A stretch of 64,000 nt of DNA from Betaproteobacteria bacterium (GTDB taxonomy: Bacteria > Pseudomonadota > Gammaproteobacteria > Burkholderiales > WYBJ01). The position numbers and the translations under genes are program-made. This document shows, one piece after another, positions 1 to 64,000 of the stretch (position 1 is the stretch's first letter; every line of letters begins with the position of its first letter). The stretch is from positions 74,015 through 138,014 of the forward strand of contig WHTS01000003.1 of assembly GCA_009377585.1 (NCBI GenBank), given 5' to 3'. The notes under the pieces were generated by a model. It made no database searches. It was not told the origin of the DNA and saw only the letters and a list, made by a program, of their open reading frames with translations.

Positions 1-432
1 CTCGCCTTCAACGCTCGCTCGGACGAAACCGTGCAAGCGATTGCGCGCGGCGGCTACGTGCTCGTCGATGCCGACGGCGGCAAGCCGGCCGCGATCCTGA
101 TTGCGACCGGCTCGGAGGTCGCGCTTGCCGTCGCAGCGCGTGAAAAGCTGGCCGCGGCGGGCGTCCCGGTGCGGGTCGTATCCATGCCCTCGACCAGCGT
201 ATTCGATCGGCAAGACGCGGCTTATCGTGAAACGGTGCTCTTGCGCGGCATTCCGCGACTCGCGCTGGAGGCCGGCGTGCCCGACTACTGGCGCAAGTAC
301 GTCGGACTGGAAGGCGACGTGATCGGCATCGACCGGTTCGGCGAATCGGCGCCCGGGGCCGACGTCTTCAAATTCCTCGGCTTCACGGTAGACAACGTCG
401 TCGCGCGCACGCAGGCACTCGTTGGCGGCTGA
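1..432 (+). CDS. tkt: Transketolase, C-terminal part (5' end outside window)
   Basis: The frame is open from base 1 and ends with TGA at 430-432, so only about the last 143 residues are present. The segment matches the transketolase C-terminal domain: ARGGYVL, then IATGSEVALAV, RVVSMPSTSVFD, DYWRKYVGLEGDVIGID and FGESAPG, followed by GFTVDNVV near the end. The enzyme moves two-carbon ketol units between pentose and other sugar phosphates with thiamine diphosphate, in the cytoplasm. The cofactor-binding domains lie upstream of the window. It is followed after 93 bp by gap, pgk and pyk on the same strand, a usual betaproteobacterial arrangement. Confidence 0.93.
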   Translation, partial: LAFNARSDETVQAIARGGYVLVDADGGKPAAILIATGSEVALAVAAREKLAAAGVPVRVVSMPSTSVFDRQDAAYRETVLLRGIPRLALEAGVPDYWRKYVGLEGDVIGIDRFGESAPGADVFKFLGFTVDNVVARTQALVGG

Positions 433-525
433 GGTTCACGCGGGCGTGTTAGTTGCCTGGCTTCAGGCGCTGAGGCGATGGCGTTAGAATAGTTCGCAAG
501 AACTTCTCCCCGCCTGGAGCCCGTC

Positions 526-1536
526 ATGACCATTCGCGTTGCCATCAACGGCTATGGCCGCATCGGCCGAAACATCCTGCGTGCCCATTCCGAGTCGGGC
601 AAATCGCATCCGATCGAGATCGTCGCCATCAACGACCTCGGTAGCGCCGAGACCAACGCCCACCTTACCCGCTACGACACGGTGCACGGCAAGTTCGGCG
701 GCAAGATCGAGGTCGATGGCGATGCGATGGTGGTGAACGGCGATCGCATCAAGGTGCTCGCGGTGCGCAATCCCGCAGAGCTGCCGTGGGGCGATCTCAA
801 GGTCGATGTCGTGCTGGAGTGCACCGGTCTTTTCACCACCAAGGAGAAAGCTGGCGCGCATCTGAAGGGCGGCGCGAAGAAGGTCATCATTTCGGCGCCC
901 GGTGGCAAGGACGTCGATGCGACGGTGGTGTACGGCGTCAACCACAAGTCGCTCAAGGCGAGCCACACCGTCATCTCCAACGCTTCGTGCACGACCAACT
1001 GCCTGGCGCCGGTCGCCAAGGTGATGCACGAGAAGATCGGTATCGTCAACGGGCTCATGACGACGGTGCATGCGTATACCAACGATCAGGTGCTCACCGA
1101 CGTCTATCACGAGGACCTGCGCCGCGCGCGCTCGGCCACGCAGTCGATGATCCCCACCAAGACGGGCGCCGCGGCTGCCGTCGGCCTGGTCCTGCCCGAG
1201 CTGAACGGCAAGCTCGACGGCTTTGCGATCCGGGTGCCGACGATCAACGTTTCGATCGTGGATCTCTCCTTCGTCGCCGCGCGCAGCACCAGCGTGGACG
1301 AGGTCAACGCGCTGATGAAAGGCGCCGCCGAAGGCGAGCTCAAGGGCGTTCTCGGCTACAGCTCGGGCCAACTGGTCTCGGTCGATTTCAATCACACGAC
1401 CGAGTCGAGCCTTTTCGACGCGACACTTACCAAGGTCTCGGGCAACCTGGTGAAGTGCCTCGCCTGGTATGACAATGAATGGGGCTTCAGCAACCGGATG
1501 TTGGATACGACGGTTGCGTTGGTAAACGCGAAGTAG
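526..1536 (+). CDS. gap: Glyceraldehyde-3-phosphate dehydrogenase
   Basis: This 336-residue protein is full length for the family. It converts glyceraldehyde-3-phosphate to 1,3-bisphosphoglycerate with NAD(P)+ in the cytoplasm. The dinucleotide-binding loop NGYGRIGRN is at residues 8-16. The catalytic cysteine is Cys155 in SNASCTTNC, followed by the substrate-binding TVHAYTNDQ, and the C-terminal [12 protein letters not shown] is intact. The ATG has a GGAG about 8 bases upstream. A TAGAAT hexamer at 485-490 may be the -10 of its promoter, but no good -35 is visible. It sits between tkt and pgk, so it probably belongs to a shared glycolysis/Calvin-type block. Confidence 0.97.
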
Positions 1537-1544
1537 ATCGAAGC

Positions 1545-1618
1545 GTCATTCCCGTGTAAACGGGAATCCGGAACAATCCGGAATCAGTGGCCCGGATTCC
1601 CGCCTGCGCGGGAATGAC
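1545..1618. repeat. Palindromic intergenic repeat (GTCATTCCCG type)
   Basis: A 74-bp element lies between gap and pgk. It starts with GTCATTCCCG and ends with its reverse complement CGGGAATGAC. Each end also folds internally: CCCG/CGGG around tgtaaa on the left, and CCCG/CGGG around cctgcg on the right, with GGATT-type arms inside. This layout is that of the dispersed REP-like repeats found between genes in many beta- and gammaproteobacteria. It could act as a terminator or mRNA stabiliser after gap. Confidence 0.6.
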
Positions 1619-1835
1619 GGCAGTGCGCCTGCGACTTCGCACACCCGGTACACGGCGCTGCACTTTTCGGCGCCTCTGTTGTTTGCCGCTGCCAGCGCCG
1701 CCCGCGACAGCTACAATCGAACCTGGCCCGCCGCCCGGGAGCCTGTCCGCATCGATTGCCGGCGTGCGTAGCCCACCGATTGCGCGCTTCACCGCACTGC
1801 GGCGGGCGCTGCGCCCACGCGAAGGAGTGCACGAC

Positions 1836-3017
1836 GTGAAATTCCTGCGAATGACCGACCTCGATCTCAAGGCCAGGCGGGTATTCATTCGTGTCGACTT
1901 CAACGTGCCGCAGGACGGCGCGGGCAACGTCACCGACGACACCCGCATCCGCGCTGCGCTGCCGGGAATTCGCTACGCGCTCGACGCGGGCGCAGCGGTG
2001 ATGCTCACTTCGCATCTCGGCCGGCCGAAGGAAGGCGAGTTGAAGCCCGAGGATTCACTCGAGCCGGTCGCGCGGCGCCTGGCCGAACTGCTGGGGCGGC
2101 CGGTGCCTGTTCGGCGCGACTGGGTGGATGGCGTCGAAGTCGTCCCCGGTGAAGTGGTGCTGCTGGAGAACTGCCGCGTGAACGTGGGCGAGAAGAAAGA
2201 CAGCGAGGCGCTCGCCCGCAAGATGGCCGCGCTGTGCGATGTCTACGTCAACGATGCTTTCGGCACCGCGCATCGTGCCGAGGCGACCACCCACGGAATC
2301 GCCAGATTCGCCAAGGTGGCGTGTGCCGGGCCGTTGATGGCCGCGGAGCTCGACGCGCTGTCGCGCGCATTAGGCAACCCGGCGCGGCCGCTACTTGCGA
2401 TCGTCGCCGGCTCCAAGGTTTCGACCAAGCTCACCATTCTGGAAGCGCTCGCCGACAAAGTCGACCAGCTGATCGTCGGCGGTGGAATCGCCAACACGTT
2501 CATGGTCGCCGCCGGCCTGCCCATCGGGAAATCGCTGGCCGAGGCGGACCTGGTCGAAGCGGCGCGGACCGTGATGGCCAAAATGAAGGCGCGCGGCGCC
2601 GCGGTGCCGCTGCCCGAGGACGTCGTGGTCGCGAAACGCTTCGCCGCCGATGCCGAGCCGAGCGCCAGGGATGCGCAGGCGGTCGCGGCCGACGACATGA
2701 TTCTCGACATCGGGACACGAACGGCGCAGCGCTATGCCGAGCTGATCGGCAAGGCCGGCACTGTCGTATGGAACGGTCCGGTCGGCGTGTTCGAATTCGA
2801 TGCCTTCGCCGCCGGAACCCGCACGGTGGCGCAGGCGATTGCCGAGTCGAAGGCGTACTCGATCGCGGGCGGCGGCGATACGGTGGCCGCGATCGCCAAG
2901 TTCGGCATCACCGACAAGGTGTCGTACATCTCCACCGGCGGCGGCGCATTCCTCGAGTTTCTCGAGGGCAAGACCCTGCCGGCAGTCGCCATACTCGAGG
3001 CGCGCGCGCAAGCGTAG
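1836..3017 (+). CDS. pgk: Phosphoglycerate kinase
   Basis: The protein has 393 residues. It transfers phosphate between 1,3-bisphosphoglycerate and ADP in glycolysis or gluconeogenesis. Landmarks are [11 protein letters not shown] near the N-terminus, [37 protein letters not shown] and the nucleotide loop GGGDTVAA. The frame is open far upstream, but I chose the GTG at 1836. It has AAGGAG 8 bases upstream, and the protein then starts [11 protein letters not shown] as family members do. A TACAAT at 1712-1717 could be its -10. The gene is followed after 56 bp by pyk. Confidence 0.96.
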
Positions 3018-3073
3018 CGCCGCGCGCGTGCGCCAACTCGCGAGTCGCTGAATTCAGGGGGAGCTTTGATTCG

Positions 3074-4501
3074 ATGCCACGCAGAACGAAGATCGTAGCC
3101 ACGCTGGGACCCGCCTCGAGCGAGCCGGCTGTCTTGAGCCGCATGATCGCGGCCGGCCTGGATGTCGTGCGGCTGAATTTTTCCCACGGCACGCCGCGCG
3201 AGCACGAGAAGCGCGTGACGACGGTGCGCCAGCTCGCGCGCAAGGCCGGGCGCGCGGTCGGCGTCCTGGTCGATCTGCAAGGGCCGAAGATTCGCATCGG
3301 CCGCTTCGAGAACGACCGCATCACGCTGCACCCGGGGCACAAGTTCATTCTGGATGCGGAGTGCAAGCTCGGCGACCAAACGCGCGTGGGTCTCGACTAT
3401 CCCAACCTGCCGCGCGATGTCCACAAGGGCGATACGCTGCTGCTCGACGATGGCGCCATCGTGCTCACGGTGCAGGACGTGAAAGGACCGCGCATCGTGA
3501 CCAAGGTGGTGGAAGGCGGCGCGCTTTCCAACAACAAGGGCATCAACCGCAAGGGCGGGGGCTTGAGCGCGCCGGCGTTGACCGAGAAGGACATGGAGGA
3601 CATCAAGCTCGCGGCGCATCTGAAGGCGGATTTTCTCGGCGTGTCGTTTCCGCGCTCGGGCGAAGACATGCAATGGGCGCGCGAGCTGCTGCAGAAGGCG
3701 CGCGGCGGCGCGCTCCTGGTAGCCAAGATCGAGCGCGCGGAAGCCATTCCAGCGCTGGAAGACATCGTCAACGCCTCGGATGCGATCATGGTGGCGCGCG
3801 GCGATCTCGCGGTCGAAGTCGGGGATGCCGCGGTGCCCGCCTTGCAGAAGCGCATGATCCGCATGAGCCGCGACCACAACAAGCTGGTGATCACCGCGAC
3901 CCAGATGATGGAGTCGATGATGAATCACCCCAGCCCGACGCGCGCCGAGGTCTCGGATGTGGCCAATGCCGTTCTCGACGGCACCGATGCCGTAATGTTG
4001 TCCGGTGAAACCGCTGCGGGCAAATACCCGGTGCAAACCATCGCCGCCATGGCGCGCGTGTGCGAGGCGGCCGAGAAGGAAGACCTTCCCGGCGCGGATC
4101 GGCTTCGTTCCGGGTTGCCGCAGGACGCGGAAGAAGCAATCGGGCGCGCCACCATGTACACGGCAGCCTCGCTCGAAATCAAGGCGGTCGCGGCGATGAC
4201 GCAGAGCGGCAAGACGGTGCAGCTCATGTCGCGCATGGCCTGCTCGGTGCCGATCTATGCCTTGAGCTCGATCACCGAAACGCGCCGCCGGGTGACGCTG
4301 TTTCGGGGCGTCTACCCGATCAAGTTCAAGGGCTCCCGGGACCCCGAGCGAGCCTTGCACATGGCGGAAGACGAATTGCTCAAGCGCGGTGCGGTCGTGA
4401 ACGGCGACTACATCATCCTCACCATCGGCGAGCCGTTCGGCAAGGCCGGCGGCACCAACACCATGAAGATCGTCAAGGTGGGCGAGCACCGCAAGCGCTG
4501 A
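3074..4501 (+). CDS. pyk: Pyruvate kinase
   Basis: The protein has 475 residues, normal for a type II bacterial pyruvate kinase. It makes pyruvate and ATP from phosphoenolpyruvate and ADP. Visible motifs are RTKIVATLGPAS at the N-terminus, VVRLNFSHGT, LQGPKIRIGRF, MVARGDLAVEVG and the active-site stretch ITATQMMESM. The regulatory C-terminal domain is complete. The chosen ATG follows a GGGGGAG about 10 bases upstream. A longer upstream open frame is a shadow of pgk. It ends the glycolytic block and is followed by a hairpin. Confidence 0.96.
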   Translation: MPRRTKIVATLGPASSEPAVLSRMIAAGLDVVRLNFSHGTPREHEKRVTTVRQLARKAGRAVGVLVDLQGPKIRIGRFENDRITLHPGHKFILDAECKLGDQTRVGLDYPNLPRDVHKGDTLLLDDGAIVLTVQDVKGPRIVTKVVEGGALSNNKGINRKGGGLSAPALTEKDMEDIKLAAHLKADFLGVSFPRSGEDMQWARELLQKARGGALLVAKIERAEAIPALEDIVNASDAIMVARGDLAVEVGDAAVPALQKRMIRMSRDHNKLVITATQMMESMMNHPSPTRAEVSDVANAVLDGTDAVMLSGETAAGKYPVQTIAAMARVCEAAEKEDLPGADRLRSGLPQDAEEAIGRATMYTAASLEIKAVAAMTQSGKTVQLMSRMACSVPIYALSSITETRRRVTLFRGVYPIKFKGSRDPERALHMAEDELLKRGAVVNGDYIILTIGEPFGKAGGTNTMKIVKVGEHRKR

Positions 4502-4504
4502 GCA

Positions 4505-4526
4505 CGAACGCCGGGCTTGGCGTTCG
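4505..4526 (+). terminator. Possible hairpin terminator after pyk
   Basis: A perfect 8-bp stem, CGAACGCC/GGCGTTCG, with a 6-base loop starts 3 bases after the pyk stop. There is no T-run after it, so it could be a weak or Rho-assisted terminator, or an mRNA 3' end structure. A second weaker stem (AGGCCGG/CCGGCCT) is at 4551-4575. Confidence 0.45.
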
Positions 4527-4682
4527 AGCCACCCCCCGGGTCGAGGCACCAGGCCGGTATGGGCGTTCCCGGCCTAACCGGGGCGTTTGCCCGCCTCTTT
4601 CTCCCTCCGAGGCTTCGCCCCGGCGGTAGAATCGGAGCGCCGCACCCAAGCACTCCCCCGAATCCTCTCATGGAGGCCGGCC

Positions 4683-5225
4683 TTGGCAGCCACGACTTCC
4701 GCTTCCGGCAGACGTAACGCGACGCCCCGCAGCCAGGCGAAGCCCAAGCGCCCTTCCAGCGACGGCACCAAGACAGAAGGCGCAATCCGCGGCGGCAATG
4801 GCCGCTATCAGTATGATCTTGCGCGCATCCGCAAGGTAGCGGCGGGAACCGGCTATTCCACCTCGCACGGCGGCGTGGTCGAGGGCGAACGCATGCTGGT
4901 GGGCTACATCCACAAGCCGCGCGGCACCGGATCGCGCATGCATTCGCACAAGAACGAGCAGTTCAATCTCGTGGTCAAGGGCACGCTCACCGGCTCGGTC
5001 AACGGCAAGCGGGTGCATGCACCCGCGGGCACCTTGATCTACATTCCGGCCAATGCGCCGCACACGCTGGTATCGACCCCGGACGAGGACGTGATCTTCA
5101 TCGCGATCAAGGACCTGTCGCAGGGCATCATCGGCAAAGCGGTGGACGGAACGATGGCCGGTCCCGTCTACCTCGAGGGCTTCGGCCCGCGCAAGACGAC
5201 CAAGAAAACCAGGAACGGAAGTTAG
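4683..5225 (+). CDS. Cupin-domain protein
   Basis: This is a 180-residue protein with a single RmlC-like cupin barrel in its C-terminal two thirds. The metal-site motif HSHKNEQF is followed by GxLxGxxNG, and the second motif is PAGTLIYIPANAPH, giving a likely His2-Glu-His metal site. About 45 N-terminal residues are basic and low in complexity. I chose the TTG at 4683 because GGAGG lies 6 bases upstream; the next Met in frame falls inside the barrel. It is 10 bp before a carboxyltransferase gene and probably co-transcribed with it. Cupins of this kind may be dioxygenases, isomerases or sensors, so the reaction is unknown. Confidence 0.8.
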   Translation: MAATTSASGRRNATPRSQAKPKRPSSDGTKTEGAIRGGNGRYQYDLARIRKVAAGTGYSTSHGGVVEGERMLVGYIHKPRGTGSRMHSHKNEQFNLVVKGTLTGSVNGKRVHAPAGTLIYIPANAPHTLVSTPDEDVIFIAIKDLSQGIIGKAVDGTMAGPVYLEGFGPRKTTKKTRNGS

Positions 5226-5235
5226 GCATATCACG

Positions 5236-6450
5236 ATGGCATTCGAGGAAACGCTGCAGGAGCTGGAGCGCCGGCGCGCCAAGGCGCTGGCCATGGGCGG
5301 CCCGGAGAAGGTCGCCAAGCGCAAGGCCGAGGGGCAACTCAACGCGCGCGAACGCATCGACCACCTGATCGACCCGGGCAGCTTCAGCGAGTCCGGCATG
5401 TTCGCCACCTCGCACCGGCCCGAAGTTCGCGCGCGTACGCCTGCCGACGGCAAAGTGGCGGGATTCGCGCGCATCGACGGACGCGAGGTCGCCCTGGTCG
5501 CCAACGACTTCACCGTGCTGGGCGCCTCCTCCAGCGTGATCAACATGAAGAAGATCAAGCACGTGAAGCAGGTGGCCAACAAGCGCGGGCTGCCGCTGGT
5601 GCTGCTCGGCGAGTCGAGCGGTGCACGCATGCCGGACCGCATGGGTGCGGCCGGACGCTCGCTGGTCGCGCAGGACGCGGCCGAATACCAGCGGTTGCGC
5701 GAAACGCCGTGGGTATCGGCGTTGCTGGGTCCCTGCTACGGCTCGTCGACCTGGTATGCCGCGATGTCCGACCTCGTCGTCATGCGCAAGGGCTCGACCA
5801 TGGCCATCGCGAGCGCGCGCGTGACCTCCATGGCGATCAACAAGCCGATCGACCCGGAAGAGCTGGGCGGCTGGCGGGTGCATGCCGAGAAAAGCGGGCT
5901 GGTCGACCTGGCGGTGGATACCGACCAGCAGGCGCTCGACGCCGTGCGCCGATTCCTGTCCTACTTGCCGAGCCACAACATGGAGCCGCCGCCGATCGCG
6001 CCGGTGCCGCCGGGGTCCGAGGAGGGCTCGCGCAAAATCCTCGACATCCTGCCCGAGTCGCGCAGCAAGGTGTACGACGTGCGCAAGATCATCGACGCCA
6101 TCGTCGATGTCGGCAGTCAGTTCGAGGTCAAGGCGCGTTTCGGACGCTCGATCGCAACCTCGCTTGCGCGCCTCGACGGCCGCAGCGTGGGCTTCATCGC
6201 CAGCAACCCGTTGTACAAGGGGGGTGCGCTCGATGAAGCGGGCGACGAATCGGCGCGCCGGCAGGAAGTGCTCGATGCCATCTCGCAAGACGCCAGTGCG
6301 TGGGGGCTCGCCGAGCTGTTTGAGGCGCAGAACGTGATCGATCCGCGCGATACCCGCGCGTTCCTCGTGCGCGCGCTCGAAACTCATCGCCTGCGTCTGA
6401 GCGGGGGTGTTGGCAAGCATCTACTGCATAACTGGCCCACGAGTTATTGA
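5236..6450 (+). CDS. Acyl-CoA carboxylase carboxyltransferase, internally deleted
   Basis: This 404-residue protein belongs to the propionyl/acyl-CoA carboxylase beta family (about 510 residues), which moves CO2 from biotin to an acyl-CoA. It starts MAFEETLQELERRRAKAL and ends with HLLHNWPTSY, closely matching the intact paralogue at 15539-17074 at both ends. After GGALDE (residues 329-334, around base 6235) it jumps straight to a segment equivalent to the last 70 residues. About 107 residues are missing, including the DTPGF and SYGxAYxxMGGG segments of the C-terminal crotonase half. The frame is kept. The product is probably inactive as a transferase. It may be a decaying gene, a deletion in this isolate, or an assembly error. 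Confidence 0.88.
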   Translation: MAFEETLQELERRRAKALAMGGPEKVAKRKAEGQLNARERIDHLIDPGSFSESGMFATSHRPEVRARTPADGKVAGFARIDGREVALVANDFTVLGASSSVINMKKIKHVKQVANKRGLPLVLLGESSGARMPDRMGAAGRSLVAQDAAEYQRLRETPWVSALLGPCYGSSTWYAAMSDLVVMRKGSTMAIASARVTSMAINKPIDPEELGGWRVHAEKSGLVDLAVDTDQQALDAVRRFLSYLPSHNMEPPPIAPVPPGSEEGSRKILDILPESRSKVYDVRKIIDAIVDVGSQFEVKARFGRSIATSLARLDGRSVGFIASNPLYKGGALDEAGDESARRQEVLDAISQDASAWGLAELFEAQNVIDPRDTRAFLVRALETHRLRLSGGVGKHLLHNWPTSY

Positions 6451-6475
6451 GGCAGCAAGCGCCTGAAGCGCGCAC

Positions 6476-7525
6476 ATGAACAACGACGCACCGACCCCCA
6501 AGGCAGCCGCGCAGGCGGCGAAAGAGCGGGCCGCGCAGGCGGCCAAGGACGGGGCCGCGCAGGCGGCCAAGGACGGGGCCGCGCAGGCGGCCAAGGACGG
6601 GGCCGTCCAAACGGCCAGGGCCGCCGCTCGAAACCGGGCAGGCGCGGCCGTGCGGGCAGTCGCATTCGCCGACATCACGGGCTCGAGCAGCCTCTACCAA
6701 TCGCTCGGCGACCTGCGCGCCATGAGCCTCATCACCCGCTGCCTGGTCGCCATGGAAGAGCAGGTCTACCATCACCGCGGCGAGGTCATCAAGACCATCG
6801 GCGAGGAGATGCTGAGCCTTTTTCCCGACGCCAATACGGGAGCGAGCGCCGTCATCGCGATGCAGCAGCGGGTGGAGCATTTCGCCGCCGATGCCGCGCT
6901 TCCCTTGAGCCTGCGCATTGGGCTGCACAACGGGCCGCTGATCGAGGAGCGCGGCGATGTATTCGGCGACGGCGTCAATATCGCGGCGCGGCTGGTGAAG
7001 CTCGCAGGCCCCGGCCAGATCCTGACCGACGCCGGCAGCCTCGCCGTCATGCGCGCGGGGTTTCGGCGCCGCGCGCGCGCCTTGGACCGGCGCAGGGTGA
7101 AGGGGAAAAGCAGCGAGATCGAGCTCGTCGAGCTCGGGTGGCGCCGCCGCTCCGGCGAGCCGTTCACCACTGAGCAGGCAGCCGTGCTGGAAGGCGCGGG
7201 CAAGGCGCACATGCTGCTACGCAGCGACGGACACGAGGTCGTGGTCGACAGTGCGCGCAGCACGTTCACCATCGGGCGCGATGCCGTCAACGATCTGCCG
7301 GTGGTGAGCCGCAAAGCCTCGCGCCAGCATGCGCGCATCGAATGGCGCCGCGACAAGTTCGTGCTGTTCGATCACAGCACCAACGGTACCTACGTCGTCG
7401 TGGAGGGTGAACCGGAGGTGCTGGTCAAGCATGAAGGCTTCGTGCTGCGCGGCCACGGCAAACTCAGCATCGGCGAGCCGGCCGCCGTGCGCAAGCGCGG
7501 GATCATCGAGTTCGAGTGCCGCTAA
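6476..7525 (+). CDS. Class III nucleotide cyclase with C-terminal FHA domain
   Basis: The protein has 349 residues. About 55 residues of Ala/Lys-rich repeats come first, then a class III cyclase domain (about 60-225), then a forkhead-associated domain (about 245-340). In the cyclase, FADITGSS gives the first metal Asp (Asp66). VNIAARL supplies the Asn and Arg usually needed for catalysis. The second metal position reads IGEEML, with Glu110 where Asp is usual. The FHA motif (GRD, SRxHA, STNGTYV) should bind phosphothreonine. No membrane segment is seen. It would make cAMP or cGMP, or act as a degenerate partner of the paralogue 7 bp downstream. Confidence 0.88.
   Translation: MNNDAPTPKAAAQAAKERAAQAAKDGAAQAAKDGAAQAAKDGAVQTARAAARNRAGAAVRAVAFADITGSSSLYQSLGDLRAMSLITRCLVAMEEQVYHHRGEVIKTIGEEMLSLFPDANTGASAVIAMQQRVEHFAADAALPLSLRIGLHNGPLIEERGDVFGDGVNIAARLVKLAGPGQILTDAGSLAVMRAGFRRRARALDRRRVKGKSSEIELVELGWRRRSGEPFTTEQAAVLEGAGKAHMLLRSDGHEVVVDSARSTFTIGRDAVNDLPVVSRKASRQHARIEWRRDKFVLFDHSTNGTYVVVEGEPEVLVKHEGFVLRGHGKLSIGEPAAVRKRGIIEFECR
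6506..6601 (+). repeat. 24-bp tandem repeat coding for AAQAAKDG units
   Basis: Four 24-bp units lie inside the 5' end of the cyclase gene. One diverged copy (6506-6529) is followed by three identical copies (6530-6553, 6554-6577, 6578-6601). They encode AAQAAKER and then AAQAAKDG three times, a helix-favouring, charged Ala/Lys-rich linker. Copy number could vary between strains without breaking the frame. Confidence 0.9.
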
Positions 7526-7532
7526 GCTACAC

Positions 7533-8444
7533 ATGAGCGAATCGCCTGCCCGCGAGCTGCTGGTGCTGTTCGCCGACATCAGCGGCAGCACGGCGATCTA
7601 CGAGCAGCTGGGCGATGCGGCCGCGGTCGAGCTGATCCATGGCCTGCTCGGGCGCATGGAAGAGGAGACGTACTTCCACAAGGGCGCGGTCATCAAGTCG
7701 ATCGGGGACGAGCTGCTGTGCACGTTTCCGGATGTCATATCGGCGCTCGCCGGTGCGACCGCGATGCAGCAGCAGGCGGCGGCGGTGGAGGGTCCCGGCG
7801 GGCGCAAGCTCGCGCTGCGCATCGGCATGCACTACGGCCCCGCGCTGGAGGACCGCGGCGACGTGTTCGGCGATGCCGTCAACGTCGCGGCCCGGGTGGT
7901 GGAGCTGGCGCGGCCGCGCCAGATTCTCATCACCGACAGCTGCTTCGACAAGATCCCGCTGCTCGGCAGAGGCCGCATTCGCGCCATCGACCGCATGAGC
8001 GTGCGCGGCCGCAGTGCCGAGACCACGATCCTGGAAGTGATGTGGCAACGCGGACGCTCGATCACGACCGTGGTACCCCCAATCCAGCGCACGAGCGAGG
8101 ATGCCGGCAGCGTGGTGCTGCATTACGGTGGGCGCACGTTCACCATCTCGCCGCAGGGCAATCCGTTCCTCATCGGGCGCGACGCGAGTTGTCAGCTGGT
8201 GGTCGCCACCACCATGGCCTCGCGCCAGCATGCGAGCATCGGGTCGCGCCGCGGCAAGTTCATCCTCGCCGACAGCAGCACCAACGGCACCTTCGTCGTG
8301 CCGGAAGGGGGGCAGCCCATCCATCTGCGGCGCGAGGAGTTCGTGCTGCAGGGTTCGGGTTGGATCAGTTTCGGCGAGCAACCGCGCGCCGAGGGCGAGG
8401 GCAGCGTGCGCTACGAATTCCGGCCCGCGGTGCGCAAACCCTGA
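7533..8444 (+). CDS. Class III nucleotide cyclase with C-terminal FHA domain (paralogue)
   Basis: The protein has 303 residues and the same cyclase-FHA order as its upstream neighbour, but lacks the Ala-rich N-terminus. FADISGST gives the first metal Asp. IKSIGDELL has the standard second Asp (Asp59). FGDAVNVAARV carries the catalytic Asn and Arg, so this copy looks fully active. The FHA domain shows IGRDASCQL, SRQHASI and STNGTFV. The ATG at 7533 is 7 bp after the upstream stop, so the two are one transcription unit and may form a heterodimer. The product, cAMP or cGMP, cannot be told from sequence alone. Confidence 0.88.
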   Translation: MSESPARELLVLFADISGSTAIYEQLGDAAAVELIHGLLGRMEEETYFHKGAVIKSIGDELLCTFPDVISALAGATAMQQQAAAVEGPGGRKLALRIGMHYGPALEDRGDVFGDAVNVAARVVELARPRQILITDSCFDKIPLLGRGRIRAIDRMSVRGRSAETTILEVMWQRGRSITTVVPPIQRTSEDAGSVVLHYGGRTFTISPQGNPFLIGRDASCQLVVATTMASRQHASIGSRRGKFILADSSTNGTFVVPEGGQPIHLRREEFVLQGSGWISFGEQPRAEGEGSVRYEFRPAVRKP

Positions 8445-8456
8445 GTCGACGCCGCC

Positions 8457-9197
8457 CTATTCCGGCAGATAGCCGGCGGTGAACGACACCAGCCGCCACG
8501 GCCCGCCCTGCGCGGAGAAACAGGCCATGTGCTCGATCGGGCTGCGGATCTGTTGCTCGGGCACATAGCCCGAAGCGCTTTTGAGCGCAATGCGGGTCCA
8601 TTTCTGCGGAAACCCCGGGGTCTTGTCCGCCACTTCCCAGTCCTCGACCTTCACCACCTCGTGCGTCAGGGTGGCAAGCGTGCGCGATTCCGACGAGGGC
8701 TCGGTCTTCACCAGAACATCGGCCGAGACGATGGCGCCGAATGCGAACGGGTCGATGCTGGTCGGCCACTTGGCCGCGACATACGGCGTGCAGAAGCGCG
8801 TGCCGCCCTTGGCGTCCTTGACGTAGGCCCCGCCCAGCTCGACTGCCTTGCGCAGCACATCCCACAGGGGACTTGCGTCGTCGTCGAAATCCCAGCGCCG
8901 GCGAAACTCCTCCAGACCGCGTTTCTGCTCCGGGCCGTTGTCCACGCTGGGATCGATCGCGCCGAGCACGATCTTGCGGTTGCGCGACTCCAGCGCCTCC
9001 ACCAGCCGGTTCTTGTAGCCGAGCCAATCGAGATTCGCGGCGTTCTCGTCGATCGGCGCGAACGGCATGTCTTGCGCGTGCGCCTGGAAACCCGGAAGGA
9101 TCGCGAGGCAGAGCGCGAGCACCGCGCAGGCGGCCCTTGCGTGCGGCGTATCCCACGCGCGCGCCATGCATGCGAAACGCATGACAGCCTGCGTCAT
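8457..9197 (-). CDS. Secreted SH3-like domain protein
   Basis: The frame gives about 246 residues from the ATG at 9197; starts at 9254, 9182 or 9167 are also possible and no ribosome site decides. A hydrophobic stretch (AACAVLALCLAILPGF) followed by QAHA-Q looks like a cleaved signal peptide. The C-terminal half holds an SH3_3-like segment (SADVLVKTEPSSESRTLATLTHEVVKV and SGYVPEQQIRSP). The middle part (WDVLRKAVELGGAYV) is not recognised. It probably acts in the periplasm. It converges on the cyclase pair with 12 bp between stops. Confidence 0.72.
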   Translation of the reverse strand: MTQAVMRFACMARAWDTPHARAACAVLALCLAILPGFQAHAQDMPFAPIDENAANLDWLGYKNRLVEALESRNRKIVLGAIDPSVDNGPEQKRGLEEFRRRWDFDDDASPLWDVLRKAVELGGAYVKDAKGGTRFCTPYVAAKWPTSIDPFAFGAIVSADVLVKTEPSSESRTLATLTHEVVKVEDWEVADKTPGFPQKWTRIALKSASGYVPEQQIRSPIEHMACFSAQGGPWRLVSFTAGYLPE

Positions 9198-9492
9198 GCC
9201 GCGGGCCGGGTGCGGGCGGCGGACGGACGCGAACGAAAAGGTGGGAAGATTCATGGAGCGGGCGAAAGCGCCGATGGTAAGCCGCTCGGGTGGATAAGTG
9301 AACCACTCCACCGAGCGCCGGGGGATCGGATCACTTGAACCTGCACCACTGCCGCGCGCGGCGGCGCTGTGCGCCTTCGGCCGGCGCGCAGGATCTCCTC
9401 GCGCCACGAAGGCCGCGAGCCGCGCATGCTAGAATTTCCGCGGCTCACGCTCATCGACTCGAGCACATCGAATCAAGCGACGGGGAAGCGGC

Positions 9493-9714
9493 ATGGCGAG
9501 GATCGAGATCAAGTCCGAAATCACCGGCACGGTATGGCAGGTCAAGTCGCAGCCCGGCGATCGCGTGGAGGAAGGCGATACGCTCGTCGTGATCGAGTCG
9601 ATGAAGATGGAAATCCCGGTCATCACCGAAGACGCCGGCACCGTGAAGGAGATCCTGGTGAAGGAAAAGGATCCGGTCGCCGAAGGTCAGGTCGTCGCGA
9701 TCATCGAAGACTGA
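9493..9714 (+). CDS. Stand-alone biotin carboxyl carrier protein
   Basis: This 73-residue protein is only a biotinyl/lipoyl domain. The biotin attachment site is ESMKMEIP with Lys38 as the modified residue. Gly-rich turns (PGDRVEEGD) and the C-terminal VAEGQVVAIIED complete the flattened barrel. It would carry CO2 between a biotin carboxylase and a carboxyltransferase. There is no carboxylase fused to it. The biotin carboxylase at 17261 and the carboxyltransferases at 10679 and 15539 are the likely partners. A TAGAAT at 9430-9435 may be its -10 element. Confidence 0.92.
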   Translation: MARIEIKSEITGTVWQVKSQPGDRVEEGDTLVVIESMKMEIPVITEDAGTVKEILVKEKDPVAEGQVVAIIED

Positions 9715-9736
9715 GCGCCCCGATGAAAGATCCAGG

Positions 9737-10498
9737 CTAGCGGCGCGCCGAGAGCAGCCGGGCCGCCGCATCACGCGACTCCAGCACGCGTTCGCGCGCG
9801 ATGCGCTCGGCCTCTTCGCCGTTGCCGGCGCGAATCGCCTTCACCAGCTTCTGCCAGCGCTGCACCGACTGCCGCCGCCGCTCCGGCGTGGACAAGCCCA
9901 GGCGCGAATAGCGCGCGGTCTGCTGTTCCAGCGACGATAGATAGTTGCTCAGGCGCCGGTTCGGCGTTGCGCGGTTGAGCAGCCGATTGATCTGCAGCAC
10001 CGTGTCGACGTATTGCTCGCCCAGCTCGGAGGAGCGCGCGCACCGGGCCAGGCGTGCAACCTCGGCTTCGAGCAGCGGCAGCAGCTGCGTGCGCCGTTCG
10101 CTTTCGGCGACCGAGCGGTCGCGCAACCCGTTGAGCACCGCGCGGATCTCGAAAATCTCGCGCACCTCGTCCACGCTCAAGTCCGTCACCATGGCCCCGC
10201 GCCGCGGCACGATGGTGACGAGGCCGTCCTTTTCCAGCAGCCGCAAGGCTTCGCGCACGGGGCCGCGGCTGACCGCGAACTCGGCCGCGACCTGTTCTTC
10301 TCGCACGCGCTCGCCGGGCGTATAGGCCGCAGCGAGGATGCGTGCGGCCAGATGTGCGGCGATCTGCTCGGGCAGCGAACGCGTCAGGGGCTCGATCGCG
10401 GCGGGCGGCGTTCGGGGCACGTTGCCGGCTTGCTCGGAAGCGCGCGGCTCGACCCGAAGCGCCGCTGCGCGCAAGCGCCGCACAGGAGACGTGGCCAT
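9737..10498 (-). CDS. GntR-family (FCD) transcriptional regulator
   Basis: The protein has 253 residues. A winged helix-turn-helix at about 45-105 contains VREEQVAAEFAVSRGPVREALRLLEKDGLV and the wing RRGAMV. An all-helical FCD ligand domain follows (EIFEIRAVLNGL to the end). Such regulators usually repress an adjacent catabolic operon until an organic acid or acyl-CoA binds. It is divergent from the carboxyltransferase gene at 10679. The shared 180-bp region holds inverted repeats overlapping a promoter, so control of that operon is likely. The Ala/Arg-rich first 35 residues look unstructured. Confidence 0.92.
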   Translation of the reverse strand: MATSPVRRLRAAALRVEPRASEQAGNVPRTPPAAIEPLTRSLPEQIAAHLAARILAAAYTPGERVREEQVAAEFAVSRGPVREALRLLEKDGLVTIVPRRGAMVTDLSVDEVREIFEIRAVLNGLRDRSVAESERRTQLLPLLEAEVARLARCARSSELGEQYVDTVLQINRLLNRATPNRRLSNYLSSLEQQTARYSRLGLSTPERRRQSVQRWQKLVKAIRAGNGEEAERIARERVLESRDAAARLLSARR

Positions 10499-10526
10499 GG
10501 CGGCTACCTTACGCGTACGATTGTCC

Positions 10527-10550
10527 GATTGTCAACAATCATCTTGACAA
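10527..10550 (+). promoter_or_regulatory. Probable GntR operator
   Basis: Two overlapping dyads lie in the divergent intergenic region. GATTGT-ca-ACAATC is a perfect palindrome at 10527-10540. TTGTCAA (10529-10535) and TTGACAA (10544-10550) form a 7-bp inverted repeat with an 8-bp spacer. A further direct copy of GATTGTC is at 10519-10525. The right arm overlaps the -35 box below, which fits repression by the neighbouring GntR protein. Confidence 0.65.
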
Positions 10551-10572
10551 CATGAGGCCGCCTACCTAGCAT
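10544..10572 (+). promoter_or_regulatory. Sigma-70 promoter of the carboxylase operon
   Basis: TTGACA (10544-10549) is a consensus -35. It is followed, after exactly 17 bp, by TAGCAT (10567-10572), a 4/6 match to the -10. The start codon at 10679 is about 100 bp downstream. The -35 lies inside the inverted repeat of the presumed operator. Confidence 0.6.
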
Positions 10573-10678
10573 CGAACGGGCACTTGCCGCATCGGCGCGC
10601 CCGCAGGGGCGGCCTCTGTACCCCACGTCCCCGCTTGCGAATTCGGTGCGAGCAGACGCATCTACGAAAGCATTGCCC

Positions 10679-12247
10679 ATGAGCTGGAGAGCAGAAGCCG
10701 AGGAAATCCGTCGACGCCGCAGTCTGGCCGAGGCGTGCGGCGGGCGGGATGCGGTGGCGAGGCAGCATGCCGCGGGCAAGCTGACCGTGCGCGAGCGCAT
10801 CGCCGGGGTGCTCGATGCCGGCTCCTTCCAGGAAGTCGGCAAGCTCGCGGGCCGCGGCCAGTACGATGCGCAGGGCAACTTGGTCGGCTTCGAGCCGGCG
10901 GCCTACGTCATGGGCATCGGCGCGATCGACGGCCGTCCGGTCGCGATCGGCGGCGAGGATTACACCATTCGCGCCGGCACCGGCTTCGGCAGCGACCGTC
11001 GCAAAGGCGGTCAGGGCGGCTTCATCGAGGATCTCGCCTACGAGTACCGCATACCGCTCATCAATCTGGTGGACGGCACCGGCGGCACGGTCAACACGGC
11101 CAAGCGCAAGGGCTTCAGTGTCGTGCCCGGCTATGGCCAGGACGGATTCGAGCGCTCGGTCGACCTCATGGGTGTCGTTCCGGTGGTGAGCGCCGTGCTC
11201 GGTACGTCGGCCGGCGGTCCTTCGGCGCGCGCGATCCTGTGCCACTTCTCGGTGATGGTGCGCGGCCAGAGCCAGATCTTCGCCGCCGGCCCGCCGGTGG
11301 TGGAGCGCAACTTCGGCGTCAAGCTCAGCAAGGAGGAGCTCGGCGGCGCACAGGTGGCCGCCGATACCGCGGGCACGATCGACAACGTCGCGCAGAGCGA
11401 GCAGGAAGCGCTCGACACGATCCGCCGCTTCCTGTCGTATCTGCCGAGCAACGTGTGGGAGGCACCGCCGCGCGTGACCTGCGACGATCCGCTCGAGCGC
11501 TGCGACGAAGCGCTGCTGGAGATCATCCCGCGCAACCCGAGGCAGGCCTACAATATGCGCAAGCTGGTCGGCATGGTGGTCGATCGCGGCTCCGAGCTCG
11601 AGATCCAACCGAGCTTCGGCCGCGCCGTCATCACGATGCTTGCGCGCATCGACGGTCACGCCGTCGGGGTGATCGCGAACAACCCCATGTTCGGCGGCAT
11701 CATGGACAGCAAGGCTGCGCGCAAGCAGGGTCACTTCGTCGAGCTGTGCGACATGTTCAACGTCCCGCTCGTGTTCTTCGCCGACATCCCGGGTTTCATG
11801 ATCGGCAAGGAATCGGAGGAGAATGCGGTATTGCGCGAAGGCGTGCGCGCCCGCTACATCGGGTTGCAGGTGAGCGTGCCGGTATTCACCGTGATCGTTC
11901 GCCGCTGCTACGGCATGGCGGGCGGCGGCGCGATCGACCGTCGCGGGCTCAACTTCAAGATCGCCTGGCCCTCGGCCGAGTGGGGCTCGCTGCCGCTGGA
12001 AGGCGGCGTGCGGGCCGCCTACAAGCGCCAGATCGAGCAAGCGGCCGATCCGGTGCAGAAGGAAAAGGAGATCGAGGCGGAGCTCAAGCGGCTCAATTCG
12101 CCGTTCCTGACCGCGGAAGGATTCGGCATCGAAGACCTGATCGATCCGCGCGAGACCCGGCCCTATTTGTGCAGGTTCCTGCAAGCATGCCAGCCGCGGC
12201 TCAGGACCCAGCTCGGGCCGAAGCCCAAGCTGGGCGTGCGGCCGTGA
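10679..12247 (+). CDS. Acyl-CoA carboxylase carboxyltransferase subunit
   Basis: The protein has 522 residues with two crotonase-fold halves. The N-terminal half has AAGKLTVRERIAGVLDAGSF and the oxyanion region GTSAGGPSA. The C-terminal half has GVIANNPMFGG, FADIPGFMIG and RRCYGMAGGG. It belongs to the COG4799 family but is clearly different from the two PccB-like copies at 5236 and 15539. It should carboxylate (or, with an ion-pump complex, decarboxylate) an acyl-CoA using a biotinyl carrier. Start: the ATG at 10679 gives MSWRAEAEEIRRRR; a GTG at 10646 is possible. It is the first gene behind the GntR-linked promoter. Confidence 0.9.
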   Translation: MSWRAEAEEIRRRRSLAEACGGRDAVARQHAAGKLTVRERIAGVLDAGSFQEVGKLAGRGQYDAQGNLVGFEPAAYVMGIGAIDGRPVAIGGEDYTIRAGTGFGSDRRKGGQGGFIEDLAYEYRIPLINLVDGTGGTVNTAKRKGFSVVPGYGQDGFERSVDLMGVVPVVSAVLGTSAGGPSARAILCHFSVMVRGQSQIFAAGPPVVERNFGVKLSKEELGGAQVAADTAGTIDNVAQSEQEALDTIRRFLSYLPSNVWEAPPRVTCDDPLERCDEALLEIIPRNPRQAYNMRKLVGMVVDRGSELEIQPSFGRAVITMLARIDGHAVGVIANNPMFGGIMDSKAARKQGHFVELCDMFNVPLVFFADIPGFMIGKESEENAVLREGVRARYIGLQVSVPVFTVIVRRCYGMAGGGAIDRRGLNFKIAWPSAEWGSLPLEGGVRAAYKRQIEQAADPVQKEKEIEAELKRLNSPFLTAEGFGIEDLIDPRETRPYLCRFLQACQPRLRTQLGPKPKLGVRP

Positions 12248-12298
12248 ACGCTCGAGCTGTGCAAGTTCACTTCGAAACGATTGCCTGAAAGGACGACC

Positions 12299-13540
12299 GT
12301 GCCGAAACGAGAGATCGAAGGCGACTGGGTGATGGGCTGGCCCGACCGCAAGCGGGCAACCCTCATGGCGGGCAAGGATGCCGAGGGCCGCGTCATCAAC
12401 GGCCGCGCGCCGCTGCTCGAGCTGGAAGGGCTGCTCACGCCCACCGACGCCTACTACGTCGTCAACCAGCTCGACGTGCCCGAGCCGGTTCATCCCGACG
12501 ACTGGCGGCTCACGCTCTGCGGCGCGATCGATCGCCCGCTGCAGCTCGAGCTGGAGGAGCTGCGCCAGCTCCCCGGGCGCAGCGTGCGTGCCGTGACCGA
12601 GTGCGCGGGCAACGATGCTGGCTTCTTCGACTATCTCACCAAGGGCGGCAACAAGCCATCGCGCCGCAATCAGCAGGACATGCAGCAACGCGCCGAAATG
12701 CGCGTCAAGGGCCGCGTGCCGAGCGACGCCGAAGTAAGCTCCGAATCGACCACGACCTGCGCGGTGTCTGCGGGCGAGTTCACCGGCGTGCCGCTCGCCG
12801 AAGTATTGAAGCGCGCCGGGATCAAGCCGTCCGCGGTCGCGGTGCGCGCCGAAGGCTTCGATACCGGCCGGCCGGACCCGGTCGTGCAATACCGCTCGGT
12901 CGGCACCACCGATTACAAGTTCGTCGATCCGGGCGTCATCCACTACGACAAGGGACTGCCGCTGGAGAAAGCGCTGCATCCCGATACGCTGCTCGCCTGG
13001 GCGATGAACGGCGAATACCTCACGCACGTCCACGGCGGCCCGGTGCGGCTGGTCGTTCCCGGCTGGTCCGGCAACTGGTGGGTGAAGTGGCTGCAGCAGC
13101 TGGAGGTCACGGCGCAAATGCCGCCGTGCTACCACCAAACGCATTACTTCGTGCTCGGCAAATCGGCCGACGATCCGGAAAGAAAAATGCTGACCGCGAT
13201 GGGCGTGCGCTGCATCGTGACCGATCCGGTGGACGAGGATTCCCCGCTCGCAGCCGGGCAGCGCTGCGTGCGCGGGCTTGCCTGGAGCGGCGAAGGCATG
13301 ATCGCGCGCGTCGAGGTGAGCATGGACGGCGGCGCCAGCTGGCGCGACGCCCATATCGAGGAACCGCGCGAACGCTGGCTATGGGTGCGCTGGTCGTACC
13401 CCTGGGACGCGCAACCCGGAGCGTACAAGATCATGGCGCGCGCCACCGACGAGAAGGGACGCGTGCAGCCGCAGATTCCTTGGAATTTCCAGAGGAAGCT
13501 GTGCGACTGGATCGTCCCGACCGAAGTCGCGGTGAGATAG
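12299..13540 (+). CDS. Sulfite-oxidase-family molybdopterin enzyme (SoxC-like)
   Basis: The protein has 413 residues. The Mo-cofactor domain includes AVTECAGNDAGFF, where Cys102 is the expected molybdenum ligand, and later PVRLVVPGWSGNWWVKW. A C-terminal Mo-co dimerisation domain follows (RGLAWSGEGMIARVEVSMDGGASW). No Tat signal is visible, so it may stay in the cytoplasm or be exported with a partner. The family oxidises sulfite or related sulfur species. I chose the GTG at 12299 because GAAAGGA ends 5 bases upstream; a TTG lies 18 bases earlier. No cytochrome subunit gene adjoins it; the next genes encode ETF. Confidence 0.87.
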   Translation: MPKREIEGDWVMGWPDRKRATLMAGKDAEGRVINGRAPLLELEGLLTPTDAYYVVNQLDVPEPVHPDDWRLTLCGAIDRPLQLELEELRQLPGRSVRAVTECAGNDAGFFDYLTKGGNKPSRRNQQDMQQRAEMRVKGRVPSDAEVSSESTTTCAVSAGEFTGVPLAEVLKRAGIKPSAVAVRAEGFDTGRPDPVVQYRSVGTTDYKFVDPGVIHYDKGLPLEKALHPDTLLAWAMNGEYLTHVHGGPVRLVVPGWSGNWWVKWLQQLEVTAQMPPCYHQTHYFVLGKSADDPERKMLTAMGVRCIVTDPVDEDSPLAAGQRCVRGLAWSGEGMIARVEVSMDGGASWRDAHIEEPRERWLWVRWSYPWDAQPGAYKIMARATDEKGRVQPQIPWNFQRKLCDWIVPTEVAVR

Positions 13541-13603
13541 CCGTGAGTGCGGGAATCGCGAGCGCCGGCAACGTCCAAGGCCTGTTCGACTGGGTGCAAT
13601 AGC

Positions 13604-14410
13604 GTGCGGATCGCAGTGCTCGTCAAGCAGGTGCCGAACCCGGAAGCGTTGGGCGCGGTGTTGCGTGTCGATGAAGATGCGCGCAAGGTCGTATTGCCGC
13701 CGGGCCATCCCATGGTGATGAGCCCGTTCGACGAGCAGGCATTGGAAGCGGCACTGCGCATCCGCGACCAGCTCGGCACCCAGGTCGGCATCACGGCGCT
13801 CACGCTCGGGCCGGAATCGGCACGCACTGCGCTCAAGCAGGCGCTCTCGCTCGGCGCCGATGATGCCGTGCACCTGCTCGACCCCGCGTTCGATGGCGCC
13901 GACAGCTACGTCACGGCACACGCGCTGGCGGCGGCGCTGCGCCAGCTCGGGCCGGTCGATCTCGTGCTCGCCGGCCGCCAGGCAGCCGACTGGGATGCTG
14001 GCGTGGTGGCGCTCGGCGTGGCGGAGATTTTGGGCTTGCCGTCGATCGGCTTCGCCTGCGCCGTGGAGGCCTCGACCGATTCGATCCGCGTCGAGCGCGT
14101 GCTCCCGGACGGGCTCGAGACGTTCGAAGCGGCTTTGCCGGCGGTGGTGACGGTGTCGAACGAGCTGGGCGAAGTGCGCAAGCCCAATCTGCGCGAGACC
14201 ATGCGCGCGGCGCGCAAGCCGGTCGCGACCTGGACCGCAGCCGAGATCGGGTTGGACGCGCGCCGGCTCGCCGCGCGGCGCACGCTCGCGCGCTTGTACT
14301 TGCCGCAGAAGCGCGCGCAGTGCGAGTGGATCGAGGCCGCGACGGCGGCCGAGCGCGGTGCGCGCCTGGCGCAGCGCCTGTATGCCGAGCACCTCATTCC
14401 GAGCTCATGA
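13604..14410 (+). CDS. etfB: Electron transfer flavoprotein, beta subunit
   Basis: The protein has 268 residues. The N-terminus RIAVLVKQVPNPEALG and the later GRQAADWDAGVVALGVAE match the AMP-binding beta subunit. The C-terminal part (SNELGEVRKPNLRETMRAARKP) corresponds to the ETF signature and recognition loop region. It passes electrons from acyl-CoA dehydrogenases to ETF:quinone oxidoreductase. The start is a GTG just after the stop of a short untranslated stretch. It overlaps etfA by 4 bp (ATGA), showing coupled translation. Confidence 0.95.
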   Translation: MRIAVLVKQVPNPEALGAVLRVDEDARKVVLPPGHPMVMSPFDEQALEAALRIRDQLGTQVGITALTLGPESARTALKQALSLGADDAVHLLDPAFDGADSYVTAHALAAALRQLGPVDLVLAGRQAADWDAGVVALGVAEILGLPSIGFACAVEASTDSIRVERVLPDGLETFEAALPAVVTVSNELGEVRKPNLRETMRAARKPVATWTAAEIGLDARRLAARRTLARLYLPQKRAQCEWIEAATAAERGARLAQRLYAEHLIPSS

Positions 14411-15399
14411 GCACCGACGTTCTCATCGTCCCCGATTGCGGACAGGATGCATCCTCGCCGGTGGTGTGCGAATTGATCACGGCTGCGCGGCAACTGGCGC
14501 GTGGATCGCAAGATCACGTCGGCGTGCTGGTGCTGGGGGAGGCTGCGCCGGCGCCGGACGCGTGGGCGGCCCGAGGCGTCGATCGCGTCTATTTCGCGCG
14601 CGGCGATTCCAGCGCGCTGCTGCCCGAGACGCAGCTCAATGCCGCGACCGAAGCGGTGCGCCGGGCGTTGCCCGCGGTCGTGCTGCTCCCGCACGCCGTC
14701 GCGGGTGCCGAGCTGGCGCCGCGTCTGGCCTTCCGGTTGGACGGCGCGGTGGCGACCGGTTGTGTCGACGTGAGCATCGAGGGCAATAGCGTGCGTTGCA
14801 CGCGCCCCTGTTATGGCGGGCTCGCGCGCGAATTGGACGAGTTCGCAGTGGCGCCGGTCGTGGCGACGGTGCGCGCCGGAGTATTCGAGCGGGCGCAAGC
14901 GCAGCCGGGTCGCCGGTGTGAGCTGATCGAAGTCGGGCCGTTTGAGAATCACACCGCGCGCACCAAGCGCGTGGATCGGCGCATCGAAGCTGCGAGCGGG
15001 GCGCGTCTGGAAGACGCGGCGATCATCGTCGCGGGCGGCCGCGGATTGGAGGGGCCGGAGGGTTTCGATCTGCTCGCAGACCTTGCCCGCGAGCTGGGCG
15101 GCGCCGTCGGTGCGAGCCGCGTGCCCTGCGACCTGGGTTGGTGCCCGCACTCCTGGCAGATCGGCCTTACCGGCAAGACGGTGGCGCCCGAGCTCTACAT
15201 CGCCGTCGGCATTTCGGGCGCCGGACATCACATGGCCGGCTGCGGCAACGCCAGGGCGATCGTCGCCATCAATTCCGACCCCGAGGCAGCCATTTTCGAA
15301 GACGCGCGCTTCGGCGTGGTCGGCGACTATCGCAAGATCGTGCCGGCGCTGATCGCGCAATTGCGCACTTTGAACGACGCTTCCTCCGGGAAGTTGTGA
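14407..15399 (+). CDS. etfA: Electron transfer flavoprotein, alpha subunit
   Basis: The protein has 330 residues. The FAD-binding C-terminal domain is clear: AAIIVAGGRGLEGPEGF, GASRVPCDLGW, then LTGKTVAPELYIAVGISG and ARAIVAINSDPEAAIF. It forms a heterodimer with EtfB. No acyl-CoA dehydrogenase gene is visible in this window, so its electron donor is encoded elsewhere or is one of the neighbouring oxidoreductases. A repeat-derived hairpin follows within 60 bp. Confidence 0.95.
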   Translation: MSTDVLIVPDCGQDASSPVVCELITAARQLARGSQDHVGVLVLGEAAPAPDAWAARGVDRVYFARGDSSALLPETQLNAATEAVRRALPAVVLLPHAVAGAELAPRLAFRLDGAVATGCVDVSIEGNSVRCTRPCYGGLARELDEFAVAPVVATVRAGVFERAQAQPGRRCELIEVGPFENHTARTKRVDRRIEAASGARLEDAAIIVAGGRGLEGPEGFDLLADLARELGGAVGASRVPCDLGWCPHSWQIGLTGKTVAPELYIAVGISGAGHHMAGCGNARAIVAINSDPEAAIFEDARFGVVGDYRKIVPALIAQLRTLNDASSGKL

Positions 15400-15440
15400 C
15401 GAGCTACTGGCGAGCTTTCGGGAGATGCCTTACAGCTCGC

Positions 15441-15478
15441 TCCCTCACCCCCAACCCCTCTCCCGGAGGGAGAGGGGA
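15441..15478. repeat. Intergenic hairpin repeat, family A
   Basis: The core is a perfect 10-bp stem, CCCCTCTCCC/GGGAGAGGGG, around GGA (15455-15477). It is preceded by a CCCTCACCCCCAA tail. Related copies occur at 17142-17236 (an inverted pair) and inside a gene at 48287-48322. Placement between etfA and the next carboxyltransferase suggests it shapes mRNA ends or attenuates transcription. Confidence 0.75.
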
Positions 15479-15538
15479 GCGCTGTGCGGAAAGCGGCTTG
15501 TCAGCCACTTTCCGAGTGGTCAATAGCGGAGCATTGCA

Positions 15539-17074
15539 ATGGCATTTGAAGCCCTGTTGGAAGAATACGAGCGCCGCCGTGCCAAGGCCTTGGCGATGGG
15601 CGGCGAGGATAAGATGGCCAAGCGCAGCGCGCGCGGCCAGCTCAATGCGCGCGAGCGCATCGCCGCGCTGGCCGACCCGGGGAGCTTCATCGAATCGGGC
15701 CTGTTCGGCACCTCGGGGATCTACCCGGAAGAAGCCGACGAGACCGCGTGCGACGGCAAGATCGCCGGATTCGCAAGGATCGACGGGCGCGACGTATGCC
15801 TGGTGGTGAACGACTTCACCGTCAAGGGCGCCTCCACCAGCGCGACCAACAGCAAGAAAGTCGGGCACATGAAGCGCACCGCCACCGAGCGCGGCATGCC
15901 ATTGGTCGTGCTCGGCGAGTCGACCGGCGCGCGGCTGCCGGATGCGATGGGCTCGCGCGGCATGGGGTTGCTGCTGGGCAACGACATCACGCAGTTTCGC
16001 CGCATGCGCGAGACGCCGCTGGTGGCCGCCGCGCTCGGCCCCTCGTTCGGATCCTCGGCATGGCTCGCGTGCTGCTCGGACTTCGCCGTGATGCTCAAGG
16101 GCTCCACCATGGCGGTGTCGAGCCCGCGGCTGATCGAGATGGCGCTGGGGGAGAAAGTCGATTTCGAGAAGCTCGGCGGCTGGCGCATGCACGCGGAAAT
16201 CACCGGGCTCATCGACCGCGTGGCGGACACCGAGGAGGAAGTGTTCGACGACATCCGGCGCTTTCTTTCCTACCTGCCGAGCCATCACAACGAAGTGCCG
16301 CCGCAAGCGCCGGTGCCCGCCGGATCGGGCGAAGGCATGAAGGACATCCTGTCGCTTCTGCCCGAGAGCCGCACGCAGGTCTACGACATGCGCAAACTCG
16401 CGCGCACGCTGGTGGACAAGGATTCGTTGTTCGAGCTGAAGCCGCGCTTCGGCAACAGCGCCGTGGTGGCGCTCGCGCGCTTGGGCGGCAAGTCGGTCGG
16501 CGTGATCGCCAACAATCCGCTGCATCGCGGCGGCGCGCTCGACGGCAACGCCTGCCGCAAGATCGTGGATTTCCTGGTGCTGTGCGATTCCTTCAACATC
16601 CCGCTGCTGCTGCTGGTGGACACGCCGGGCTTCGTCATCGGCACCGAGGCCGAGCGCGATGGCGCTCCGGGCAAGATCATGAACTTCATGAACGCGATGA
16701 CGCTCGTCAGCGTGCCGCGGCTGTCCGTGCTCGTTCGCAAGAGTTACGGTCGCGCCTACGTCTGCATGGGCGGCGGGCGCCATTCCGACGACATTTCGGC
16801 CTGGCCCACGGCCGAAGTGAGCTTCATGACCCCGGAGTTCGCGACCACCATCGTGCACGGCGCCAAGCCCGGAGACCCGGATTTCGCCGCCAAGCTGGCC
16901 CTGATCCGGCAGGACAGCGATGTCTGGGGCATGGCCTCGGTATTCGCCGCCCAGGCCGTGATTCGGCCCGAGGAGACGCGCGACTACCTGATCCGCATGT
17001 TCGAGGTCTACCAGCTGCGCATGAGCCGCGGCGTTGGGCAGCATCTCATGCGTTCGTGGCCGACTTCGTATTGA
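15539..17074 (+). CDS. Acyl-CoA carboxylase carboxyltransferase (PccB-like)
   Basis: The protein has 511 residues, full length for propionyl/acyl-CoA carboxylase beta subunits. N-terminal landmarks are ARGQLNARERIAALADPGSF, GESTGARLPDAMGSRG and KGSTMAVSSPRL. C-terminal ones are VIANNPLHRGGALD, DTPGFVIGTEAE and RKSYGRAYVCMGGG, and it ends SWPTSY. It transfers carboxyl groups from biotin to acyl-CoA. The biotin carboxylase gene follows after 186 bp, so together with the carrier at 9493 a three-part carboxylase can be assembled. It is the best reference for the deletion in the copy at 5236. Confidence 0.94.
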   Translation: MAFEALLEEYERRRAKALAMGGEDKMAKRSARGQLNARERIAALADPGSFIESGLFGTSGIYPEEADETACDGKIAGFARIDGRDVCLVVNDFTVKGASTSATNSKKVGHMKRTATERGMPLVVLGESTGARLPDAMGSRGMGLLLGNDITQFRRMRETPLVAAALGPSFGSSAWLACCSDFAVMLKGSTMAVSSPRLIEMALGEKVDFEKLGGWRMHAEITGLIDRVADTEEEVFDDIRRFLSYLPSHHNEVPPQAPVPAGSGEGMKDILSLLPESRTQVYDMRKLARTLVDKDSLFELKPRFGNSAVVALARLGGKSVGVIANNPLHRGGALDGNACRKIVDFLVLCDSFNIPLLLLVDTPGFVIGTEAERDGAPGKIMNFMNAMTLVSVPRLSVLVRKSYGRAYVCMGGGRHSDDISAWPTAEVSFMTPEFATTIVHGAKPGDPDFAAKLALIRQDSDVWGMASVFAAQAVIRPEETRDYLIRMFEVYQLRMSRGVGQHLMRSWPTSY

Positions 17075-17141
17075 TGACCATGCTCTTGTTCACTCACGGC
17101 CCAGCCCTTGTCCGTCTATCCCAACGGTATGGTTGTCTTCC

Positions 17142-17236
17142 TTCGCCCTTCGGGAGAGGGATCGAGGGTGAGGGAAAATTATGCGGCATGTGCACGACTT
17201 CCCTCACCCCAACCCTTCTCCCGGAGGGAGAGGGGA
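17142..17236. repeat. Inverted pair of family A hairpin repeats
   Basis: Two copies face each other. The left copy (17142-17174) reads CCCTTCGGGAGAGGG and then GAGGGTGAGGGA. The right copy (17200-17236) reads CCCTCACCCCAACCC followed by TTCTCCCGGAGGGAGAGGGG. Together they can fold on themselves or pair with each other. They fill the gap between the carboxyltransferase and biotin carboxylase genes. Confidence 0.75.
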
Positions 17237-17260
17237 GTCAGAGTAGATAGCGAGATATTC

Positions 17261-18625
17261 ATGTTCGACAAAGTCCTGGTTGCCAACCGCGGTGCCGTCG
17301 CCGCCCGCGTGCTGCGCGCGCTTCACGCGCTCGGCATCCGTTCCGTCGCGGTGTACTCCGAAGCCGATGCGCGCGCGCCGTATCTCGAGATGTCGAGCGA
17401 GGCATACCCGATCGGAGCAGCGCCCGCGCGCGACAGTTACCTCAACCAGGAGGCGCTCCTGGCGGTACTGAAGCAGACCGGATGCGACGGCTTGCATCCG
17501 GGCTACGGGTTTCTGGCCGAAAACGCCGAGTTCGCGGCCAAGGTGAACGACAGCGGCGCGCGCTTCATCGGTCCCAGCCCACGCTGGATCGACGCGATGG
17601 GGCACAAGACGCGCGCGCGCGAGCTCGCGCAAGAGCACGGCATGCCGATCGCGCGCGGCAGCGGCGTGCTGCCGGCCGAGCCGGAGGCAATCAAGGCGGC
17701 CGCGCGTGCCATCGGCTATCCGGTGCTGGTCAAGCCCGCCGGCGGTGGCGGCGGCATCGGCATGCTGTCGGCGAAGGACGAGACCGAGCTGATCGCGGCG
17801 GTGGAGCGCTCCAGCTCGCTCGCCGCGCGCGGCTTCGGCAGCGCCGAGGTGTATCTGGAGCGCCTGGTGGAGCGGCCGCGGCACGTCGAATTTCAGGTGC
17901 TGGGCGATTCGCACGGCGATCTGCGGCACTTGTTCGAGCGCGACTGCTCGGTGCAGCGCCGGCATCAGAAGATCATCGAGGAATCGCCGGCGCCCAACGT
18001 CGCGCGCGATCACGTGCAGGCCATGGCCGATCGAATCGCCGCCACGGTGCGCAGCATGGGCTACGACAACATCGGCACGGTCGAGATGCTGATGGACGCT
18101 GGAGGCGAGCTCAGTTTCCTCGAAATGAATACGCGCCTGCAAGTCGAGCATGGCGTGACCGAGGAAGTGACCGGCGTCGATCTGGTGAGGGCCATGATCC
18201 GTACTGCGGCGGGCGAACGGCTCTCCGAGGTCCTGCCGCGCGACATTGCGATCAGCGGGCACGCCATTCAGGCGCGCGTGTACGCCGAAGATCCGAAGAA
18301 CTTCTTCCCCTCGCCCGGAAAGCTCAACGTGTTCCGGCCACCCGAGGACAAGTCGATCCGTATCGAGACCGGCTATGCCGAAGGGCGCGAGGTGACGCCG
18401 TTCTACGATCCGATGCTCGCCAAGGTGATCGTCAAGGCTGCGTCCCGCAGCCAGGCGATCGAGCGGCTGGTGCAGGCGCTGCAGGCGTTCGACATCCAGG
18501 GCCTGAAGCACAACATCCCGGCCGTGATCGCGATCCTGAAGTCCGATGCTTTCGGTGACGGCGACGTGCACACCGGCATCGTGAGCCAGGTGCTGGCCCG
18601 GCCGAAGGCGAAAGGAGCGATATGA
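17261..18625 (+). CDS. Biotin carboxylase subunit of acyl-CoA carboxylase
   Basis: The protein has 454 residues: a biotin carboxylase N-domain (FDKVLVANRGAVAARVLRA), an ATP-grasp domain (PVLVKPAGGGGGIGM, RHVEFQVLGD, ERDCSVQRRHQKIIEE) and a C-domain. The catalytic stretch EMNTRLQVEHGVTEEVTG is typical except that Gly replaces the usual Pro after the VEH. It makes carboxybiotin from bicarbonate and ATP. There is no fused biotin domain, so it needs a separate carrier such as the one at 9493. The ATG at 17261 fits the family N-terminus. Confidence 0.93.
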   Translation: MFDKVLVANRGAVAARVLRALHALGIRSVAVYSEADARAPYLEMSSEAYPIGAAPARDSYLNQEALLAVLKQTGCDGLHPGYGFLAENAEFAAKVNDSGARFIGPSPRWIDAMGHKTRARELAQEHGMPIARGSGVLPAEPEAIKAAARAIGYPVLVKPAGGGGGIGMLSAKDETELIAAVERSSSLAARGFGSAEVYLERLVERPRHVEFQVLGDSHGDLRHLFERDCSVQRRHQKIIEESPAPNVARDHVQAMADRIAATVRSMGYDNIGTVEMLMDAGGELSFLEMNTRLQVEHGVTEEVTGVDLVRAMIRTAAGERLSEVLPRDIAISGHAIQARVYAEDPKNFFPSPGKLNVFRPPEDKSIRIETGYAEGREVTPFYDPMLAKVIVKAASRSQAIERLVQALQAFDIQGLKHNIPAVIAILKSDAFGDGDVHTGIVSQVLARPKAKGAI

Positions 18626-18675
18626 GCTTCCCGGGCGAGGGGCGGTCGTCGTTCGCTTCCCGGGCGAGGGGCCCT

Positions 18676-18788
18676 GCTTGCGGGGATCGACCGCAAAGCG
18701 AACGACGCCGGGCACCGACGGCCTGGCGGCTTCTTTTCCTCATTCGGTTCGGAGGTGCCCGCTTGCGGGGATCGACCGCAAAGCGAAC
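18676..18788 (+). repeat. 28-bp direct repeat pair with internal dyad
   Basis: An identical 28-bp sequence occurs at 18676-18703 and 18761-18788, 85 bp apart. Each copy starts GCTTGCGGGGATCGACCGCA and ends AAGCGAAC. Within each, GCTTGCGG and CCGCAAAGC nearly pair. CTTCCCGGGCGAGGGG also occurs twice just upstream (about 18628 and 18657). The region separates biotin carboxylase from the next gene and does not look coding. Confidence 0.75.
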
Positions 18789-18848
18789 TGCCGCTAGGCC
18801 GCCGACACCTTGGCGTTCTCAACTCGATGATTGTTCGGAGGCGGCGAC

Positions 18849-19562
18849 ATGACGGACGATTCGATACGCGCTGCCCGCGCCGCTGGCCGCTCGTCGCTGG
18901 ACGAGCATGCCGGCAAGCGGCTGCTGTCGCAGTTCGGCATCGCGGTGCCAAGCTCGGTCATGGTCGCGCCGGACGAGCCGGCTGCGTCGAAGATCGCGGG
19001 CCTCAGGGCGCCCTTCGTCGTCAAGGTGATGTCGCCCGACATCCTGCACAAGAGCGATGCCGGCGGCGTGCGCGTGCGGCTGCGCGACGCGGCCGAAGTG
19101 GAGGCCACGATCCGTGCCATGCGCGAAAACCCCGCCATCGCAAGAGCGCGGCTCGACGGATTTCTGGTCGAGGAGATGGCGCCGCCCGGCGAAGAACTGG
19201 TCGTCGGCGGCCTGCGCGATCCGCAATTCGGGCCGCTCGTCATGGTGGGCCTGGGCGGCATTTTCGTCGAGGTGATGAAGGACGTCGCGTTCCGGATCTG
19301 TCCGATCGAGCGCATCGACGCGATCGAGATGCTCTCGGAGCTCAAGGCAGCCGCGCTGCTCGACGGCGTGCGCGGCCGCGCTCCGGTTTCCAGGGAAGCG
19401 CTGGTCGACGTGCTGCTGCGAGTCGGCGGGACGGACGGACTGCTCATGCGCTTTCAGGACGAGATCGCCGAGGCCGACTTGAATCCCGTGATCGTGTCGC
19501 CTTCCGGGGCGGTAGCCGTCGATGCCCGCTTCATCCTCACGCAGCGAGGAGTGCCGGCATGA
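18849..19562 (+). CDS. ATP-grasp subunit of ADP-forming acyl-CoA synthetase
   Basis: The protein has 237 residues and matches the beta (ATP-grasp) part of ADP-forming acetyl/acyl-CoA synthetases. It has LDEHAGKRLLSQFGIAVP, PFVVKVMSPDILHKSDAGGVRVRL, EEMAPPGEELVVGGLRDPQFGP and DLNPVIV. It would bind ATP and pass phosphate to an active-site His of the alpha subunit. The ATG at 18849 has GGAGG 7 bases upstream. The partner alpha subunit is the next gene, 260 bp on, with repeats between. Together they interconvert an acyl-CoA, ADP and phosphate with a carboxylic acid, CoA and ATP. Confidence 0.88.
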   Translation: MTDDSIRAARAAGRSSLDEHAGKRLLSQFGIAVPSSVMVAPDEPAASKIAGLRAPFVVKVMSPDILHKSDAGGVRVRLRDAAEVEATIRAMRENPAIARARLDGFLVEEMAPPGEELVVGGLRDPQFGPLVMVGLGGIFVEVMKDVAFRICPIERIDAIEMLSELKAAALLDGVRGRAPVSREALVDVLLRVGGTDGLLMRFQDEIAEADLNPVIVSPSGAVAVDARFILTQRGVPA

Positions 19563-19597
19563 GGTCGCCGAAGAAGACGAACGTCATTCATTCCACA

Positions 19598-19782
19598 CCA
19601 CCCCGGCGTTGCGCGCCACGATGCCCGATGCGATGCAGCGCATCGGGCGCTCGCCGGCTCGGGTGTGCGCAGGCACATCCTTCGAAACCCCGGCTCGCTC
19701 TCTTGAGAGGAGGGGAAAGCTCCAACAACCTCCCCTCCTTCCCAAGGAGGGGTGCCCGCGCCAGCGGGCGGGGTGGTTCTAC
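19598..19782. repeat. Intergenic bipartite hairpin repeat, family B
   Basis: The main copy has two hairpins in a row: CCCCTCCTT-ccc-AAGGAGGGG (19732-19752) and GCCCGC-gcca-GCGGGC (19754-19769). It then has GGGGTGGTT. A partial copy in the opposite orientation (ACACCACCCCGGCG) begins near 19598. Similar inverted arrangements are found at 21285-21411 and 62144-62247. It fills the 260-bp gap between the two synthetase subunit genes. Confidence 0.75.
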
Positions 19783-19821
19783 TGCCCGGCTGTTCTGCGG
19801 CTTCGATTCGGCGGCGGCGAA

Positions 19822-21279
19822 GTGAACGACGCAAAGCACATTCTCGAATCCTTCGAGCCGCTGTTCGCGCCGAAGACGATCGCGGTGGTGGGCGCGTCGG
19901 CAACCTCGTTGGCCGCAGCCAACACCTTCATCCGCCGCATGCGCGAATTCGGTTACCCGGGGCGCATCTTCCCGATCCACCCGAGCGCCGACGCGCTGGA
20001 TGGCTTGCAGGCCTACCGGTCGGTTGCCGACACCCCCGAGCCGATCGATTATCTCTACATCTCGGTGCCGGCGCAGCACGTGCCGAAGATGCTTGCGGAT
20101 GCCAACGGGCGCGTGCGCTTCGCGCAGGTCATCTCCAGCGGCTTCGGCGAGGTGGACGAGGGCAAGGCGCTGCAGGAGGAGCTCGTTCGCGCGGCGCGTG
20201 CGGGAGGCCTGCGGCTGCTCGGCCCGAACTGCCTCGGGATGTACTCGCCGCGCGGGCGAGTGACGTTCGTCGAGGACGGCTCGACGGAAGTTGGCACGGT
20301 GGGCGTGATATCGCAAAGCGGAGGGCTCGGGACGGACATCGTGCGCCGCGGCCAGGTGCGCGGTATTCGTTTTTCCGCCGCGGTGACGGTCGGCAACAGC
20401 GCCGACCTGGGTCCCAGCGACCTGCTCGAGTACTACCTGGCCGATCCGCAGACGCGCGTGATCGGCATCTACATGGAGGCGGTCCGCGACGGGCGCCGCC
20501 TGTTCGAACTGCTGCAGGCCCACCGCGCCGCCAAGCCGGTGGTGATCCTCAAGGGCGGGCGCACGCAGCAAGGGCGCATGGCTGCCGCTTCGCATACCGG
20601 CGCGCTCGCGGGTGACGACCGGGTCTGGGTCGCGTTGTCGCGCCAGACCGGGTGCCTGCTGGTCGACACGCTCGATCAATTCCTCGATACGCTGCTCATC
20701 TTCCAGGCGCTCAGGCCGCGCGTCGACGCGCCGACGCGCGAGATCGTGATGTTCGGCAACGGCGGCGGCACGAGCGTGCTGGCGACCGACCTGTTCTCGC
20801 GGCTGGGCCTGGACGTGACGCCGTTCGCCGGGCCGACACTCGCGGCAATGCGCGCGTTGAAGCTTCCGCCGGGTTCCTCGATCACCAACCCGATCGATAC
20901 GCCCGTGGGCACGCTGCAGCAGGAAGAGGGCAAGATCGCGGAGAAGATCCTCGATGCGATCTTTGCCACAGCCAATCCGCAAGCGCTGGTCATGCATCTG
21001 AACATGGCGGCGTTCGTCGGCCGCACCCGCGGCGACGTGCTGGGCAACCTCATGCAGGCGGCCCTTCGCGTCGAATCGCGCTACCCGGGACGCGCACACT
21101 TCCTCCTTGTGTTGCGCTCCGACGGCTGGCCCGAGGTGGAGGCGCGCAAGCGCGAGTTCCGCGATCAGGCGCTCGCGCTCGGCATCCCGGTGTACGACGA
21201 GATGATGAATGTCGGCTGGGCGTTGGCGGCGCTGGCGCAGCACGAGCGCTTCGTGGCCAGCCGCCGCGACCTGCCATGA
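19822..21279 (+). CDS. CoA-binding subunit of ADP-forming acyl-CoA synthetase
   Basis: The protein has 485 residues. A CoA-binding Rossmann domain starts it (FAPKTIAVVGASATSL, then GYPGRIFPIHPSADALDG). Succinyl-CoA-ligase-like domains follow (RLLGPNCLGMYSPRG, GVISQSGGLGTDIVRRG). His258 in AAASHTGALAGDD is the likely phosphohistidine. It pairs with the ATP-grasp protein just upstream. I chose the GTG at 19822 because it gives VNDAKHILESFEPLFAPKTI, the family start; only a weak GGCGGCGGCG precedes it. The acid activated is unknown. Confidence 0.9.
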   Translation: MNDAKHILESFEPLFAPKTIAVVGASATSLAAANTFIRRMREFGYPGRIFPIHPSADALDGLQAYRSVADTPEPIDYLYISVPAQHVPKMLADANGRVRFAQVISSGFGEVDEGKALQEELVRAARAGGLRLLGPNCLGMYSPRGRVTFVEDGSTEVGTVGVISQSGGLGTDIVRRGQVRGIRFSAAVTVGNSADLGPSDLLEYYLADPQTRVIGIYMEAVRDGRRLFELLQAHRAAKPVVILKGGRTQQGRMAAASHTGALAGDDRVWVALSRQTGCLLVDTLDQFLDTLLIFQALRPRVDAPTREIVMFGNGGGTSVLATDLFSRLGLDVTPFAGPTLAAMRALKLPPGSSITNPIDTPVGTLQQEEGKIAEKILDAIFATANPQALVMHLNMAAFVGRTRGDVLGNLMQAALRVESRYPGRAHFLLVLRSDGWPEVEARKREFRDQALALGIPVYDEMMNVGWALAALAQHERFVASRRDLP

Positions 21280-21284
21280 CCACC

Positions 21285-21411
21285 CCGTCCGCGCATCCGC
21301 GCGTCCCGCCCCTCCTCGACGAGGAGGGGAAGAATGTGCGTCGCCCCGGGGTCGTGTGGCTCCCCTCCTCTCATGAGGAGGGGTGGCGCGAAGCGCCGGG
21401 GTGGTGTGGTT
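21285..21411. repeat. Intergenic bipartite hairpin repeat, family B (inverted pair)
   Basis: A reverse-oriented copy comes first, with CCCCTCCTC-gac-GAGGAGGGG at 21309-21329. A forward copy follows, with CCCCTCCT-ctcatg-AGGAGGGG at 21362-21383, GGCGC-gaa-GCGCC at 21385-21397 and the tail GGGGTGGTGTGGTT at 21398-21411. The tail is identical to that of the copy at 62 kb. Confidence 0.8.
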
Positions 21412-21450
21412 CCATAACGCAGCACAGCGAGAGCTGCAAATGGCGGTAGC

Positions 21451-22698
21451 ATGACCGAACGATCCACCGACCCGCGTCCTCTGGACGGCGTGCGCGTGCT
21501 GGAGCTCGGCACGACCATTGCCGGCCCGTTCTGCGCTCGGCTGCTCGCCGACTTCGGCGCCGAGGTCGTCAAGGTGGAGCCGCCGGAGGGCGATCCGATC
21601 CGCGGCGCGGGCAAGGTCCATGACGGCGCCTCGCTCTATGCCGCCAGCATCCTGCGCGGCAAGCGGCTGATCGTGGCCGACCTGCGCAAGCCCGAAGCGC
21701 AGGCGCTCGTCCGCAGCCTGGTGCCGAAATTCGACATCGTCATCGAGAACTTCCGTCCTGGCGGGCTGGAGAAATGGGGGCTCGGCTACGCCGACCTGGA
21801 GAAGTTGCACCCGGGGCTGGTGATGGTGCGCATCTCGGGTTACGGCCAGAGCGGACCGTACAGCGCGCGCCCGGGCTATGGCATCGTGTGCGAAGCTGTC
21901 GGCGGATTGCGCTACATCATCGGCGATCCCGACCGGCCGCCGGCGCGCGCCAACATCGGGCTCACCGACTACATTACCGGCCTCTATGCCGCGTTCGGCG
22001 CCATGATGGCGCTGCGGCACCGGGAGCGCACCGGCCAGGGCCAGTATGTCGACACGGCGCTGTACGAGTGCGCTTTCAGTTTCATGGAACAGCACGTCCC
22101 CGCCTACGAGAAGCTGCAGGTGGTGGCCGAGCGCATGGGCGCGGGCATGGCGGATTCGTACGTGAACAACACGTTTCGCACGCGCGACGGCGTCTACGTG
22201 CACGTGCAGGGCTCGCAGGCGAACAGCTTCCGCCGCTTGTGCGAGGCGATGGGCCAGCCCGAGCTCGCCGCCGATCCGCGTTTCGCTGCGCGCCGCGCGC
22301 GCAACACTCATGGCGCCGAAATCGATGCGATCGTCGGAGCTTGGATGGGCAGCCGGGATTACGCCGAGCTCGAACGCGCCTTCACCCCGCACGGCGTGAC
22401 GTTCACTCGCATCTATACCATGGCCGACATCTTCGCCGACCCGCATTTCGCCGCCCGCGGGATGCTGGTCCCGGCCGCGCACGACACCCTCGGCACGGTC
22501 ACACTCGCCGCGCCGGTACCGCGCCTTTCGGCGACGCCCGGCCGGATCACGCGCGCGGGTGGCGCGATCGGCCAGGATACGCGCGCGGTGCTGCACGAGA
22601 TGCTGGGACTCGATCGAGCCGAGATCGACGCCTTGGCGCGTTGCGGCGCGGTCCACTGCGCTCGATCGGACGAAGACGAACCGCACCCGAGCGCGTAG
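21451..22698 (+). CDS. Class III (CaiB/BaiF) CoA-transferase
   Basis: The protein has 415 residues. It opens with LDGVRVLELGTTIAGPFCARLLADFGAEVVKVEPPEGD, typical of the formyl-CoA transferase family. Asp173 in ANIGLTDYITGLYAAFGA is the expected catalytic aspartate that forms the acyl anhydride. GQGQYVDTALYE and PGLVMVRISGYGQSGPY are also conserved. It moves CoA between a donor acyl-CoA and a carboxylic acid. It lies next to an ADP-forming acyl-CoA synthetase, so this cluster has two ways to activate its acid substrate. Confidence 0.93.
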   Translation: MTERSTDPRPLDGVRVLELGTTIAGPFCARLLADFGAEVVKVEPPEGDPIRGAGKVHDGASLYAASILRGKRLIVADLRKPEAQALVRSLVPKFDIVIENFRPGGLEKWGLGYADLEKLHPGLVMVRISGYGQSGPYSARPGYGIVCEAVGGLRYIIGDPDRPPARANIGLTDYITGLYAAFGAMMALRHRERTGQGQYVDTALYECAFSFMEQHVPAYEKLQVVAERMGAGMADSYVNNTFRTRDGVYVHVQGSQANSFRRLCEAMGQPELAADPRFAARRARNTHGAEIDAIVGAWMGSRDYAELERAFTPHGVTFTRIYTMADIFADPHFAARGMLVPAAHDTLGTVTLAAPVPRLSATPGRITRAGGAIGQDTRAVLHEMLGLDRAEIDALARCGAVHCARSDEDEPHPSA

Positions 22699-22875
22699 CC
22701 GGGTTTGCGCCGGTCTCAGCCGCCGCAGCCGAGTGCGTTCGGAAGGGGCGTCCGACGCGGTGCTGCAGTAGCGCGCGCATGGACGCGAGTGCTGGCGCGA
22801 CCTATCATGCGTTTTCCATCGTATGCGGCGGCCGCCATGGCTGGCCGCGCTTCACATCGCAAGCACGGAGCCGAC

Positions 22876-23283
22876 ATGCAGGAAGCATTGAAACCCGGAT
22901 TGAAAGGCACGTTCACGCTCGCGGTCGAGCGCAAGCATTGCACCTCGCGCGGCGGTCCCTGGGTGTTCGCGACGCCGGAGATGGTGCGCTTTTCCGAGCG
23001 CTCGTGCCACGAGCTGGTCGCGCCGCACTTGAGCTCTGGCCAGCATACGGTCGGGGCGGTCGTGCACATCAAGCACTTGGCGCCGACGCTGGAAGGCCAG
23101 ACCGCGCGCGCGGAGATCGAGCTGGTCGAGGTCGATCGGCGGCGGCTCAAGTTCAAGGTGGAGCTTCTCGACGAGCTGGACCGCATCGGCGAGTGCGAGC
23201 ACGAGCGCTTCGTGATCGACGTCGACAAGTCAGGCGAACGGCTGCGCGCGAAAGCCAAGGCGCTGGGCATTGCGCTGCCTTGA
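22876..23283 (+). CDS. Hotdog thioesterase of the fluoroacetyl-CoA thioesterase (FlK) type
   Basis: This small protein of 135 residues has a single hotdog fold. The order FATPEMVRFSERSCHELVAPHL, TVGAVVHIKHLAPTLEGQ and GECEHERFVID follows FlK-like thioesterases. The Thr, Glu and His used by FlK appear to be kept at ATPEM, SERSCHE and KHLAPT. It probably hydrolyses a short acyl-CoA formed in this pathway; true fluoroacetate specificity cannot be assumed. The ATG at 22876 has CGGAG 5 bases before it. A TATCAT at 22803-22808 with TGGACG 17 bp upstream is a possible promoter. Confidence 0.78.
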   Translation: MQEALKPGLKGTFTLAVERKHCTSRGGPWVFATPEMVRFSERSCHELVAPHLSSGQHTVGAVVHIKHLAPTLEGQTARAEIELVEVDRRRLKFKVELLDELDRIGECEHERFVIDVDKSGERLRAKAKALGIALP

Positions 23284-23351
23284 ACCGTCCTTGCAAGGAG
23301 GAGGCACGGGTAGCTTCATCCAGCACGGCCCGTGACGATGCCGGGCGGGCG

Positions 23352-24167
23352 ATGTCGCTGAAGCGCAAGCGTGCCCTCGATCGCCTGCGCGGTATCCGGG
23401 GCGAGATCGAGCGCAATGGCCTTCCGCCGCGACCCAACCTGTATCACGTCGCGGCATTGACCGCGGGAGCGATCGAGATCCTCGATCGTGACGATGCGAA
23501 CCGCGCCAGCGCGGCGGCGCGATACCTCTATCGCATCGCGCCGCAGTCGTTTCGCGCCAGCGGCGTGGAAGATCGCCTGGCCTGCCGGCGCGGCTGCGCC
23601 TAGTGCTGTCACGGCTACGTTTCCGCCAGCGCGCCGCAGATCTTCGTAGCCGCGGGCGAGATCCGCCGAGATGCGGCTGCGTTCGACACGGTCTGCGCCC
23701 GCATCCGCGCCACGTCCGCACGCGTGCGCGGTCTCGAATGGCGTGTGCGCATCGCGTTGCGCGAGCCTTGCCCGCTGCTTGCCGACGGCGCGTGCGGCAT
23801 TTTTGAGGCGCGCCCGCTATCGTGTCGCGGCTTTGCCTCCTTCTCCGCCGAGGCCTGCCAGCGCGCCTACGACGCGCTCACCGACGACGTGATGATTCCT
23901 CAGCCGTATGCGAATGTCCGCAGCGCGCTGGAAAGCGCTCTGCGCGCCGCGCTGAAGGCTTGTACACTGCCGGCGGTGAGCTACGAGCTGACCGGCGCGC
24001 TGTCGAAAGCGCTGGCCGATTCCGATGCCGAGGCGCGCTGGCTCGAGGGCGAAACGGTGTTCGATCCTGATTCGATCGATCGTTCCGCCGATGCGGCAAC
24101 CGAGTTCCAGCGCGAAGTGATCCTCGATACGGTGATCGCGGCCGCGCGCGGTGAGGCGCCCCGATAA
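23352..24167 (+). pseudogene. YkgJ-type cysteine-cluster protein interrupted by an in-frame TAG
   Basis: A 272-codon frame starts at ATG 23352 and runs to 24167 with one amber codon, TAG, at 23601-23603. The stop lies inside the metal-binding motif: CRRGCA-stop-CCHGYVSASAP, where the family has Cys-x3-Cys-x2-Cys-Cys and any residue is allowed at the stop position. Downstream in the same frame are CPLLADGACGIFEARPLSCRGF and a normal C-terminus. A single base change, for example from TAC, TGG or CAG, explains it. There is no frameshift. Restarting at ATG 23724 would lose the first four cysteines. Function of the family is unclear, probably Zn or Fe-S binding. Confidence 0.8.
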
Positions 24168-24194
24168 ACCGCCTTCGAGACGAAAGGGCACGGC

Positions 24195-24611
24195 ATGGCG
24201 ACGACGTACACGAACAGTGAAGACCTCGGCAAATTGATCCTGCGTATCAGCCTGGGCGTGATGATCCTGCTGCACGGCATCTCGAAGATGATGGGCGGCG
24301 TCGACGGGATCGTCGGGATGGTCGAGAAATCCGGCCTGCCGGGCGTGTTCGGCTACCTGGTCTATCTGGGAGAAGTGCTGGCGCCGCTGCTGCTGATCGT
24401 CGGCTTGTGGACGCGGCTGGCCGCCCTGGTGATCGTGGGCAACATGGTGGTCGCCGTGGTTCTCGTCCACATGGCCGATCTCTTTACGCTGACCAAGCAG
24501 GGCGGCTGGGCGCTCGAGCTGCAGGGCATGTTCCTGTTCACCGCGCTCGCGCTCACGCTGCTCGGCGCCGGCCGCTTCAGCGTCGCTGGTGCGCGCGGGC
24601 GTTTCAACTGA
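24195..24611 (+). CDS. DoxX-family inner-membrane protein
   Basis: The protein has 138 residues with four hydrophobic segments: LILRISLGVMILLHGISKM, VFGYLVYLGEVLAPLLLIVGL, LAALVIVGNMVVAVVLV and LQGMFLFTALALTLLG. GISKMMGG and the Leu/Gly-rich pattern fit DoxX/YphA-like proteins. It sits 27 bp after the cysteine-cluster gene and could be the last gene of the long operon. Its role is unknown; some relatives are linked to sulfur or redox metabolism. Confidence 0.88.
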   Translation: MATTYTNSEDLGKLILRISLGVMILLHGISKMMGGVDGIVGMVEKSGLPGVFGYLVYLGEVLAPLLLIVGLWTRLAALVIVGNMVVAVVLVHMADLFTLTKQGGWALELQGMFLFTALALTLLGAGRFSVAGARGRFN

Positions 24612-24688
24612 GCGGCAGCCGGGTCTCAGTCAATTGCGCCGCTGACGATTGTGTTGCGCTGAATCGCGTCGGGTGAAGCGCGCCCCGG

Positions 24689-25675
24689 TCAGTCGAGCCG
24701 GATGTTGGCGACCTTGGTCGTGTTCTCCATTTCGGCATAGGCGCGCACGAAGCGGGCGCGGAACTCCGCGGGACTTTCCGCCGCCGCGACCTCACCGCCG
24801 TCGGCGGCCACGATGCGCATCGTGTCGGGCGAGCGCATGCCCTTCACCAGCGCGGCGTTCACCTTGGCGACGATGGCGGCTGGTGTGCCGGCAGGCGCGT
24901 AAAACGCGTAGCTGTTGGTGAGCTCGTAGCCGGGCAGCCCGGACTCGGACACGGTCGGGGTTTCGGGATACACGGGAACCCGTTTCGGTCCTGTGGTGGC
25001 GATGAGCTTCACCTTGTTCGCCCGCACATGAGGCCCGACGGTCGGCACGGTGGTCATGAGCATCTGGATCTGACCGCTGATCACGTCCAGGATGGCGAGT
25101 GCACCGCCCTTGTACGGGACGTGCAACAGCTGCAGACCGGCCATCGCGCTCATCCGCTCCCATCCGACATGCAGGGTGGTACCCACGCCGGGGGATCCAT
25201 AGGCGAGCGCACCGGGCTTGCTGCGGGCAAGGTCGATCAACTCCTTCACCGAGCTCACCGGCACATTGGGATTGCTCGCCAGCATGTACTGCTGCGCAGT
25301 GATGCGCGCAACCGGAACAAAGGCCTGGCGCACATCGTATTTCGCGCGCCTGAGCACGCCGTTCAGGATCAACGTCTCGGACGCACACAGCAGGGTGTAT
25401 CCGTCCGGCTGCGCGTGGGCGACGATGTCCATCCCGAGCACCGTGCCCCCGCCCGGCCGGTTGTCCACCACCACGGTCTGCCCGAGCAGCTCGGTCAGCT
25501 TCTGCGCGGCGAGCCGGGTCATCGTGTCGAGCCCGCCACCAGGCGCGATGCCGATCACCACGCGAATCGGCCGCAACGGATAATCGCCCACCCTGTCCTG
25601 ACCCTCGGCCGGCAGCGGCATGCATGCCGAGGTGATCAACGCGCTTGCAGTTAAGGAACGTGCAATCCGGCCCAT
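24689..25675 (-). CDS. Bug/TctC-family periplasmic solute-binding protein
   Basis: The protein has 328 residues. A signal peptide (ARSLTASALITSACMPLPAEG) is followed by the Bug fold: YPLRPIRVVIGIAPGGGLD, VVDNRPGGGTVLGMDIVA, YGSPGVGTTLHVGWERM and LLHVPYKGG. These proteins bind carboxylates or other small organic acids for tripartite tricarboxylate-type uptake or sensing. No TctA/TctB membrane genes are in the window. The ATG at 25675 has GAGGAGGG 5 bases upstream, a strong site. It is convergent with the DoxX gene. Confidence 0.93.
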   Translation of the reverse strand: MGRIARSLTASALITSACMPLPAEGQDRVGDYPLRPIRVVIGIAPGGGLDTMTRLAAQKLTELLGQTVVVDNRPGGGTVLGMDIVAHAQPDGYTLLCASETLILNGVLRRAKYDVRQAFVPVARITAQQYMLASNPNVPVSSVKELIDLARSKPGALAYGSPGVGTTLHVGWERMSAMAGLQLLHVPYKGGALAILDVISGQIQMLMTTVPTVGPHVRANKVKLIATTGPKRVPVYPETPTVSESGLPGYELTNSYAFYAPAGTPAAIVAKVNAALVKGMRSPDTMRIVAADGGEVAAAESPAEFRARFVRAYAEMENTTKVANIRLD

Positions 25676-25888
25676 GTTTCCCTCCTCAAGGAAAAGAACG
25701 GTGCAGTTCGTGATGCGTGCGGTCGACGGAAAAATGTGAGCTGGCTGCGGCGGCGCGTTTCCCTGTATGTGATTCGAACAGCATAAACCAGCCTGGGCGC
25801 CATGCAAGCCCCGCCAGGAGCGAAGCGGCGCGGCCCCTCCACGCCCGCCCAAACCCGTAAGGGCGCGAAGCGATGCCTGCCAAGCGAT

Positions 25889-25913
25889 GTAAATCGCTTG
25901 TAACGGATTGAAA
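25889..25913 (+). promoter_or_regulatory. Probable response-regulator site at the RND promoter
   Basis: GTAAA at 25889-25893 and GTAAC at 25900-25904 form a direct repeat with an 11-bp period, as OmpR-type regulators prefer. The whole 25-bp stretch is 20/25 identical, without gaps, to 39065-39089 between spy and the two-component genes. Both contain CGC, then TGTAACGGA, then TG. It ends 9 bp before a TATACT hexamer, so it covers the -35 region as an activator site would. Confidence 0.55.
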
Positions 25914-25928
25914 AACCCTCGATATACT
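25908..25928 (+). promoter_or_regulatory. Possible -10 region of the RND operon promoter
   Basis: TATACT at 25923-25928 matches the -10 consensus in 5 of 6 positions. No properly spaced -35 is present: TTGAAA is only 9 bp away and TTGTAA (25898-25903) is 19 bp away. This fits a promoter that depends on an activator bound at 25889-25913. The start codon is 100 bp downstream. Confidence 0.4.
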
Positions 25929-26028
25929 GCCGTTCGGACGGCGGCGCGCGCGGTATGCTAACGGGCCCGAGGAGAGACCCCTACGTGACCGACCGTTACG
26001 CCCATCCACCCACAAGCGCCTGCCTGCC

Positions 26029-27438
26029 ATGAACGAATCCCCGCTGCCCCCGGGTCCCGAGGCTTCGGACGGTTCTGCCGCGCGCGCCGAGCGCAAGCCC
26101 GTGCGCGCCTGGCTATGGTTCGTCCTGGTCGCGGCGCTGGCCTCGGGCGGCTACTACTTCTACGATCGTCACAAGGCGCAGACGCTGGCCGCCGCGAAGG
26201 AGGCGGCCAGCAAGAAGGGCTTCGGCAAGGGGCTGGGCGGGCCGACGCCTGTGGTCGCGGTGCCGGCGCTCAAGGCGCCGATCAACGTCTTCCTGGATGG
26301 GCTGGGCACGGTGACGCCGCTGCGCACGGTGACGGTGCGCAGCCGCGTCGAAGGGCAGCTCATGCGCGTGCACTTCGACGAGGGCGAGCGGGTCAAGCAG
26401 GGACAGCTGCTGGCCGAGATCGACCCGCGGCCGTTCGAAGTGATGTTGACGCAGGCCGAGGGTCAGCTCGCGCGCGACCAGGCATTGCTGGCCAACGCCC
26501 GCATCGATGTCGAGCGCTATCGCACGCTGCTCGCGCAGGACTCGATCGCCAAGCAGCAGGTGGATGCGCAGGAAGCTCTGGTGCGCCAGTACGAAGGCAT
26601 CGTCAAATCCGACCAAGGTCAGGTCGAGAGCGCCCGCCTGCAGCTCAGCTACGCGCACATCACCGCCCCGATCACGGGCCGTGTGGGCTTGCGCCAGGTC
26701 GATCCCGGCAACATCGTGCGCGGAGCCGATGCCAACGGCATCGTGGTGATCACGCAGCTCGCGCCGATCGGCGTGCTCTTCACCGTGCCGCAGGATAGTC
26801 TGCCCGCATTGATGAAGCGCACGCGCGCCGACGAACGCCTGCCGGTGGAAGCCTGGGACCGCGAGCAGAAGACGCGCCTTGCGCAAGGCAGCCTGCTCGC
26901 AGTCGACAACCTGGTCGACGTCGCGACCGGCACGATCAAGTTGAAGGCGCAGTTCAAGAACGCGGGCAGCGAGCTTTTCCCGAACCAGTTCGTCAACGTG
27001 CGCCTGAAGCTCGAAACTCTGGAAGAGCAGACGGTGATCGCGCAGTCGGCGGTGCAGCGCGGCGGGCGCGGGCTTTTCGTCTACGTGGTGAAGGACGACA
27101 TGACGGTGACCGCGCGTCCCGTCGAGCTCGGACCCGCGGACGGGCCGCGCGTCTCGGTCGTGAAGGGCATCAAACCGGGCGAGCGCGTGGTGGTCGACGG
27201 CATCGATCGCCTGCGCGAAGGCACGCGCGTATCCCTCGCCAAGCGGCCCGAGTACAAACCCTCGGTGGACGGCGGCAGCGGCGCCCGCAAGAAGGGCAAG
27301 GGGAAAGGCAAGGCCAGCGAGGCTTCGACGGAAAAGTCTTCCGCCGAAGCGGGCAGCGAAGAGGCACCGAAGAAGAAGCGCCGGCGCAAGCCTCCTGCGG
27401 AAAGCCAGGACGGCACCACCGCACCGGCCCGGCAGTAG
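26029..27438 (+). CDS. RND efflux periplasmic adaptor (MdtA-like)
   Basis: The protein has 469 residues. An N-terminal membrane anchor (AWLWFVLVAALASGGYYFY) is followed by the lipoyl half-motifs VTVRSRVEGQLMRVHFDEGERVKQGQLLAEIDPRPF, an alpha-hairpin (LLANARIDVERYRTLL to VRQYEGIVK), then ITAPITGRVGLRQVDPGNIV and the beta-barrel. The last 60 residues are a Lys/Arg/Glu-rich tail (KKGKGKGKAS and PKKKRRRKPP), longer than usual. It links two inner-membrane pumps to the outer-membrane channel. It is the first of four tightly packed genes; the next starts 3 bp after its stop. Confidence 0.94.
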   Translation: MNESPLPPGPEASDGSAARAERKPVRAWLWFVLVAALASGGYYFYDRHKAQTLAAAKEAASKKGFGKGLGGPTPVVAVPALKAPINVFLDGLGTVTPLRTVTVRSRVEGQLMRVHFDEGERVKQGQLLAEIDPRPFEVMLTQAEGQLARDQALLANARIDVERYRTLLAQDSIAKQQVDAQEALVRQYEGIVKSDQGQVESARLQLSYAHITAPITGRVGLRQVDPGNIVRGADANGIVVITQLAPIGVLFTVPQDSLPALMKRTRADERLPVEAWDREQKTRLAQGSLLAVDNLVDVATGTIKLKAQFKNAGSELFPNQFVNVRLKLETLEEQTVIAQSAVQRGGRGLFVYVVKDDMTVTARPVELGPADGPRVSVVKGIKPGERVVVDGIDRLREGTRVSLAKRPEYKPSVDGGSGARKKGKGKGKASEASTEKSSAEAGSEEAPKKKRRRKPPAESQDGTTAPARQ

Positions 27439-27441
27439 GCC

Positions 27442-30400
27442 ATGAATCCGTCCCGACTCTTCATCATGCGGCCGGTGGCGACCACGCTGCTGATGGTCGC
27501 GATCCTGCTCTCGGGCATGGTGGCCTACCGGCAGCTTGCGACCTCGGCGCTGCCGGACGTGGATTACCCCACCATCCAGGTCTTCACGTTCTATCCCGGC
27601 GGCAGCCCGGAGGTGCTCGCCTCGACGGTCACCGCGCCCCTGGAGCGGCAGTTCGGCCAGATTCCGGGTTTGAAGCAGATGTCCTCGACCAGCTCCGGCG
27701 GCGCCTCGGTCATCACCCTGCAGTTCGATCTGGAAGTGCCGCTCGACGTGGCCGAGCAGGGCGTGCAGGCTGCCATCAACGCCGGCTCCAATCTGCTGCC
27801 GAACGACCTGCCGGCGCCGCCCGTGTACAGCAAGGTCAATCCGGCCGATGCGCCGATTCTCACCCTCGGCCTTTCGTCGGCGACGCTGCCGTTGCCCGAG
27901 ATCCAGAATCTCGCCGACACCCGCCTCGCGCAGAAGATATCGCAGGTGACCGGCGTGGGGCTGGTCACCCTCGCCGGGGGCCAGCGTCCCGCGGTGCGCG
28001 TGCAGGCGAACCCCAAGGCGCTCGCCGCCAACGGGCTCAACCTGGAAGACCTGCGCGGTGCGATCGTCGCCGCCAACGTCAAGCGCGCCAAGGGCAACAT
28101 CGATACGCCCAGTCGCTCCTATGTGATCGACGCCAACGATCAGCTGCGCTCGGCGCAGGAGTACCGCTCGGTCGTCATCGCCTACCGCAACGGCGCGCCG
28201 GTGTTCCTGTCCGATGTCGCGGACGTGACCGAGGACGCGGAGAACGTGCGCCTCGCGGCCTGGATGAACAACGTGCCGGCGGTGATCGTCAATATCCAGC
28301 GCCAGCCCGGCACCAACGTGATCGAGGTGGTCGACCGCATCAAGCGCCAGCTGCCGCAGCTGACCGCCTCGCTTCCGGCCGCGGTCGACGTCGCCGTGCT
28401 GACCGATCGCACCATCACCATCCGCGCTTCGGTGCGCGACGTGCAGATCGAGCTCGCCTTCGCCATCGCCCTGGTCGTGCTGGTGATCTTCCTTTTCCTG
28501 CGCAACGTCCGCGCCACCCTCATCCCGAGCGTGGCCGTGCCGCTGTCGCTGGTCGGCACCTTCGGCTTCATGTACCTCGCCGGGTTCTCCATCAACAACC
28601 TGACGCTGATGGCGCTGGTGGTGGCAACCGGGTTCGTGGTCGACGACGCGATCGTGGTGATCGAGAACATCTCGCGCTACCTGGAGCGGGGCGACACGCC
28701 GCTCGAAGCGGCGCTCAAGGGCTCGCAGCAGATCGGATTCACCATCATCTCGCTCACCATCTCGCTGGTGGCGGTGCTGATCCCGCTGCTGTTCATGGGC
28801 GATGTGGTCGGCCGGCTGTTTCGCGAGTTCGCCGTCACGCTCGCCGTCGCGATCCTGATCTCGGGGGTCGTCTCGCTCACCCTCACTCCGATGATGTGCG
28901 CGCGGCTCATCCGGCACATCCCGGAGCAGGAGCAAAGCCGCTTCTACCGCGCCAGCCAGGGCGTGTTCGATCGCGTGATCCGCCGCTACGGGGTCATGCT
29001 CGAATGGGTTCTCAAGCACCAGGGCCTCACGCTGCTGGTGGTGATCGGCACGCTCGCGCTCACCGCGGCGCTGTACTTTGCGGTGCCCAAGGGCTTCTTT
29101 CCGCTGCAGGATACCGGCGCGATCCTGGGCATCACGGAGGCCGAGCAAAGCGTGTCGTTCCGCGCCATGGCCGAGCGCCAGGAGGCGATCGCGCGGGTCG
29201 TGCTGGAGGATCCCGCGGTCGTGAGCCTGTCCTCGTTCATCGGCGTGGACGGCGTCAACACCACGCTCAACAGCGGGCGCATGCTGATCAACCTGAAACC
29301 GCTGGCCGCGCGCGATGTCCGTGCCGTCGATGTGATCCGGCGCTTGCAGCCGCGGCTCGCCGAGTTGCACGGCATCACGCTTTACATGCAGCCGGTGCAG
29401 GACCTGTCGATCGAGGATCGCATCAGCCGCAACCAGTACCAGTTCACGCTCGAGTCGCCCGACGGCGCCTTGCTTTCCGCCTGGGTGCCCAGGCTGGTCG
29501 AAAGGCTGCGAGGCTCGCCGCTGCTCACCGACGTCGCCTCGGATCTGCAGGACCGGGGCCTGCAGGTGTTTCTCGATATCGACCGCGACAGCGCGGGACG
29601 CCTGGGCATCACGCCGGCAGCGATCAACACCGCACTCTACAATGCCTTCGGCCAGCGGCTGGTTTCGACCATCTTCACGCAGTCGAGTCAGTATCGGGTC
29701 GTGCTGGAGGTGCAGGAGGCATTCCGCCGCGGCCCCGAAGCCGTGGATGACATTTACGTCGCCTCCTCCTCCGGCCAGCAGGTGCCGCTGTCCTCGCTCG
29801 CGCGCGTGAGCGTCGGCAACGCCATGCTCGCGATCAATCACGTCGGCCAGTTTCCGGCCGCTACGATCTCGTTCAATCTCGCCCGCGGCGCATCGCTCGG
29901 CAACGCCGTCGACCTGGTGGAGGCCGCCGAGCGCGAGATCGGCCTGCCGCCCGCGATCCAGACCAATTTCCAGGGCGCGGCCGCATCTTTTCGCGAGTCG
30001 CTCGGCGATACGCTGCTGCTGGTGCTGGCCGCCGTGGTGACGATGTACATCGTGCTGGGCGTGCTGTACGAGAGCTTCATCCACCCGGTGACGATTCTTT
30101 CCACGCTGCCCACCGCCACCGTCGGGGCGCTCGCTGCGTTGCTGCTCGCCGGCAACCAGGTCGACATCATCGCCGTCATCGGCATCATCCTGCTGATCGG
30201 CATCGTGAAGAAGAACGCCATCATGATGATCGACTTCGCTCTCGACGCCGAGAGGAGCGAAGGCCTTGCCCCACGCGAGGCAATCTTCCAGGCGTGCCTG
30301 CTGCGCTTCCGGCCGATCCTCATGACGACGCTGGCCGCGCTGCTCGGGGCGCTGCCGCTGATGCTCGGAACGGGCGTGGGCTCGGAGCTGCGGCACCCGC

Positions 30401-30537
30401 TGGGGCTGACGATGGTCGGGGGCCTGATCGTGAGCCAGGTGCTCACGCTCTTCACCACGCCGGTCATCTATCTCGCGTTCGACCGCCTGGCCCGGCGCAT
30501 GCGCGCTCGTCCGGCGTCGGCGCGTCCGGCGGCTTGA
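27442..30537 (+). CDS. RND multidrug efflux permease (MdtB-like)
   Basis: The protein has 1031 residues, the normal size of an HAE1-family RND pump with 12 membrane helices and two large periplasmic loops. [21 protein letters not shown] forms helix 1. The proton-relay pair Asp-Asp is in [17 protein letters not shown] (helix 4). [19 protein letters not shown] and [19 protein letters not shown] are typical. It exports drugs or other small molecules using the proton gradient. Two permeases in one operon (with 30548) is the MdtBC arrangement, where the two form a heterotrimer. Confidence 0.95.
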
Positions 30538-30547
30538 GCTCGGTTCG

Positions 30548-33500
30548 ATGAACCTTCCCGCCATCTTCATCGCGCGGCCGGTTGCGACCACGCTCATCAT
30601 GCTGGGGCTCGTACTCGCGGGCGCGATCGCGTTCACGCGCCTGCCGGTGTCGCCCCTGCCGCAGGTCGAGTACCCGGTGATCTCGGTGACGGCAAGTCTG
30701 CCGGGCGCAAGCCCCGAAACGATGGCGGCGACGGTCGCGACACCTCTGGAGCGCCAGCTCGGGCGCATCGCCGGGGTGAACGAGATCACTTCCTCCTCCT
30801 CGCTGGGTACGACGCGGGTGGTGCTGCAATTCGATCTCAATCGCAACATCAACGAGGCCGCGATCGAAGTGCAGGCGGCGATCAATGCGGCGCGCGGCCA
30901 GCTGCCTTCGGGCATGCCGAACAACCCGACCTACCGCAAGGTGAACCCGGCCGATGCACCGATCATGGTGCTCGCGCTCACCTCCGAGATGCACTCGCGC
31001 GGGCAGATCTACGACGTGGCCTCGACCATCGTCGCGCAGAAGCTCTCGCAGGTGCGCGGCATCGGCCAGGTCAACGTCAGCGGCAGCTCGCTGCCGGCGG
31101 TGCGCGCAGCGATCAATCCGCGCGCCTTGAGCCATCAGGGCATCGGGCTGGAAGACGTGCGCGCTGCGCTGATCGCGGCCAACTCCAACCGGCCCAAAGG
31201 ACTGGTGGAGGATCACGATCGGCAATGGTGGATCCACGCCAACGATCAGGCGTTCACTGCGGCCGAGTACCTGCCGCTGGTGGTGGCGTATCGCAACGGC
31301 GCAGCGGTGCGCTTGAGCGACGTGGCGACTGTGACCGACTCGGTGCAGGACAAGAACAATGCCGCGGTCTCGGACGGCCACCCGGCCGTGCTGCTGATCC
31401 TCTATCGCGAGCCGAACGCCAATATCCTGCAGACGGTGCAGCGGGTGGAGGCGCTGCTGCCGTGGCTGCGCGCCTCGATGCCGGAAGCCATGGACCTCGG
31501 CACGGCGCTGGAGCGCACGAGCACCATTCGCGGCTCGATCCGCGAAGTCGAGCGCACGCTCATCATCTCGGTCGGGCTGGTGGTGCTGGTGGTGTTCGCG
31601 TTTCTGCGCAACTTTCGCGCCACGCTGGTCCCGGCGGCCGCCGTGCCGGTCTCGCTCGTCGGCACCTTCGCCTTCATGTACCTCGCGGGCTACAGCATCA
31701 ACAATCTGTCGCTGATGGCGCTGATCGTGGCGGCCGGCTTCGTGGTCGACGACGCGATCGTCGTGCTGGAGAACACCACGCGCTACATCGAGCGCGGCAT
31801 GACGCCGCGCGAGGCCGCCCATGTCGGCGCGCGCGAGGTCGCTTTCACCGTACTCTCGATGAGCCTGTCGCTCATTGCCGTGTTCATCCCGATTCTGCTG
31901 ATGGGCGATGTGGTCGGGCGCTATTTTCGCGAGTTCGCCGTGACGCTGTCGGTCGCGATTCTGATCTCGCTGGTGGCCTCGCTCACGCTCACGCCGATGA
32001 TGTGCGCGCTGCTGCTGCGTCCGCCGCGGCCCCAGAGTGTTCTGGTGCGCGCCAGCGAGCGATGGTTCGCCGCGATGCTGCGCGGCTATGAGCGCAGTCT
32101 CGCGTTTGCGCTGCGCCACTCGTTCCTGACCATCGTCGTGCTGGCCGCGGTCATCGGTCTCAATGTCCACCTGTACAACACCATCCCCAAAGGCTTCTTT
32201 CCGCAGCAGGACACGGGGCGTCTGTTCGGCGGCTTGCGCGCCGACCAGTCCGCACCGTTCGTGCTGACCCAGCGCAAGATGGAGTCCTTTGTCGAGATCG
32301 TGCGCGCCGACCCGGCGGTGCAGAAGGTGACGGCCGTGGTGGGCGGCGGTTCGCGCCGCTCGGGCATGATGTTCGTCACGTTGAAGCCGCTTGCGGAGCG
32401 AACCGATACGGCGGCGCAGGTCGTGGACCGGTTGCGCCGCCAGGCGCTGCGTGTTCCCGGGGCAAGGCTGTTTCTGTATCCGGTGCAGGATGTCCGTATC
32501 GGCGGCAGGCAGGCCTCCAGCACCTACCAGTACACCTTGCGCAGCGACGATCTGGAGTTGTTGCGCACCTGGACGCCGCGCCTGGAGCAGGTGCTGCTGA
32601 GCGCGCCCGAGCTGCAGGACGTCGACTCCGACCAGGAGACGCGCGGCATGCAGCTCACGCTGGTGATCGACCGGCCGACCGCCGCGCGCTACGGCCTGAC
32701 GCCGGATCTCATCGATACCACACTCGGCAACGCGTTCAGCCAGGCGGTGGTTTCGACCATCTACCGCGAACGCAATCAGTACCGCGTGGTGATGGAGGTG
32801 GAAGAGCGCTTCCAGCGCAGTCCCGAGGCGCTGAAGCGGATTCACGTGCAAGCGCCCGGCGGCGCTATCGTGCCGCTGTCCGCCGTGGCGCGCTACGAGC
32901 TCACCAACACGCCGCTGTCGGTGAACCATCAAAGCCAGTTCGCCGCCTCGACCATCTCCTTCAACCTTGCCGAAGGTGCTTCGCTCTCGGACGCCACGGC
33001 GCGCATCGAGAATGCGATGGCCCGCATCGGCATGCCGACGACGATCTTCGGCACGTTCGAAGGCACGGCGCGCAGCTTCCGGCGCTCGCTGCAATATCAG
33101 CCGTGGCTCATCCTGGCCGCGATCGTCGCCGTCTACATCGTGCTCGGCATCCTGTACGAAAGCTACATCCATCCGCTCACGATTCTGTCGACGCTGCCGT
33201 CGGCGGGCGTCGGCGCGCTGCTCGGGCTGATGCTGTTCGATACCGAGTTCGGCATAATCGCGCTGATAGCGCTATTCCTTCTCATCGGCATCGTGAAGAA
33301 GAACGCCATCATGATGGTGGACTTCGCGCTTGCCGCCGAGCGCAGCGAAGGCAAACGGCCCGAGGAGGCGATCTTCGAGGCCTGCCGCCTGCGCTTTCGG
33401 CCGATCATGATGACGACCATGGCGGCAATGCTGGGCGCGCTGCCGCTCGCGCTCGGCGCGGGCGACGGCGCGGAATTGCGCACGCCGCTCGGCATCGCCA

Positions 33501-33640
33501 TCGTCGGCGGCCTCATGCTGAGCCAGCTGCTGACGCTCTACACCACGCCGGTCGTGTACCTGTACCTGGATCGCTTCCGCCTGTGGTGCGCACGCACGCG
33601 CCGGCCGCCGCGTGCCGGTGAGCCGCTCGAGCTGCGCTGA
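30548..33640 (+). CDS. RND multidrug efflux permease (MdtC-like)
   Basis: The protein has 1030 residues, paralogous to its neighbour. It starts MNLPAIFIARPVATTLIMLGLVLAG and keeps the helix-4 Asp pair in [16 protein letters not shown], the [19 protein letters not shown] segment and [19 protein letters not shown]. It begins 10 bp after the previous stop. Its TGA shares one base with the ATG of the channel gene, so translation is coupled. It probably combines with the first permease, as in MdtBC of E. coli. Confidence 0.95.
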   Translation: MNLPAIFIARPVATTLIMLGLVLAGAIAFTRLPVSPLPQVEYPVISVTASLPGASPETMAATVATPLERQLGRIAGVNEITSSSSLGTTRVVLQFDLNRNINEAAIEVQAAINAARGQLPSGMPNNPTYRKVNPADAPIMVLALTSEMHSRGQIYDVASTIVAQKLSQVRGIGQVNVSGSSLPAVRAAINPRALSHQGIGLEDVRAALIAANSNRPKGLVEDHDRQWWIHANDQAFTAAEYLPLVVAYRNGAAVRLSDVATVTDSVQDKNNAAVSDGHPAVLLILYREPNANILQTVQRVEALLPWLRASMPEAMDLGTALERTSTIRGSIREVERTLIISVGLVVLVVFAFLRNFRATLVPAAAVPVSLVGTFAFMYLAGYSINNLSLMALIVAAGFVVDDAIVVLENTTRYIERGMTPREAAHVGAREVAFTVLSMSLSLIAVFIPILLMGDVVGRYFREFAVTLSVAILISLVASLTLTPMMCALLLRPPRPQSVLVRASERWFAAMLRGYERSLAFALRHSFLTIVVLAAVIGLNVHLYNTIPKGFFPQQDTGRLFGGLRADQSAPFVLTQRKMESFVEIVRADPAVQKVTAVVGGGSRRSGMMFVTLKPLAERTDTAAQVVDRLRRQALRVPGARLFLYPVQDVRIGGRQASSTYQYTLRSDDLELLRTWTPRLEQVLLSAPELQDVDSDQETRGMQLTLVIDRPTAARYGLTPDLIDTTLGNAFSQAVVSTIYRERNQYRVVMEVEERFQRSPEALKRIHVQAPGGAIVPLSAVARYELTNTPLSVNHQSQFAASTISFNLAEGASLSDATARIENAMARIGMPTTIFGTFEGTARSFRRSLQYQPWLILAAIVAVYIVLGILYESYIHPLTILSTLPSAGVGALLGLMLFDTEFGIIALIALFLLIGIVKKNAIMMVDFALAAERSEGKRPEEAIFEACRLRFRPIMMTTMAAMLGALPLALGAGDGAELRTPLGIAIVGGLMLSQLLTLYTTPVVYLYLDRFRLWCARTRRPPRAGEPLELR

Positions 33641-35121
33641 TGCGAGTGGGCCGCGGTGTTTCGTCCCGAGCGTGCGCGGCGCTGCGCGCGCTCGCGCCGG
33701 TCGCCGGCGCGGTTGCACTCGGCGCCTGCATCGTGGTGGGCCCGACCTACCAGCCGCCGGCCGTTGCAACGCCCGCCGAATATCGCGAGGCGGGCGCGCT
33801 GTGGAAGACGGCAAAGCCGAGCGATGTGGTCAAGCGCGCCAGCTGGTGGGAGCTCTACGAGGATCCGCAGTTGAGCGCCCTGGCCAGCCGCGTGCAGAGC
33901 GCCAACCAGGACGTGCGCCAGGCCGAGGCGCGCGTGCGCCAGGCTCAGGCCATCGTGCGCCAGGCCCAGGCGCAACGCTATCCCTTCGTCGGCGGCGGCG
34001 GTGCGGCGAATCGAAGCCGCGTCGTGAACGAAGGATCGGGCACCAGCACGACCTTGGAGCTCGCGCTCGACGCTTCCTGGGAGCCGGATCTGTGGGGGCG
34101 GGTGCGGCGCACGATCGAAGCGGGCGAGGCGCAGCTGCAGGCGCAGGCCGCCGATCTGGAATCGATCCGGTTGGCGGCGATCGCCACCCTGGTGCAGAAC
34201 TATCTCGCGTTGCGGGTGACCGACATCCAGGCGCGGCTGCTCGATGACACGGTGAGCGCGTTCGAGCGCTTCCTGCAGCTGACGCGCAACCGCTACAACG
34301 CCGGCGTCGCGGCCAAGGCCGACGTCATCCAGGCCGAGGCGCAGCTGCGCAGCAACCAGGCGCAGCGCGTCGACCTGGGCGTCCAGCGCGCGCAGCTCGA
34401 ACATTCGATCGCGGTGTTGGTCGGCGAGCCGCCGGCGGCATTGACCGTGCCGTCCGCCACGATGATCGCGGTCCTGCCTGCCATTCCGGCGGGCATACCG
34501 TCGGAGCTGCTGCAACGACGGCCCGATATCGCGCGCGCCGAGCGCAACGTCGCAGCGGCCAACGCGCGCATCGGCGTCGCGCAGGCCGCGCTCTACCCTT
34601 CGCTCAACCTCTCGGCCGCAACGGGGCTGCGCAGCGCCACGCTGGCGAATCGGCTGGGCGCGCCCAATTTGTTCTGGGCGCTGGGCGCCGCCGCCAGCCA
34701 GGTCCTGTTCGATGCCGGCGAGCGCGAGGCGATCACGGACGAGGCGCGCGCCGCGCACGAAGTGGAAGTGGCCTTCTATCGGCGCACCGTGCTGGCGGCG
34801 TTCCAGGAGGTCGAAGATCAGTTGGCGACGCTGCGCATTCTGGAAGAGGAAGCGAAATTGCAGGCCGATGCGGTGACGGCCGCGCGCGAGTCGGTTCGGT
34901 TGGTGGAGAACCAGTACAAGGCGGGCACGGCGAGCTTCCTCGCCGTCATCACCGTGCAGGCGATCGCGCTCTCCGACCAGCGCACGGCGGTGCAGATCCT
35001 CGGCCGGCGCCTGCTGGCCAGCGTGCAGCTCGTGCGCGCGTTGGGCGGGGGCTGGGACGGTCAGCTGCCCGTCCCGCAGTTGGGCGCGCAGTCCCCGCAG
35101 TTGGGCGCGCAGTCCCGGTAG
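33640..35121 (+). CDS. Outer-membrane efflux channel (NodT/OprM family lipoprotein)
   Basis: The protein has 493 residues. The N-terminus ends in a lipobox, VALGAC, so it is likely lipid-anchored at that Cys. Two copies of the outer-membrane efflux fold follow (RASWWELYEDPQLSALASRVQ and later LLQRRPDIARAERNVAAANARIGVAQAALYPSLNLSA). It forms the trimeric exit duct for the upstream pumps. The last residues are a duplicated QLGAQSP unit made by a 21-bp tandem repeat. Its 3' end overlaps the converging oxidoreductase gene by 61 bp. Confidence 0.94.
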   Translation: MRVGRGVSSRACAALRALAPVAGAVALGACIVVGPTYQPPAVATPAEYREAGALWKTAKPSDVVKRASWWELYEDPQLSALASRVQSANQDVRQAEARVRQAQAIVRQAQAQRYPFVGGGGAANRSRVVNEGSGTSTTLELALDASWEPDLWGRVRRTIEAGEAQLQAQAADLESIRLAAIATLVQNYLALRVTDIQARLLDDTVSAFERFLQLTRNRYNAGVAAKADVIQAEAQLRSNQAQRVDLGVQRAQLEHSIAVLVGEPPAALTVPSATMIAVLPAIPAGIPSELLQRRPDIARAERNVAAANARIGVAQAALYPSLNLSAATGLRSATLANRLGAPNLFWALGAAASQVLFDAGEREAITDEARAAHEVEVAFYRRTVLAAFQEVEDQLATLRILEEEAKLQADAVTAARESVRLVENQYKAGTASFLAVITVQAIALSDQRTAVQILGRRLLASVQLVRALGGGWDGQLPVPQLGAQSPQLGAQSR

Positions 35122-36353
35122 GCCAGAGCCGAGGCGGCACCGGCCTGCGTGCTGACCGCCGCGTTCATTGCATCGACGTTCTCCGGCGCGAAGAACTCTG
35201 CAGGCGAGATCGTCCCGGCGTTCATCCGCGCGAAGCCATCCATGGCCCGCTGCTTGCCGTGAATCGCGCCGAAGAGCCGTTGCATTTCGGGTGAGGGGGG
35301 TTCCAGAGTCGCCAGGTGACAGGTGAATTCGTACATCGCCTTCACGCGTGCATCGCGTGCGCGCTGGTACTCGCTCATCGCGGCCTCGAACGGCAGCGCT
35401 CCGGAGAAGAACCCGTCGAGCGCGGCGACGCAGAGCTCGGCGTCATGGAAGGCGTCCATAATTCCTTGTCCGGTAATGAAGTCCCTGTTGTAGCCCGCAT
35501 CACCCACGAGCGCCCAGCCTGGACCGTAGGGCTTGCGGAAATAGTTCGGCACGGCCGCAGCGGTGAACGGCGCCTCCCGCTGCGCGCCGCGCAGGCGCTC
35601 CGCGAAGGTCGGCGCCAGTTCGATCGCCTTCAGATAGCTGCCTTCGACGTCGCGCTTGTGTTGCGCGAACTCAGCGTACGGCCACCCGACAATGACCATG
35701 GTCAGATGGTCGTGAGTCGGAGCGACCGCGAAGCCCCGCTTGGCGCGGATATAGTTCTCGAATCTGCCATCCATCGGCAATCCGCTCCAATAGGTGTAGT
35801 ACGCGCCGAGCAACGGCGGTTTCTCGTCATAGTGTTCGGGCCGAACGGCCTTGGCCACGAACGAGCGTCTGCCATCGGCGCCGACGACGACTTGCGCCCG
35901 CTCGATGATGGAGCCGCCCTGCTTCGAGCGGCCCCTTATTCCGACCGCACGCCCCTCCTCGATCAGGACTTCCTCGACGGCGAAGCCTTCGCGGATCTCC
36001 GCGCCCGATCGGCCCGCGGCGTCGACGAGCAGCTTGTCCAGTATCGGCCGCCTTGGGCAATACGCTACGGGTGCTTCCGTGGTGCCTGGCGCGCCGGTAA
36101 TCGTGATGGCGCCGAAGTCGAAGGCGTACGTGTGCATCGGCGGACACCCGGTCGCCGCCAGGCTGTCGAGAAGCTCCCACCTCGACAGGGCGCTCACGCC
36201 GAGGGGGTGCAGGATGTGAGTCGACACCGTATCGCTCGGGAACGTTGCGCGGTCGACGGCGAGGACCCGATATCCCCTCCGGGCCAATAGCATCGCCGTC
36301 GGCGAACCGGCACAGCGTGCGCCCACGACGATTGCATCGAATGCCTGCGTCAT
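35061..36353 (-). CDS. FAD-dependent oxidoreductase (geranylgeranyl-reductase-like)
   Basis: The protein has 430 residues. The FAD-binding N-terminus is FDAIVVGARCAGSPTAMLLARRGYRVLAVDRA. The second FAD motif VVVGADGRRS and the GDAGYNRDFITGQGIMDAF motif are those of the PHBH/geranylgeranyl reductase group. The substrate is unknown; it may be a monooxygenase or reductase of a lipid or aromatic compound. The ATG at 36353 has AAGGAG 6 bases upstream; an earlier Met adds 18 basic residues and lacks this site. The C-terminus (CAPNCGDCAPNCGTGS) is repeat-derived and Cys-rich, so it is probably a late extension. Confidence 0.87.
   Translation of the reverse strand: MTQAFDAIVVGARCAGSPTAMLLARRGYRVLAVDRATFPSDTVSTHILHPLGVSALSRWELLDSLAATGCPPMHTYAFDFGAITITGAPGTTEAPVAYCPRRPILDKLLVDAAGRSGAEIREGFAVEEVLIEEGRAVGIRGRSKQGGSIIERAQVVVGADGRRSFVAKAVRPEHYDEKPPLLGAYYTYWSGLPMDGRFENYIRAKRGFAVAPTHDHLTMVIVGWPYAEFAQHKRDVEGSYLKAIELAPTFAERLRGAQREAPFTAAAVPNYFRKPYGPGWALVGDAGYNRDFITGQGIMDAFHDAELCVAALDGFFSGALPFEAAMSEYQRARDARVKAMYEFTCHLATLEPPSPEMQRLFGAIHGKQRAMDGFARMNAGTISPAEFFAPENVDAMNAAVSTQAGAASALAYRDCAPNCGDCAPNCGTGS
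35073..35114. repeat. 21-bp tandem duplication at overlapping gene ends
   Basis: CCCGCAGTTGGGCGCGCAGTC (21 bp) occurs at 35073-35093 and again, identical, at 35094-35114. It lies within the last codons of both the plus-strand channel gene and the minus-strand oxidoreductase gene, and being a multiple of three it keeps both frames. It encodes QLGAQSP units on one strand and CAPNCGD-type units on the other. Confidence 0.9.
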
Positions 36354-36510
36354 CGCGATCTCCTTCAAGGTTCGGGTTCTCCGCGTTCGCGCTGCCGATC
36401 TGCGCACAAGCTAGCGGAGAAGGCGAGGGCGCGCTTCGGGGGAACACGCCAGTGTCCCCGGCGATGGCGTGGGTGATTTCCCCCAGATGCGGGCAAGTAG
36501 CCCGAGTCGG

Positions 36511-38172
36511 TCAGACGAGATTGCGCTGGTAGGCGAATGCCGTCGCCGCCGTTCGCGAGGAGACGCCGAGTTTGGCGAGGATGTTGCTCACGTGCCGGTC
36601 GATGGTCTTCTCGCTCAGGGATAGCTCGCGGGCGATGGTCTTGTTGGTCTTGCCGGCGGCGACCAGGTGCAGGATCTGCAGTTCGCGTGCCGTCAACCCA
36701 TGGGCGTGACCGGAGGGGACGTCCTTCATCAGCGACTCGATCCGGGCAAGATCCGGTGCGGCGCCCAGCCGCTCGAGCACGGACCTGGCCGCGTCGATCT
36801 CCAGGCCGGCGCCGTCCTCGTCCCCGAGGGCACGGCAGGCGAGTGCGATCAGCACGCGCACGCGCGCCGCGGCGTAGGGCGCCTCGATCCGCTGCCAGAC
36901 GTCGAAAGCGCGCCGCAGCGGGCCGAGCGCAGCCTGCGCGTCGCCCTCGGCCAGGTCAACGGCTCCGCACGCCTGTGCGGCGATGGCGCCCGGCACCCCG
37001 GTATCGAAGTTCCGCGCAATCTGCTCCAGCTCCCGGCAGGCGTGGCGCGCGTCCTGGACCGCGCCCACCGCCAACATAATCTCGATGCACGCGGGCAGCA
37101 GGCCCATGCGCTTCAGCCGGTCCGTCGTGGCGCCTGCGGCGCGGCGAATGGCGGCAGCAGCCGCGTCCGTGCGTCCCTGCGCCAGGCGCAACAAGGCGAG
37201 GCCCGGCTGGGGCTCCAGGCCGAGGTGACTGGCGCTACGGTATGCCTCCTCGGCCGCGCCGAACTCCCCCGTCAGGCGATGGACCTCGCCCTGCTGGTAG
37301 AACGCGGCGGCGGCGGCGCCCCGATTGATGCCTTGCGAACGCGCGCTGGCGCGTCGCGCCGCCGCGATCGCGTCCGGCCATGCGCCCTGCAGCTGCAGGA
37401 TCTCCGCCCGATGGACCTGGCAGACGCCGGCGAAGGCGACCATATCGGATTGGCGCTCGCACCAATGCGCAAGGGCGGCGGCCCACTCCCGGGAGCGGTC
37501 GATCGCGTATACCCGCTGGCAGGCGTCGATCACGCTGCAGTACATCAGGCCGGTCACGAGGGGCGACAGCTCTCCCGCGGTGACCGTGACCATGGTTTCG
37601 TCCAGGAGCGCCAGCCCGGCTTCGACCTGCCCCTGCAGCAGTCGGATCCGGCCTTGCTGGTGCCGGGCGCAGGCGACCAAGTCCGCGTCGCCGCAGCGCT
37701 CGCCGATGACGGCGGCATCGGCTGCAGCGGCGTATGCATTCTCGAAGTCGCCCGATTGCAGCCGCTGCTCGACCACCGGCAGCAACAGATAGCCGCGCTC
37801 GGCGCACTCCTGGGCCTCGCGCACCAGCATCCGTTCGGCACGACCAAACCAGCCGCTCGCGCGGCCCGTCTCGCCGCGCATGAGGTGGCGAAATCCCAGC
37901 CAGAAAGCACAACGAACGGCGCGAGCGCAGCGGCCGGCGTTCAAATGAGCGTTGTAAGCACGCTCCAATGTCTCGATGTATTCACGATCCCGACCGACCA
38001 GGTATGCCGCCATCGCAAACGACTCGAGGTCTACAGCCTCGAGCGGAGCTTCACGATCGGCGCGCGAGAATGCCTGGAACGCATCGGCCCAGGCGCGCTG
38101 CCGGTATGACCTGCGCGCTCGACCGAGCTGGTGACCCACGCCTGTTCGCTCGACTGCCATTGAATTGGCCAA
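36511..38172 (-). CDS. LuxR-type regulator with TPR-like helical repeats
   Basis: The protein has 553 residues. The first about 480 are helical repeats of the TPR kind (for example AWADAFQAFSRADREAPLEAVDLESFAMAAYLVGR and AAAAFYQQGEVHRLTGEFGAAEEAYRSA). The C-terminal 65 are a LuxR helix-turn-helix (GLTARELQILHLVAAGKTNKTIARELSLSEKTIDRHVSNILAKLGV). No ATPase P-loop is seen, unlike MalT-type regulators. It lies on the same strand as the FAD oxidoreductase gene, 157 bp upstream of it, and may control it. A start 12 bases further in (38160) is also possible. Confidence 0.88.
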   Translation of the reverse strand: MANSMAVERTGVGHQLGRARRSYRQRAWADAFQAFSRADREAPLEAVDLESFAMAAYLVGRDREYIETLERAYNAHLNAGRCARAVRCAFWLGFRHLMRGETGRASGWFGRAERMLVREAQECAERGYLLLPVVEQRLQSGDFENAYAAAADAAVIGERCGDADLVACARHQQGRIRLLQGQVEAGLALLDETMVTVTAGELSPLVTGLMYCSVIDACQRVYAIDRSREWAAALAHWCERQSDMVAFAGVCQVHRAEILQLQGAWPDAIAAARRASARSQGINRGAAAAAFYQQGEVHRLTGEFGAAEEAYRSASHLGLEPQPGLALLRLAQGRTDAAAAAIRRAAGATTDRLKRMGLLPACIEIMLAVGAVQDARHACRELEQIARNFDTGVPGAIAAQACGAVDLAEGDAQAALGPLRRAFDVWQRIEAPYAAARVRVLIALACRALGDEDGAGLEIDAARSVLERLGAAPDLARIESLMKDVPSGHAHGLTARELQILHLVAAGKTNKTIARELSLSEKTIDRHVSNILAKLGVSSRTAATAFAYQRNLV

Positions 38173-38352
38173 TTCGTTCTGCCGCGAGTGCCGTGTAGTT
38201 TAGCCAATGGACACATCGGCGGGCCGAAAGCAGGAAAAGACGGCTCGAACCGCTGCAAGCAGCCTGGTAGTGCGTGCGACCGTGGATGCGGCGGAGATCG
38301 AGGCGGGATTGCGGGGACGCGATAACCTTGCCGCGTCCTGAGAGCGGAGAAA

Positions 38353-38384
38353 CGCCGGGCGCAGCGCCGATGCTGCGCCCGGCG
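38353..38384 (-). terminator. Hairpin terminator after the Spy-like gene
   Basis: A perfect 13-bp stem, CGCCGGGCGCAGC/GCTGCGCCCGGCG, surrounds a 6-base loop. Read on the minus strand it is followed by TTTCTC. It lies 67 bp past the stop of the spy-like gene, so it is a plausible intrinsic terminator for that gene. Confidence 0.6.
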
Positions 38385-38451
38385 TCGCGACCGTGCCTCG
38401 TTCCGTTCCCGCAGACGCGAGCCCGGCAGGAACGAGGCCGGCGCAGGCACT

Positions 38452-38982
38452 TCAGGCGCGGCCGCTGCCGTGATGATGACCGCCGCGGCGCGGACCATCG
38501 CGGTGGCCGCGATGCTTGCCGCGTGCCCCGCTCTGGCGCACGATCTCGTCGAGCACCTTGCGCTGTTGCGGCTCGAGCGCCTGCTGTAGCGTCGCGGTGG
38601 CCTCCGCCATGGCCGCGAGGTGCTGTGCCCGGCGCTGCGCCATGTCGGCGCGGAAACGCGTGAACGTGGTCGCATCCGCGTCGCGCGCCGGACGCTGCGG
38701 CCGGTTCTCGAAGATCGAAGCGCGCGCCTTGCGATATACCTGCCACGCGTCCTGTTGCGAGGCCTTGATCTCGAGCCGGGCGGCGAGCCGATCCAGACGC
38801 TGGCTCATGCGCGTCTGCATGCGTTCGCGCATCTGCGCGCGGTCGGTTTCGGTCATCTGCGACATGCGCTGAAAGCGATGACCTTCCCCGTGCGGTTGCG
38901 ACAGAGCCGGTGCGGCGGTGACGAGCACGGTCGAGCCGAGCAACGCGGCGGCGATGGTACGGGCGATGGTGGTGCGATTCAT
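38452..38982 (-). CDS. Spy/CpxP-like periplasmic chaperone
   Basis: The protein has 176 residues. A signal peptide (ARTIAAALLGSTVLVTAAPALS) is followed by a highly charged helical protein rich in Arg, Gln and Met. The LTxxQ-type segments are replaced by RLEIKASQQDAWQVYRKA and LEPQQRKVLDEIV. The last 25 residues are basic and His-rich (KHRGHRDGPRRGGHHHGSGR), possibly a metal-binding tail. The family protects periplasmic proteins and is induced by envelope stress. It is divergent from the two-component genes at 39192, with a likely regulator site between. Confidence 0.82.
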   Translation of the reverse strand: MNRTTIARTIAAALLGSTVLVTAAPALSQPHGEGHRFQRMSQMTETDRAQMRERMQTRMSQRLDRLAARLEIKASQQDAWQVYRKARASIFENRPQRPARDADATTFTRFRADMAQRRAQHLAAMAEATATLQQALEPQQRKVLDEIVRQSGARGKHRGHRDGPRRGGHHHGSGRA

Positions 38983-39064
38983 GGGTATTTACTCCTCAGG
39001 TTGGAAACGCATGGGCATTAACGCCCGGGCATGTAAACCGGCTTGCAGCAACGGGCGAGGTTTT

Positions 39065-39089
39065 GTTAACCGCGTGTAACGGAATGCAA
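39065..39089 (+). promoter_or_regulatory. Probable response-regulator site between spy and the two-component genes
   Basis: This 25-bp stretch matches 25889-25913 at 20 positions without a gap. It contains GTTAAC and, 11 bases on from its first G, GTAACGGA. The TAAC repeats fit an OmpR/CpxR-type tandem site. It is 83 bp upstream of the spy-like start and about 100 bp upstream of the response regulator start. A weaker related stretch (GTAAACCGGCTTG) lies at 39033-39045. Confidence 0.55.
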
Positions 39090-39191
39090 GACAGGCGTTG
39101 CAGAGGCCGCGCCGACAAGCCGAAAGGCTATGCTTTGGACCTACGCAGCTCGTGACGCTTGCGCACGGCCGCGCGAACCGAGAGTCCCGCT

Positions 39192-39899
39192 ATGAGTCAG
39201 CGCCTGCTGGTGGTGGACGACGATGCCGAGCTGCGTACGCTCCTCGAAGGCTACCTCGGCGAGCAAGGTTTCGAGGTGATAGCGGTCGAAGATGGGACCG
39301 CGCTGCGCCGGGCACTGGACGCAGGCGCATTCGATCTCGTCATCCTCGATCTCATGCTGCCGGATGACGATGGGCTGGCGCTGTGCCGCGAGCTGCGCGC
39401 CCGTTCGCGCATCCCCATTCTCATGCTGACCGCACGCGGCGACGAGCTCGATCGGATCATCGGCCTGGAGATGGGGGCGGACGACTATCTGCCGAAGCCG
39501 TTCCATCCACGCGAGCTGTTGGCACGCATCCGCAGCATCCTGCGCCGGATGCACGAGCTCGCCGGCGAACGTCCGGCCCGCGAGCTGCGCTTCGCGGGGT
39601 GGACGTTGAGCATCGGCATGCGCCATCTGGTCGGCGCGGATGGCGTCGCCATCCCGTTGTCGACTGGCGAGTTTCGCCTGCTGCAGGCGCTGGCGGAGAA
39701 TGCCAACCGGGTCATGTCGCGCGACCGGCTGATGGACGTGCTGTCGGGACGCGAAGCAGGTCCGTTCGATCGCAGCGTGGATGTCATGATCAGCCGTTTG
39801 CGCCGGCGCCTCAACGACGACGCGCGCGAGCCCGAGCTCATCAAGACAGTTCGCAATGAAGGCTACCTGCTCGCGGCCAAGGTGGAGCGCAGCGCGTGA
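39192..39899 (+). CDS. OmpR-family response regulator
   Basis: The protein has 235 residues. The receiver domain starts RLLVVDDDAELRTLLEGYL. Asp53 in VILDLMLPDDDG is the phosphorylation site, and LTARGD and PKPFHPRELLARI supply the conserved Thr and Lys. The winged-helix output domain (PLSTGEFRLLQALAENANRVMSRDRLMDVL and RSVDVMISRLRRRLNDD) binds DNA. It overlaps the kinase gene by 4 bp (GTGA). The 25-bp motif upstream suggests it controls itself, spy and the RND operon, as BaeR does in E. coli, although by sequence it looks more like OmpR. Confidence 0.94.
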   Translation: MSQRLLVVDDDAELRTLLEGYLGEQGFEVIAVEDGTALRRALDAGAFDLVILDLMLPDDDGLALCRELRARSRIPILMLTARGDELDRIIGLEMGADDYLPKPFHPRELLARIRSILRRMHELAGERPARELRFAGWTLSIGMRHLVGADGVAIPLSTGEFRLLQALAENANRVMSRDRLMDVLSGREAGPFDRSVDVMISRLRRRLNDDAREPELIKTVRNEGYLLAAKVERSA

Positions 39900-41362
39900 A
39901 GTGGCTGCCGCGAACGCTCTTCGGGCAGCTTCTGGCCGCCTTGGCTGCGGGGCTGCTCGCGGCGCAGGCCGTGGGTGCGTGGCTCATGCTGGACGATCGC
40001 AGCCGGTTTGCCGGACGCATTCTCGGCAGCTACGCGGCCGAGCGCGTCGCCGGCATCGTCTCCTTGCTCGACGACGCCGACGCCGAGGAGCGCGCTCGGC
40101 TGGTGCGCGCGTTGAGCGTTCCGCCTACGCGAGTGAGCCTGGAGGAGCCCTGGCGTGAGCGCGCGGAGCCGCTTTCGCCTGAGGCGCAAGCGTATGCGCG
40201 CTATCTGGAGCAGGCGCTGGCGCCGTCGCGCGACGTGCAGATCCTATCTCTGGTCCCCGCCAGGCGGGGACGATTCCACGATGAGCAGCGACGGCAGCAT
40301 CGCGGCGACGACGGAACAGCACCGCCGGCGTCGCCGGAGGGCGAGCGCAAGATTCGCCGGAGCAGGCGTGGCGCCCGTTTTCCGCTCCTGCTGATGATCG
40401 CGCAGGTGCGTCTGGCCAACGGCGCGGTCGCGACCTTTCGTCATGTCGTGCCGACGGCGCCGGCGGACCGGCCGCTGCGACTGATCGCGCTGGTGGCGAT
40501 CAGCGGCGTCACCGTGGCATTGCTTGCAGGCTGGGCCGTGCGCCGTCTCACCCGCCCGCTCGCCACGCTGGCCGATGCGGCCACCGGTCTTGCACGCAAT
40601 CTCGACCGGCCGCCATTGCCCGAGAGCGGCCCGATCGAAGTGTCGCGCGCCGCGCGCGCGTTCAATACCATGCAGCGCGAGCTCAAGGCCTATCTCGAAA
40701 CCCGCTCGCAGGCCCTGGCCGCGGTATCGCACGATCTGCGCCTGCCGCTGACGCGTGCGCGGCTGCGGCTCGAGCGCATCGGCGACGCGCAGGTAAAGGC
40801 GAGCCTCGACTCCGACTTCGAGGAAATGGAGCACATGATCGGCGGCACACTCGAATTCCTGCGTGCCGGCGCGAGCGGCGAGAATCCGATCCTGCTCAAT
40901 CTGAATGCGCTGCTCGAAGGGGTGGCCGAAGACATCGAAGCGCTGGGCGCACGCGTGCGCGTTCACGGCCGCGCCGAGGCGCCGCTCCATGCTCGAGCTC
41001 ACGCCTTGCGCCGCTGCCTCGCGAATCTCATGGACAATGCGCGCCGCCATGGCGGCGGCGACATCGACGTCACGGTGCTCGATTCACCGCAGAGCGTGCG
41101 CATTCGCATCGAGGATCGCGGGCCCAGCATTGCCGCGGCCGAGCGCGAGCGGGTTTTCGAACCGTACGTGCGCCTCGAGCCCTCGCGTGCGCGCCATACC
41201 GGCGGCAGCGGTCTCGGGCTTGCCATCGCGCGCGCGGTCGCACGCGCACACGGCGGGGACATTGCGCTTTCCGATCGTGGCGGCGGCGGCTTGTGCGCCG
41301 AGCTGACGCTGCCGCGTGTGGCGAATTCTCGCCTCGGTATGGCGTCGAGTCAGTCGTCATAA
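39896..41362 (+). CDS. Sensor histidine kinase
   Basis: The protein has 488 residues. Helix 1 is LLAALAAGLLAAQAVGAWLML and helix 2 is LRLIALVAISGVTVALLAGW. A HAMP domain follows (RRLTRPLATLADAATGL). The phospho-accepting His279 is in AAVSHDLRLPLTRARLRLE. The N box is LANLMDNARRHGGG, and the G boxes are IRIEDRGPSI and GGSGLGLAIARAVARAHGG. The periplasmic part ends in an unusual Arg/Asp-rich, low-complexity insert (about residues 121-160). It starts at GTG 39896. It should phosphorylate the response regulator encoded just upstream. Confidence 0.94.
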   Translation: MKWLPRTLFGQLLAALAAGLLAAQAVGAWLMLDDRSRFAGRILGSYAAERVAGIVSLLDDADAEERARLVRALSVPPTRVSLEEPWRERAEPLSPEAQAYARYLEQALAPSRDVQILSLVPARRGRFHDEQRRQHRGDDGTAPPASPEGERKIRRSRRGARFPLLLMIAQVRLANGAVATFRHVVPTAPADRPLRLIALVAISGVTVALLAGWAVRRLTRPLATLADAATGLARNLDRPPLPESGPIEVSRAARAFNTMQRELKAYLETRSQALAAVSHDLRLPLTRARLRLERIGDAQVKASLDSDFEEMEHMIGGTLEFLRAGASGENPILLNLNALLEGVAEDIEALGARVRVHGRAEAPLHARAHALRRCLANLMDNARRHGGGDIDVTVLDSPQSVRIRIEDRGPSIAAAERERVFEPYVRLEPSRARHTGGSGLGLAIARAVARAHGGDIALSDRGGGGLCAELTLPRVANSRLGMASSQSS

Positions 41363-41409
41363 CACAGGAAGTGCTATTCTCGGCGCGTCGCTACAGCCCG
41401 CAAATTGGT

Positions 41410-42066
41410 ATGGCCGTCAACCGAAACAATGTCGATCCAGCCGCGTTCAATGAGAAGGCAACGCTTCCCTACGAGCTTCGAAGTGATGACTTTCGACTCG
41501 CCATGCAGGATGTATACGACTTCTTTTACGACGTAAACATCCATTTGGTGGAGAAAGGATTGGACAGGCTGGATGACATGCTTCGGCCCGCGATCATGTC
41601 AGGCTTGTTGTCGGACATGTTGACGGCAAGCTTGGCGAAGCATTCCAGGACGTTAGTGGAAAATTGTTTCTTTAACGGACACCCCGACCTGGTGCTTCGC
41701 GGGAAGTATCCGAACAATTGCGTGAAAGCAGGCGAACACGGTGTCGAGATAAAGACGACTTTGAAATCCGGTGGAGCCGTCGATACTCATGGCGCTCGAA
41801 ATCAATGGATGTGCGTATTCGTTTATGTCGTTGATAAGGATACTGAGCCAGTGAGCGATCGAAGGCCCATGACTTTTTCAGAGGTTTATCTCGGCCAAGT
41901 CACGGTAGACGATTTCCGCCGAAACGCCAGGAGCGAACTGGGGACCCGAACAGCGACGCTGCATGCTGACGGGATTGCGAAGCTGCGTCAAAAGTGGATA
42001 TACAAAGCCGGCCCTGCGGCAGGCGTCGATACTGCGCGCAAACGTGTCAAAGACCGTAGAGGATAA
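41410..42066 (+). CDS. Type II restriction endonuclease (PD-(D/E)xK fold)
   Basis: The protein has 218 residues and is clearly lower in GC than its neighbours. GHPDLVLRGKYPNN with Asp93 and GVEIKTT with Glu113 and Lys115 make a PD-(D/E)xK nuclease site. The helical N-terminus (FFYDVNIHLVEKGLDRLDDMLRPAIMSGLLSDML) and NQWMCVFVYVVD fit a type II enzyme. It ends exactly one base before the stop of the methyltransferase on the other strand. The recognition sequence cannot be read from the protein. The ATG at 41410 is chosen without a clear ribosome site. Confidence 0.8.
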   Translation: MAVNRNNVDPAAFNEKATLPYELRSDDFRLAMQDVYDFFYDVNIHLVEKGLDRLDDMLRPAIMSGLLSDMLTASLAKHSRTLVENCFFNGHPDLVLRGKYPNNCVKAGEHGVEIKTTLKSGGAVDTHGARNQWMCVFVYVVDKDTEPVSDRRPMTFSEVYLGQVTVDDFRRNARSELGTRTATLHADGIAKLRQKWIYKAGPAAGVDTARKRVKDRRG

Positions 42067-43194
42067 TCAATCCGCAGAGCTCTCAACCCGCAAGGCAGCG
42101 AGCTTGGGTAGGGCGCGGGTGGCCATGGCGAAGTAGTCGAGACCCTTTTCGATACCCAGGCTTTCGTATCCGACTGCTTCCGCCGCTGCGAGCGTGGATC
42201 CAGATCCGGCAAACGGATCGAGCACCTTGCCTACACCCAGCGGCAGAACTGCTCGAACCAGCTGCCTTAGAAAAGCCTGTGGTTTCAGGCTGGGGTGCTG
42301 CGCGAGCCGGCGCTCCGAAGCATGGGTCGGCCTCGATTGGATGACGTCGCCGAAAGGCCGGCTCGCCGAAATTCTTCGAAAGCCGCCCGTATGCCACCTT
42401 CGCAAGTTGTCCTGTACCCGGCCGTCCAGCGGCTTTCTGAAGATGAGCCACGGCTCCCACATCGATCGCGGCATCACGCTCACGTCAGCAAACTCCAGAT
42501 GAGCGTGCTTTGGCCTGTCGCCGCCTCGCATCGTCATCACGAGCCGTACGATTTCGCCGCGGCGTTCCAGCCCCGCGCGCGACAGTGCGCCGGAAACGAT
42601 GAATGAGAGCAGCGGATTGCTCGCAACGACGACGTTCGCCCCTGGCACGAGGACGGGAAGCAGGCGTCGTGCCCATGCAAAGAAAAAATCACCAAGCGCG
42701 TCCAGATCGGTTTGTCGCAAGACGGTGAATCGAGGCAGTGGCGACCGTCGATTGCCATCGAACGATGGAGGGATCCTCCAAATGCCGCCCTTGCCGTCTC
42801 GAAGCTTCGCTTGTTGAGCTTCGGAGTACTCCACCAGGCCATAGGGAGGATCTGTCACAACGGCGTGAACGGAGTTTGGGATCTGCTTTTCCAGCCATAG
42901 AACACAATCGTCGTGCAAGAGCATTGCTTTGCCGAATTCGAAGGGCGCTTGCGTGTATCGACTGGTCGCTGGGCGTGGCTCGTACAAAAACTCATTCAAG
43001 ATGTACTGCGCACGATCCATCCGAACAAACAACTCAGGCGTATTGAGCTGAAGGTACGACCGAATCGATGACGTCGGCACATCGCCGAGGAGCCCCGCTA
43101 CTTCGCGCGTGATTTCGTAGACGGTGGCGCCCTCGCGGCGGGAGCCTAATACATGAACTATGGCATCCCTGACTTCCCCCGGTCGTTTTCGCAT
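42067..43194 (-). CDS. Site-specific DNA methyltransferase (N4-cytosine/N6-adenine)
   Basis: The protein has 375 residues. A winged-helix-like N-terminal part (GATVYEITREVAGLLGDVPTSSIRSYLQ) comes before the catalytic domain. Motif IV is VVTDPPYGLVEYS. Later come HPSLKPQAFLRQLVRAVLP and motif I, VLDPFAGSGSTLAAAEAVGYESLGIEK. The IV-before-I order is that of the beta class. It should protect the sites cut by the adjoining endonuclease. AGAGGG lies 3 bases before the ATG. Stops of the two genes abut tail to tail. Confidence 0.9.
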   Translation of the reverse strand: MRKRPGEVRDAIVHVLGSRREGATVYEITREVAGLLGDVPTSSIRSYLQLNTPELFVRMDRAQYILNEFLYEPRPATSRYTQAPFEFGKAMLLHDDCVLWLEKQIPNSVHAVVTDPPYGLVEYSEAQQAKLRDGKGGIWRIPPSFDGNRRSPLPRFTVLRQTDLDALGDFFFAWARRLLPVLVPGANVVVASNPLLSFIVSGALSRAGLERRGEIVRLVMTMRGGDRPKHAHLEFADVSVMPRSMWEPWLIFRKPLDGRVQDNLRRWHTGGFRRISASRPFGDVIQSRPTHASERRLAQHPSLKPQAFLRQLVRAVLPLGVGKVLDPFAGSGSTLAAAEAVGYESLGIEKGLDYFAMATRALPKLAALRVESSAD

Positions 43195-43500
43195 AAACCC
43201 TCTTCGGAAAGCCCGAGCTTAGAACCAAGACGTCCAGACGTCAATGCGATGGATGGAACGTGCTGGCCATGAAAGGGCTGCGCCAAGGGTTATCCGGGGC
43301 GAGTACGGCTCTTGTGCCGGTGTCGCGCGACCCGCAAATGGCGCAGGCTTGGGAAACCCATGCCTGTAGGAGGAGTCCTAGCACAACAATCGGCACCTCG
43401 CGCGTCCATGTCGTGAGCTTCGCCGGTACGGCAGTACTAGGAGCCAACCGGTCGTCGATTCGATTCAGGCTCGGCTGGCGGGCGCAGGAGGAAACGAACG
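43195..43500. other. Intergenic region after the restriction-modification island
   Basis: These 306 bases mark the return to high GC. A 68-codon minus-strand frame (43241-43447) contains a signal-like stretch followed by ACAICGSRDTG. It could be a fragment of a secreted Cys-rich protein, but it has no ribosome site and I do not call it a gene. Nothing else is supported. Confidence 0.4.
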
Positions 43501-44412
43501 ATGCCGCTGCGATTGCTTGTCATCGAAGACCGGTTGTCGGACTTCGAGTTGATCGAACAGCAGCTGGAACGCCAGGGCGTGGCTGCGACCTGCCGGCGCG
43601 TGGACAGCGCGGACGATCTGGAAGGCGCACTGGACGACGGCGCCTGGGATGCGGTGCTCACCGACTACAACCTCCCTGGAATGAAATTTCAGGAGACGGT
43701 CTCGCGGCTGCGTACGCGCCGGCCCGAGTTGCCGATCGTGCTCGTGTCCGGCTACATGGGTGAGGACCAGGCGGCCATGTTGCTCGAGGCCGGCATCGCC
43801 GATTTCGTCCTGAAATACCGTCCGGCGCGCCTGGGTGCGGCGATCCGGCGTGCTATCGCGAATGCCCAGGCGCAGCATGCTCGATGCCAGGCGGAGATCG
43901 CCCTGCACGATAGCGCGCAGCGGCTGCAGGAGGCGCTGGGCGAGGTGCAGGCAACCAACGAGCGCCTGGAGCAGGAGGTTGCGGCGCGCACGGCGCAGCT
44001 GCGCCGGCAAACCAACTACCTGCTCGCGCTGATCGACAATGTCCCGTTTCGCGTCTGGCTCAAGGATACCGAAGGCCGCTTCCTGGCCGTGAACCGGGCC
44101 CAGGCAGCGGCGCACGGACGCACGCCGCAGGACATCGTGGGCAGGACCGACTTCGACCTGGTGGACGCAGAGACCGCCCGCGAGTGGCTCGCAGCCGATC
44201 GCGAGGTCATGCGCAATCGCCGCCCTGCGAAGCACGACATTGCGCTCAACGGTGCCGATCGGATGGGCTGGGTCGAATCCTACAAGGCGCCGGTGTTCGA
44301 CGCGGCCGGCAACGTTCTGGGCACGATCGGCTACGCCCGCGACATGACCGACCTCGAAGCGACTGACCCCGTGGGCGAGAGGGCGCGCGACCCGAGGCGT
44401 CCGCAGCGCTAG
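43501..44412 (+). CDS. Response-regulator receiver plus PAS protein without output domain
   Basis: The protein has 303 residues. A CheY-like receiver (LRLLVIEDRLSDFELIEQQL, DAVLTDYNLPG, VLVSGYMGE, VLKYRPARL) spans the first 120. A coiled coil follows (about 120-175, LQEALGEVQATNERLEQEVAARTAQLRRQ). A PAS domain follows (LLALIDNVPFRVWLKDTEGRFLAVNRA to GTIGYARDMTD). It ends soon after in an Arg/Pro-rich tail where related proteins continue into a kinase or GGDEF domain. It may be a truncated hybrid or a stand-alone adaptor. It starts 3 bp after a good GGAGGAAACG site. Confidence 0.82.
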   Translation: MPLRLLVIEDRLSDFELIEQQLERQGVAATCRRVDSADDLEGALDDGAWDAVLTDYNLPGMKFQETVSRLRTRRPELPIVLVSGYMGEDQAAMLLEAGIADFVLKYRPARLGAAIRRAIANAQAQHARCQAEIALHDSAQRLQEALGEVQATNERLEQEVAARTAQLRRQTNYLLALIDNVPFRVWLKDTEGRFLAVNRAQAAAHGRTPQDIVGRTDFDLVDAETAREWLAADREVMRNRRPAKHDIALNGADRMGWVESYKAPVFDAAGNVLGTIGYARDMTDLEATDPVGERARDPRRPQR

Positions 44413-44689
44413 CGCGTCTTGCCGCAGAACAAAAGGTTACCGAACGCGTTTGGCGGCACGCTGCGGTTGATTTCCGTATCCCTTGTCAGTAGGATTTCGG
44501 GCGAAACTCCAACCGCGTCCAACCTCTCCCGCGCGCGCAACCGATCGCGCGGCGCCGTTGAGACCGAAAACGCGCACCGGCTGCGGCCACAATATCGAAT
44601 GATTGCCTGCCCCGAATGAGCACTGTGCCGGCGGCGTTGCAACGGCCCGCGCCTTGTCGAGCGCTGCCTTTTCGGCTGACGGCCCGGCA
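44413..44689. other. Intergenic region upstream of the hydroxylase operon
   Basis: These 277 bases have somewhat lower GC than the flanks in 44430-44500. Short frames exist on both strands but none has a ribosome site or a recognisable protein. It must contain the promoter of the hydroxylase operon unless that operon is read through from the REC-PAS gene. Confidence 0.4.
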
Positions 44690-45565
44690 ATGAGCCCGTT
44701 CGAGCTGATCGAGCCCACGTCGCTGCAGGAAGCGGTGAACCTGCTCGAACCGGCCGACCCGTCGGTGCGCGCGGCCGGCGGCTGCACCGCGCTCATGCTC
44801 ATGATGAAGGCCGGGGTGCTGAAACCGCGGCGCCTGGTGAGCTTGCGCCGCATCGAGCCGCGCTACTTCGCCATCGAGCGCGAACCGCAGGCGATCCGGC
44901 TCGGCGCCCAAGTCACGCTCACGCAACTCGAGCACTCTCCGGCGGTCCACGACGCGCTTCCGGTCGTGTGCCGCGCGCTCAGCCGGCTTGCCAACGTGCG
45001 CGTACGCAATGTCGCAACGGTCGGCGGCAACCTCGCGCACGCCGACCCGCACATGGACTTGCCTGCGCTGCTGGCCGCGCTCGATGCGCGCATCGTCGTG
45101 CAAGGCGCGGCCGGCACGCGCACGCTTGCGCTCGCCGAGCTGATCGCGGGCTACATGGAAACCACCCTCGCGGGCGACGAGCTGATCGCCGAGGTGCATA
45201 TCCCTGTTCACAAGGCGCGTCGGGCGGCGTACCGGAAGGTGACGACCCGGTGCGCCGACGATTGGCCGGCACTCGGCATCGCGGTCGCGCTGGACATGGG
45301 CGAGGACGGGATGGTGGACGATGCGCGCGTGGTGGTGAGCGCGGCCGTGGACCGGCCCACGCGCCTGAGCGCGGTGGAAGCGCTCGTTCGCGGCGCTCGG
45401 CTCGACGCTGCGCTGCTCGAGCGCGCGGGCGATGCGGCGGCCGAGCAGGAATTGATCGGCGATCAGCACGGTTCGGCGGCGTACAAGCGTGAGCTCCTGC
45501 GCGTGCACATGCGGCGCGCGTTACGCGAAGCCGTGTCAGCGCCCGCCGCTGCGGCTGCGCAATGA
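44690..45565 (+). CDS. Xanthine-dehydrogenase-family FAD subunit (CoxM-like)
   Basis: The protein has 291 residues. The FAD-binding motifs are RAAGGCTALMLMM and TVGGNLAHADPHMDLPALLAALDA, and a CO-dehydrogenase flavoprotein C-terminal domain follows. It passes electrons from the iron-sulfur subunit to an acceptor. No extra 4Fe-4S insert, as in 4-hydroxybenzoyl-CoA reductase, is seen. The Mo subunit (45680) and the 2Fe-2S subunit (47976) follow, so the order is FAD-Mo-FeS. The substrate of the complex is probably an aromatic or N-heteroaromatic compound. Confidence 0.92.
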   Translation: MSPFELIEPTSLQEAVNLLEPADPSVRAAGGCTALMLMMKAGVLKPRRLVSLRRIEPRYFAIEREPQAIRLGAQVTLTQLEHSPAVHDALPVVCRALSRLANVRVRNVATVGGNLAHADPHMDLPALLAALDARIVVQGAAGTRTLALAELIAGYMETTLAGDELIAEVHIPVHKARRAAYRKVTTRCADDWPALGIAVALDMGEDGMVDDARVVVSAAVDRPTRLSAVEALVRGARLDAALLERAGDAAAEQELIGDQHGSAAYKRELLRVHMRRALREAVSAPAAAAAQ

Positions 45566-45576
45566 GCTCACTGCGT

Positions 45577-45670
45577 GCGATGGCGCGACGAGTCAGTGGA
45601 TGCGATGACGCAATGAGCCGAGTGGATGGGACGATGCGACGAGCCGAGTGGACGCGATGATGCAATCGAG
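45577..45670 (+). repeat. Diverged direct repeat of about 40 bp
   Basis: Two related copies lie between the FAD and Mo subunit genes, at 45577-45617 and 45631-45670. Shared blocks are GCGACGAG, CGAGTGGA or CAGTGGA, GCGATGA and GCAAT. The 3' copy abuts the GTG start of the Mo subunit gene. It does not look coding. Confidence 0.5.
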
Positions 45671-45679
45671 GCCGCAGCA

Positions 45680-47968
45680 GTGAGCGCGCTCCGCCACAAC
45701 GGTCCGCAAGTCGGCCGTTCGGTGCTGCGCAAGGAGGCGCGCGCCAAGCTCACGGGCCGCGCGCCCTACGTGCACAACCTCGTGCTGCCCGGCATGCTGT
45801 ACGGCAAGATCGCGCGCAGCCCCATCGCGCATGGCCGCATCCGCCGCATCGATACCGCAGCCGCGCGCGCGCATCCCGGCGTGCATCGCGTGCTGACGGG
45901 CGAGGACATCCGGGCGCTCATTCCCGATCCGCACTACGGCCCGGCGTTTCACGATCAGCCGATCCTCGCGCTCGACAAGGTGCGCTACGCCGGCGAGCCG
46001 GTCGCGCTGGTGCTCGCGGCCGATCCGCACGTGGCCGAGGCGGCCGCACAGTCGATCGAGGTCGAGTACGAGGAGTTGCCCGCAGTCTTCGACGAAGTCG
46101 CGGCGATGACCTCGCAGGCCATCGTGCACGAGACGCTCAAGCCCGCCGGAACGTTTCCCGATCTCAAGCACCTGGCCGGCAAGCGCGACACCAATATCGC
46201 GCTCGACTTCCATCTGCGCCGCGGTGACGTGAACACCGCGTTCGCCGAGGCCGCGCAGGTCTTCGAGCATACGTTCAAGACGCAGCAGGTGCTGCACCTG
46301 CCGCTCGAGCCCTTCGTCACGGTGGCGGAACCGGGCGACGGGCGGCTCACGCTCCATACCGCTTCGCAGAGCCCGTCGTTCGTGCGCATCGAGATCGCGC
46401 GCCTGCTCGGCTGGCCGGAGAACCGCGTGCGGGTGCAGGTGCCGTTCCTGGGCGGCGGCTTCGGCGCCAAGCTCTACATCAAGCTGGAAGCGCTGGTCGC
46501 CGCGGCGGCGTTGATCGTACGCCGGCCAGTGAAGGTGGCGGCTTCGATGGAAGAGCAGTTCTACACGCTCACCAAGCATGCGGCCACGCTGCGCATCAAA
46601 AGCGGTGTGGACGGCAGCGGCCGCATCGTCGCGCGTGCATGCGAGGTGTGGTGGAACGGCGGCGCGTATGCCGACATCGGTCCGCGCATCACGCAGAAGT
46701 CGGGCTTCACCGCGCCCGGCCCATACGATATCGATAACGTGACGATCGATTCCTACGCGCTCTATACCAATCTGCCGCCTGCCGGGGCGCTGCGGGGCTT
46801 CGGCATCCCGCAGCTGGTGTGGGCTTACGAGAGCCATGCGGACATGGTTGCGCGCGCGATCGGCATGGATCCGCTCGAATTCCGCCGCAAGAACATTCTG
46901 CGCGAAGGCCGGCCGCAGGCAACCGGGACCATCATGCGCGATGCGGCGCTGGATCGGGTGCTGGAGCGGCTCGCGCAGCGCATGCGCTGGAACGAGCCCT
47001 TCGATCGCGCTAGCGGCACGCTCAAGCGCGGGCGCGGGATCGCGATCGGCTTCAAGGCGAGCATTTCGCCCACCACATCGGTTGCGATCGTGACCGTCAA
47101 CGCCGACGCGAGCTGTAGCCTGCTCTGCAGCACGGTCGACATGGGGCAGGGCTCGGATACCGCGATGGCGCAGATCGTGGGCGAAGTGCTGGGCGTCGAA
47201 GCCGAGCAGGTGAGCGTGGTGCATCCCGACACCGACGTGACGCCCTACGACATGGCAACGCTCGGCTCGCGCTCCACCTACCACATGGGCAACGCGGTCA
47301 GGCGCGCGGCCGAGGACGCACGCGACAAGCTGCTTGCGCTCGCCGGCGAGCTGGGCTTGCCGCCGGAGACCACGCCGATTCCGGATCTCTTTCGCAAGAA
47401 GTACGGCATGCAGGCCGGCAACGTGGTCGGCATGGGAAGCTTCGTCCCGGCGTATGCCCCGACCGATCACGCCACCGGCCAGTCGGACAACGTCACGCCG
47501 TTCTGGATGGTGGGGGCGACCGGTGTCGAAGTCGCCGTCGACACCGAGACCGGGCAGTTCGAAGTGACGCGGCTCGTCAACGTGGCCGATTGCGGCAAGG
47601 CGATCAATCCCGCGGTGGTTCAGACGCAACTCTCCGGCGCCGCTATCATGCAGCTCGGCTTCAGCACCTCCGAGCACATGCTCTTCCGCGACGGCCAGTT
47701 GATGAATGCGTCGCTTGCCGAATACAAGATTCCCGGCATGCTCGATGTGCCGGCTCGGATCGAGAACGAGGCAGTGGACGGCAACGAGCGCGGCGGCCCG
47801 TTCGGCGCCAAGGGCGTGGGCGAGAGCGGCACGTTCGGGGTGTCGCCGGCGATCGCGAACGCGATCGAGGATGCGGTCGGTGTGCGCCTGACCGCGCTGC
47901 CGCTCACCGCCGAGAGCGTGTACCGGGCGCTGCGCGTCCAGTGCGGCCAGCCGCTGGAAAACGAATGA
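45680..47968 (+). CDS. Xanthine-dehydrogenase-family molybdopterin subunit (CoxL-like)
   Basis: The protein has 762 residues. Early motifs are AKLTGRAPYVHNLVLPGMLYGKIARSPIAHGRI, then GGGFGAKLYIKLEAL. The cofactor region has VDMGQGSDTAMAQIVGEVL and GAKGVGESGTFG, where Glu715 is the expected catalytic base. It hydroxylates a ring or heterocyclic carbon using water, in the cytoplasm. No CO-dehydrogenase active-site Cys motif (CSFR) is seen. Start: the GTG at 45680. The 2Fe-2S subunit starts 7 bp after its stop. Confidence 0.93.
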   Translation: MSALRHNGPQVGRSVLRKEARAKLTGRAPYVHNLVLPGMLYGKIARSPIAHGRIRRIDTAAARAHPGVHRVLTGEDIRALIPDPHYGPAFHDQPILALDKVRYAGEPVALVLAADPHVAEAAAQSIEVEYEELPAVFDEVAAMTSQAIVHETLKPAGTFPDLKHLAGKRDTNIALDFHLRRGDVNTAFAEAAQVFEHTFKTQQVLHLPLEPFVTVAEPGDGRLTLHTASQSPSFVRIEIARLLGWPENRVRVQVPFLGGGFGAKLYIKLEALVAAAALIVRRPVKVAASMEEQFYTLTKHAATLRIKSGVDGSGRIVARACEVWWNGGAYADIGPRITQKSGFTAPGPYDIDNVTIDSYALYTNLPPAGALRGFGIPQLVWAYESHADMVARAIGMDPLEFRRKNILREGRPQATGTIMRDAALDRVLERLAQRMRWNEPFDRASGTLKRGRGIAIGFKASISPTTSVAIVTVNADASCSLLCSTVDMGQGSDTAMAQIVGEVLGVEAEQVSVVHPDTDVTPYDMATLGSRSTYHMGNAVRRAAEDARDKLLALAGELGLPPETTPIPDLFRKKYGMQAGNVVGMGSFVPAYAPTDHATGQSDNVTPFWMVGATGVEVAVDTETGQFEVTRLVNVADCGKAINPAVVQTQLSGAAIMQLGFSTSEHMLFRDGQLMNASLAEYKIPGMLDVPARIENEAVDGNERGGPFGAKGVGESGTFGVSPAIANAIEDAVGVRLTALPLTAESVYRALRVQCGQPLENE

Positions 47969-47975
47969 GGGACCA

Positions 47976-48599
47976 ATGAGCGTGGAAGCCGCGGCCGAGC
48001 GCACGATCCGCTTTCGCTTGAACGGCGAAGCGGTCAGCGCGCAGATTGGAAGCCATCACACGCTGGTGGAGCTGCTGCAGCGGATGGGACTCGGCGGCGC
48101 ACGCGAAAGTTGTGCGCAAGGGCTGTGCGGCTGTTGCACGGTGCTCGTCGACGGGACGGCGGTTTCCGGTTGTCTGTACCTGGCGGCGTTCGTGGACGGC
48201 GCGGAAGTGGCCACCATCGAGCAGGTACACGGCGATGACCAGCAATGGATGCTTCGGACGGCGCAACAAGCAAGACCCACGACGCTCCCCTCTCCCTCTG
48301 GGAGAGGGGCTGGGGGTGAGGGAAACGACGCCACGCGAGGTTACGGGACGCAAGTCGCGATGGATGACCTCGGCCTGGATGCGGTACAGAGAGCGTTCGC
48401 CGCATGCGGCGCATTCCAGTGCGGCTTCTGCACGCCCGGGTTCGTGCTCATGAGCCGGCAGCTCCTGGACGCGAATCCCGATCCGAGCGAAGACGAGATC
48501 CGGCATTACCTGTCCGGCAACCTGTGCCGGTGCGCGGCCTATCCGGAGATCGTGCGCGCCGTGCAGCTCGCGGCCCGCATGCGCGCAGGCCAGGCATGA
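47976..48599 (+). CDS. Xanthine-dehydrogenase-family 2Fe-2S subunit with in-frame repeat insertion
   Basis: The protein has 207 residues; relatives usually have about 150-170. The plant-type ferredoxin domain (ESCAQGLCGCCTVLVDGTAVSGC) and the second 2Fe-2S domain (CGFCTPGFVL and NLCRCAAY) are intact, with all eight cysteines. Between them about 40 extra residues include LPSPSGRGAGGEGN, which is a translated family A hairpin repeat (48287-48322). The frame is kept, so the subunit may still fold with a longer linker. It ends overlapping the UbiD gene by 4 bp (ATGA). Confidence 0.92.
   Translation: MSVEAAAERTIRFRLNGEAVSAQIGSHHTLVELLQRMGLGGARESCAQGLCGCCTVLVDGTAVSGCLYLAAFVDGAEVATIEQVHGDDQQWMLRTAQQARPTTLPSPSGRGAGGEGNDATRGYGTQVAMDDLGLDAVQRAFAACGAFQCGFCTPGFVLMSRQLLDANPDPSEDEIRHYLSGNLCRCAAYPEIVRAVQLAARMRAGQA
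48287..48322. repeat. Family A hairpin repeat inside a coding region
   Basis: CCCCTCTCCC (48287-48296), loop TCT, GGGAGAGGGG (48300-48309) and then CTGGGGGTGAGGG match the reverse complement of the intergenic copies at 15441 and 17200. Here the element is read through in frame as part of the 2Fe-2S subunit. Confidence 0.85.
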
Positions 48600-50047
48600 G
48601 CGCCGCCACCGGCAATCCGCTCGACTTGCGCGTCTGGCTGGAGGAAGCGCGGCGCCTGGGCGAGCTGCGCGATGTCGAAGGCGCCGACTGGAATCTCGAG
48701 CTCGGCACGGTCAGCGAGCTGAACGTCAAGAAAACCAACCCGCCTGCCCTGCTGTTCGACCGTATCCCGGGCTATCCCGCGGGCTATCGTGTGCTCACCT
48801 GCAGCACGTCGAGCCCGGCGCGGCTTGCTTCCATCCTGCGGCTCGGGCCCGAGCAAAGCCACCATGGGCTGGTGCAGAAGCTGCGCGGCAGGCCGGCGCA
48901 ATGGCAGGCGCGTGCTGCGCAGTTCAAGCCGGTCGGGGTAGAAGGCGGGCCGGTGTTCGACAACGCAGTGAGCGGGGCCGACCTGGATCTGTTCGCGTTC
49001 CCGTCGCCGCTTTGGCACGAAGGCGATGGCGGGCGCTACATCGGCACGGGCTGCATGGTGGTGACGCGCGATTACGACAGCGACTGGATCAACGTCGGCA
49101 CCTACCGGGTGATGATTCACGACCGCAACCACGTCGGGCTCGACATGATTCCGGGCAAGCACGGCGCGATCCAGTATCGCAAGCACATGGCCGCGGGCAA
49201 GCCCTTCCCGGTGTGCATCGTGCTCGGCGCCGATCCGCTCGGCTACCTGGTGTCGGGGATCGAGGTGCCATTCGGCATGTGCGAATACGACTACATCGGG
49301 GCGATCCTGAACGAGCCGGTCGCCGTGGTGAAGGGCGCGCTCACCGGGCTGCCTCTTCCGGCAGCCTCGGAGATCGTGCTCGAAGGCTGGGCGCAGCCGG
49401 GCGACGAGCGCATCGAAGGACCGTTCGGCGAATTCCACGGCTACTACCCCGGCAAGGCCGCCACCGCGCCTGCGGTGAAGATCGAGCGCATCTACTTCCG
49501 AAACGATCCGATCATGATCGGCAGTCCGCCCGCCAAGCCGCCGAACGACTATTCGTATTCGAAGGCGGTCATGCGCTCGGCACTGCTGTTCGATGCGCTG
49601 GCCGCGGCCGGCGTGCCCGACGTCGCCGCAGTCTGGGCGCACGAGATCGGCGGCGCGCGCATGTTCAACGTGGTCGCGATCAAGCAACGCTACGCCGGGC
49701 ATGCGCGTCAGGCCGGCCACATCCTCAACCAGTGCGGGGTCGGCGCCTACATGTCGCGCTACTCGGTGGTGGTGGATGAGGACATCGATCCGTCGAACCT
49801 GCAGGAAGTGATGTGGGCGGTGGCGACGCGCACCGATCCGGCGCTCGACATCGACATCATCCAGCGCGGCATGGGCTCGAAGAACGACCCGATGTCGATT
49901 GCCTACCCGTATGCGGCGCCGTTGAGCTCCAAGGCGATCATCGACGCCTGCCGGCCGTACGATTTCCTGCACGAGTTCCCCGCCGTGGCCGAAGCGAGCA
50001 AGGAGCTGCAGGAGAAGATCCGCGCGAAATGGAAGGACCTGCTCTGA
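48596..50047 (+). CDS. UbiD-family decarboxylase
   Basis: The protein has 483 residues. It shows the UbiD pattern: KKTNPPALLFDRIPGYPAGYRV, GTGCMVVTRDYDSDWINVGTYR, GIEVPFGMCEYDYIGAI, EGPFGEFHGYYPG and SSKAIIDACRPYDF. The family uses prenylated FMN to add or remove CO2 on aromatic or unsaturated acids; the Glu-Arg-Glu site residues lie around EGPFGEF. A UbiX prenyltransferase gene is not in the window. Coupled to the hydroxylase operon by a 4-bp overlap, it may decarboxylate the hydroxylated ring acid. Confidence 0.9.
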   Translation: MSAATGNPLDLRVWLEEARRLGELRDVEGADWNLELGTVSELNVKKTNPPALLFDRIPGYPAGYRVLTCSTSSPARLASILRLGPEQSHHGLVQKLRGRPAQWQARAAQFKPVGVEGGPVFDNAVSGADLDLFAFPSPLWHEGDGGRYIGTGCMVVTRDYDSDWINVGTYRVMIHDRNHVGLDMIPGKHGAIQYRKHMAAGKPFPVCIVLGADPLGYLVSGIEVPFGMCEYDYIGAILNEPVAVVKGALTGLPLPAASEIVLEGWAQPGDERIEGPFGEFHGYYPGKAATAPAVKIERIYFRNDPIMIGSPPAKPPNDYSYSKAVMRSALLFDALAAAGVPDVAAVWAHEIGGARMFNVVAIKQRYAGHARQAGHILNQCGVGAYMSRYSVVVDEDIDPSNLQEVMWAVATRTDPALDIDIIQRGMGSKNDPMSIAYPYAAPLSSKAIIDACRPYDFLHEFPAVAEASKELQEKIRAKWKDLL

Positions 50048-50076
50048 GGAGCAGGCCGCATCAGGGAGAGCACAAC

Positions 50077-51048
50077 ATGCCGCGTTTCACCACCCTCCTC
50101 TTCGGCGCGAGCTTGCTGGCAGCCGCCGCTGGCCTGCAGGCGCAGGATTACCCGACCAAGCCCATCCGCGTCCTGGTGCCGTTCGCGCCCGGCGGCGTGG
50201 TCGACACCTCCACCCGCATCCTCACCAACAAGCTCACCGAGCGGCTCGGCTGGACCTTCGTCATCGACAACCGTCCCGGCGGCAATGGCTTCATCGCAGT
50301 CGGCATCGCGGCAAAGGCGCCAGCCGACGGCTACACGCTGCTGTGCGCGCACACCGGCGAGTTCTCGGTGAACCCGGTCGTGCTCAAGAACGTGCCGTAT
50401 GACCTCGATCGCGACTTCACGCCCATTACCATGCTGAGTGACGCCGCCATGGCGGTGGTGGTCAGCACCGCGTCCGGCATCGGCGGCTTCAAGGAGCTGG
50501 TGGCTGCCGCCAAGGCCAAGCCGGGGGAAGTGACCTACGGCTCGCCGGGCACGGGATCGGTCAACCAGCTGGCCGCCGAATGGATCGCCGCCGCGGCAGG
50601 CATCAAGCTGCTGCACGTGCCCTACAAGGGCGGCGCACCGGCCGTGGCCGCCGTCGCAGGCGGCGAGGTCGCCTTCACCGTGGCCGGCATTCCCGGGGTC
50701 ATTGCGCATCTGAAATCCGACCGCGTCAAGGTGATCGGGGTGACGACGGCCAAGCGCTCGCCGCACGGGCCCGACTGGATGACGCCGCAGGAGGCCGGCA
50801 TACCCGGAGTGGACGCCTCGATCTGGGTTGGATTGTTCGCACCCAAGGGCCTGCCGAAGTCGGTCGTCGACAAGCTTTACGCGGAAACGCGCGCGACACT
50901 GAAACTTCCGGACGTGTGCGAACGCTACGCGACCGTTGGCGCCGCCGATACCATTGGCATGCCGCCGGCGGAGTTCCATGCGCGGATCAAGCGCGATCTC
51001 GAAACCTATCGCAAGGTGGCCCGTCAGGTCGGCATCCAGCCGCAGTAA
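50077..51048 (+). CDS. Bug/TctC-family periplasmic solute-binding protein
   Basis: The protein has 323 residues. Signal peptide FTTLLFGASLLAAAAGLQAQ, then DYPTKPIRVLVPFAPGGVVDTSTRIL, VIDNRPGGNGFIAVGIAAKA, YGSPGTGSVNQLAAEWIA and LLHVPYKGGAP. The ATG at 50077 has GGGAG 8 bases upstream. It follows the UbiD gene by 29 bp, so it probably captures the acid that this operon degrades. The membrane part of the transporter is not here. Confidence 0.93.
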   Translation: MPRFTTLLFGASLLAAAAGLQAQDYPTKPIRVLVPFAPGGVVDTSTRILTNKLTERLGWTFVIDNRPGGNGFIAVGIAAKAPADGYTLLCAHTGEFSVNPVVLKNVPYDLDRDFTPITMLSDAAMAVVVSTASGIGGFKELVAAAKAKPGEVTYGSPGTGSVNQLAAEWIAAAAGIKLLHVPYKGGAPAVAAVAGGEVAFTVAGIPGVIAHLKSDRVKVIGVTTAKRSPHGPDWMTPQEAGIPGVDASIWVGLFAPKGLPKSVVDKLYAETRATLKLPDVCERYATVGAADTIGMPPAEFHARIKRDLETYRKVARQVGIQPQ

Positions 51049-51161
51049 ACAGGGAGGCGATGCTCCGAATTGGAGGGAGCTTGGCTCATGCACCGGGTAC
51101 AGATCCTCGGCGGGCGTCCGATAGAAAGGTTCTGGATCGTTTTGATCGCGCTTTTTTCCCC

Positions 51162-52307
51162 ATGCAGACGCTGACCACGCTCGAGAAGCTCGTGCTGACC
51201 GTGGCGCTTGCGGCCGCAACCGTCACCAGTTGGGCCGCGCCCGCCATCCCGCGCAGCGAGATCGAGCGCAAGCCGATGCGGCTGCTGGCGGTTTTCGAGG
51301 GGGGCGCGGCGATCGAGCTCGAAGCGCTGCTCGTCAAGCCGGCAGCCGAGGCGCGCTATCCGCTGGCGCTCATCACCCACGGCTCGCCGCGGCAGAGCGA
51401 GGCGCGGCGCCGGATGTCGGCTGCGCAGATGTCCTTCCAGGCTGAGGAACTGGCGCGGCGCGGTTACGTCGCCGTGGTGGTGATGCGGCGGGGCTACGGC
51501 ACATCCGAAGGCAGCTGGGACGAGTCGTCCGGCCGCTGCGATTCCGCCGACCACGAACGCGCGGCACGCGAAAGCGCGCGTGATTTGCGCGCGGCCCTGC
51601 GCGCGCTCGCATCTCATCCGCAGGTCGATGCGACCCGGACGATCGTCATCGGCCAGTCGGCGGGCGGCATCGGCACCCTCGCGCTGGCGGCCGATCCGCC
51701 CCCGGGGTTGAAGGCGGTGGTGAACTTCGCCGGCGGCCGCGGCTCGCGCGCGCCGAACGAGATCTGCCGCGAAGACCGTCTGATCGAAGCCTACGCAGCA
51801 TTCGGCAAGGCGGCGCGCGTGCCGAGCTTGTGGATCTACACCGAGAACGACCACTATTTCGGCCCGGAGCTCGCTCGGCGCATGTTCGCCGCCTACCGGG
51901 AAAAAGGCGGCGTCGGCGAATTGCGCCTGTTGCCGGCGTTCGGCGAAGACGGCCATGCCCTATTCGCCCGCCGCGGCGGTGTGCCGCAATGGCGGCCCCT
52001 GCTCGACGCGTTCCTGCGCAAAAACGATCTGCCGACCTGGGATTCGCCGCCGACCGAGCCGTCGGTCGCGCAGCTGCCGGCGCCCGAAGTGCTGGCCACG
52101 GAATACCTGCAGCAGTGGCATCGCTACCTGGAGTCGTCCGACAACAAGGCGTTCGCCATCTCGCCCACCGGCCGGTTCGCCTGGCGCTCGGGCCGGTACA
52201 CCCCGGCCGCGGCGCGCACGGCCGCGCTCGATGCTTGCGGGCTGCAGTCGTGCCGCCTCTACTCGCAGAACGACACGCTGGTATCCGAGACGCTCGTATC
52301 GCGCTGA
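51162..52307 (+). CDS. Secreted alpha/beta hydrolase
   Basis: The protein has 381 residues. A signal peptide (LEKLVLTVALAAATVTSWAAP) is followed by a dienelactone-hydrolase-like fold: RYPLALITHGSPRQSEARRR, the nucleophile elbow IVIGQSAGGIGTLALA, the acid near YTENDHYFGP and the His in FGEDGHALF. The last about 80 residues (WHRYLESSDNKAFAISPTGRFAW) are an extra domain I do not recognise. The likely role is ester or lactone cleavage in the periplasm. The ATG at 51162 has no strong ribosome site. Confidence 0.82.
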   Translation: MQTLTTLEKLVLTVALAAATVTSWAAPAIPRSEIERKPMRLLAVFEGGAAIELEALLVKPAAEARYPLALITHGSPRQSEARRRMSAAQMSFQAEELARRGYVAVVVMRRGYGTSEGSWDESSGRCDSADHERAARESARDLRAALRALASHPQVDATRTIVIGQSAGGIGTLALAADPPPGLKAVVNFAGGRGSRAPNEICREDRLIEAYAAFGKAARVPSLWIYTENDHYFGPELARRMFAAYREKGGVGELRLLPAFGEDGHALFARRGGVPQWRPLLDAFLRKNDLPTWDSPPTEPSVAQLPAPEVLATEYLQQWHRYLESSDNKAFAISPTGRFAWRSGRYTPAAARTAALDACGLQSCRLYSQNDTLVSETLVSR

Positions 52308-52335
52308 AGGCCAGCGGCGCGTAGACTGCCCTCGC

Positions 52336-53487
52336 ATGGCAGAAAGCTTCGACAAGGGGCGCCTGGCCAAATCGTTGCGCGATACCCAGCAGCCGCTGGA
52401 ACGGGCGCGCACGCTGCCCGCGCCGTGCTACCACGCCGAGTCGATTCACGCGCTGGAGCAAGAGGCGCTCTTCGCGCGGCATTGGTTGGCCGTCGCGCGC
52501 GAACAAGATCTGACCGACGCCGGCCATTTCGTGACCCGCGACATCGGCCGGGAACGGGTGCTGGTGGTGCGCGGTCACGACGGCTGCCTGCGCGCCTTCT
52601 TCAACGTCTGCCGCCATCGCGGGTCGCGTCTGGTGGAGGAAGCGAGCGGGCGCTTGCAGCAGGCGATCGCCTGCCCGTATCACGCCTGGACCTACGCGCT
52701 GGACGGTCGGCTGTTGCGGGCGCCGCGAATGGATACGGGTAATGGCGCCGAAGCGCTCGCCTTGAGCGCCATGCCGCTCGCGCGTAAGGACGGCTTCGTG
52801 TTCGTCAATTTCGATAGTGCGGCGAGGCCACTGGACGAGGCGCTTGCCGACCTGCCCGACGGATCGCGCTTGGGCCTGGAGCGGCTGCGGCGCGTGCGCG
52901 CGCTCGAATACCGCGTCGAGGCGAACTGGAAGCTCGTGTGCGAAAACTACAGCGAGTGCTACCACTGCCCGCGCGCGCATCCGCAGCTCGACCGTTTGAG
53001 CGAGACTTCGATCGGCGGCTTCGAACAGGGCCGCTGCTTCAACGGCGGGCCGATGCGCCTGCGCGCGGGTTTCGATACGCTCTCGATGAGTGGGCGTAGC
53101 ACCTGGCCGCGGTTAGGCAATGTGGGTTGCGGCGCGGACGAAGCTCTCGTGCACTACTATCTCGTTTATCCGAACCTGATGCTCGGCATACATCCCGACT
53201 ACCTGAGCGTGCATACGGTATGGCCTATGAGCGCGCACGCTTCGCGCGTTTCGTGCGAGATTTCCGTGCCGCGCGAGACGCTCACTTTGCCGGGCTTCGA
53301 CCCGGCGCCGGTGATCGACTTCTGGGAGCTCACGAACACGCAGGATTGGGCTTTGTGCGAGCGGGTGCAACGCGGCGTCGCTTCGCGCGGTTACCGGCCC
53401 GGCCCGTATGCGCCGAGCGAGCGCTGCGTACATGCTTTCGACGCATGGTATGCGCAGTGGCTCGCATCGGCCCTCGCCAGCGCATGA
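52336..53487 (+). CDS. Rieske non-heme iron oxygenase, alpha subunit
   Basis: The protein has 383 residues. The Rieske cluster ligands are Cys92 and His94 in CRHRGSRLV and Cys113 and His116 in CPYHAWTY. The mononuclear iron site is in NYSECYHCPRAHPQL, with the third ligand probably the Asp in TNTQDWALCERVQ near the C-terminus. It hydroxylates or demethylates an aromatic or quaternary-amine substrate; reductase genes are not adjacent. Its stop overlaps the start of the next Bug gene (ATGATG). Confidence 0.92.
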   Translation: MAESFDKGRLAKSLRDTQQPLERARTLPAPCYHAESIHALEQEALFARHWLAVAREQDLTDAGHFVTRDIGRERVLVVRGHDGCLRAFFNVCRHRGSRLVEEASGRLQQAIACPYHAWTYALDGRLLRAPRMDTGNGAEALALSAMPLARKDGFVFVNFDSAARPLDEALADLPDGSRLGLERLRRVRALEYRVEANWKLVCENYSECYHCPRAHPQLDRLSETSIGGFEQGRCFNGGPMRLRAGFDTLSMSGRSTWPRLGNVGCGADEALVHYYLVYPNLMLGIHPDYLSVHTVWPMSAHASRVSCEISVPRETLTLPGFDPAPVIDFWELTNTQDWALCERVQRGVASRGYRPGPYAPSERCVHAFDAWYAQWLASALASA

Positions 53488-54482
53488 TGGCCTGCGCTCG
53501 TTTTCGATCATCGGCCAAGGGCTGGGGGGTGCTGCTGGCGACCGCTTGGGCGATGGTGCCGTCGGCGAGCTTGGCGGCCGAGCCCTGGCCCGCGAGGCCG
53601 GTGCGCTTCGTCATGTCGGCGCCTGCGGGCAGCTCCATCGACGTGCTCGGCCGCGTGCTCGGCAGCCGCATGAAGGCGGCATTCGATCAACCCTTCGTGG
53701 TGGAGAACCTGCCCGGCGCCGGCGGCACGCTGGCGATGACGGCGGTCGCGCGCGCGGCACCGGACGGCCATACGTTCGGGATCGGCTTCAACGGCCCGCT
53801 CGCTTTCGCGCCCTTTCTCTACAGCCGGCTTGCCTACGACCCGCAGAAGGATCTTCGGCCCGTCGTGCTCACGACCGCGCAGCCCAACGTGCTGGCGGTG
53901 GCCGCCACGCTGCCCGTGAAGTCGGTGGCCGAGCTGATCGCTTATGCGCGCGCCCGGCCGGGCCAGCTCAACTACGCCTCGGTGGGCAGCGGCAGCTCGT
54001 CGCACCTGACCATGGCGCTCATGCGCGCGATGAGTGGGCTCGATATCGTGCACGTGCCGTACAACGGTTCTCCTCCCGCCCTCAATGCCCTCGCGAGCGG
54101 CGATGCGCACATGATCTTCGCGGTGCCGACCGCGATCGGCCCGCTGGCGCAGGCGGGAAAGGTGCGCATGCTCGCGGTCACGAGCGCGCGCCGCTGGCCG
54201 CTCCTGCCGCAGTTGCCCACGATCGCCGAATCCGGCCTGGCCGGGTTCGACTCGACGGCGTGGAACGGCGTGGTGGCGCCGGACGGCACGGTTGCCGACA
54301 TCGTGCAGCGGCTCAACCGGGCGATGAACGCCGCGCTGCGTGATCCCGGCGTGAAAGCGCGGCTGAATGCCGCGGGGCTCGATCCCGTGGGCGGGAGCCC
54401 CGAAGCGTTCGGCGCGCTGATCCGCGCGGAAGCCGACAAATGGGGGCCGATCATCCGCCGCACCGGCGCCAGGGTCGATTAG
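53484..54482 (+). CDS. Bug/TctC-family periplasmic solute-binding protein
   Basis: The protein has 332 residues. Signal peptide WGVLLATAWAMVPSASLAAE, then WPARPVRFVMSAPAGSSIDVLGRVLG, VVENLPGAGGTLAMTAVARA, YASVGSGSSSHLTMALM and IVHVPYNGSPPA. PAGSSID replaces the usual PGGxxD, so the ligand pocket may differ. It is translationally coupled to the Rieske oxygenase gene, which suggests it binds that enzyme's substrate. Confidence 0.92.
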   Translation: MMACARFRSSAKGWGVLLATAWAMVPSASLAAEPWPARPVRFVMSAPAGSSIDVLGRVLGSRMKAAFDQPFVVENLPGAGGTLAMTAVARAAPDGHTFGIGFNGPLAFAPFLYSRLAYDPQKDLRPVVLTTAQPNVLAVAATLPVKSVAELIAYARARPGQLNYASVGSGSSSHLTMALMRAMSGLDIVHVPYNGSPPALNALASGDAHMIFAVPTAIGPLAQAGKVRMLAVTSARRWPLLPQLPTIAESGLAGFDSTAWNGVVAPDGTVADIVQRLNRAMNAALRDPGVKARLNAAGLDPVGGSPEAFGALIRAEADKWGPIIRRTGARVD

Positions 54483-54607
54483 CCGCAAGCACGCGCCGTA
54501 AAGAAAATGGCCCGCGTGCCGCAATGAGCGCTTCGGGAAATTTCGTCGCAGGCCGGCGAACGTCTATCATGGCTGCGGACGTGAGGCATGAAGGGAAGGT
54601 GGCGAGC

Positions 54608-55222
54608 ATGACGGCAAGGCGTTCGGCAATCCGTGGCGTCGTACTTGTAGTGGCGGGTCTCGCCTCCGGATGGGCGGCCGCCGACTTCGAACTGACGGGC
54701 CCGGACGGGCGGCGCATCCTGCTCAAAGACGACAAGACCTGGCGCTATGTCGAGCCGGATGCGGCCGCGGATTCCAAACCGGTTGCCGGCAAGGACGGCG
54801 CCGGCAGCAAGGAGGTCGCCTCGGACCCGAAGGACACCGCGGCGGACAAGAAGAACGTCGGCGAGGCGCTTCTCTACCTGGACGGAAAGATCGACGGCAA
54901 CCGGACGTGCCGGCTGCAGCTGCGCATGGTGAACAACCTCCACTTCGAGATCCGCAGTCTCGTGCCCGAGTTCTCGATTCTGCGTGCCAACGGCGTGGTC
55001 TACGATTCGAAGTTCTCCGGCTTCTCCTTCATCAAGCCGGGCGACAGCCAGAAGCGCGAGGTGCGCTTCAACGGTATCGATTGCGACGACATCGCCCGGG
55101 TGAAGGTTGGCGGCGGCGATCGCTGCGAGATGGGCGACCTGGACAAGTTCTCCAACGTCAAGGGCGCCTGCCTGTCGCACGTTCGCGTCGAGCCGAGCAG
55201 CGTGATCCGGTTCGACAAGTGA
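54608..55222 (+). CDS. Secreted protein of unknown function (DUF3157-like N-terminus)
   Basis: The protein has 204 residues. A signal peptide (IRGVVLVVAGLASGWAAA) is followed by DFELTGPDGRRILLKDDKTWRYVEP, a segment seen at the N-terminus of DUF3157-type proteins. An Asp/Lys-rich linker follows (KPVAGKDGAGSKEVASDPKD). The C-terminal half is a beta-rich domain with three cysteines (RTCRLQLRMVNN, FNGIDCDDIARVKVGGGDRCEMGD). The ATG at 54608 follows GGGAAGG. Its role is not known; the position between catabolic genes gives no clear hint. Confidence 0.7.
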   Translation: MTARRSAIRGVVLVVAGLASGWAAADFELTGPDGRRILLKDDKTWRYVEPDAAADSKPVAGKDGAGSKEVASDPKDTAADKKNVGEALLYLDGKIDGNRTCRLQLRMVNNLHFEIRSLVPEFSILRANGVVYDSKFSGFSFIKPGDSQKREVRFNGIDCDDIARVKVGGGDRCEMGDLDKFSNVKGACLSHVRVEPSSVIRFDK

Positions 55223-55280
55223 TGCGCAGGAAGCAACGAAAGAAAAGTCGGCTCGCCTTGCCGGTTCGGTTGCGCGCCTG

Positions 55281-56162
55281 CTAGCCTTTATTCGACAAGG
55301 TCGATCTTCCGAGCGAGCGCGGATCGCGCGGGCGCCATGCGCCGGTGTCGACCGCGGTGAGGAAATCGAGCAGCGCGCGGTTGAAGAAATCCGGCTCTTC
55401 CAAGTTCACCGCGTGGCCGGTCGCGGGCACTACGAGCAGATTGGCGCTCATGCATACGCGCTTGATGAAGATTCCGGGCTCGAGGCAGTTGTCGTCCTCG
55501 TCGCCGGAGACCACCAGCAGCGGCAGCTTGCAGGTGCGCAATCCCTTCTCCAGCTCGTAGACGGTCGGGCGCTTCGCCTGCACGCCGCGCAGCGTATGGG
55601 CCGAGCCGCGCGCGGAGTGCGCTTCGAACTGCGCCGCGAACTCGGCGAATCCACGCGGGTCGCGCGTCAAGTACTGGACGCGCGACGGGCCTACCTTGTA
55701 ATCCTGCACCGCCTTCGGCATCCCGAGCTGGTCGAAGCGCCGCGCCTGCGCCTCCGTATCGCCGAGGAACTGATCACGCTTGTCCGGATCGGAGCCGAAG
55801 CCCGCGCCGATGGCTGTCGCCGAAAATGCCCGCCGCGCGTAACGCAGCGCGAAGTGAATCGCCGCATAGCCGCCCATGGAGCAGCCGACGATGTGCGCCT
55901 TGCGGATCTCGAGTGCGTCGAGCACACCGACAATGTCGTCGACATGGATGGCTTGAGAGTACTTCGAAGCCGATGCCGGCACATCGGAAGGCGGATAGCC
56001 GCGCGCGTTGAAGACGATGCAGCGATAGCGGCGTGCGAAGAACCGCAATTGCGGCTCCCAGCTGCGGAGGTCGCCGGCGAACTCGTGTACGAACACCACC
56101 GGCGTGCCCGTGCCGGCCTCCTCGTAGTAAAGCCGCACACCGTCGACGCGGACATAAGGCAT
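55281..56162 (-). CDS. Alpha/beta hydrolase
   Basis: The protein has 293 residues with no signal peptide. It starts MPYVRVDGVRLYYEEAGTGTPVVFVHEF. The nucleophile elbow is AHIVGCSMGGYAAIHFALRYA, the acid is in VVSGDEDDN and the His in TGHAVNLEEPDFFNRAL. It resembles 3-oxoadipate enol-lactonase and related ester or C-C bond hydrolases. It lies 12 bp downstream of the MmgE/PrpD gene on the same strand and is probably co-transcribed with it. Confidence 0.9.
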   Translation of the reverse strand: MPYVRVDGVRLYYEEAGTGTPVVFVHEFAGDLRSWEPQLRFFARRYRCIVFNARGYPPSDVPASASKYSQAIHVDDIVGVLDALEIRKAHIVGCSMGGYAAIHFALRYARRAFSATAIGAGFGSDPDKRDQFLGDTEAQARRFDQLGMPKAVQDYKVGPSRVQYLTRDPRGFAEFAAQFEAHSARGSAHTLRGVQAKRPTVYELEKGLRTCKLPLLVVSGDEDDNCLEPGIFIKRVCMSANLLVVPATGHAVNLEEPDFFNRALLDFLTAVDTGAWRPRDPRSLGRSTLSNKG

Positions 56163-56174
56163 TGCACTGCTCCT

Positions 56175-57599
56175 TCAACGCGGAATCAGGGGAGAACCGG
56201 GAAGCTCGGCGGGGTCCAGCGCCTCGTCGGGAACGCTCGCGCGCACGAGCGCACCGATATCGGCCAGCGCCCGCGCGTTCCAGGCGAGCGCCAGCAGGCG
56301 CTCCGCCTGATCGGTGGCGAGCAGTTCGGCCGCCAGGCTGCGGAACTTGTCCGACAGCTCGCCGTCGCTGAGCGGTCGCGCCGGATGGCCGCGCGCACAG
56401 CGCACGCTGTGCTCGACGACGCGCCCGTCGAGCAGGCGCAGCAGGATGCGCGCGCCCTCGGGGGGCAACCGGTCGTCGCCGCGCAGCTCGATGCGTGATC
56501 GCATCTCCGCCACGCGGGTGGCTGCGATGCGCCGCCCGCCAAACTGTTCCAGCCCCGCGGCGCCGTCGATGAGCGTAACCGCGACCGCGTGCTGGAGCGA
56601 GCGGCGCGCCTGGGCGGCGTTCGTGGGTGCTTGCGTGCGCGCGCGCGCAAGCACCGAGGGATGGGCATGCAGCTCGATTTGCGTGATATGGCGCGCGAGC
56701 GGGCGGTGCCGGGTGCGAACGTTGAGGCTCGCTTCGATGGCGGCGTGCAGCGTGCTGTCGCAGGGATATGGCTTGTAAGCGATGCGAGCCAGGTGCCACT
56801 CTTCGCCGAGCCCGTGCAGCAACATCTCACTGCTCGCGAGCTGCTCGAGCAGCGCGAAAAAGCCCTGCCCGCCTGCGAGTGGCAGGATCCGGTTGGCCGT
56901 ATCGCGCTGCGCCAGCAATGCGGCCGTCAGTCCGCTGCGCGCTGCTGCCGCGAGCTGGACACGGTCATCCACGCGGTACCCATCGTCGCCGAACTGGGCG
57001 AAAAGGCCCGCCGCGGAGTCGGCAGCATCGATCGCACCCATATCGCATGCTGCGATGCCGATCGCATGGGTGAGCCGGGCGGCGTCCAGCCCGAGCAGCT
57101 TGCCGCAGGCGGTCGCTGCGCCGATGCGAGCGCAGGCGAGGTGCGCGCGTGAATTGCCCGTGAAGCTCGCAGCGTTCAGAGCTTGCGCGAGGCGGCAAAT
57201 GATCTCCGCGCCGAGGACATAGGCGTGAACCATGTCGGCGCCGGAAGCCGCGCGCGCCTCCGCCAACGGCAGCAGCGCGGCGACGACCGGCACACTCACC
57301 GCAGCGCCGCTCGGCGCATGGGTGGCGCCGAAATCGAGCGCTTCCGAAGCAATCGCCGAGCGCAGCACGGCTGACGCGAGGTCGCTGCGGCTGCCTCTCC
57401 CGGGCAATGTCGCCTCGCTGTCGTCGAGCGTGAACTTGGGCGCGTCGTTGACGGCATCGAGGGCGGGATCCAGGCATCCGCCGAGGCAGCAGCCCAGCCA
57501 GTCGACCAGGGCGCGCACGGCCTCGTCCCGCACCGGCTCGGCGATGCGATCGAGCCGCGATTCGGCAACGAAGTGGGCGACGGTTGATGTTATGTTCAT
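56175..57599 (-). CDS. MmgE/PrpD-family protein
   Basis: The protein has 474 residues. The N-terminal helical domain has VRALVDWLGCCLGGCLDPALDAV, AIASEALDFGATHAPSGAAVSVPVVAALLPLAE and GADMVHAYVLGAEIICRLAQAL. YKPYPCDSTLHAAIEASL follows before the lid domain. Relatives include 2-methylcitrate dehydratase and cis-aconitate decarboxylase, so it may be a dehydratase or decarboxylase of a tricarboxylic or similar acid. It is the first gene of a two-gene minus-strand unit with the hydrolase. Confidence 0.9.
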   Translation of the reverse strand: MNITSTVAHFVAESRLDRIAEPVRDEAVRALVDWLGCCLGGCLDPALDAVNDAPKFTLDDSEATLPGRGSRSDLASAVLRSAIASEALDFGATHAPSGAAVSVPVVAALLPLAEARAASGADMVHAYVLGAEIICRLAQALNAASFTGNSRAHLACARIGAATACGKLLGLDAARLTHAIGIAACDMGAIDAADSAAGLFAQFGDDGYRVDDRVQLAAAARSGLTAALLAQRDTANRILPLAGGQGFFALLEQLASSEMLLHGLGEEWHLARIAYKPYPCDSTLHAAIEASLNVRTRHRPLARHITQIELHAHPSVLARARTQAPTNAAQARRSLQHAVAVTLIDGAAGLEQFGGRRIAATRVAEMRSRIELRGDDRLPPEGARILLRLLDGRVVEHSVRCARGHPARPLSDGELSDKFRSLAAELLATDQAERLLALAWNARALADIGALVRASVPDEALDPAELPGSPLIPR

Positions 57600-57738
57600 C
57601 GGGGCCGTGGTGGGGACGGATGCTGCACCTCGGAAGCGAAGGTGCTGCCGGGTAGTGCTTCGACAGTACGGGCGCTTCGATTGTCCCTGCGCGCCGGGGT
57701 ATGCGTCAACGAGTGTTGCTAGAATCGAAGTGCCCCCC

Positions 57739-57826
57739 GCGCGGCGAGCCGCGCCGCTTCATGGGGCGAGCCGCGTCGCCTTATGGGGCGAGCCGCGCCG
57801 CCTCGTGTGGCGCACCGCATGGCTTC
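57739..57826 (+). repeat. Four 22-bp tandem repeats upstream of the alcohol dehydrogenase gene
   Basis: Units at 57739-57760, 57761-57782, 57783-57804 and 57805-57826 share the core GGCGAGCCGCGCCGC followed by CTTC/CTT. The middle two differ by two bases; the outer two are more diverged. The unit length is not a multiple of three, so the region is non-coding. It lies in the 285-bp divergent gap, 59 bp before the ATG at 57885. Confidence 0.85.
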
Positions 57827-57884
57827 ATGTCGGCCGCATCGCCCCGAGCGGCAAAGTTGGCGCCCGCCGATCGAGGAGAGACGA

Positions 57885-59093
57885 ATGCGTGCCTACGACT
57901 TTCGCGCAGCGAACTATCCGGTGCGGCTCTACAGCGGCCAGGATGCGGCCGCCAACATCAAGACCGAGGTGGCGCGCAACCGCGGCCAGCGCGCTTTCAT
58001 CCTGTGCGGGCGCACGCTGGCGCGCAAGACCGCGCTCATCGAGCGCATGCGTGAGCGCCTGGGCGAGCTATGCGCCGGCGTTTACGACGAAATGGAGAAG
58101 GATTCGCCGCTCGGACCGATCCTCGCTGCGCGCGATGCCGCGCGCGCGCAAGAAGCCGATGCGGTGATCGCGGTCGGCGGCGGCAGCGTGATCCAGGCGG
58201 CGCGCGTGGTCGCGATCCTGCTGGCCGAGAAAGGCGATCCGCACGAGCTTTGCACCCAGTATCCGGAAGGCCGGCCCGCGCAAAGCGTCAAGCTGCTGCA
58301 GCCGAAGGTGCCGATCATCAATGTGTGCACCACGGCGACCTCGGCCATGAACCGGGCCGGCTCGGGCGTGAAGGACCCGGAGGCCGATCACAGGCTCGAG
58401 TTCTTCGACCCGAAGACGCGGCCGAAGGCGGTGTACTGGGATGCCGAGGCGTTACTCACCGCGCCGGTGTCGCTCGCGCGCTCGTCCTCGCTGTCGGTCT
58501 ATTGGCGCTCGCTCATGAATCTCGGCGCCCTGGACATGAATCCGCTGGTCGAGGGCGATCGCCTGCAGGCATTTCGCCTCGCAGCACGGGCCTTGCCGCG
58601 CGTCGTCGATCCCGAGGACGCGGGCCCGCGCATCGAGATGTGCGCCGCCGCCTTCCTCCACAACCGCGATCAGGACGACGGCGGCAACATCGTCGAGCGC
58701 CACTGGGTGATGCGCGTCGTATATGCGTTCGCCACGGCGCTCTTCAACCGCTATCCGCATATCGGCCAGGGCGAAGCGAACGCTGCCCTCACTCCGCATG
58801 TCCTGCGCAAGCTCGGCTATCGCAACCCGCGCGAGATGGTCCGTATCGCCGAAGCGCTCGAAGCCTTCCCCGCCGGCGCGGCCGAGACCGATGCCCCGGC
58901 GCGCGCGGCCGATGCGCTTGCCCGCCAGTTTGCCGATCTGTGCATGCCGGCGCGATTGCGCGAGCTGCAGGTGCCCGAGGACGGCCTGGAGGCAATCGTC
59001 GCCGACTCGATGAAGAACTTCAACGCCGATCCCAAGCGGGAGTTCCTGCAGCACCGCGACGAGCTGGCGGAAACGCTGCGCGCCTGCTGGTAA
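57885..59093 (+). CDS. Iron-type alcohol dehydrogenase homologue lacking usual metal ligands
   Basis: The protein has 402 residues. The NAD-binding region has ADAVIAVGGGSVIQAARVVAILL, and the overall fold fits group III alcohol dehydrogenases. The usual helix Asp-Ala-x-x-His here reads LLTAPVSLARSSSLSVYWRSLMN, with neither the Asp nor the His. The usual GLVHAxxH segment reads MRVVYAFATALFNR, without His. Only PHIGQGEANA keeps its His. So iron binding is doubtful, and it may be a metal-free relative or have another role. The ATG at 57885 has GAGGAG a few bases upstream. Confidence 0.85.
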   Translation: MRAYDFRAANYPVRLYSGQDAAANIKTEVARNRGQRAFILCGRTLARKTALIERMRERLGELCAGVYDEMEKDSPLGPILAARDAARAQEADAVIAVGGGSVIQAARVVAILLAEKGDPHELCTQYPEGRPAQSVKLLQPKVPIINVCTTATSAMNRAGSGVKDPEADHRLEFFDPKTRPKAVYWDAEALLTAPVSLARSSSLSVYWRSLMNLGALDMNPLVEGDRLQAFRLAARALPRVVDPEDAGPRIEMCAAAFLHNRDQDDGGNIVERHWVMRVVYAFATALFNRYPHIGQGEANAALTPHVLRKLGYRNPREMVRIAEALEAFPAGAAETDAPARAADALARQFADLCMPARLRELQVPEDGLEAIVADSMKNFNADPKREFLQHRDELAETLRACW

Positions 59094-59166
59094 GTCGCGA
59101 TCGGTTCAGGCGACGGCCCGCGAGCACCGTCTCGCCGCCGCTGAGCGCCATGATTCGTTCCGAGGG

Positions 59167-60348
59167 TTAGCGCACGATGGAGAAGCCGATGCGGAACTGC
59201 GACTTGTGGCGCACATTGTAGTCGAGCAGGGTTTCGCCGTAGCCGTTGAAATACTGGAAGTGCACGTAGCCGCCCGCGTTGGCGAAGAACGGCTGCCGGA
59301 TGGGATACGAGGCATCGACTTGGACTGAGCGGTGATCGCTGCTGCCCTTGCGCAGCGTGGTCGCGAACAGCCAGCCGTCGCGCTTGCCGTAGCGCAGATT
59401 GAGATCCACGTTGCCGCGGTAGTTCTGGATGTCCGGATTGTCGTCTTTCTCCAGGTAAGCATAGATCTTCGGCGAGACGCTGAAGTAGTGCTCGTCGTCT
59501 ATGAACCAGCGCCACGTCGGCCGGACGTATGCGATGTTGATCGAGCGCGAGCGCTCGCCGTCGCGGCCGTTGGATTCGTGCTCGAAACCGGTCTCGAGCC
59601 CCATCAGGAAACGGCCTCCGCCGGAAGCGATCACCTGAGGGTTGTAGTAGAACAATGCCGGTCGGTAGCTGGTATCGCGAAACGGCGCCGAGTTGCTGCC
59701 GATGTCCCACAGCGAGGTCTGGGTGAAGCCGAAATGGATGCCACCGATCCCCGGCAGGATGCGGGCGAGCGCGCCGCGTTCGTCGAGGAGGCGATACTTG
59801 AAGCTCAGCTGGAAGCGGGCCGTGTCGTCGCCGCGGCCGCCGAACAGGAAGTACATTGGCTCGTACGGGCTCAACGCGGGCTCGGGGATCGTATCGACGC
59901 GCAGGATCGGATCCGGTTCGCGGAATTGCGCCTGTGCCGGGGCCGCGCCGGCCGCGTCGACCGCGACGTGCAGACGCGCCAGCGGCAGGCGTTCGAGCGC
60001 GATCTGCACGGCCCCGCGCAGGTTTTCCGGGATGCGCACCTGGTAGCGCTGCTTGCGGAACGCGCCCGGTGCGATCGGGGCGCCCAGGTCGGCCGGCGGA
60101 TCGACGGCTTCCAGGGTGATCGTCGCCGCGTTGTCGGGGCTGCGCGCATCGGCGGGCAGCTTTTGCGGCAGGCCCTCGGGGATGGGTCCCGACGTATCGT
60201 TGACCACATAGACAATGACGTCGAGCAGGTGCCCCGCCTGCACGCGCTCGGAGCCCGGCTGCAGCAGCCACTCGGCGCGGGCGCCGAAACTCCACACGGA
60301 GAGCGCGGCGGCACACACGACGACCCCGATTTCTTTCCAAGGCTTCAT
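59167..60348 (-). CDS. pldA: Outer-membrane phospholipase A (OMPLA-like)
   Basis: The protein has 393 residues. A signal peptide (IGVVVCAAALSVWSFGARA) is followed by an about 150-residue extra N-terminal region and then a beta-barrel. The active site is in GFEHESNGRDGERSRSIN, where His and Ser of HxSNG and a downstream Asn form the OMPLA triad. YNPQVI, PKIYAYLEKDDNPDI and the final FRIGFSIVR are barrel strands. It hydrolyses phospholipids that reach the outer leaflet. The ATG at 60348 has GGAG upstream. The N-terminal region is longer than in E. coli PldA. Confidence 0.87.
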   Translation of the reverse strand: MKPWKEIGVVVCAAALSVWSFGARAEWLLQPGSERVQAGHLLDVIVYVVNDTSGPIPEGLPQKLPADARSPDNAATITLEAVDPPADLGAPIAPGAFRKQRYQVRIPENLRGAVQIALERLPLARLHVAVDAAGAAPAQAQFREPDPILRVDTIPEPALSPYEPMYFLFGGRGDDTARFQLSFKYRLLDERGALARILPGIGGIHFGFTQTSLWDIGSNSAPFRDTSYRPALFYYNPQVIASGGGRFLMGLETGFEHESNGRDGERSRSINIAYVRPTWRWFIDDEHYFSVSPKIYAYLEKDDNPDIQNYRGNVDLNLRYGKRDGWLFATTLRKGSSDHRSVQVDASYPIRQPFFANAGGYVHFQYFNGYGETLLDYNVRHKSQFRIGFSIVR

Positions 60349-60510
60349 TCTCGGCTCCACTGATCGGCAGCGCCCGCCTGCGCGGCAGCGCAATAATCGT
60401 GACCGCGCGGCGAGCGAATTAGTTCGGCCGCTGCCCGCGAGCAGCAGCCGATCCGTTAGACTTGTCGTTCATCCCCGACCGGCGGGAATGTGTTTGAGTG
60501 CAGGAATGTG

Positions 60511-61560
60511 ATGAAGCTCACGAGCGATTCGTACGAGGTGGCCGACGCGTTCGAGGCGAACGAGCTCTACCAGCGCAGCGGCTGGACCGACGGGCTGCCG
60601 ATCGTTCCGCCCACCGAAGGCGGCGTGATGCGCTTCCTGGATGCCGCCGGTCTATCGGCCGAAGACGTTGTCGGCGTCGAGCCCGTGCGCCGGCGGCGCA
60701 TCACGGCCGAGAAACTCGCCATCGCGGCGCTCATGGCCGGATGCCTGCCCGAATACATGCCGGTCATCGTCGCAGCCGTGAAGGCCATGTGCGAGCCGCA
60801 ATTCGGTTTGCATGGCAGCACGGCCAGCACGGGCGGGAGCGCGCCTCTCATCGTCGTGAACGGGCCGATCCGCACCGAGCTCGGCATGAACGCGACCCAC
60901 AACGCCCTCGCCAACGCAGCCCGCGCCAACGCGACCATAGGCCGCAGCATCCGGCTGTTCCTGCTGAACGTCCTCGGTGGTATCCCGGGTCAGCTGGACC
61001 GCTCGACGCTCGGCCACCCCGGCAAGTTCACCCTCTGCGTTGCCGAAGACGAGGAGGACAGCCCGTGGACGCCGCTCGCGCAGGAGCGCGGGGTGCCGGC
61101 CGGGCAGTCCGCCGTGACGGTGATGTCGGTCGAGTCGCCGCACCAGATCATGAACGAGTGGACGCACGACCCGACCGACGTGCTCGATACCTATGCGGCC
61201 GCCATTCGCGCCAACATGCTGACGTACTCGATCTGGGAAGGGAACTACGCGATGGTCGTGCCGAAGCAGCATCGCCAGATCTTCAGCGACGCGGGCTGGG
61301 ACAAGCGCCGGATTCGCGAATATATCTACGAGACGGCACACGTGCAGCGTCGCGAGTGGCGCACGGTGGGAAAGAGCGCGATCGCCGGGCTCAAGGACGA
61401 AGAGCGCACCTATCGCGCGCTGCGCTCACCGGACGACCTTCTGGTGGTCGCGGCCGGCGGCCCGGCCGGCGCATTCGGCGCGATCCTGCCGCCGTGGTAC
61501 GGCAAGAAATCGCTCGCCGTGACGGCGTCGATCGTTACTGGACAAGGAGACACCCGATGA
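60511..61560 (+). CDS. Conserved partner protein of the UGSC selenoprotein
   Basis: The protein has 349 residues, has no signal peptide and is probably cytoplasmic. I cannot name its reaction. Motifs that look conserved are GWTDGLPIVPPTEGGVMRFL, AALMAGCLPEYMPVIVAAVKAM, LIVVNGPIRTELGMNATHN, RANATIGRSIRLFLLN and GHPGKFTLCVAEDEED. From memory, this block is found beside or fused to UGSC domains, which I treat as inference. Two cysteines, in AGCLPEY and FTLCVAE, could be redox partners. The ATG at 60511 follows AGGAAT. Its stop overlaps the start of the next gene (ATGA). Confidence 0.75.
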   Translation: MKLTSDSYEVADAFEANELYQRSGWTDGLPIVPPTEGGVMRFLDAAGLSAEDVVGVEPVRRRRITAEKLAIAALMAGCLPEYMPVIVAAVKAMCEPQFGLHGSTASTGGSAPLIVVNGPIRTELGMNATHNALANAARANATIGRSIRLFLLNVLGGIPGQLDRSTLGHPGKFTLCVAEDEEDSPWTPLAQERGVPAGQSAVTVMSVESPHQIMNEWTHDPTDVLDTYAAAIRANMLTYSIWEGNYAMVVPKQHRQIFSDAGWDKRRIREYIYETAHVQRREWRTVGKSAIAGLKDEERTYRALRSPDDLLVVAAGGPAGAFGAILPPWYGKKSLAVTASIVTGQGDTR

Positions 61561-62096
61561 CCCTGCGCGTACTGGATCCCCGTCAATCGGCCGAGGGCGA
61601 AGCCTTGCGGCTCGCGCCGGCGCTGCCGTCGCTGCGCGACGCCGTAGTAGGGCTGCTCGACAACGCCAAGATCGGCACGGCACGCTTGTACGACCATGTC
61701 GAAGCCATTCTGCGCTCCGAGCATGGCGTGCGCGAGTTCATCCGCCGGCGCAAGTCCGATGCGACGCGCCCGGCGCCGAACGAGATCATCGCGCAGTTGA
61801 GTGGCGCCGATGCCCTGATCTCCGGCATCGGCGATTGAGGCAGCTGCTCGTCGTGCAGTTTGCACGACGCCATCGCCGCCGAGCGGCTCGGCATCCCGGC
61901 GGCCGCCGTAATGACCGATCGGTTCGTGCGAAGCGCCCAGGTCGTGGCGCAGGTGAACGGCCTGCCGGAGTATCCGTTCGCGGTGATCGGACACCCTGTC
62001 GCCAACGATGACGACGACGCGCTGCGGCTGAAGGCCGTCGAGGCCGTGCGCCAGATCGTGCCGATCCTGACACAACGGCGGGCAGACAGACTCTAG
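61557..62096 (+). CDS. UGSC-family selenoprotein (in-frame UGA at codon 94)
   Basis: A 180-codon frame runs from ATG 61557 (AAGGAGA ends 6 bases upstream) to TAG 62096, with one TGA at 61836-61838. Read as selenocysteine this gives GIGD-Sec-GSCSSCSLHDAIAAERLGIP, the hallmark of UGSC-like proteins, where position 1 is Sec or Cys. Cys97 and Cys100 follow. The frame continues with normal coding character: AAAVMTDRFVRSAQVVAQ, then YPFAVIGHPVANDDD. A hairpin at 61849-61869 fits a bacterial SECIS. Standard annotation would end the gene at 61838. The selenocysteine machinery is not in the window. A redox or thiol-linked role is likely. Confidence 0.82.
61839..61869 (+). promoter_or_regulatory. Candidate SECIS element
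   Basis: Ten bases after the UGA a perfect 9-bp stem begins: CGTCGTGCA (61849-61857), loop GTT, TGCACGACG (61861-61869). The loop starts 19 bases after the UGA and begins with G followed by T. Both features match known bacterial SECIS elements. The top of the stem (GTGCA-G..T-TGCAC) resembles the E. coli fdhF hairpin. Confidence 0.75.
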
Positions 62097-62143
62097 GCGC
62101 TCTTCTCGACGACGAGCGCTTGGCAAGGAGTGGTTTTGGTTTT

Positions 62144-62247
62144 CCCCTCCTCTCACGAGGAGGGGTGCCCGCGCAGCGGGCGGGGTGGTGTGGTTGTCGA
62201 TCGCACGAGACCACCCCGTCCGCGACATTGTCGCGTCCCGCCCCTGC
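62144..62247. repeat. Intergenic bipartite hairpin repeat, family B (inverted pair)
   Basis: Forward copy: CCCCTCCT-ctcacg-AGGAGGGG (62144-62165), GCCCGC-gca-GCGGGC (62167-62181), tail GGGGTGGTGTGGTT (62182-62195). A reverse copy follows (ACCACCCCGTCCGCGAC to TCGCGTCCCGCCCCTGCC, 62210-62247). It lies between two converging genes and may terminate both. Confidence 0.8.
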
Positions 62248-62255
62248 CAAGCAAG

Positions 62256-63259
62256 CTACTTGGCCAACCCCAGATCCACGAGCACCGACTTCATCGCCTC
62301 GTATTCCTTCCTGAGGTCTTCCTGCATGCGCTGACCAGTCGCGAAGTCTTCCGACCAGAAGTTGCGCTCCAGATCCTTCTTGAACTCCGGCGCGGCGACG
62401 ACCTGCTTCAGCGCATTTTCCCAAAATGCCACCTGCTCCGCCGGCATTCCCTTCGGTCCCATGATGCTGCGCCAGCCGCCGAAGACGAGCGGCACGCCGA
62501 GCTCCTTCCAGGTCGGCACATCGGCGAGCACGCCCGGCATGCGCTGGTCGGCGCAGATCGCCAGCACGCGCATCTTGCCGTTGGCCACGTGCGTGGCCGC
62601 GTTACCCGAGGCGGTGGTGACGAGGTCGACGTGGCCGCCGAGCACCGCGGTGATCGCCTCGGCCGAGCCCTTGAAGGCAATTGCTCGCATGACGCGCACG
62701 TCCGCTCCGATGGCCTTCATCAGAAGTCCCGCCGCGATGTGATTGTGGCTGCCGAGCGCCGTGGCGAAACCGGCGCTCACCGACTTCGGATCCTTTTTCA
62801 GGCGCTCGCTCAGCTCCTTGCCCGACTTGATCGCGGATTCGGCATTGACGCCGAACGCGATGTAGTCGTTCAGCAGCGAGGCGACCGGCGTGAAGTGGTA
62901 TAGGTGAGCTTGCTGCGCCCGATGATGTGATTGGTGAGAATGGTGGGCGTGCCGATCATGAGGTAATGACCGTCGCCTGCATGCTGCACGAGGTAGTTCA
63001 TCGTGAGCGCGTTGCCGCCGCCCGGTTTGTTGACGATCGTGATCGACGTGGGCACGAGGCGTTTTTCGTTCAGGATGCGCTCCACCGTACGCGCGGTCTT
63101 GTCGTTGCTGCCGCCCGGGGCGGACGGCACGACGATTTCGACCGGCTTGGTCGGCTGCCAGCCTTGCGCAGCGAGCGGGCCTCCGAGCGCTGCCATGGAG
63201 GTGGCCAACAGGGCGCCGATCCAGTGTCGGCGGGCGGGTTGGTGCGGATGATGCGGCAT
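62256..63259 (-). pseudogene. Bug/TctC-family solute-binding protein gene with a frameshift
   Basis: The N-terminal part (signal peptide HWIGALLATSMAALGGPLAAQ, then PTKPVEIVVPSAPGGSNDKTARTVERIL and IVNKPGGGNALTMNYL) is in one frame from ATG 63259, which has GAGGAGG upstream. The C-terminal part (HFTPVASLLNDYIAFGVNAES to DLGLAK) is in another. The switch is near 62895-62901, between GRSKLTY and HFTPVAS. The loss of one base, or gain of two, explains it. All else is intact, so this is either a recent pseudogene or a sequencing error. It is the fourth Bug gene in the window. Confidence 0.85.
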
Positions 63260-63504
63260 GATGCGTACTACCTCCTCGTTGAGACGGCGCTTGCGCGCTG
63301 TCGATCGAAAATAGGCCACGGGCGCTCGGCGCCTGCGTGGGCCGCGGCAGTGCAGAGAAGTCCCTGTCGCCGTACAGCACGGCGGCGCAGAAAGTACCAG
63401 GGTGGTTGTGGGCTATTCTAGCCCGGATGGTTCACCGCTTCGTTCGCATCGTGACGCGCGTGACTTGCGGCTGGCATACCGTTCGGCAACGGTAACGACA
63501 ATGA

Positions 63505-63960
63505 TCAGCGCCGTTGGAAGATACGGCTGCGTCCCTGGGCATCGAAGGCGAGCACGTCATAGCGCTGCGGCGTGGGCGACTCCATCCCAGGCGAGCCGAG
63601 CGGCATCCCGGGCACGGCGAGTCCGATGACGTCGGCCGGACGTTGCGCCAACAGGCGGCGTACATCCTCCGCCGGTACATGGCCCTCGATTGCGTAGCCC
63701 GCCACGGTAGCCGTGTGACACGAGCCCAGCGCTTCGGGTACCCGGTGCTTGCGCTTCACCGCACCGAGATCGGTGACATCATGGGTCGTCACCCGAAAAC
63801 CGTTGCGGCGCATATGCTCGGCCCAGGCGCCGCAGCAGCCGCAGTTCGGATCCTTGTATACGTTCACTTCGGGTAGCGCGGCTTGCGCGGAGCAAGCCCA
63901 TGCGGGTAACAGTGTCGCCACGGCGATCGCGACCATCATTCGGCGTCTGTAGGGAATCAT
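63505..63960 (-). CDS. DUF411 periplasmic metal-binding protein
   Basis: The protein has 151 residues. A signal peptide (MVAIAVATLLPAWACSAQA) is followed by VNVYKDPNCGCCGAWAEHMRRNGF, the Cys-x-Cys-Cys motif of DUF411 proteins. Then come VTDLGAVKRKHRVPEALGSCHTATVAGYAIEGHVPAEDVRRLL and GLAVPGMPLGSPGME, also standard for the family. Relatives are linked to copper handling and often sit near copper resistance genes; none are visible here before the window ends. It is complete. Confidence 0.9.
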   Translation of the reverse strand: MIPYRRRMMVAIAVATLLPAWACSAQAALPEVNVYKDPNCGCCGAWAEHMRRNGFRVTTHDVTDLGAVKRKHRVPEALGSCHTATVAGYAIEGHVPAEDVRRLLAQRPADVIGLAVPGMPLGSPGMESPTPQRYDVLAFDAQGRSRIFQRR

Positions 63961-64000
63961 CGATGAGTACCTTCAAGCCAAATTGAAATTATCGCAGTAC

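Follow-up and report, generated by a model that had tools for sequence, protein, structure and literature searches.

Near the end of the window (the whole stretch of 64,000 nucleotides analysed here), an open reading frame meets a TGA codon and continues in the same frame beyond it. Does this codon end a protein or encode selenocysteine (Sec), and, in the latter case, which reaction might the selenoprotein carry out? The coordinates given for the frame in the preliminary description were all correct on re-reading: it opens with ATG at 61557, has the TGA (61836-61838) as codon 94 and runs on for 85 codons to a TAG at 62094-62096 (Table 1). That description had also placed the joined product of 179 residues among UGSC-type proteins, with Sec or Cys at the TGA position, and this was borne out. 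The read-through protein exceeded the cut-offs of PF24696 'UGSC family' (residues 4-172, E-value 1.5e-50, 172.2 bits, cut-off 25) and NF041046 'UGSC family (seleno)protein' (residues 30-172, 127.3 bits, cut-off 125), both matches spanning the TGA position, and its residues 94-97 read U-G-S-C, in keeping with the U/C-G-S-C motif of the family.

Taken by itself, the protein shares with the family of these two models the UGSC motif and the occurrence of Sec or Cys at the site, and shows no difference from it. UGSC-containing selenoproteins were reported in 2008: as far as the available text of the GOS selenoproteome paper goes, that survey counted 255 Sec-containing UGSC sequences and 21 Cys homologues, placing them among the commonest selenoprotein families, and a thioredoxin-like fold was once guessed for them (PMC2398784). 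Given that report and the existing family models, the earlier proposal of an undescribed system had to be given up. The window selenoprotein thus adds one more representative to a family already described; the partner gene and a likely mechanism are the part that merits further work.

Table 1. Features of the UGSC locus, its neighbourhood and the Sec machinery of the genome (positions in the window, or contig:positions)
Feature	Position	Strand	Basis or remark
Predicted UGSC-family selenoprotein gene, 179 aa, Sec at residue 94, TAG stop	61557..62096	+	Family models, AlphaFold2 model
In-frame TGA read as Sec94, first residue of UxxCxxC	61836..61838	+	TGA kept in relatives and paralogues; Cys codons in others
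Cys97 codon, Cys of U-G-S-C	61845..61847	+	Alignment; putative redox role
AAGGAG, Shine-Dalgarno-like, 7 nt 5′ of the UGSC start codon	61544..61549	+	Sequence; putative function
bSECIS-like hairpin CGTCGTGCA-GTT-TGCACGACG, 9 bp, 3-nt loop starting with G	61849..61869	+	Folding, recoding test
Partner gene, 349 aa, stop overlapping the UGSC start (ATGA)	60511..61560	+	No family match; homologue at every UGSC copy examined
ORF (tentative start) for a TctC-type receptor of tripartite tricarboxylate transporters, downstream, convergent	62256..63380	-	PF03401, 4.6e-19; context
Iron-containing alcohol dehydrogenase	57783..59093	+	PF00465, 1.4e-28; context
MmgE/PrpD-family protein	56175..57599	-	PF03972, 3.4e-37; context
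selA	C118:10593-11939		559.5 bits
selB	C118:12023-13918		442.8 bits
tRNA-Sec (selC)	C118:15068-15158		75 bits
selD, one internal TGA	C2:81361-82290		412.5 bits

The codon could in principle be a real stop, in a pseudogene, through a sequencing error or between two separate genes. It does lie in frame, and the annotation of a homologue on plasmid p2-T1 of Acidovorax sp. T1, a 'hypothetical protein' CDS, ends at the TGA; a gene caller thus made the very cut that the preliminary description had foreseen, and the UGSC gene serves as a worked example of a selenoprotein split by annotation. The coding sequence on the two sides of the codon argues otherwise. In three out of three orthologues (L048, L049 and L050 in our numbering of loci), the part 3′ of the TGA was better conserved in amino acids (72, 73 and 60% identity, respectively) than the 5′ part (63, 65 and 44%). 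The dN/dS values were about 0.17, 0.30 and 0.19 after the TGA versus 0.20, 0.27 and 0.34 before it, lower downstream in two of the three comparisons. Judged by these substitution patterns, both halves of the frame are under purifying selection and the part 3′ of the TGA is real coding sequence.

To the same effect, the TGA itself is conserved. The genome collection was searched with the alignment of the protein encoded directly upstream (the partner), the best 80 of at least 586 relatives were kept, and the UGSC domains in these loci were located by a profile permitting TGA. The 80 loci bear the titles of Beta-, Alpha-, Gamma- and Deltaproteobacteria, Chloroflexi, Actinomycetota/Acidimicrobiia, Binatia, Rokubacteria, Acidobacteria, Myxococcota and others. 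They yielded 79 UGSC domains in 77 loci, with TGA in 77 domains, TGC in one (L104) and one cut off before the site (L110); the motif varies to UAAC in L115 and CAGC in L104. In the window's own genome, 23 of the 24 UGSC domains have one TGA and the last one (C44:7810) has TGC. Since a TGA stands at the same codon in so many domains, those elsewhere coming from the best 80 of at least 586 relatives, chance and sequencing error are excluded. Being nearest to the window's partner, the 80 loci understate the frequency of Cys across the family, and Cys codons occupy the Sec site in L104, L131, L132, L134 and L137. A TGA was present in two of the eight plasmid regions (Acidovorax and Paracoccus) and a Cys codon in four (TGC in Natrinema zhouii, Arthrobacter sp. 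ERGS1:01 and Variovorax sp. SRS16, TGT in Roseovarius sp. THAF8); the remaining two, fused forms from Sporomusa termitida and Vibrio europaeus, carry Met at the Sec position. Cys97 is invariant in the 78-sequence UGSC alignment and is replaced by Ser in three of the 24 own-genome copies (C44:7810, C44:11571 and C21:4598).

Bacterial selenocysteine insertion elements (bSECIS) are hairpins lying just after the UGA with a G in the apical loop. The window has a hairpin whose loop falls 22-24 nt past the U of the UGA, with an energy of -13.3 kcal/mol that was equalled by 0.9% of 2,000 synonymous recodings. Homologous sites from other genomes and own paralogues were then compared, 100 in all (78 including the window, plus 22), of which 95 distinct sequences were used after short, N-containing and identical ones had been dropped. 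The nine pairs were formed in 82.6% of their cells (0.826), versus 0.545 ± 0.018 in synonymous recodings and 0.599 in the highest of 200 such recodings, and the mean energy was -10.3 versus -3.9 ± 0.3 kcal/mol. Core pairs covary: pair 18-30 changes from G-C to C-G or A-U and pair 21-27 from C-G to G-C. Of 85 distinct sequences, 84 retain pair 17-31 and 40 can form the outermost pair, and the own copies C44:11571, C21:4598 and C162:8716 are among those folding with the loop elsewhere. A search of Rfam at gathering score gave no match within the window. The hairpin fits a candidate bSECIS, with recognition by SelB as a prediction.

The genome (6.76 Mb in 242 contigs, 99.42% complete, 4.85% contamination) also holds the sel genes on which the preliminary description had made its reading depend: selA, selB and tRNA-Sec form a cluster on contig C118, and C2 carries selD. 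The retained TGA, the Sec machinery, the Cys versions and the bSECIS-like hairpin together indicate that UGA 94 is almost certainly decoded as Sec and that 61557-62096 forms one gene for a UGSC-family selenoprotein. A pseudogene or sequencing error was rejected, as the TGA, the protein on both sides of it and the hairpin are all conserved, Cys orthologues exist and the Sec machinery is complete; these observations leave a real stop a negligible probability.

The UGSC start codon lies inside the stop of the gene 5′ of it (ATGA, 61557-61560). The 349-aa product of this partner gene had no Pfam match at E up to 1 and no NCBIfam match at 0.001, and a PDB search by sequence returned no match for it. 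Its association with UGSC is constant. In the own genome, a partner homologue adjoins the UGSC domain or is fused to it at 24 of 24 copies, in 16 as the C-terminal part of a long protein (truncated in the fused copy C161:4624) and in eight as a neighbouring gene, three in front of UGSC and five behind. Outside the own genome, a homologue was present at 20 of 20 UGSC loci from 19 genomes, which were located by their UGSC domain and hand-picked from the matches in samples of the order and the phylum (the UGSC match of L153 being partial), and in all eight plasmid regions examined, of 24 plasmid records matched by the partner. In L151 and L166, a single UGSC is accompanied by two partner domains. 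In the reverse direction, UGSC was found at 77 of the 80 loci located through the partner (the best 80 of at least 586 relatives), and in the other three (L051, L096 and L103) the contig breaks off 26 to 223 bases after the partner gene. This gene order and the fusions suggest that UGSC acts with its partner, and an obligate two-part enzyme is very likely. The available text of PMC2398784 mentions a fusion of UGSC with 'Unknown_1', which is probably the same domain as the partner. A separate partner gene, a predicted fold and a mechanism were not found described in the open-licence UGSC literature, as far as its available text goes.

In an alignment of 105 sequences, the nearly invariant residues of the partner include D27, G28, P30, P34, C78, G118, R145, N153, G168, E179, W186 and G316. 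Its predicted model is confident (pLDDT 92.2). A structural search gave only weak matches, the best with Z 6.5 over 87 residues and mostly within residues 204-334, for which reason we claim no fold for the partner. Class I fumarase and Toblerone-fold amide hydrolases are among these matches, and they favour a reading of the pair as a lyase, hydratase or isomerase, in which the partner would perform the chemistry, UGSC would have a binding or regulatory role, and Sec would be a nucleophile in a reaction with no net reduction. In the same direction, the fused relatives of Sporomusa and Vibrio with Met for Sec lie beside aconitase X, and the Met suggests that some members of the wider family function in the absence of the redox residue. 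However, the fumarase and amide hydrolase matches reach TM values of at most 0.33 and Z of at most 6.3, which is background by the tool's own note. Moreover, Sec is costly to make and has nonetheless been kept in 77 of 79 domains (from the best 80 of at least 586 relatives), and one sample of loci shows an enrichment of genes for thioredoxin reductase (see below). On balance, we consider a lyase-type reaction rather unlikely.

The AlphaFold2 model of the whole read-through UGSC protein (mean pLDDT 88.1, pTM 0.83) is alpha/beta, with strands (E) and helices (H) in the order E30-35, H42-56, E60-65, H75-79, E86-92, H95-110, E115-120, H121-133, E142-144 and H153-172, which we read as Rossmann-like. 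Sec94 is placed between strand 86-92, the third, and helix 95-110. The closest solved chains were mixed alpha/beta proteins, lumazine synthases included, with Z 8 to 9.6 for what is a common arrangement, and Foldseek gave a TM of about 0.5 at best. No PrdB/GrdB or thioredoxin chain appeared among the structural-match rows shown for UGSC, an absence that tells against neither, and a PDB search by sequence gave no credible relative. The model bears on the first suggestion made for this family, that of a thioredoxin-type thiol peroxidase or disulfide-handling selenoprotein in stress defence, with the partner as an accessory. In its favour, UxxC is the usual redox motif and trxA or trxB lies near some loci. 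Against it, Sec follows the third strand in the model (pLDDT 88), and the structural matches listed have other alpha/beta folds (lumazine synthase, for example), which makes a thioredoxin fold less likely rather than formally impossible; genes for TctC receptors and CoA-transferases often lie close by; and 24 paralogues better suit a diversity of substrates. A peroxidase therefore seems to us improbable, slightly more so than a lyase.

A different relationship is suggested by the local pattern U-x-x-C followed by E-x-x-G-I-P, which resembles PrdB/GrdB. With a profile of nine PrdB/GrdB-family proteins (L144 was left out), hhalign gave a probability of 79% for the 78-sequence UGSC alignment and of 90% for 101 sequences, the latter with a score of 47.1 and an E-value of 1.7e-6 that applies to a single comparison and would be marginal at whole-database scale. 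The alignment puts the UGSC Sec on the Sec/Cys of the PrdB/GrdB family. Over 100 column shuffles, the probability was at most 2.1% and the score at most 21.2 (versus 47.1); the reversed profile gave 0.2%, the partner against GRDB 0.25% and UGSC against the partner 0.14%. When three Cys columns were masked, the same 68 columns aligned with a score of 31.3 and the probability went down to 28%. PF07355 (GRDB) was not matched by the UGSC protein at an E limit of 10, with HMMER filters that drop most weak matches.

From these profile comparisons, a distant kinship of the UGSC Sec domain with the reductase domain of PrdB/GrdB is probable. Both have Sec at a strand end in a UxxC motif ('UGTC' in clostridial PrdB), with a helix and a GIP strand after it; PrdB/GrdB works with a second subunit, as UGSC very likely does, and a thioredoxin system lies near some UGSC loci. 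On the other hand, the N-terminal half of GRDB falls outside the UGSC alignment, in line with the lack of a PF07355 match, and the UGSC partner appeared unrelated to PrdA (0.10%, two sequences), PrdD (0.09%, one sequence) and PrdE (0.16%, one sequence) in a profile comparison that is a weak test. Hence the pyruvoyl-type substrate activation of glycine and proline reductase has no visible counterpart here. As a precedent, one may propose the fluoroacetate reductase FarB/FarE of Cloacibacillus porcorum MFA1, where, by the available text, GrdB-type selenoenzymes would have been duplicated and become substrate-specific, diversifying to a bond other than C-N (PMC10838667). FarB/FarE are true GrdB/GrdE homologues; the kinship of UGSC is distant at best. 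The available text of four open-licence papers (PMC2398784, PMC13188914, PMC5029168 and PMC9312934) gives neither a function for UGSC nor a relationship to PrdB/GrdB. As a separate observation, one PrdB/GrdB-type gene with a TGA is found in the own genome, about 11.6 kb beyond the window.

Neighbouring genes were scanned with 22 hand-picked query proteins from the fetched regions and the window (one, LLM_Natri, was void, being in the wrong frame). Thioredoxin reductase genes stand out at some loci: trxB-trxA-partner-UGSC are consecutive in Arthrobacter, trxB is directly behind UGSC in Roseovarius, and the order in Variovorax is trxB, TctC receptor, SDR, partner, UGSC; in all, three of the eight plasmid regions have an annotated trxB. 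Five of the 20 UGSC loci of other genomes have a TrxB-like gene, right beside UGSC and partner in L151 and L159, and some kilobases off in L149, L166 and L168, versus none of 20 control stretches of 20 kb, hand-placed in 14 of the same genomes (one-sided Fisher test, about 0.02). TIGR01292 (thioredoxin-disulfide reductase) was the best model for seven of seven scanned, over its cut-off in L149 only, and the CxxC was intact in 10 of 10 reductases checked (L114 not among them). Among the 80 partner-found loci (best 80 of at least 586), a trxB-like gene was seen in two, directly behind UGSC in L097 and at the edge in L114, and trxA in one (L083); one of 18 own-genome stretches (L040) has a trxB-like gene. 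Thus, trxB next to UGSC is enriched in one sample and rare overall, and its standing as a general neighbour of UGSC was rejected on the last two samples.

Receptors of the TctC type occur near UGSC in 12 of 18 own-genome stretches, in 10 of 80 related loci (best 80 of at least 586) and in 11 of the 20 other UGSC loci, versus four of 20 longer control stretches. Genes for such receptors are common in this order anyway, so we give this enrichment little weight. Other neighbours are CoA-transferases, likewise frequent, and LysR regulators. In the window, the TctC, iron alcohol dehydrogenase and MmgE/PrpD genes are neighbourhood context rather than established parts of the system; several other scanned ORFs without a family match are probably not genes.

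From the Sec motif, the distant resemblance to PrdB/GrdB, the nearby trxB genes and a neighbourhood of transporter and catabolic genes, we arrive at a thioredoxin-dependent two-part reductase for organic acids, composed of UGSC and its partner, as the best explanation overall (probability about 0.6), and we hold the thioredoxin-dependent reductase character of the UGSC system to be just as likely. The UGSC subunit and the 349-aa partner would form one enzyme, in which substrate binding is probably the task of the partner with its many nearly invariant positions (including D27, C78, R145, N153, E179 and W186). The reaction would be an attack of Sec94 on an activated carbon in the organic acid, with reductive cleavage of a C-N, C-O, C-S or C-halogen bond, and the oxidised Sec, paired with Cys97 or another thiol, would be re-reduced by thioredoxin and thioredoxin reductase. 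Several observations weigh against this model: trxB-like genes are rare across most loci, PF07355 gave no match and masking of the Cys columns lowered the hhalign probability, the partner resembles none of PrdA, PrdD and PrdE, three of 24 own copies have Ser97, two fused relatives have Met at the Sec site, and L151 and L166 pair one UGSC with two partner domains. That the bond is cleaved in the manner of PrdB/GrdB is a more tentative proposal, which we place somewhat below even odds. We are a little more reserved about the fuller scheme of modular Se-dependent reductases, remote kin of PrdB/GrdB with a different substrate subunit, expanded in an environmental bacterium to more than 20 substrate-specific copies that cleave bonds in organic acids with thioredoxin as reductant. 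The constant partner, the likely kinship of the Sec domain with PrdB/GrdB and the thioredoxin link make UGSC a testable enzyme.

The reductase reading would make the 24 own-genome copies substrate-specific versions of one enzyme. Twenty-three TGA-containing copies of one family in one genome are a large expansion; the largest whole-genome selenoprotein counts in the available text of a 2026 review are 57 and 63. In the order, 36 of 300 genomes had a UGSC match, 33 of them over the cut-off. Eight genomes, including the own genome and three others of its genus, carry at least 11 UGSC candidates, a lower bound because the order-wide search scored 11 candidates per genome; as these eight all reach that number, contamination is an unlikely cause of the 24 copies. 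Across the phylum, five of 398 sampled genomes have UGSC, the own genome included. One own copy, C21:4598, was matched only from profile position 73, and its 5′ part may therefore be damaged.

The in-frame TGA of the UGSC gene is not the only one predicted to encode selenocysteine in this genome. A PrdB/GrdB-family gene lying beyond the window contains an in-frame TGA at VLLSPV-U-PNCTC, and its product is predicted to be a second type of Sec-containing reductase, sharing the genome with UGSC. The selD gene has one internal TGA, and selenophosphate synthetase is therefore probably a selenoprotein as well. The own-genome UGSC copy on contig C21 closely resembles C44:11571 in its 3′ half, while its 5′ half has no family match; this copy is possibly disrupted.

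On the Acidovorax plasmid, the UGSC gene is annotated as a short hypothetical protein ending at the Sec codon. The partner gene adjoins it but is absent from the plasmid gene table, which is itself incomplete. The Sporomusa and Vibrio fusions of UGSC and partner, both close to aconitase X and DUF126 genes, carry Met at the Sec/Cys site and represent a branch without the redox residue.

Within the window, the molybdenum subunit, UbiD-type decarboxylase and Rieske oxygenase suggest catabolism of aromatics or organic acids close to the UGSC gene. The stretch encoding a membrane-fusion protein, an ACR_tran pump (27442-30537) and an outer-membrane protein is an RND efflux operon with apparently two pump genes, the putative second one being another 1030-aa ORF.

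Coordinates of the features discussed
Feature	Location	Strand	Remarks
PrdB/GrdB-family (PF07355) gene, L128	G000:C3:149660-150019	(-)	~11.6 kb past window end
selD, L010	G000:C2:81361-82290	(-)	Single internal TGA
UGSC copy, L044	G000:C21:4598-4894		Own genome
UGSC gene	L133:7908-8198		Acidovorax sp. T1 plasmid p2-T1, NZ_CP021650.1
Partner gene	L133:8517-9443		Same plasmid
UGSC-partner fusion	L135:5317-7041		Sporomusa termitida; Met at Sec/Cys site, GDMGTSS
UGSC-partner fusion	L138:6344-8029		Vibrio europaeus; Met at Sec/Cys site, ADMGTSV
RND efflux operon	Window 26029-35121	(+)	HlyD_D23, ACR_tran, second 1030-aa ORF, OEP
Xanthine-dehydrogenase-type molybdenum subunit	Window 45626-47968	(+)	
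UbiD-type decarboxylase	Window 48404-50047	(+)	
Rieske ring-hydroxylating oxygenase	Window 51955-53487	(+)
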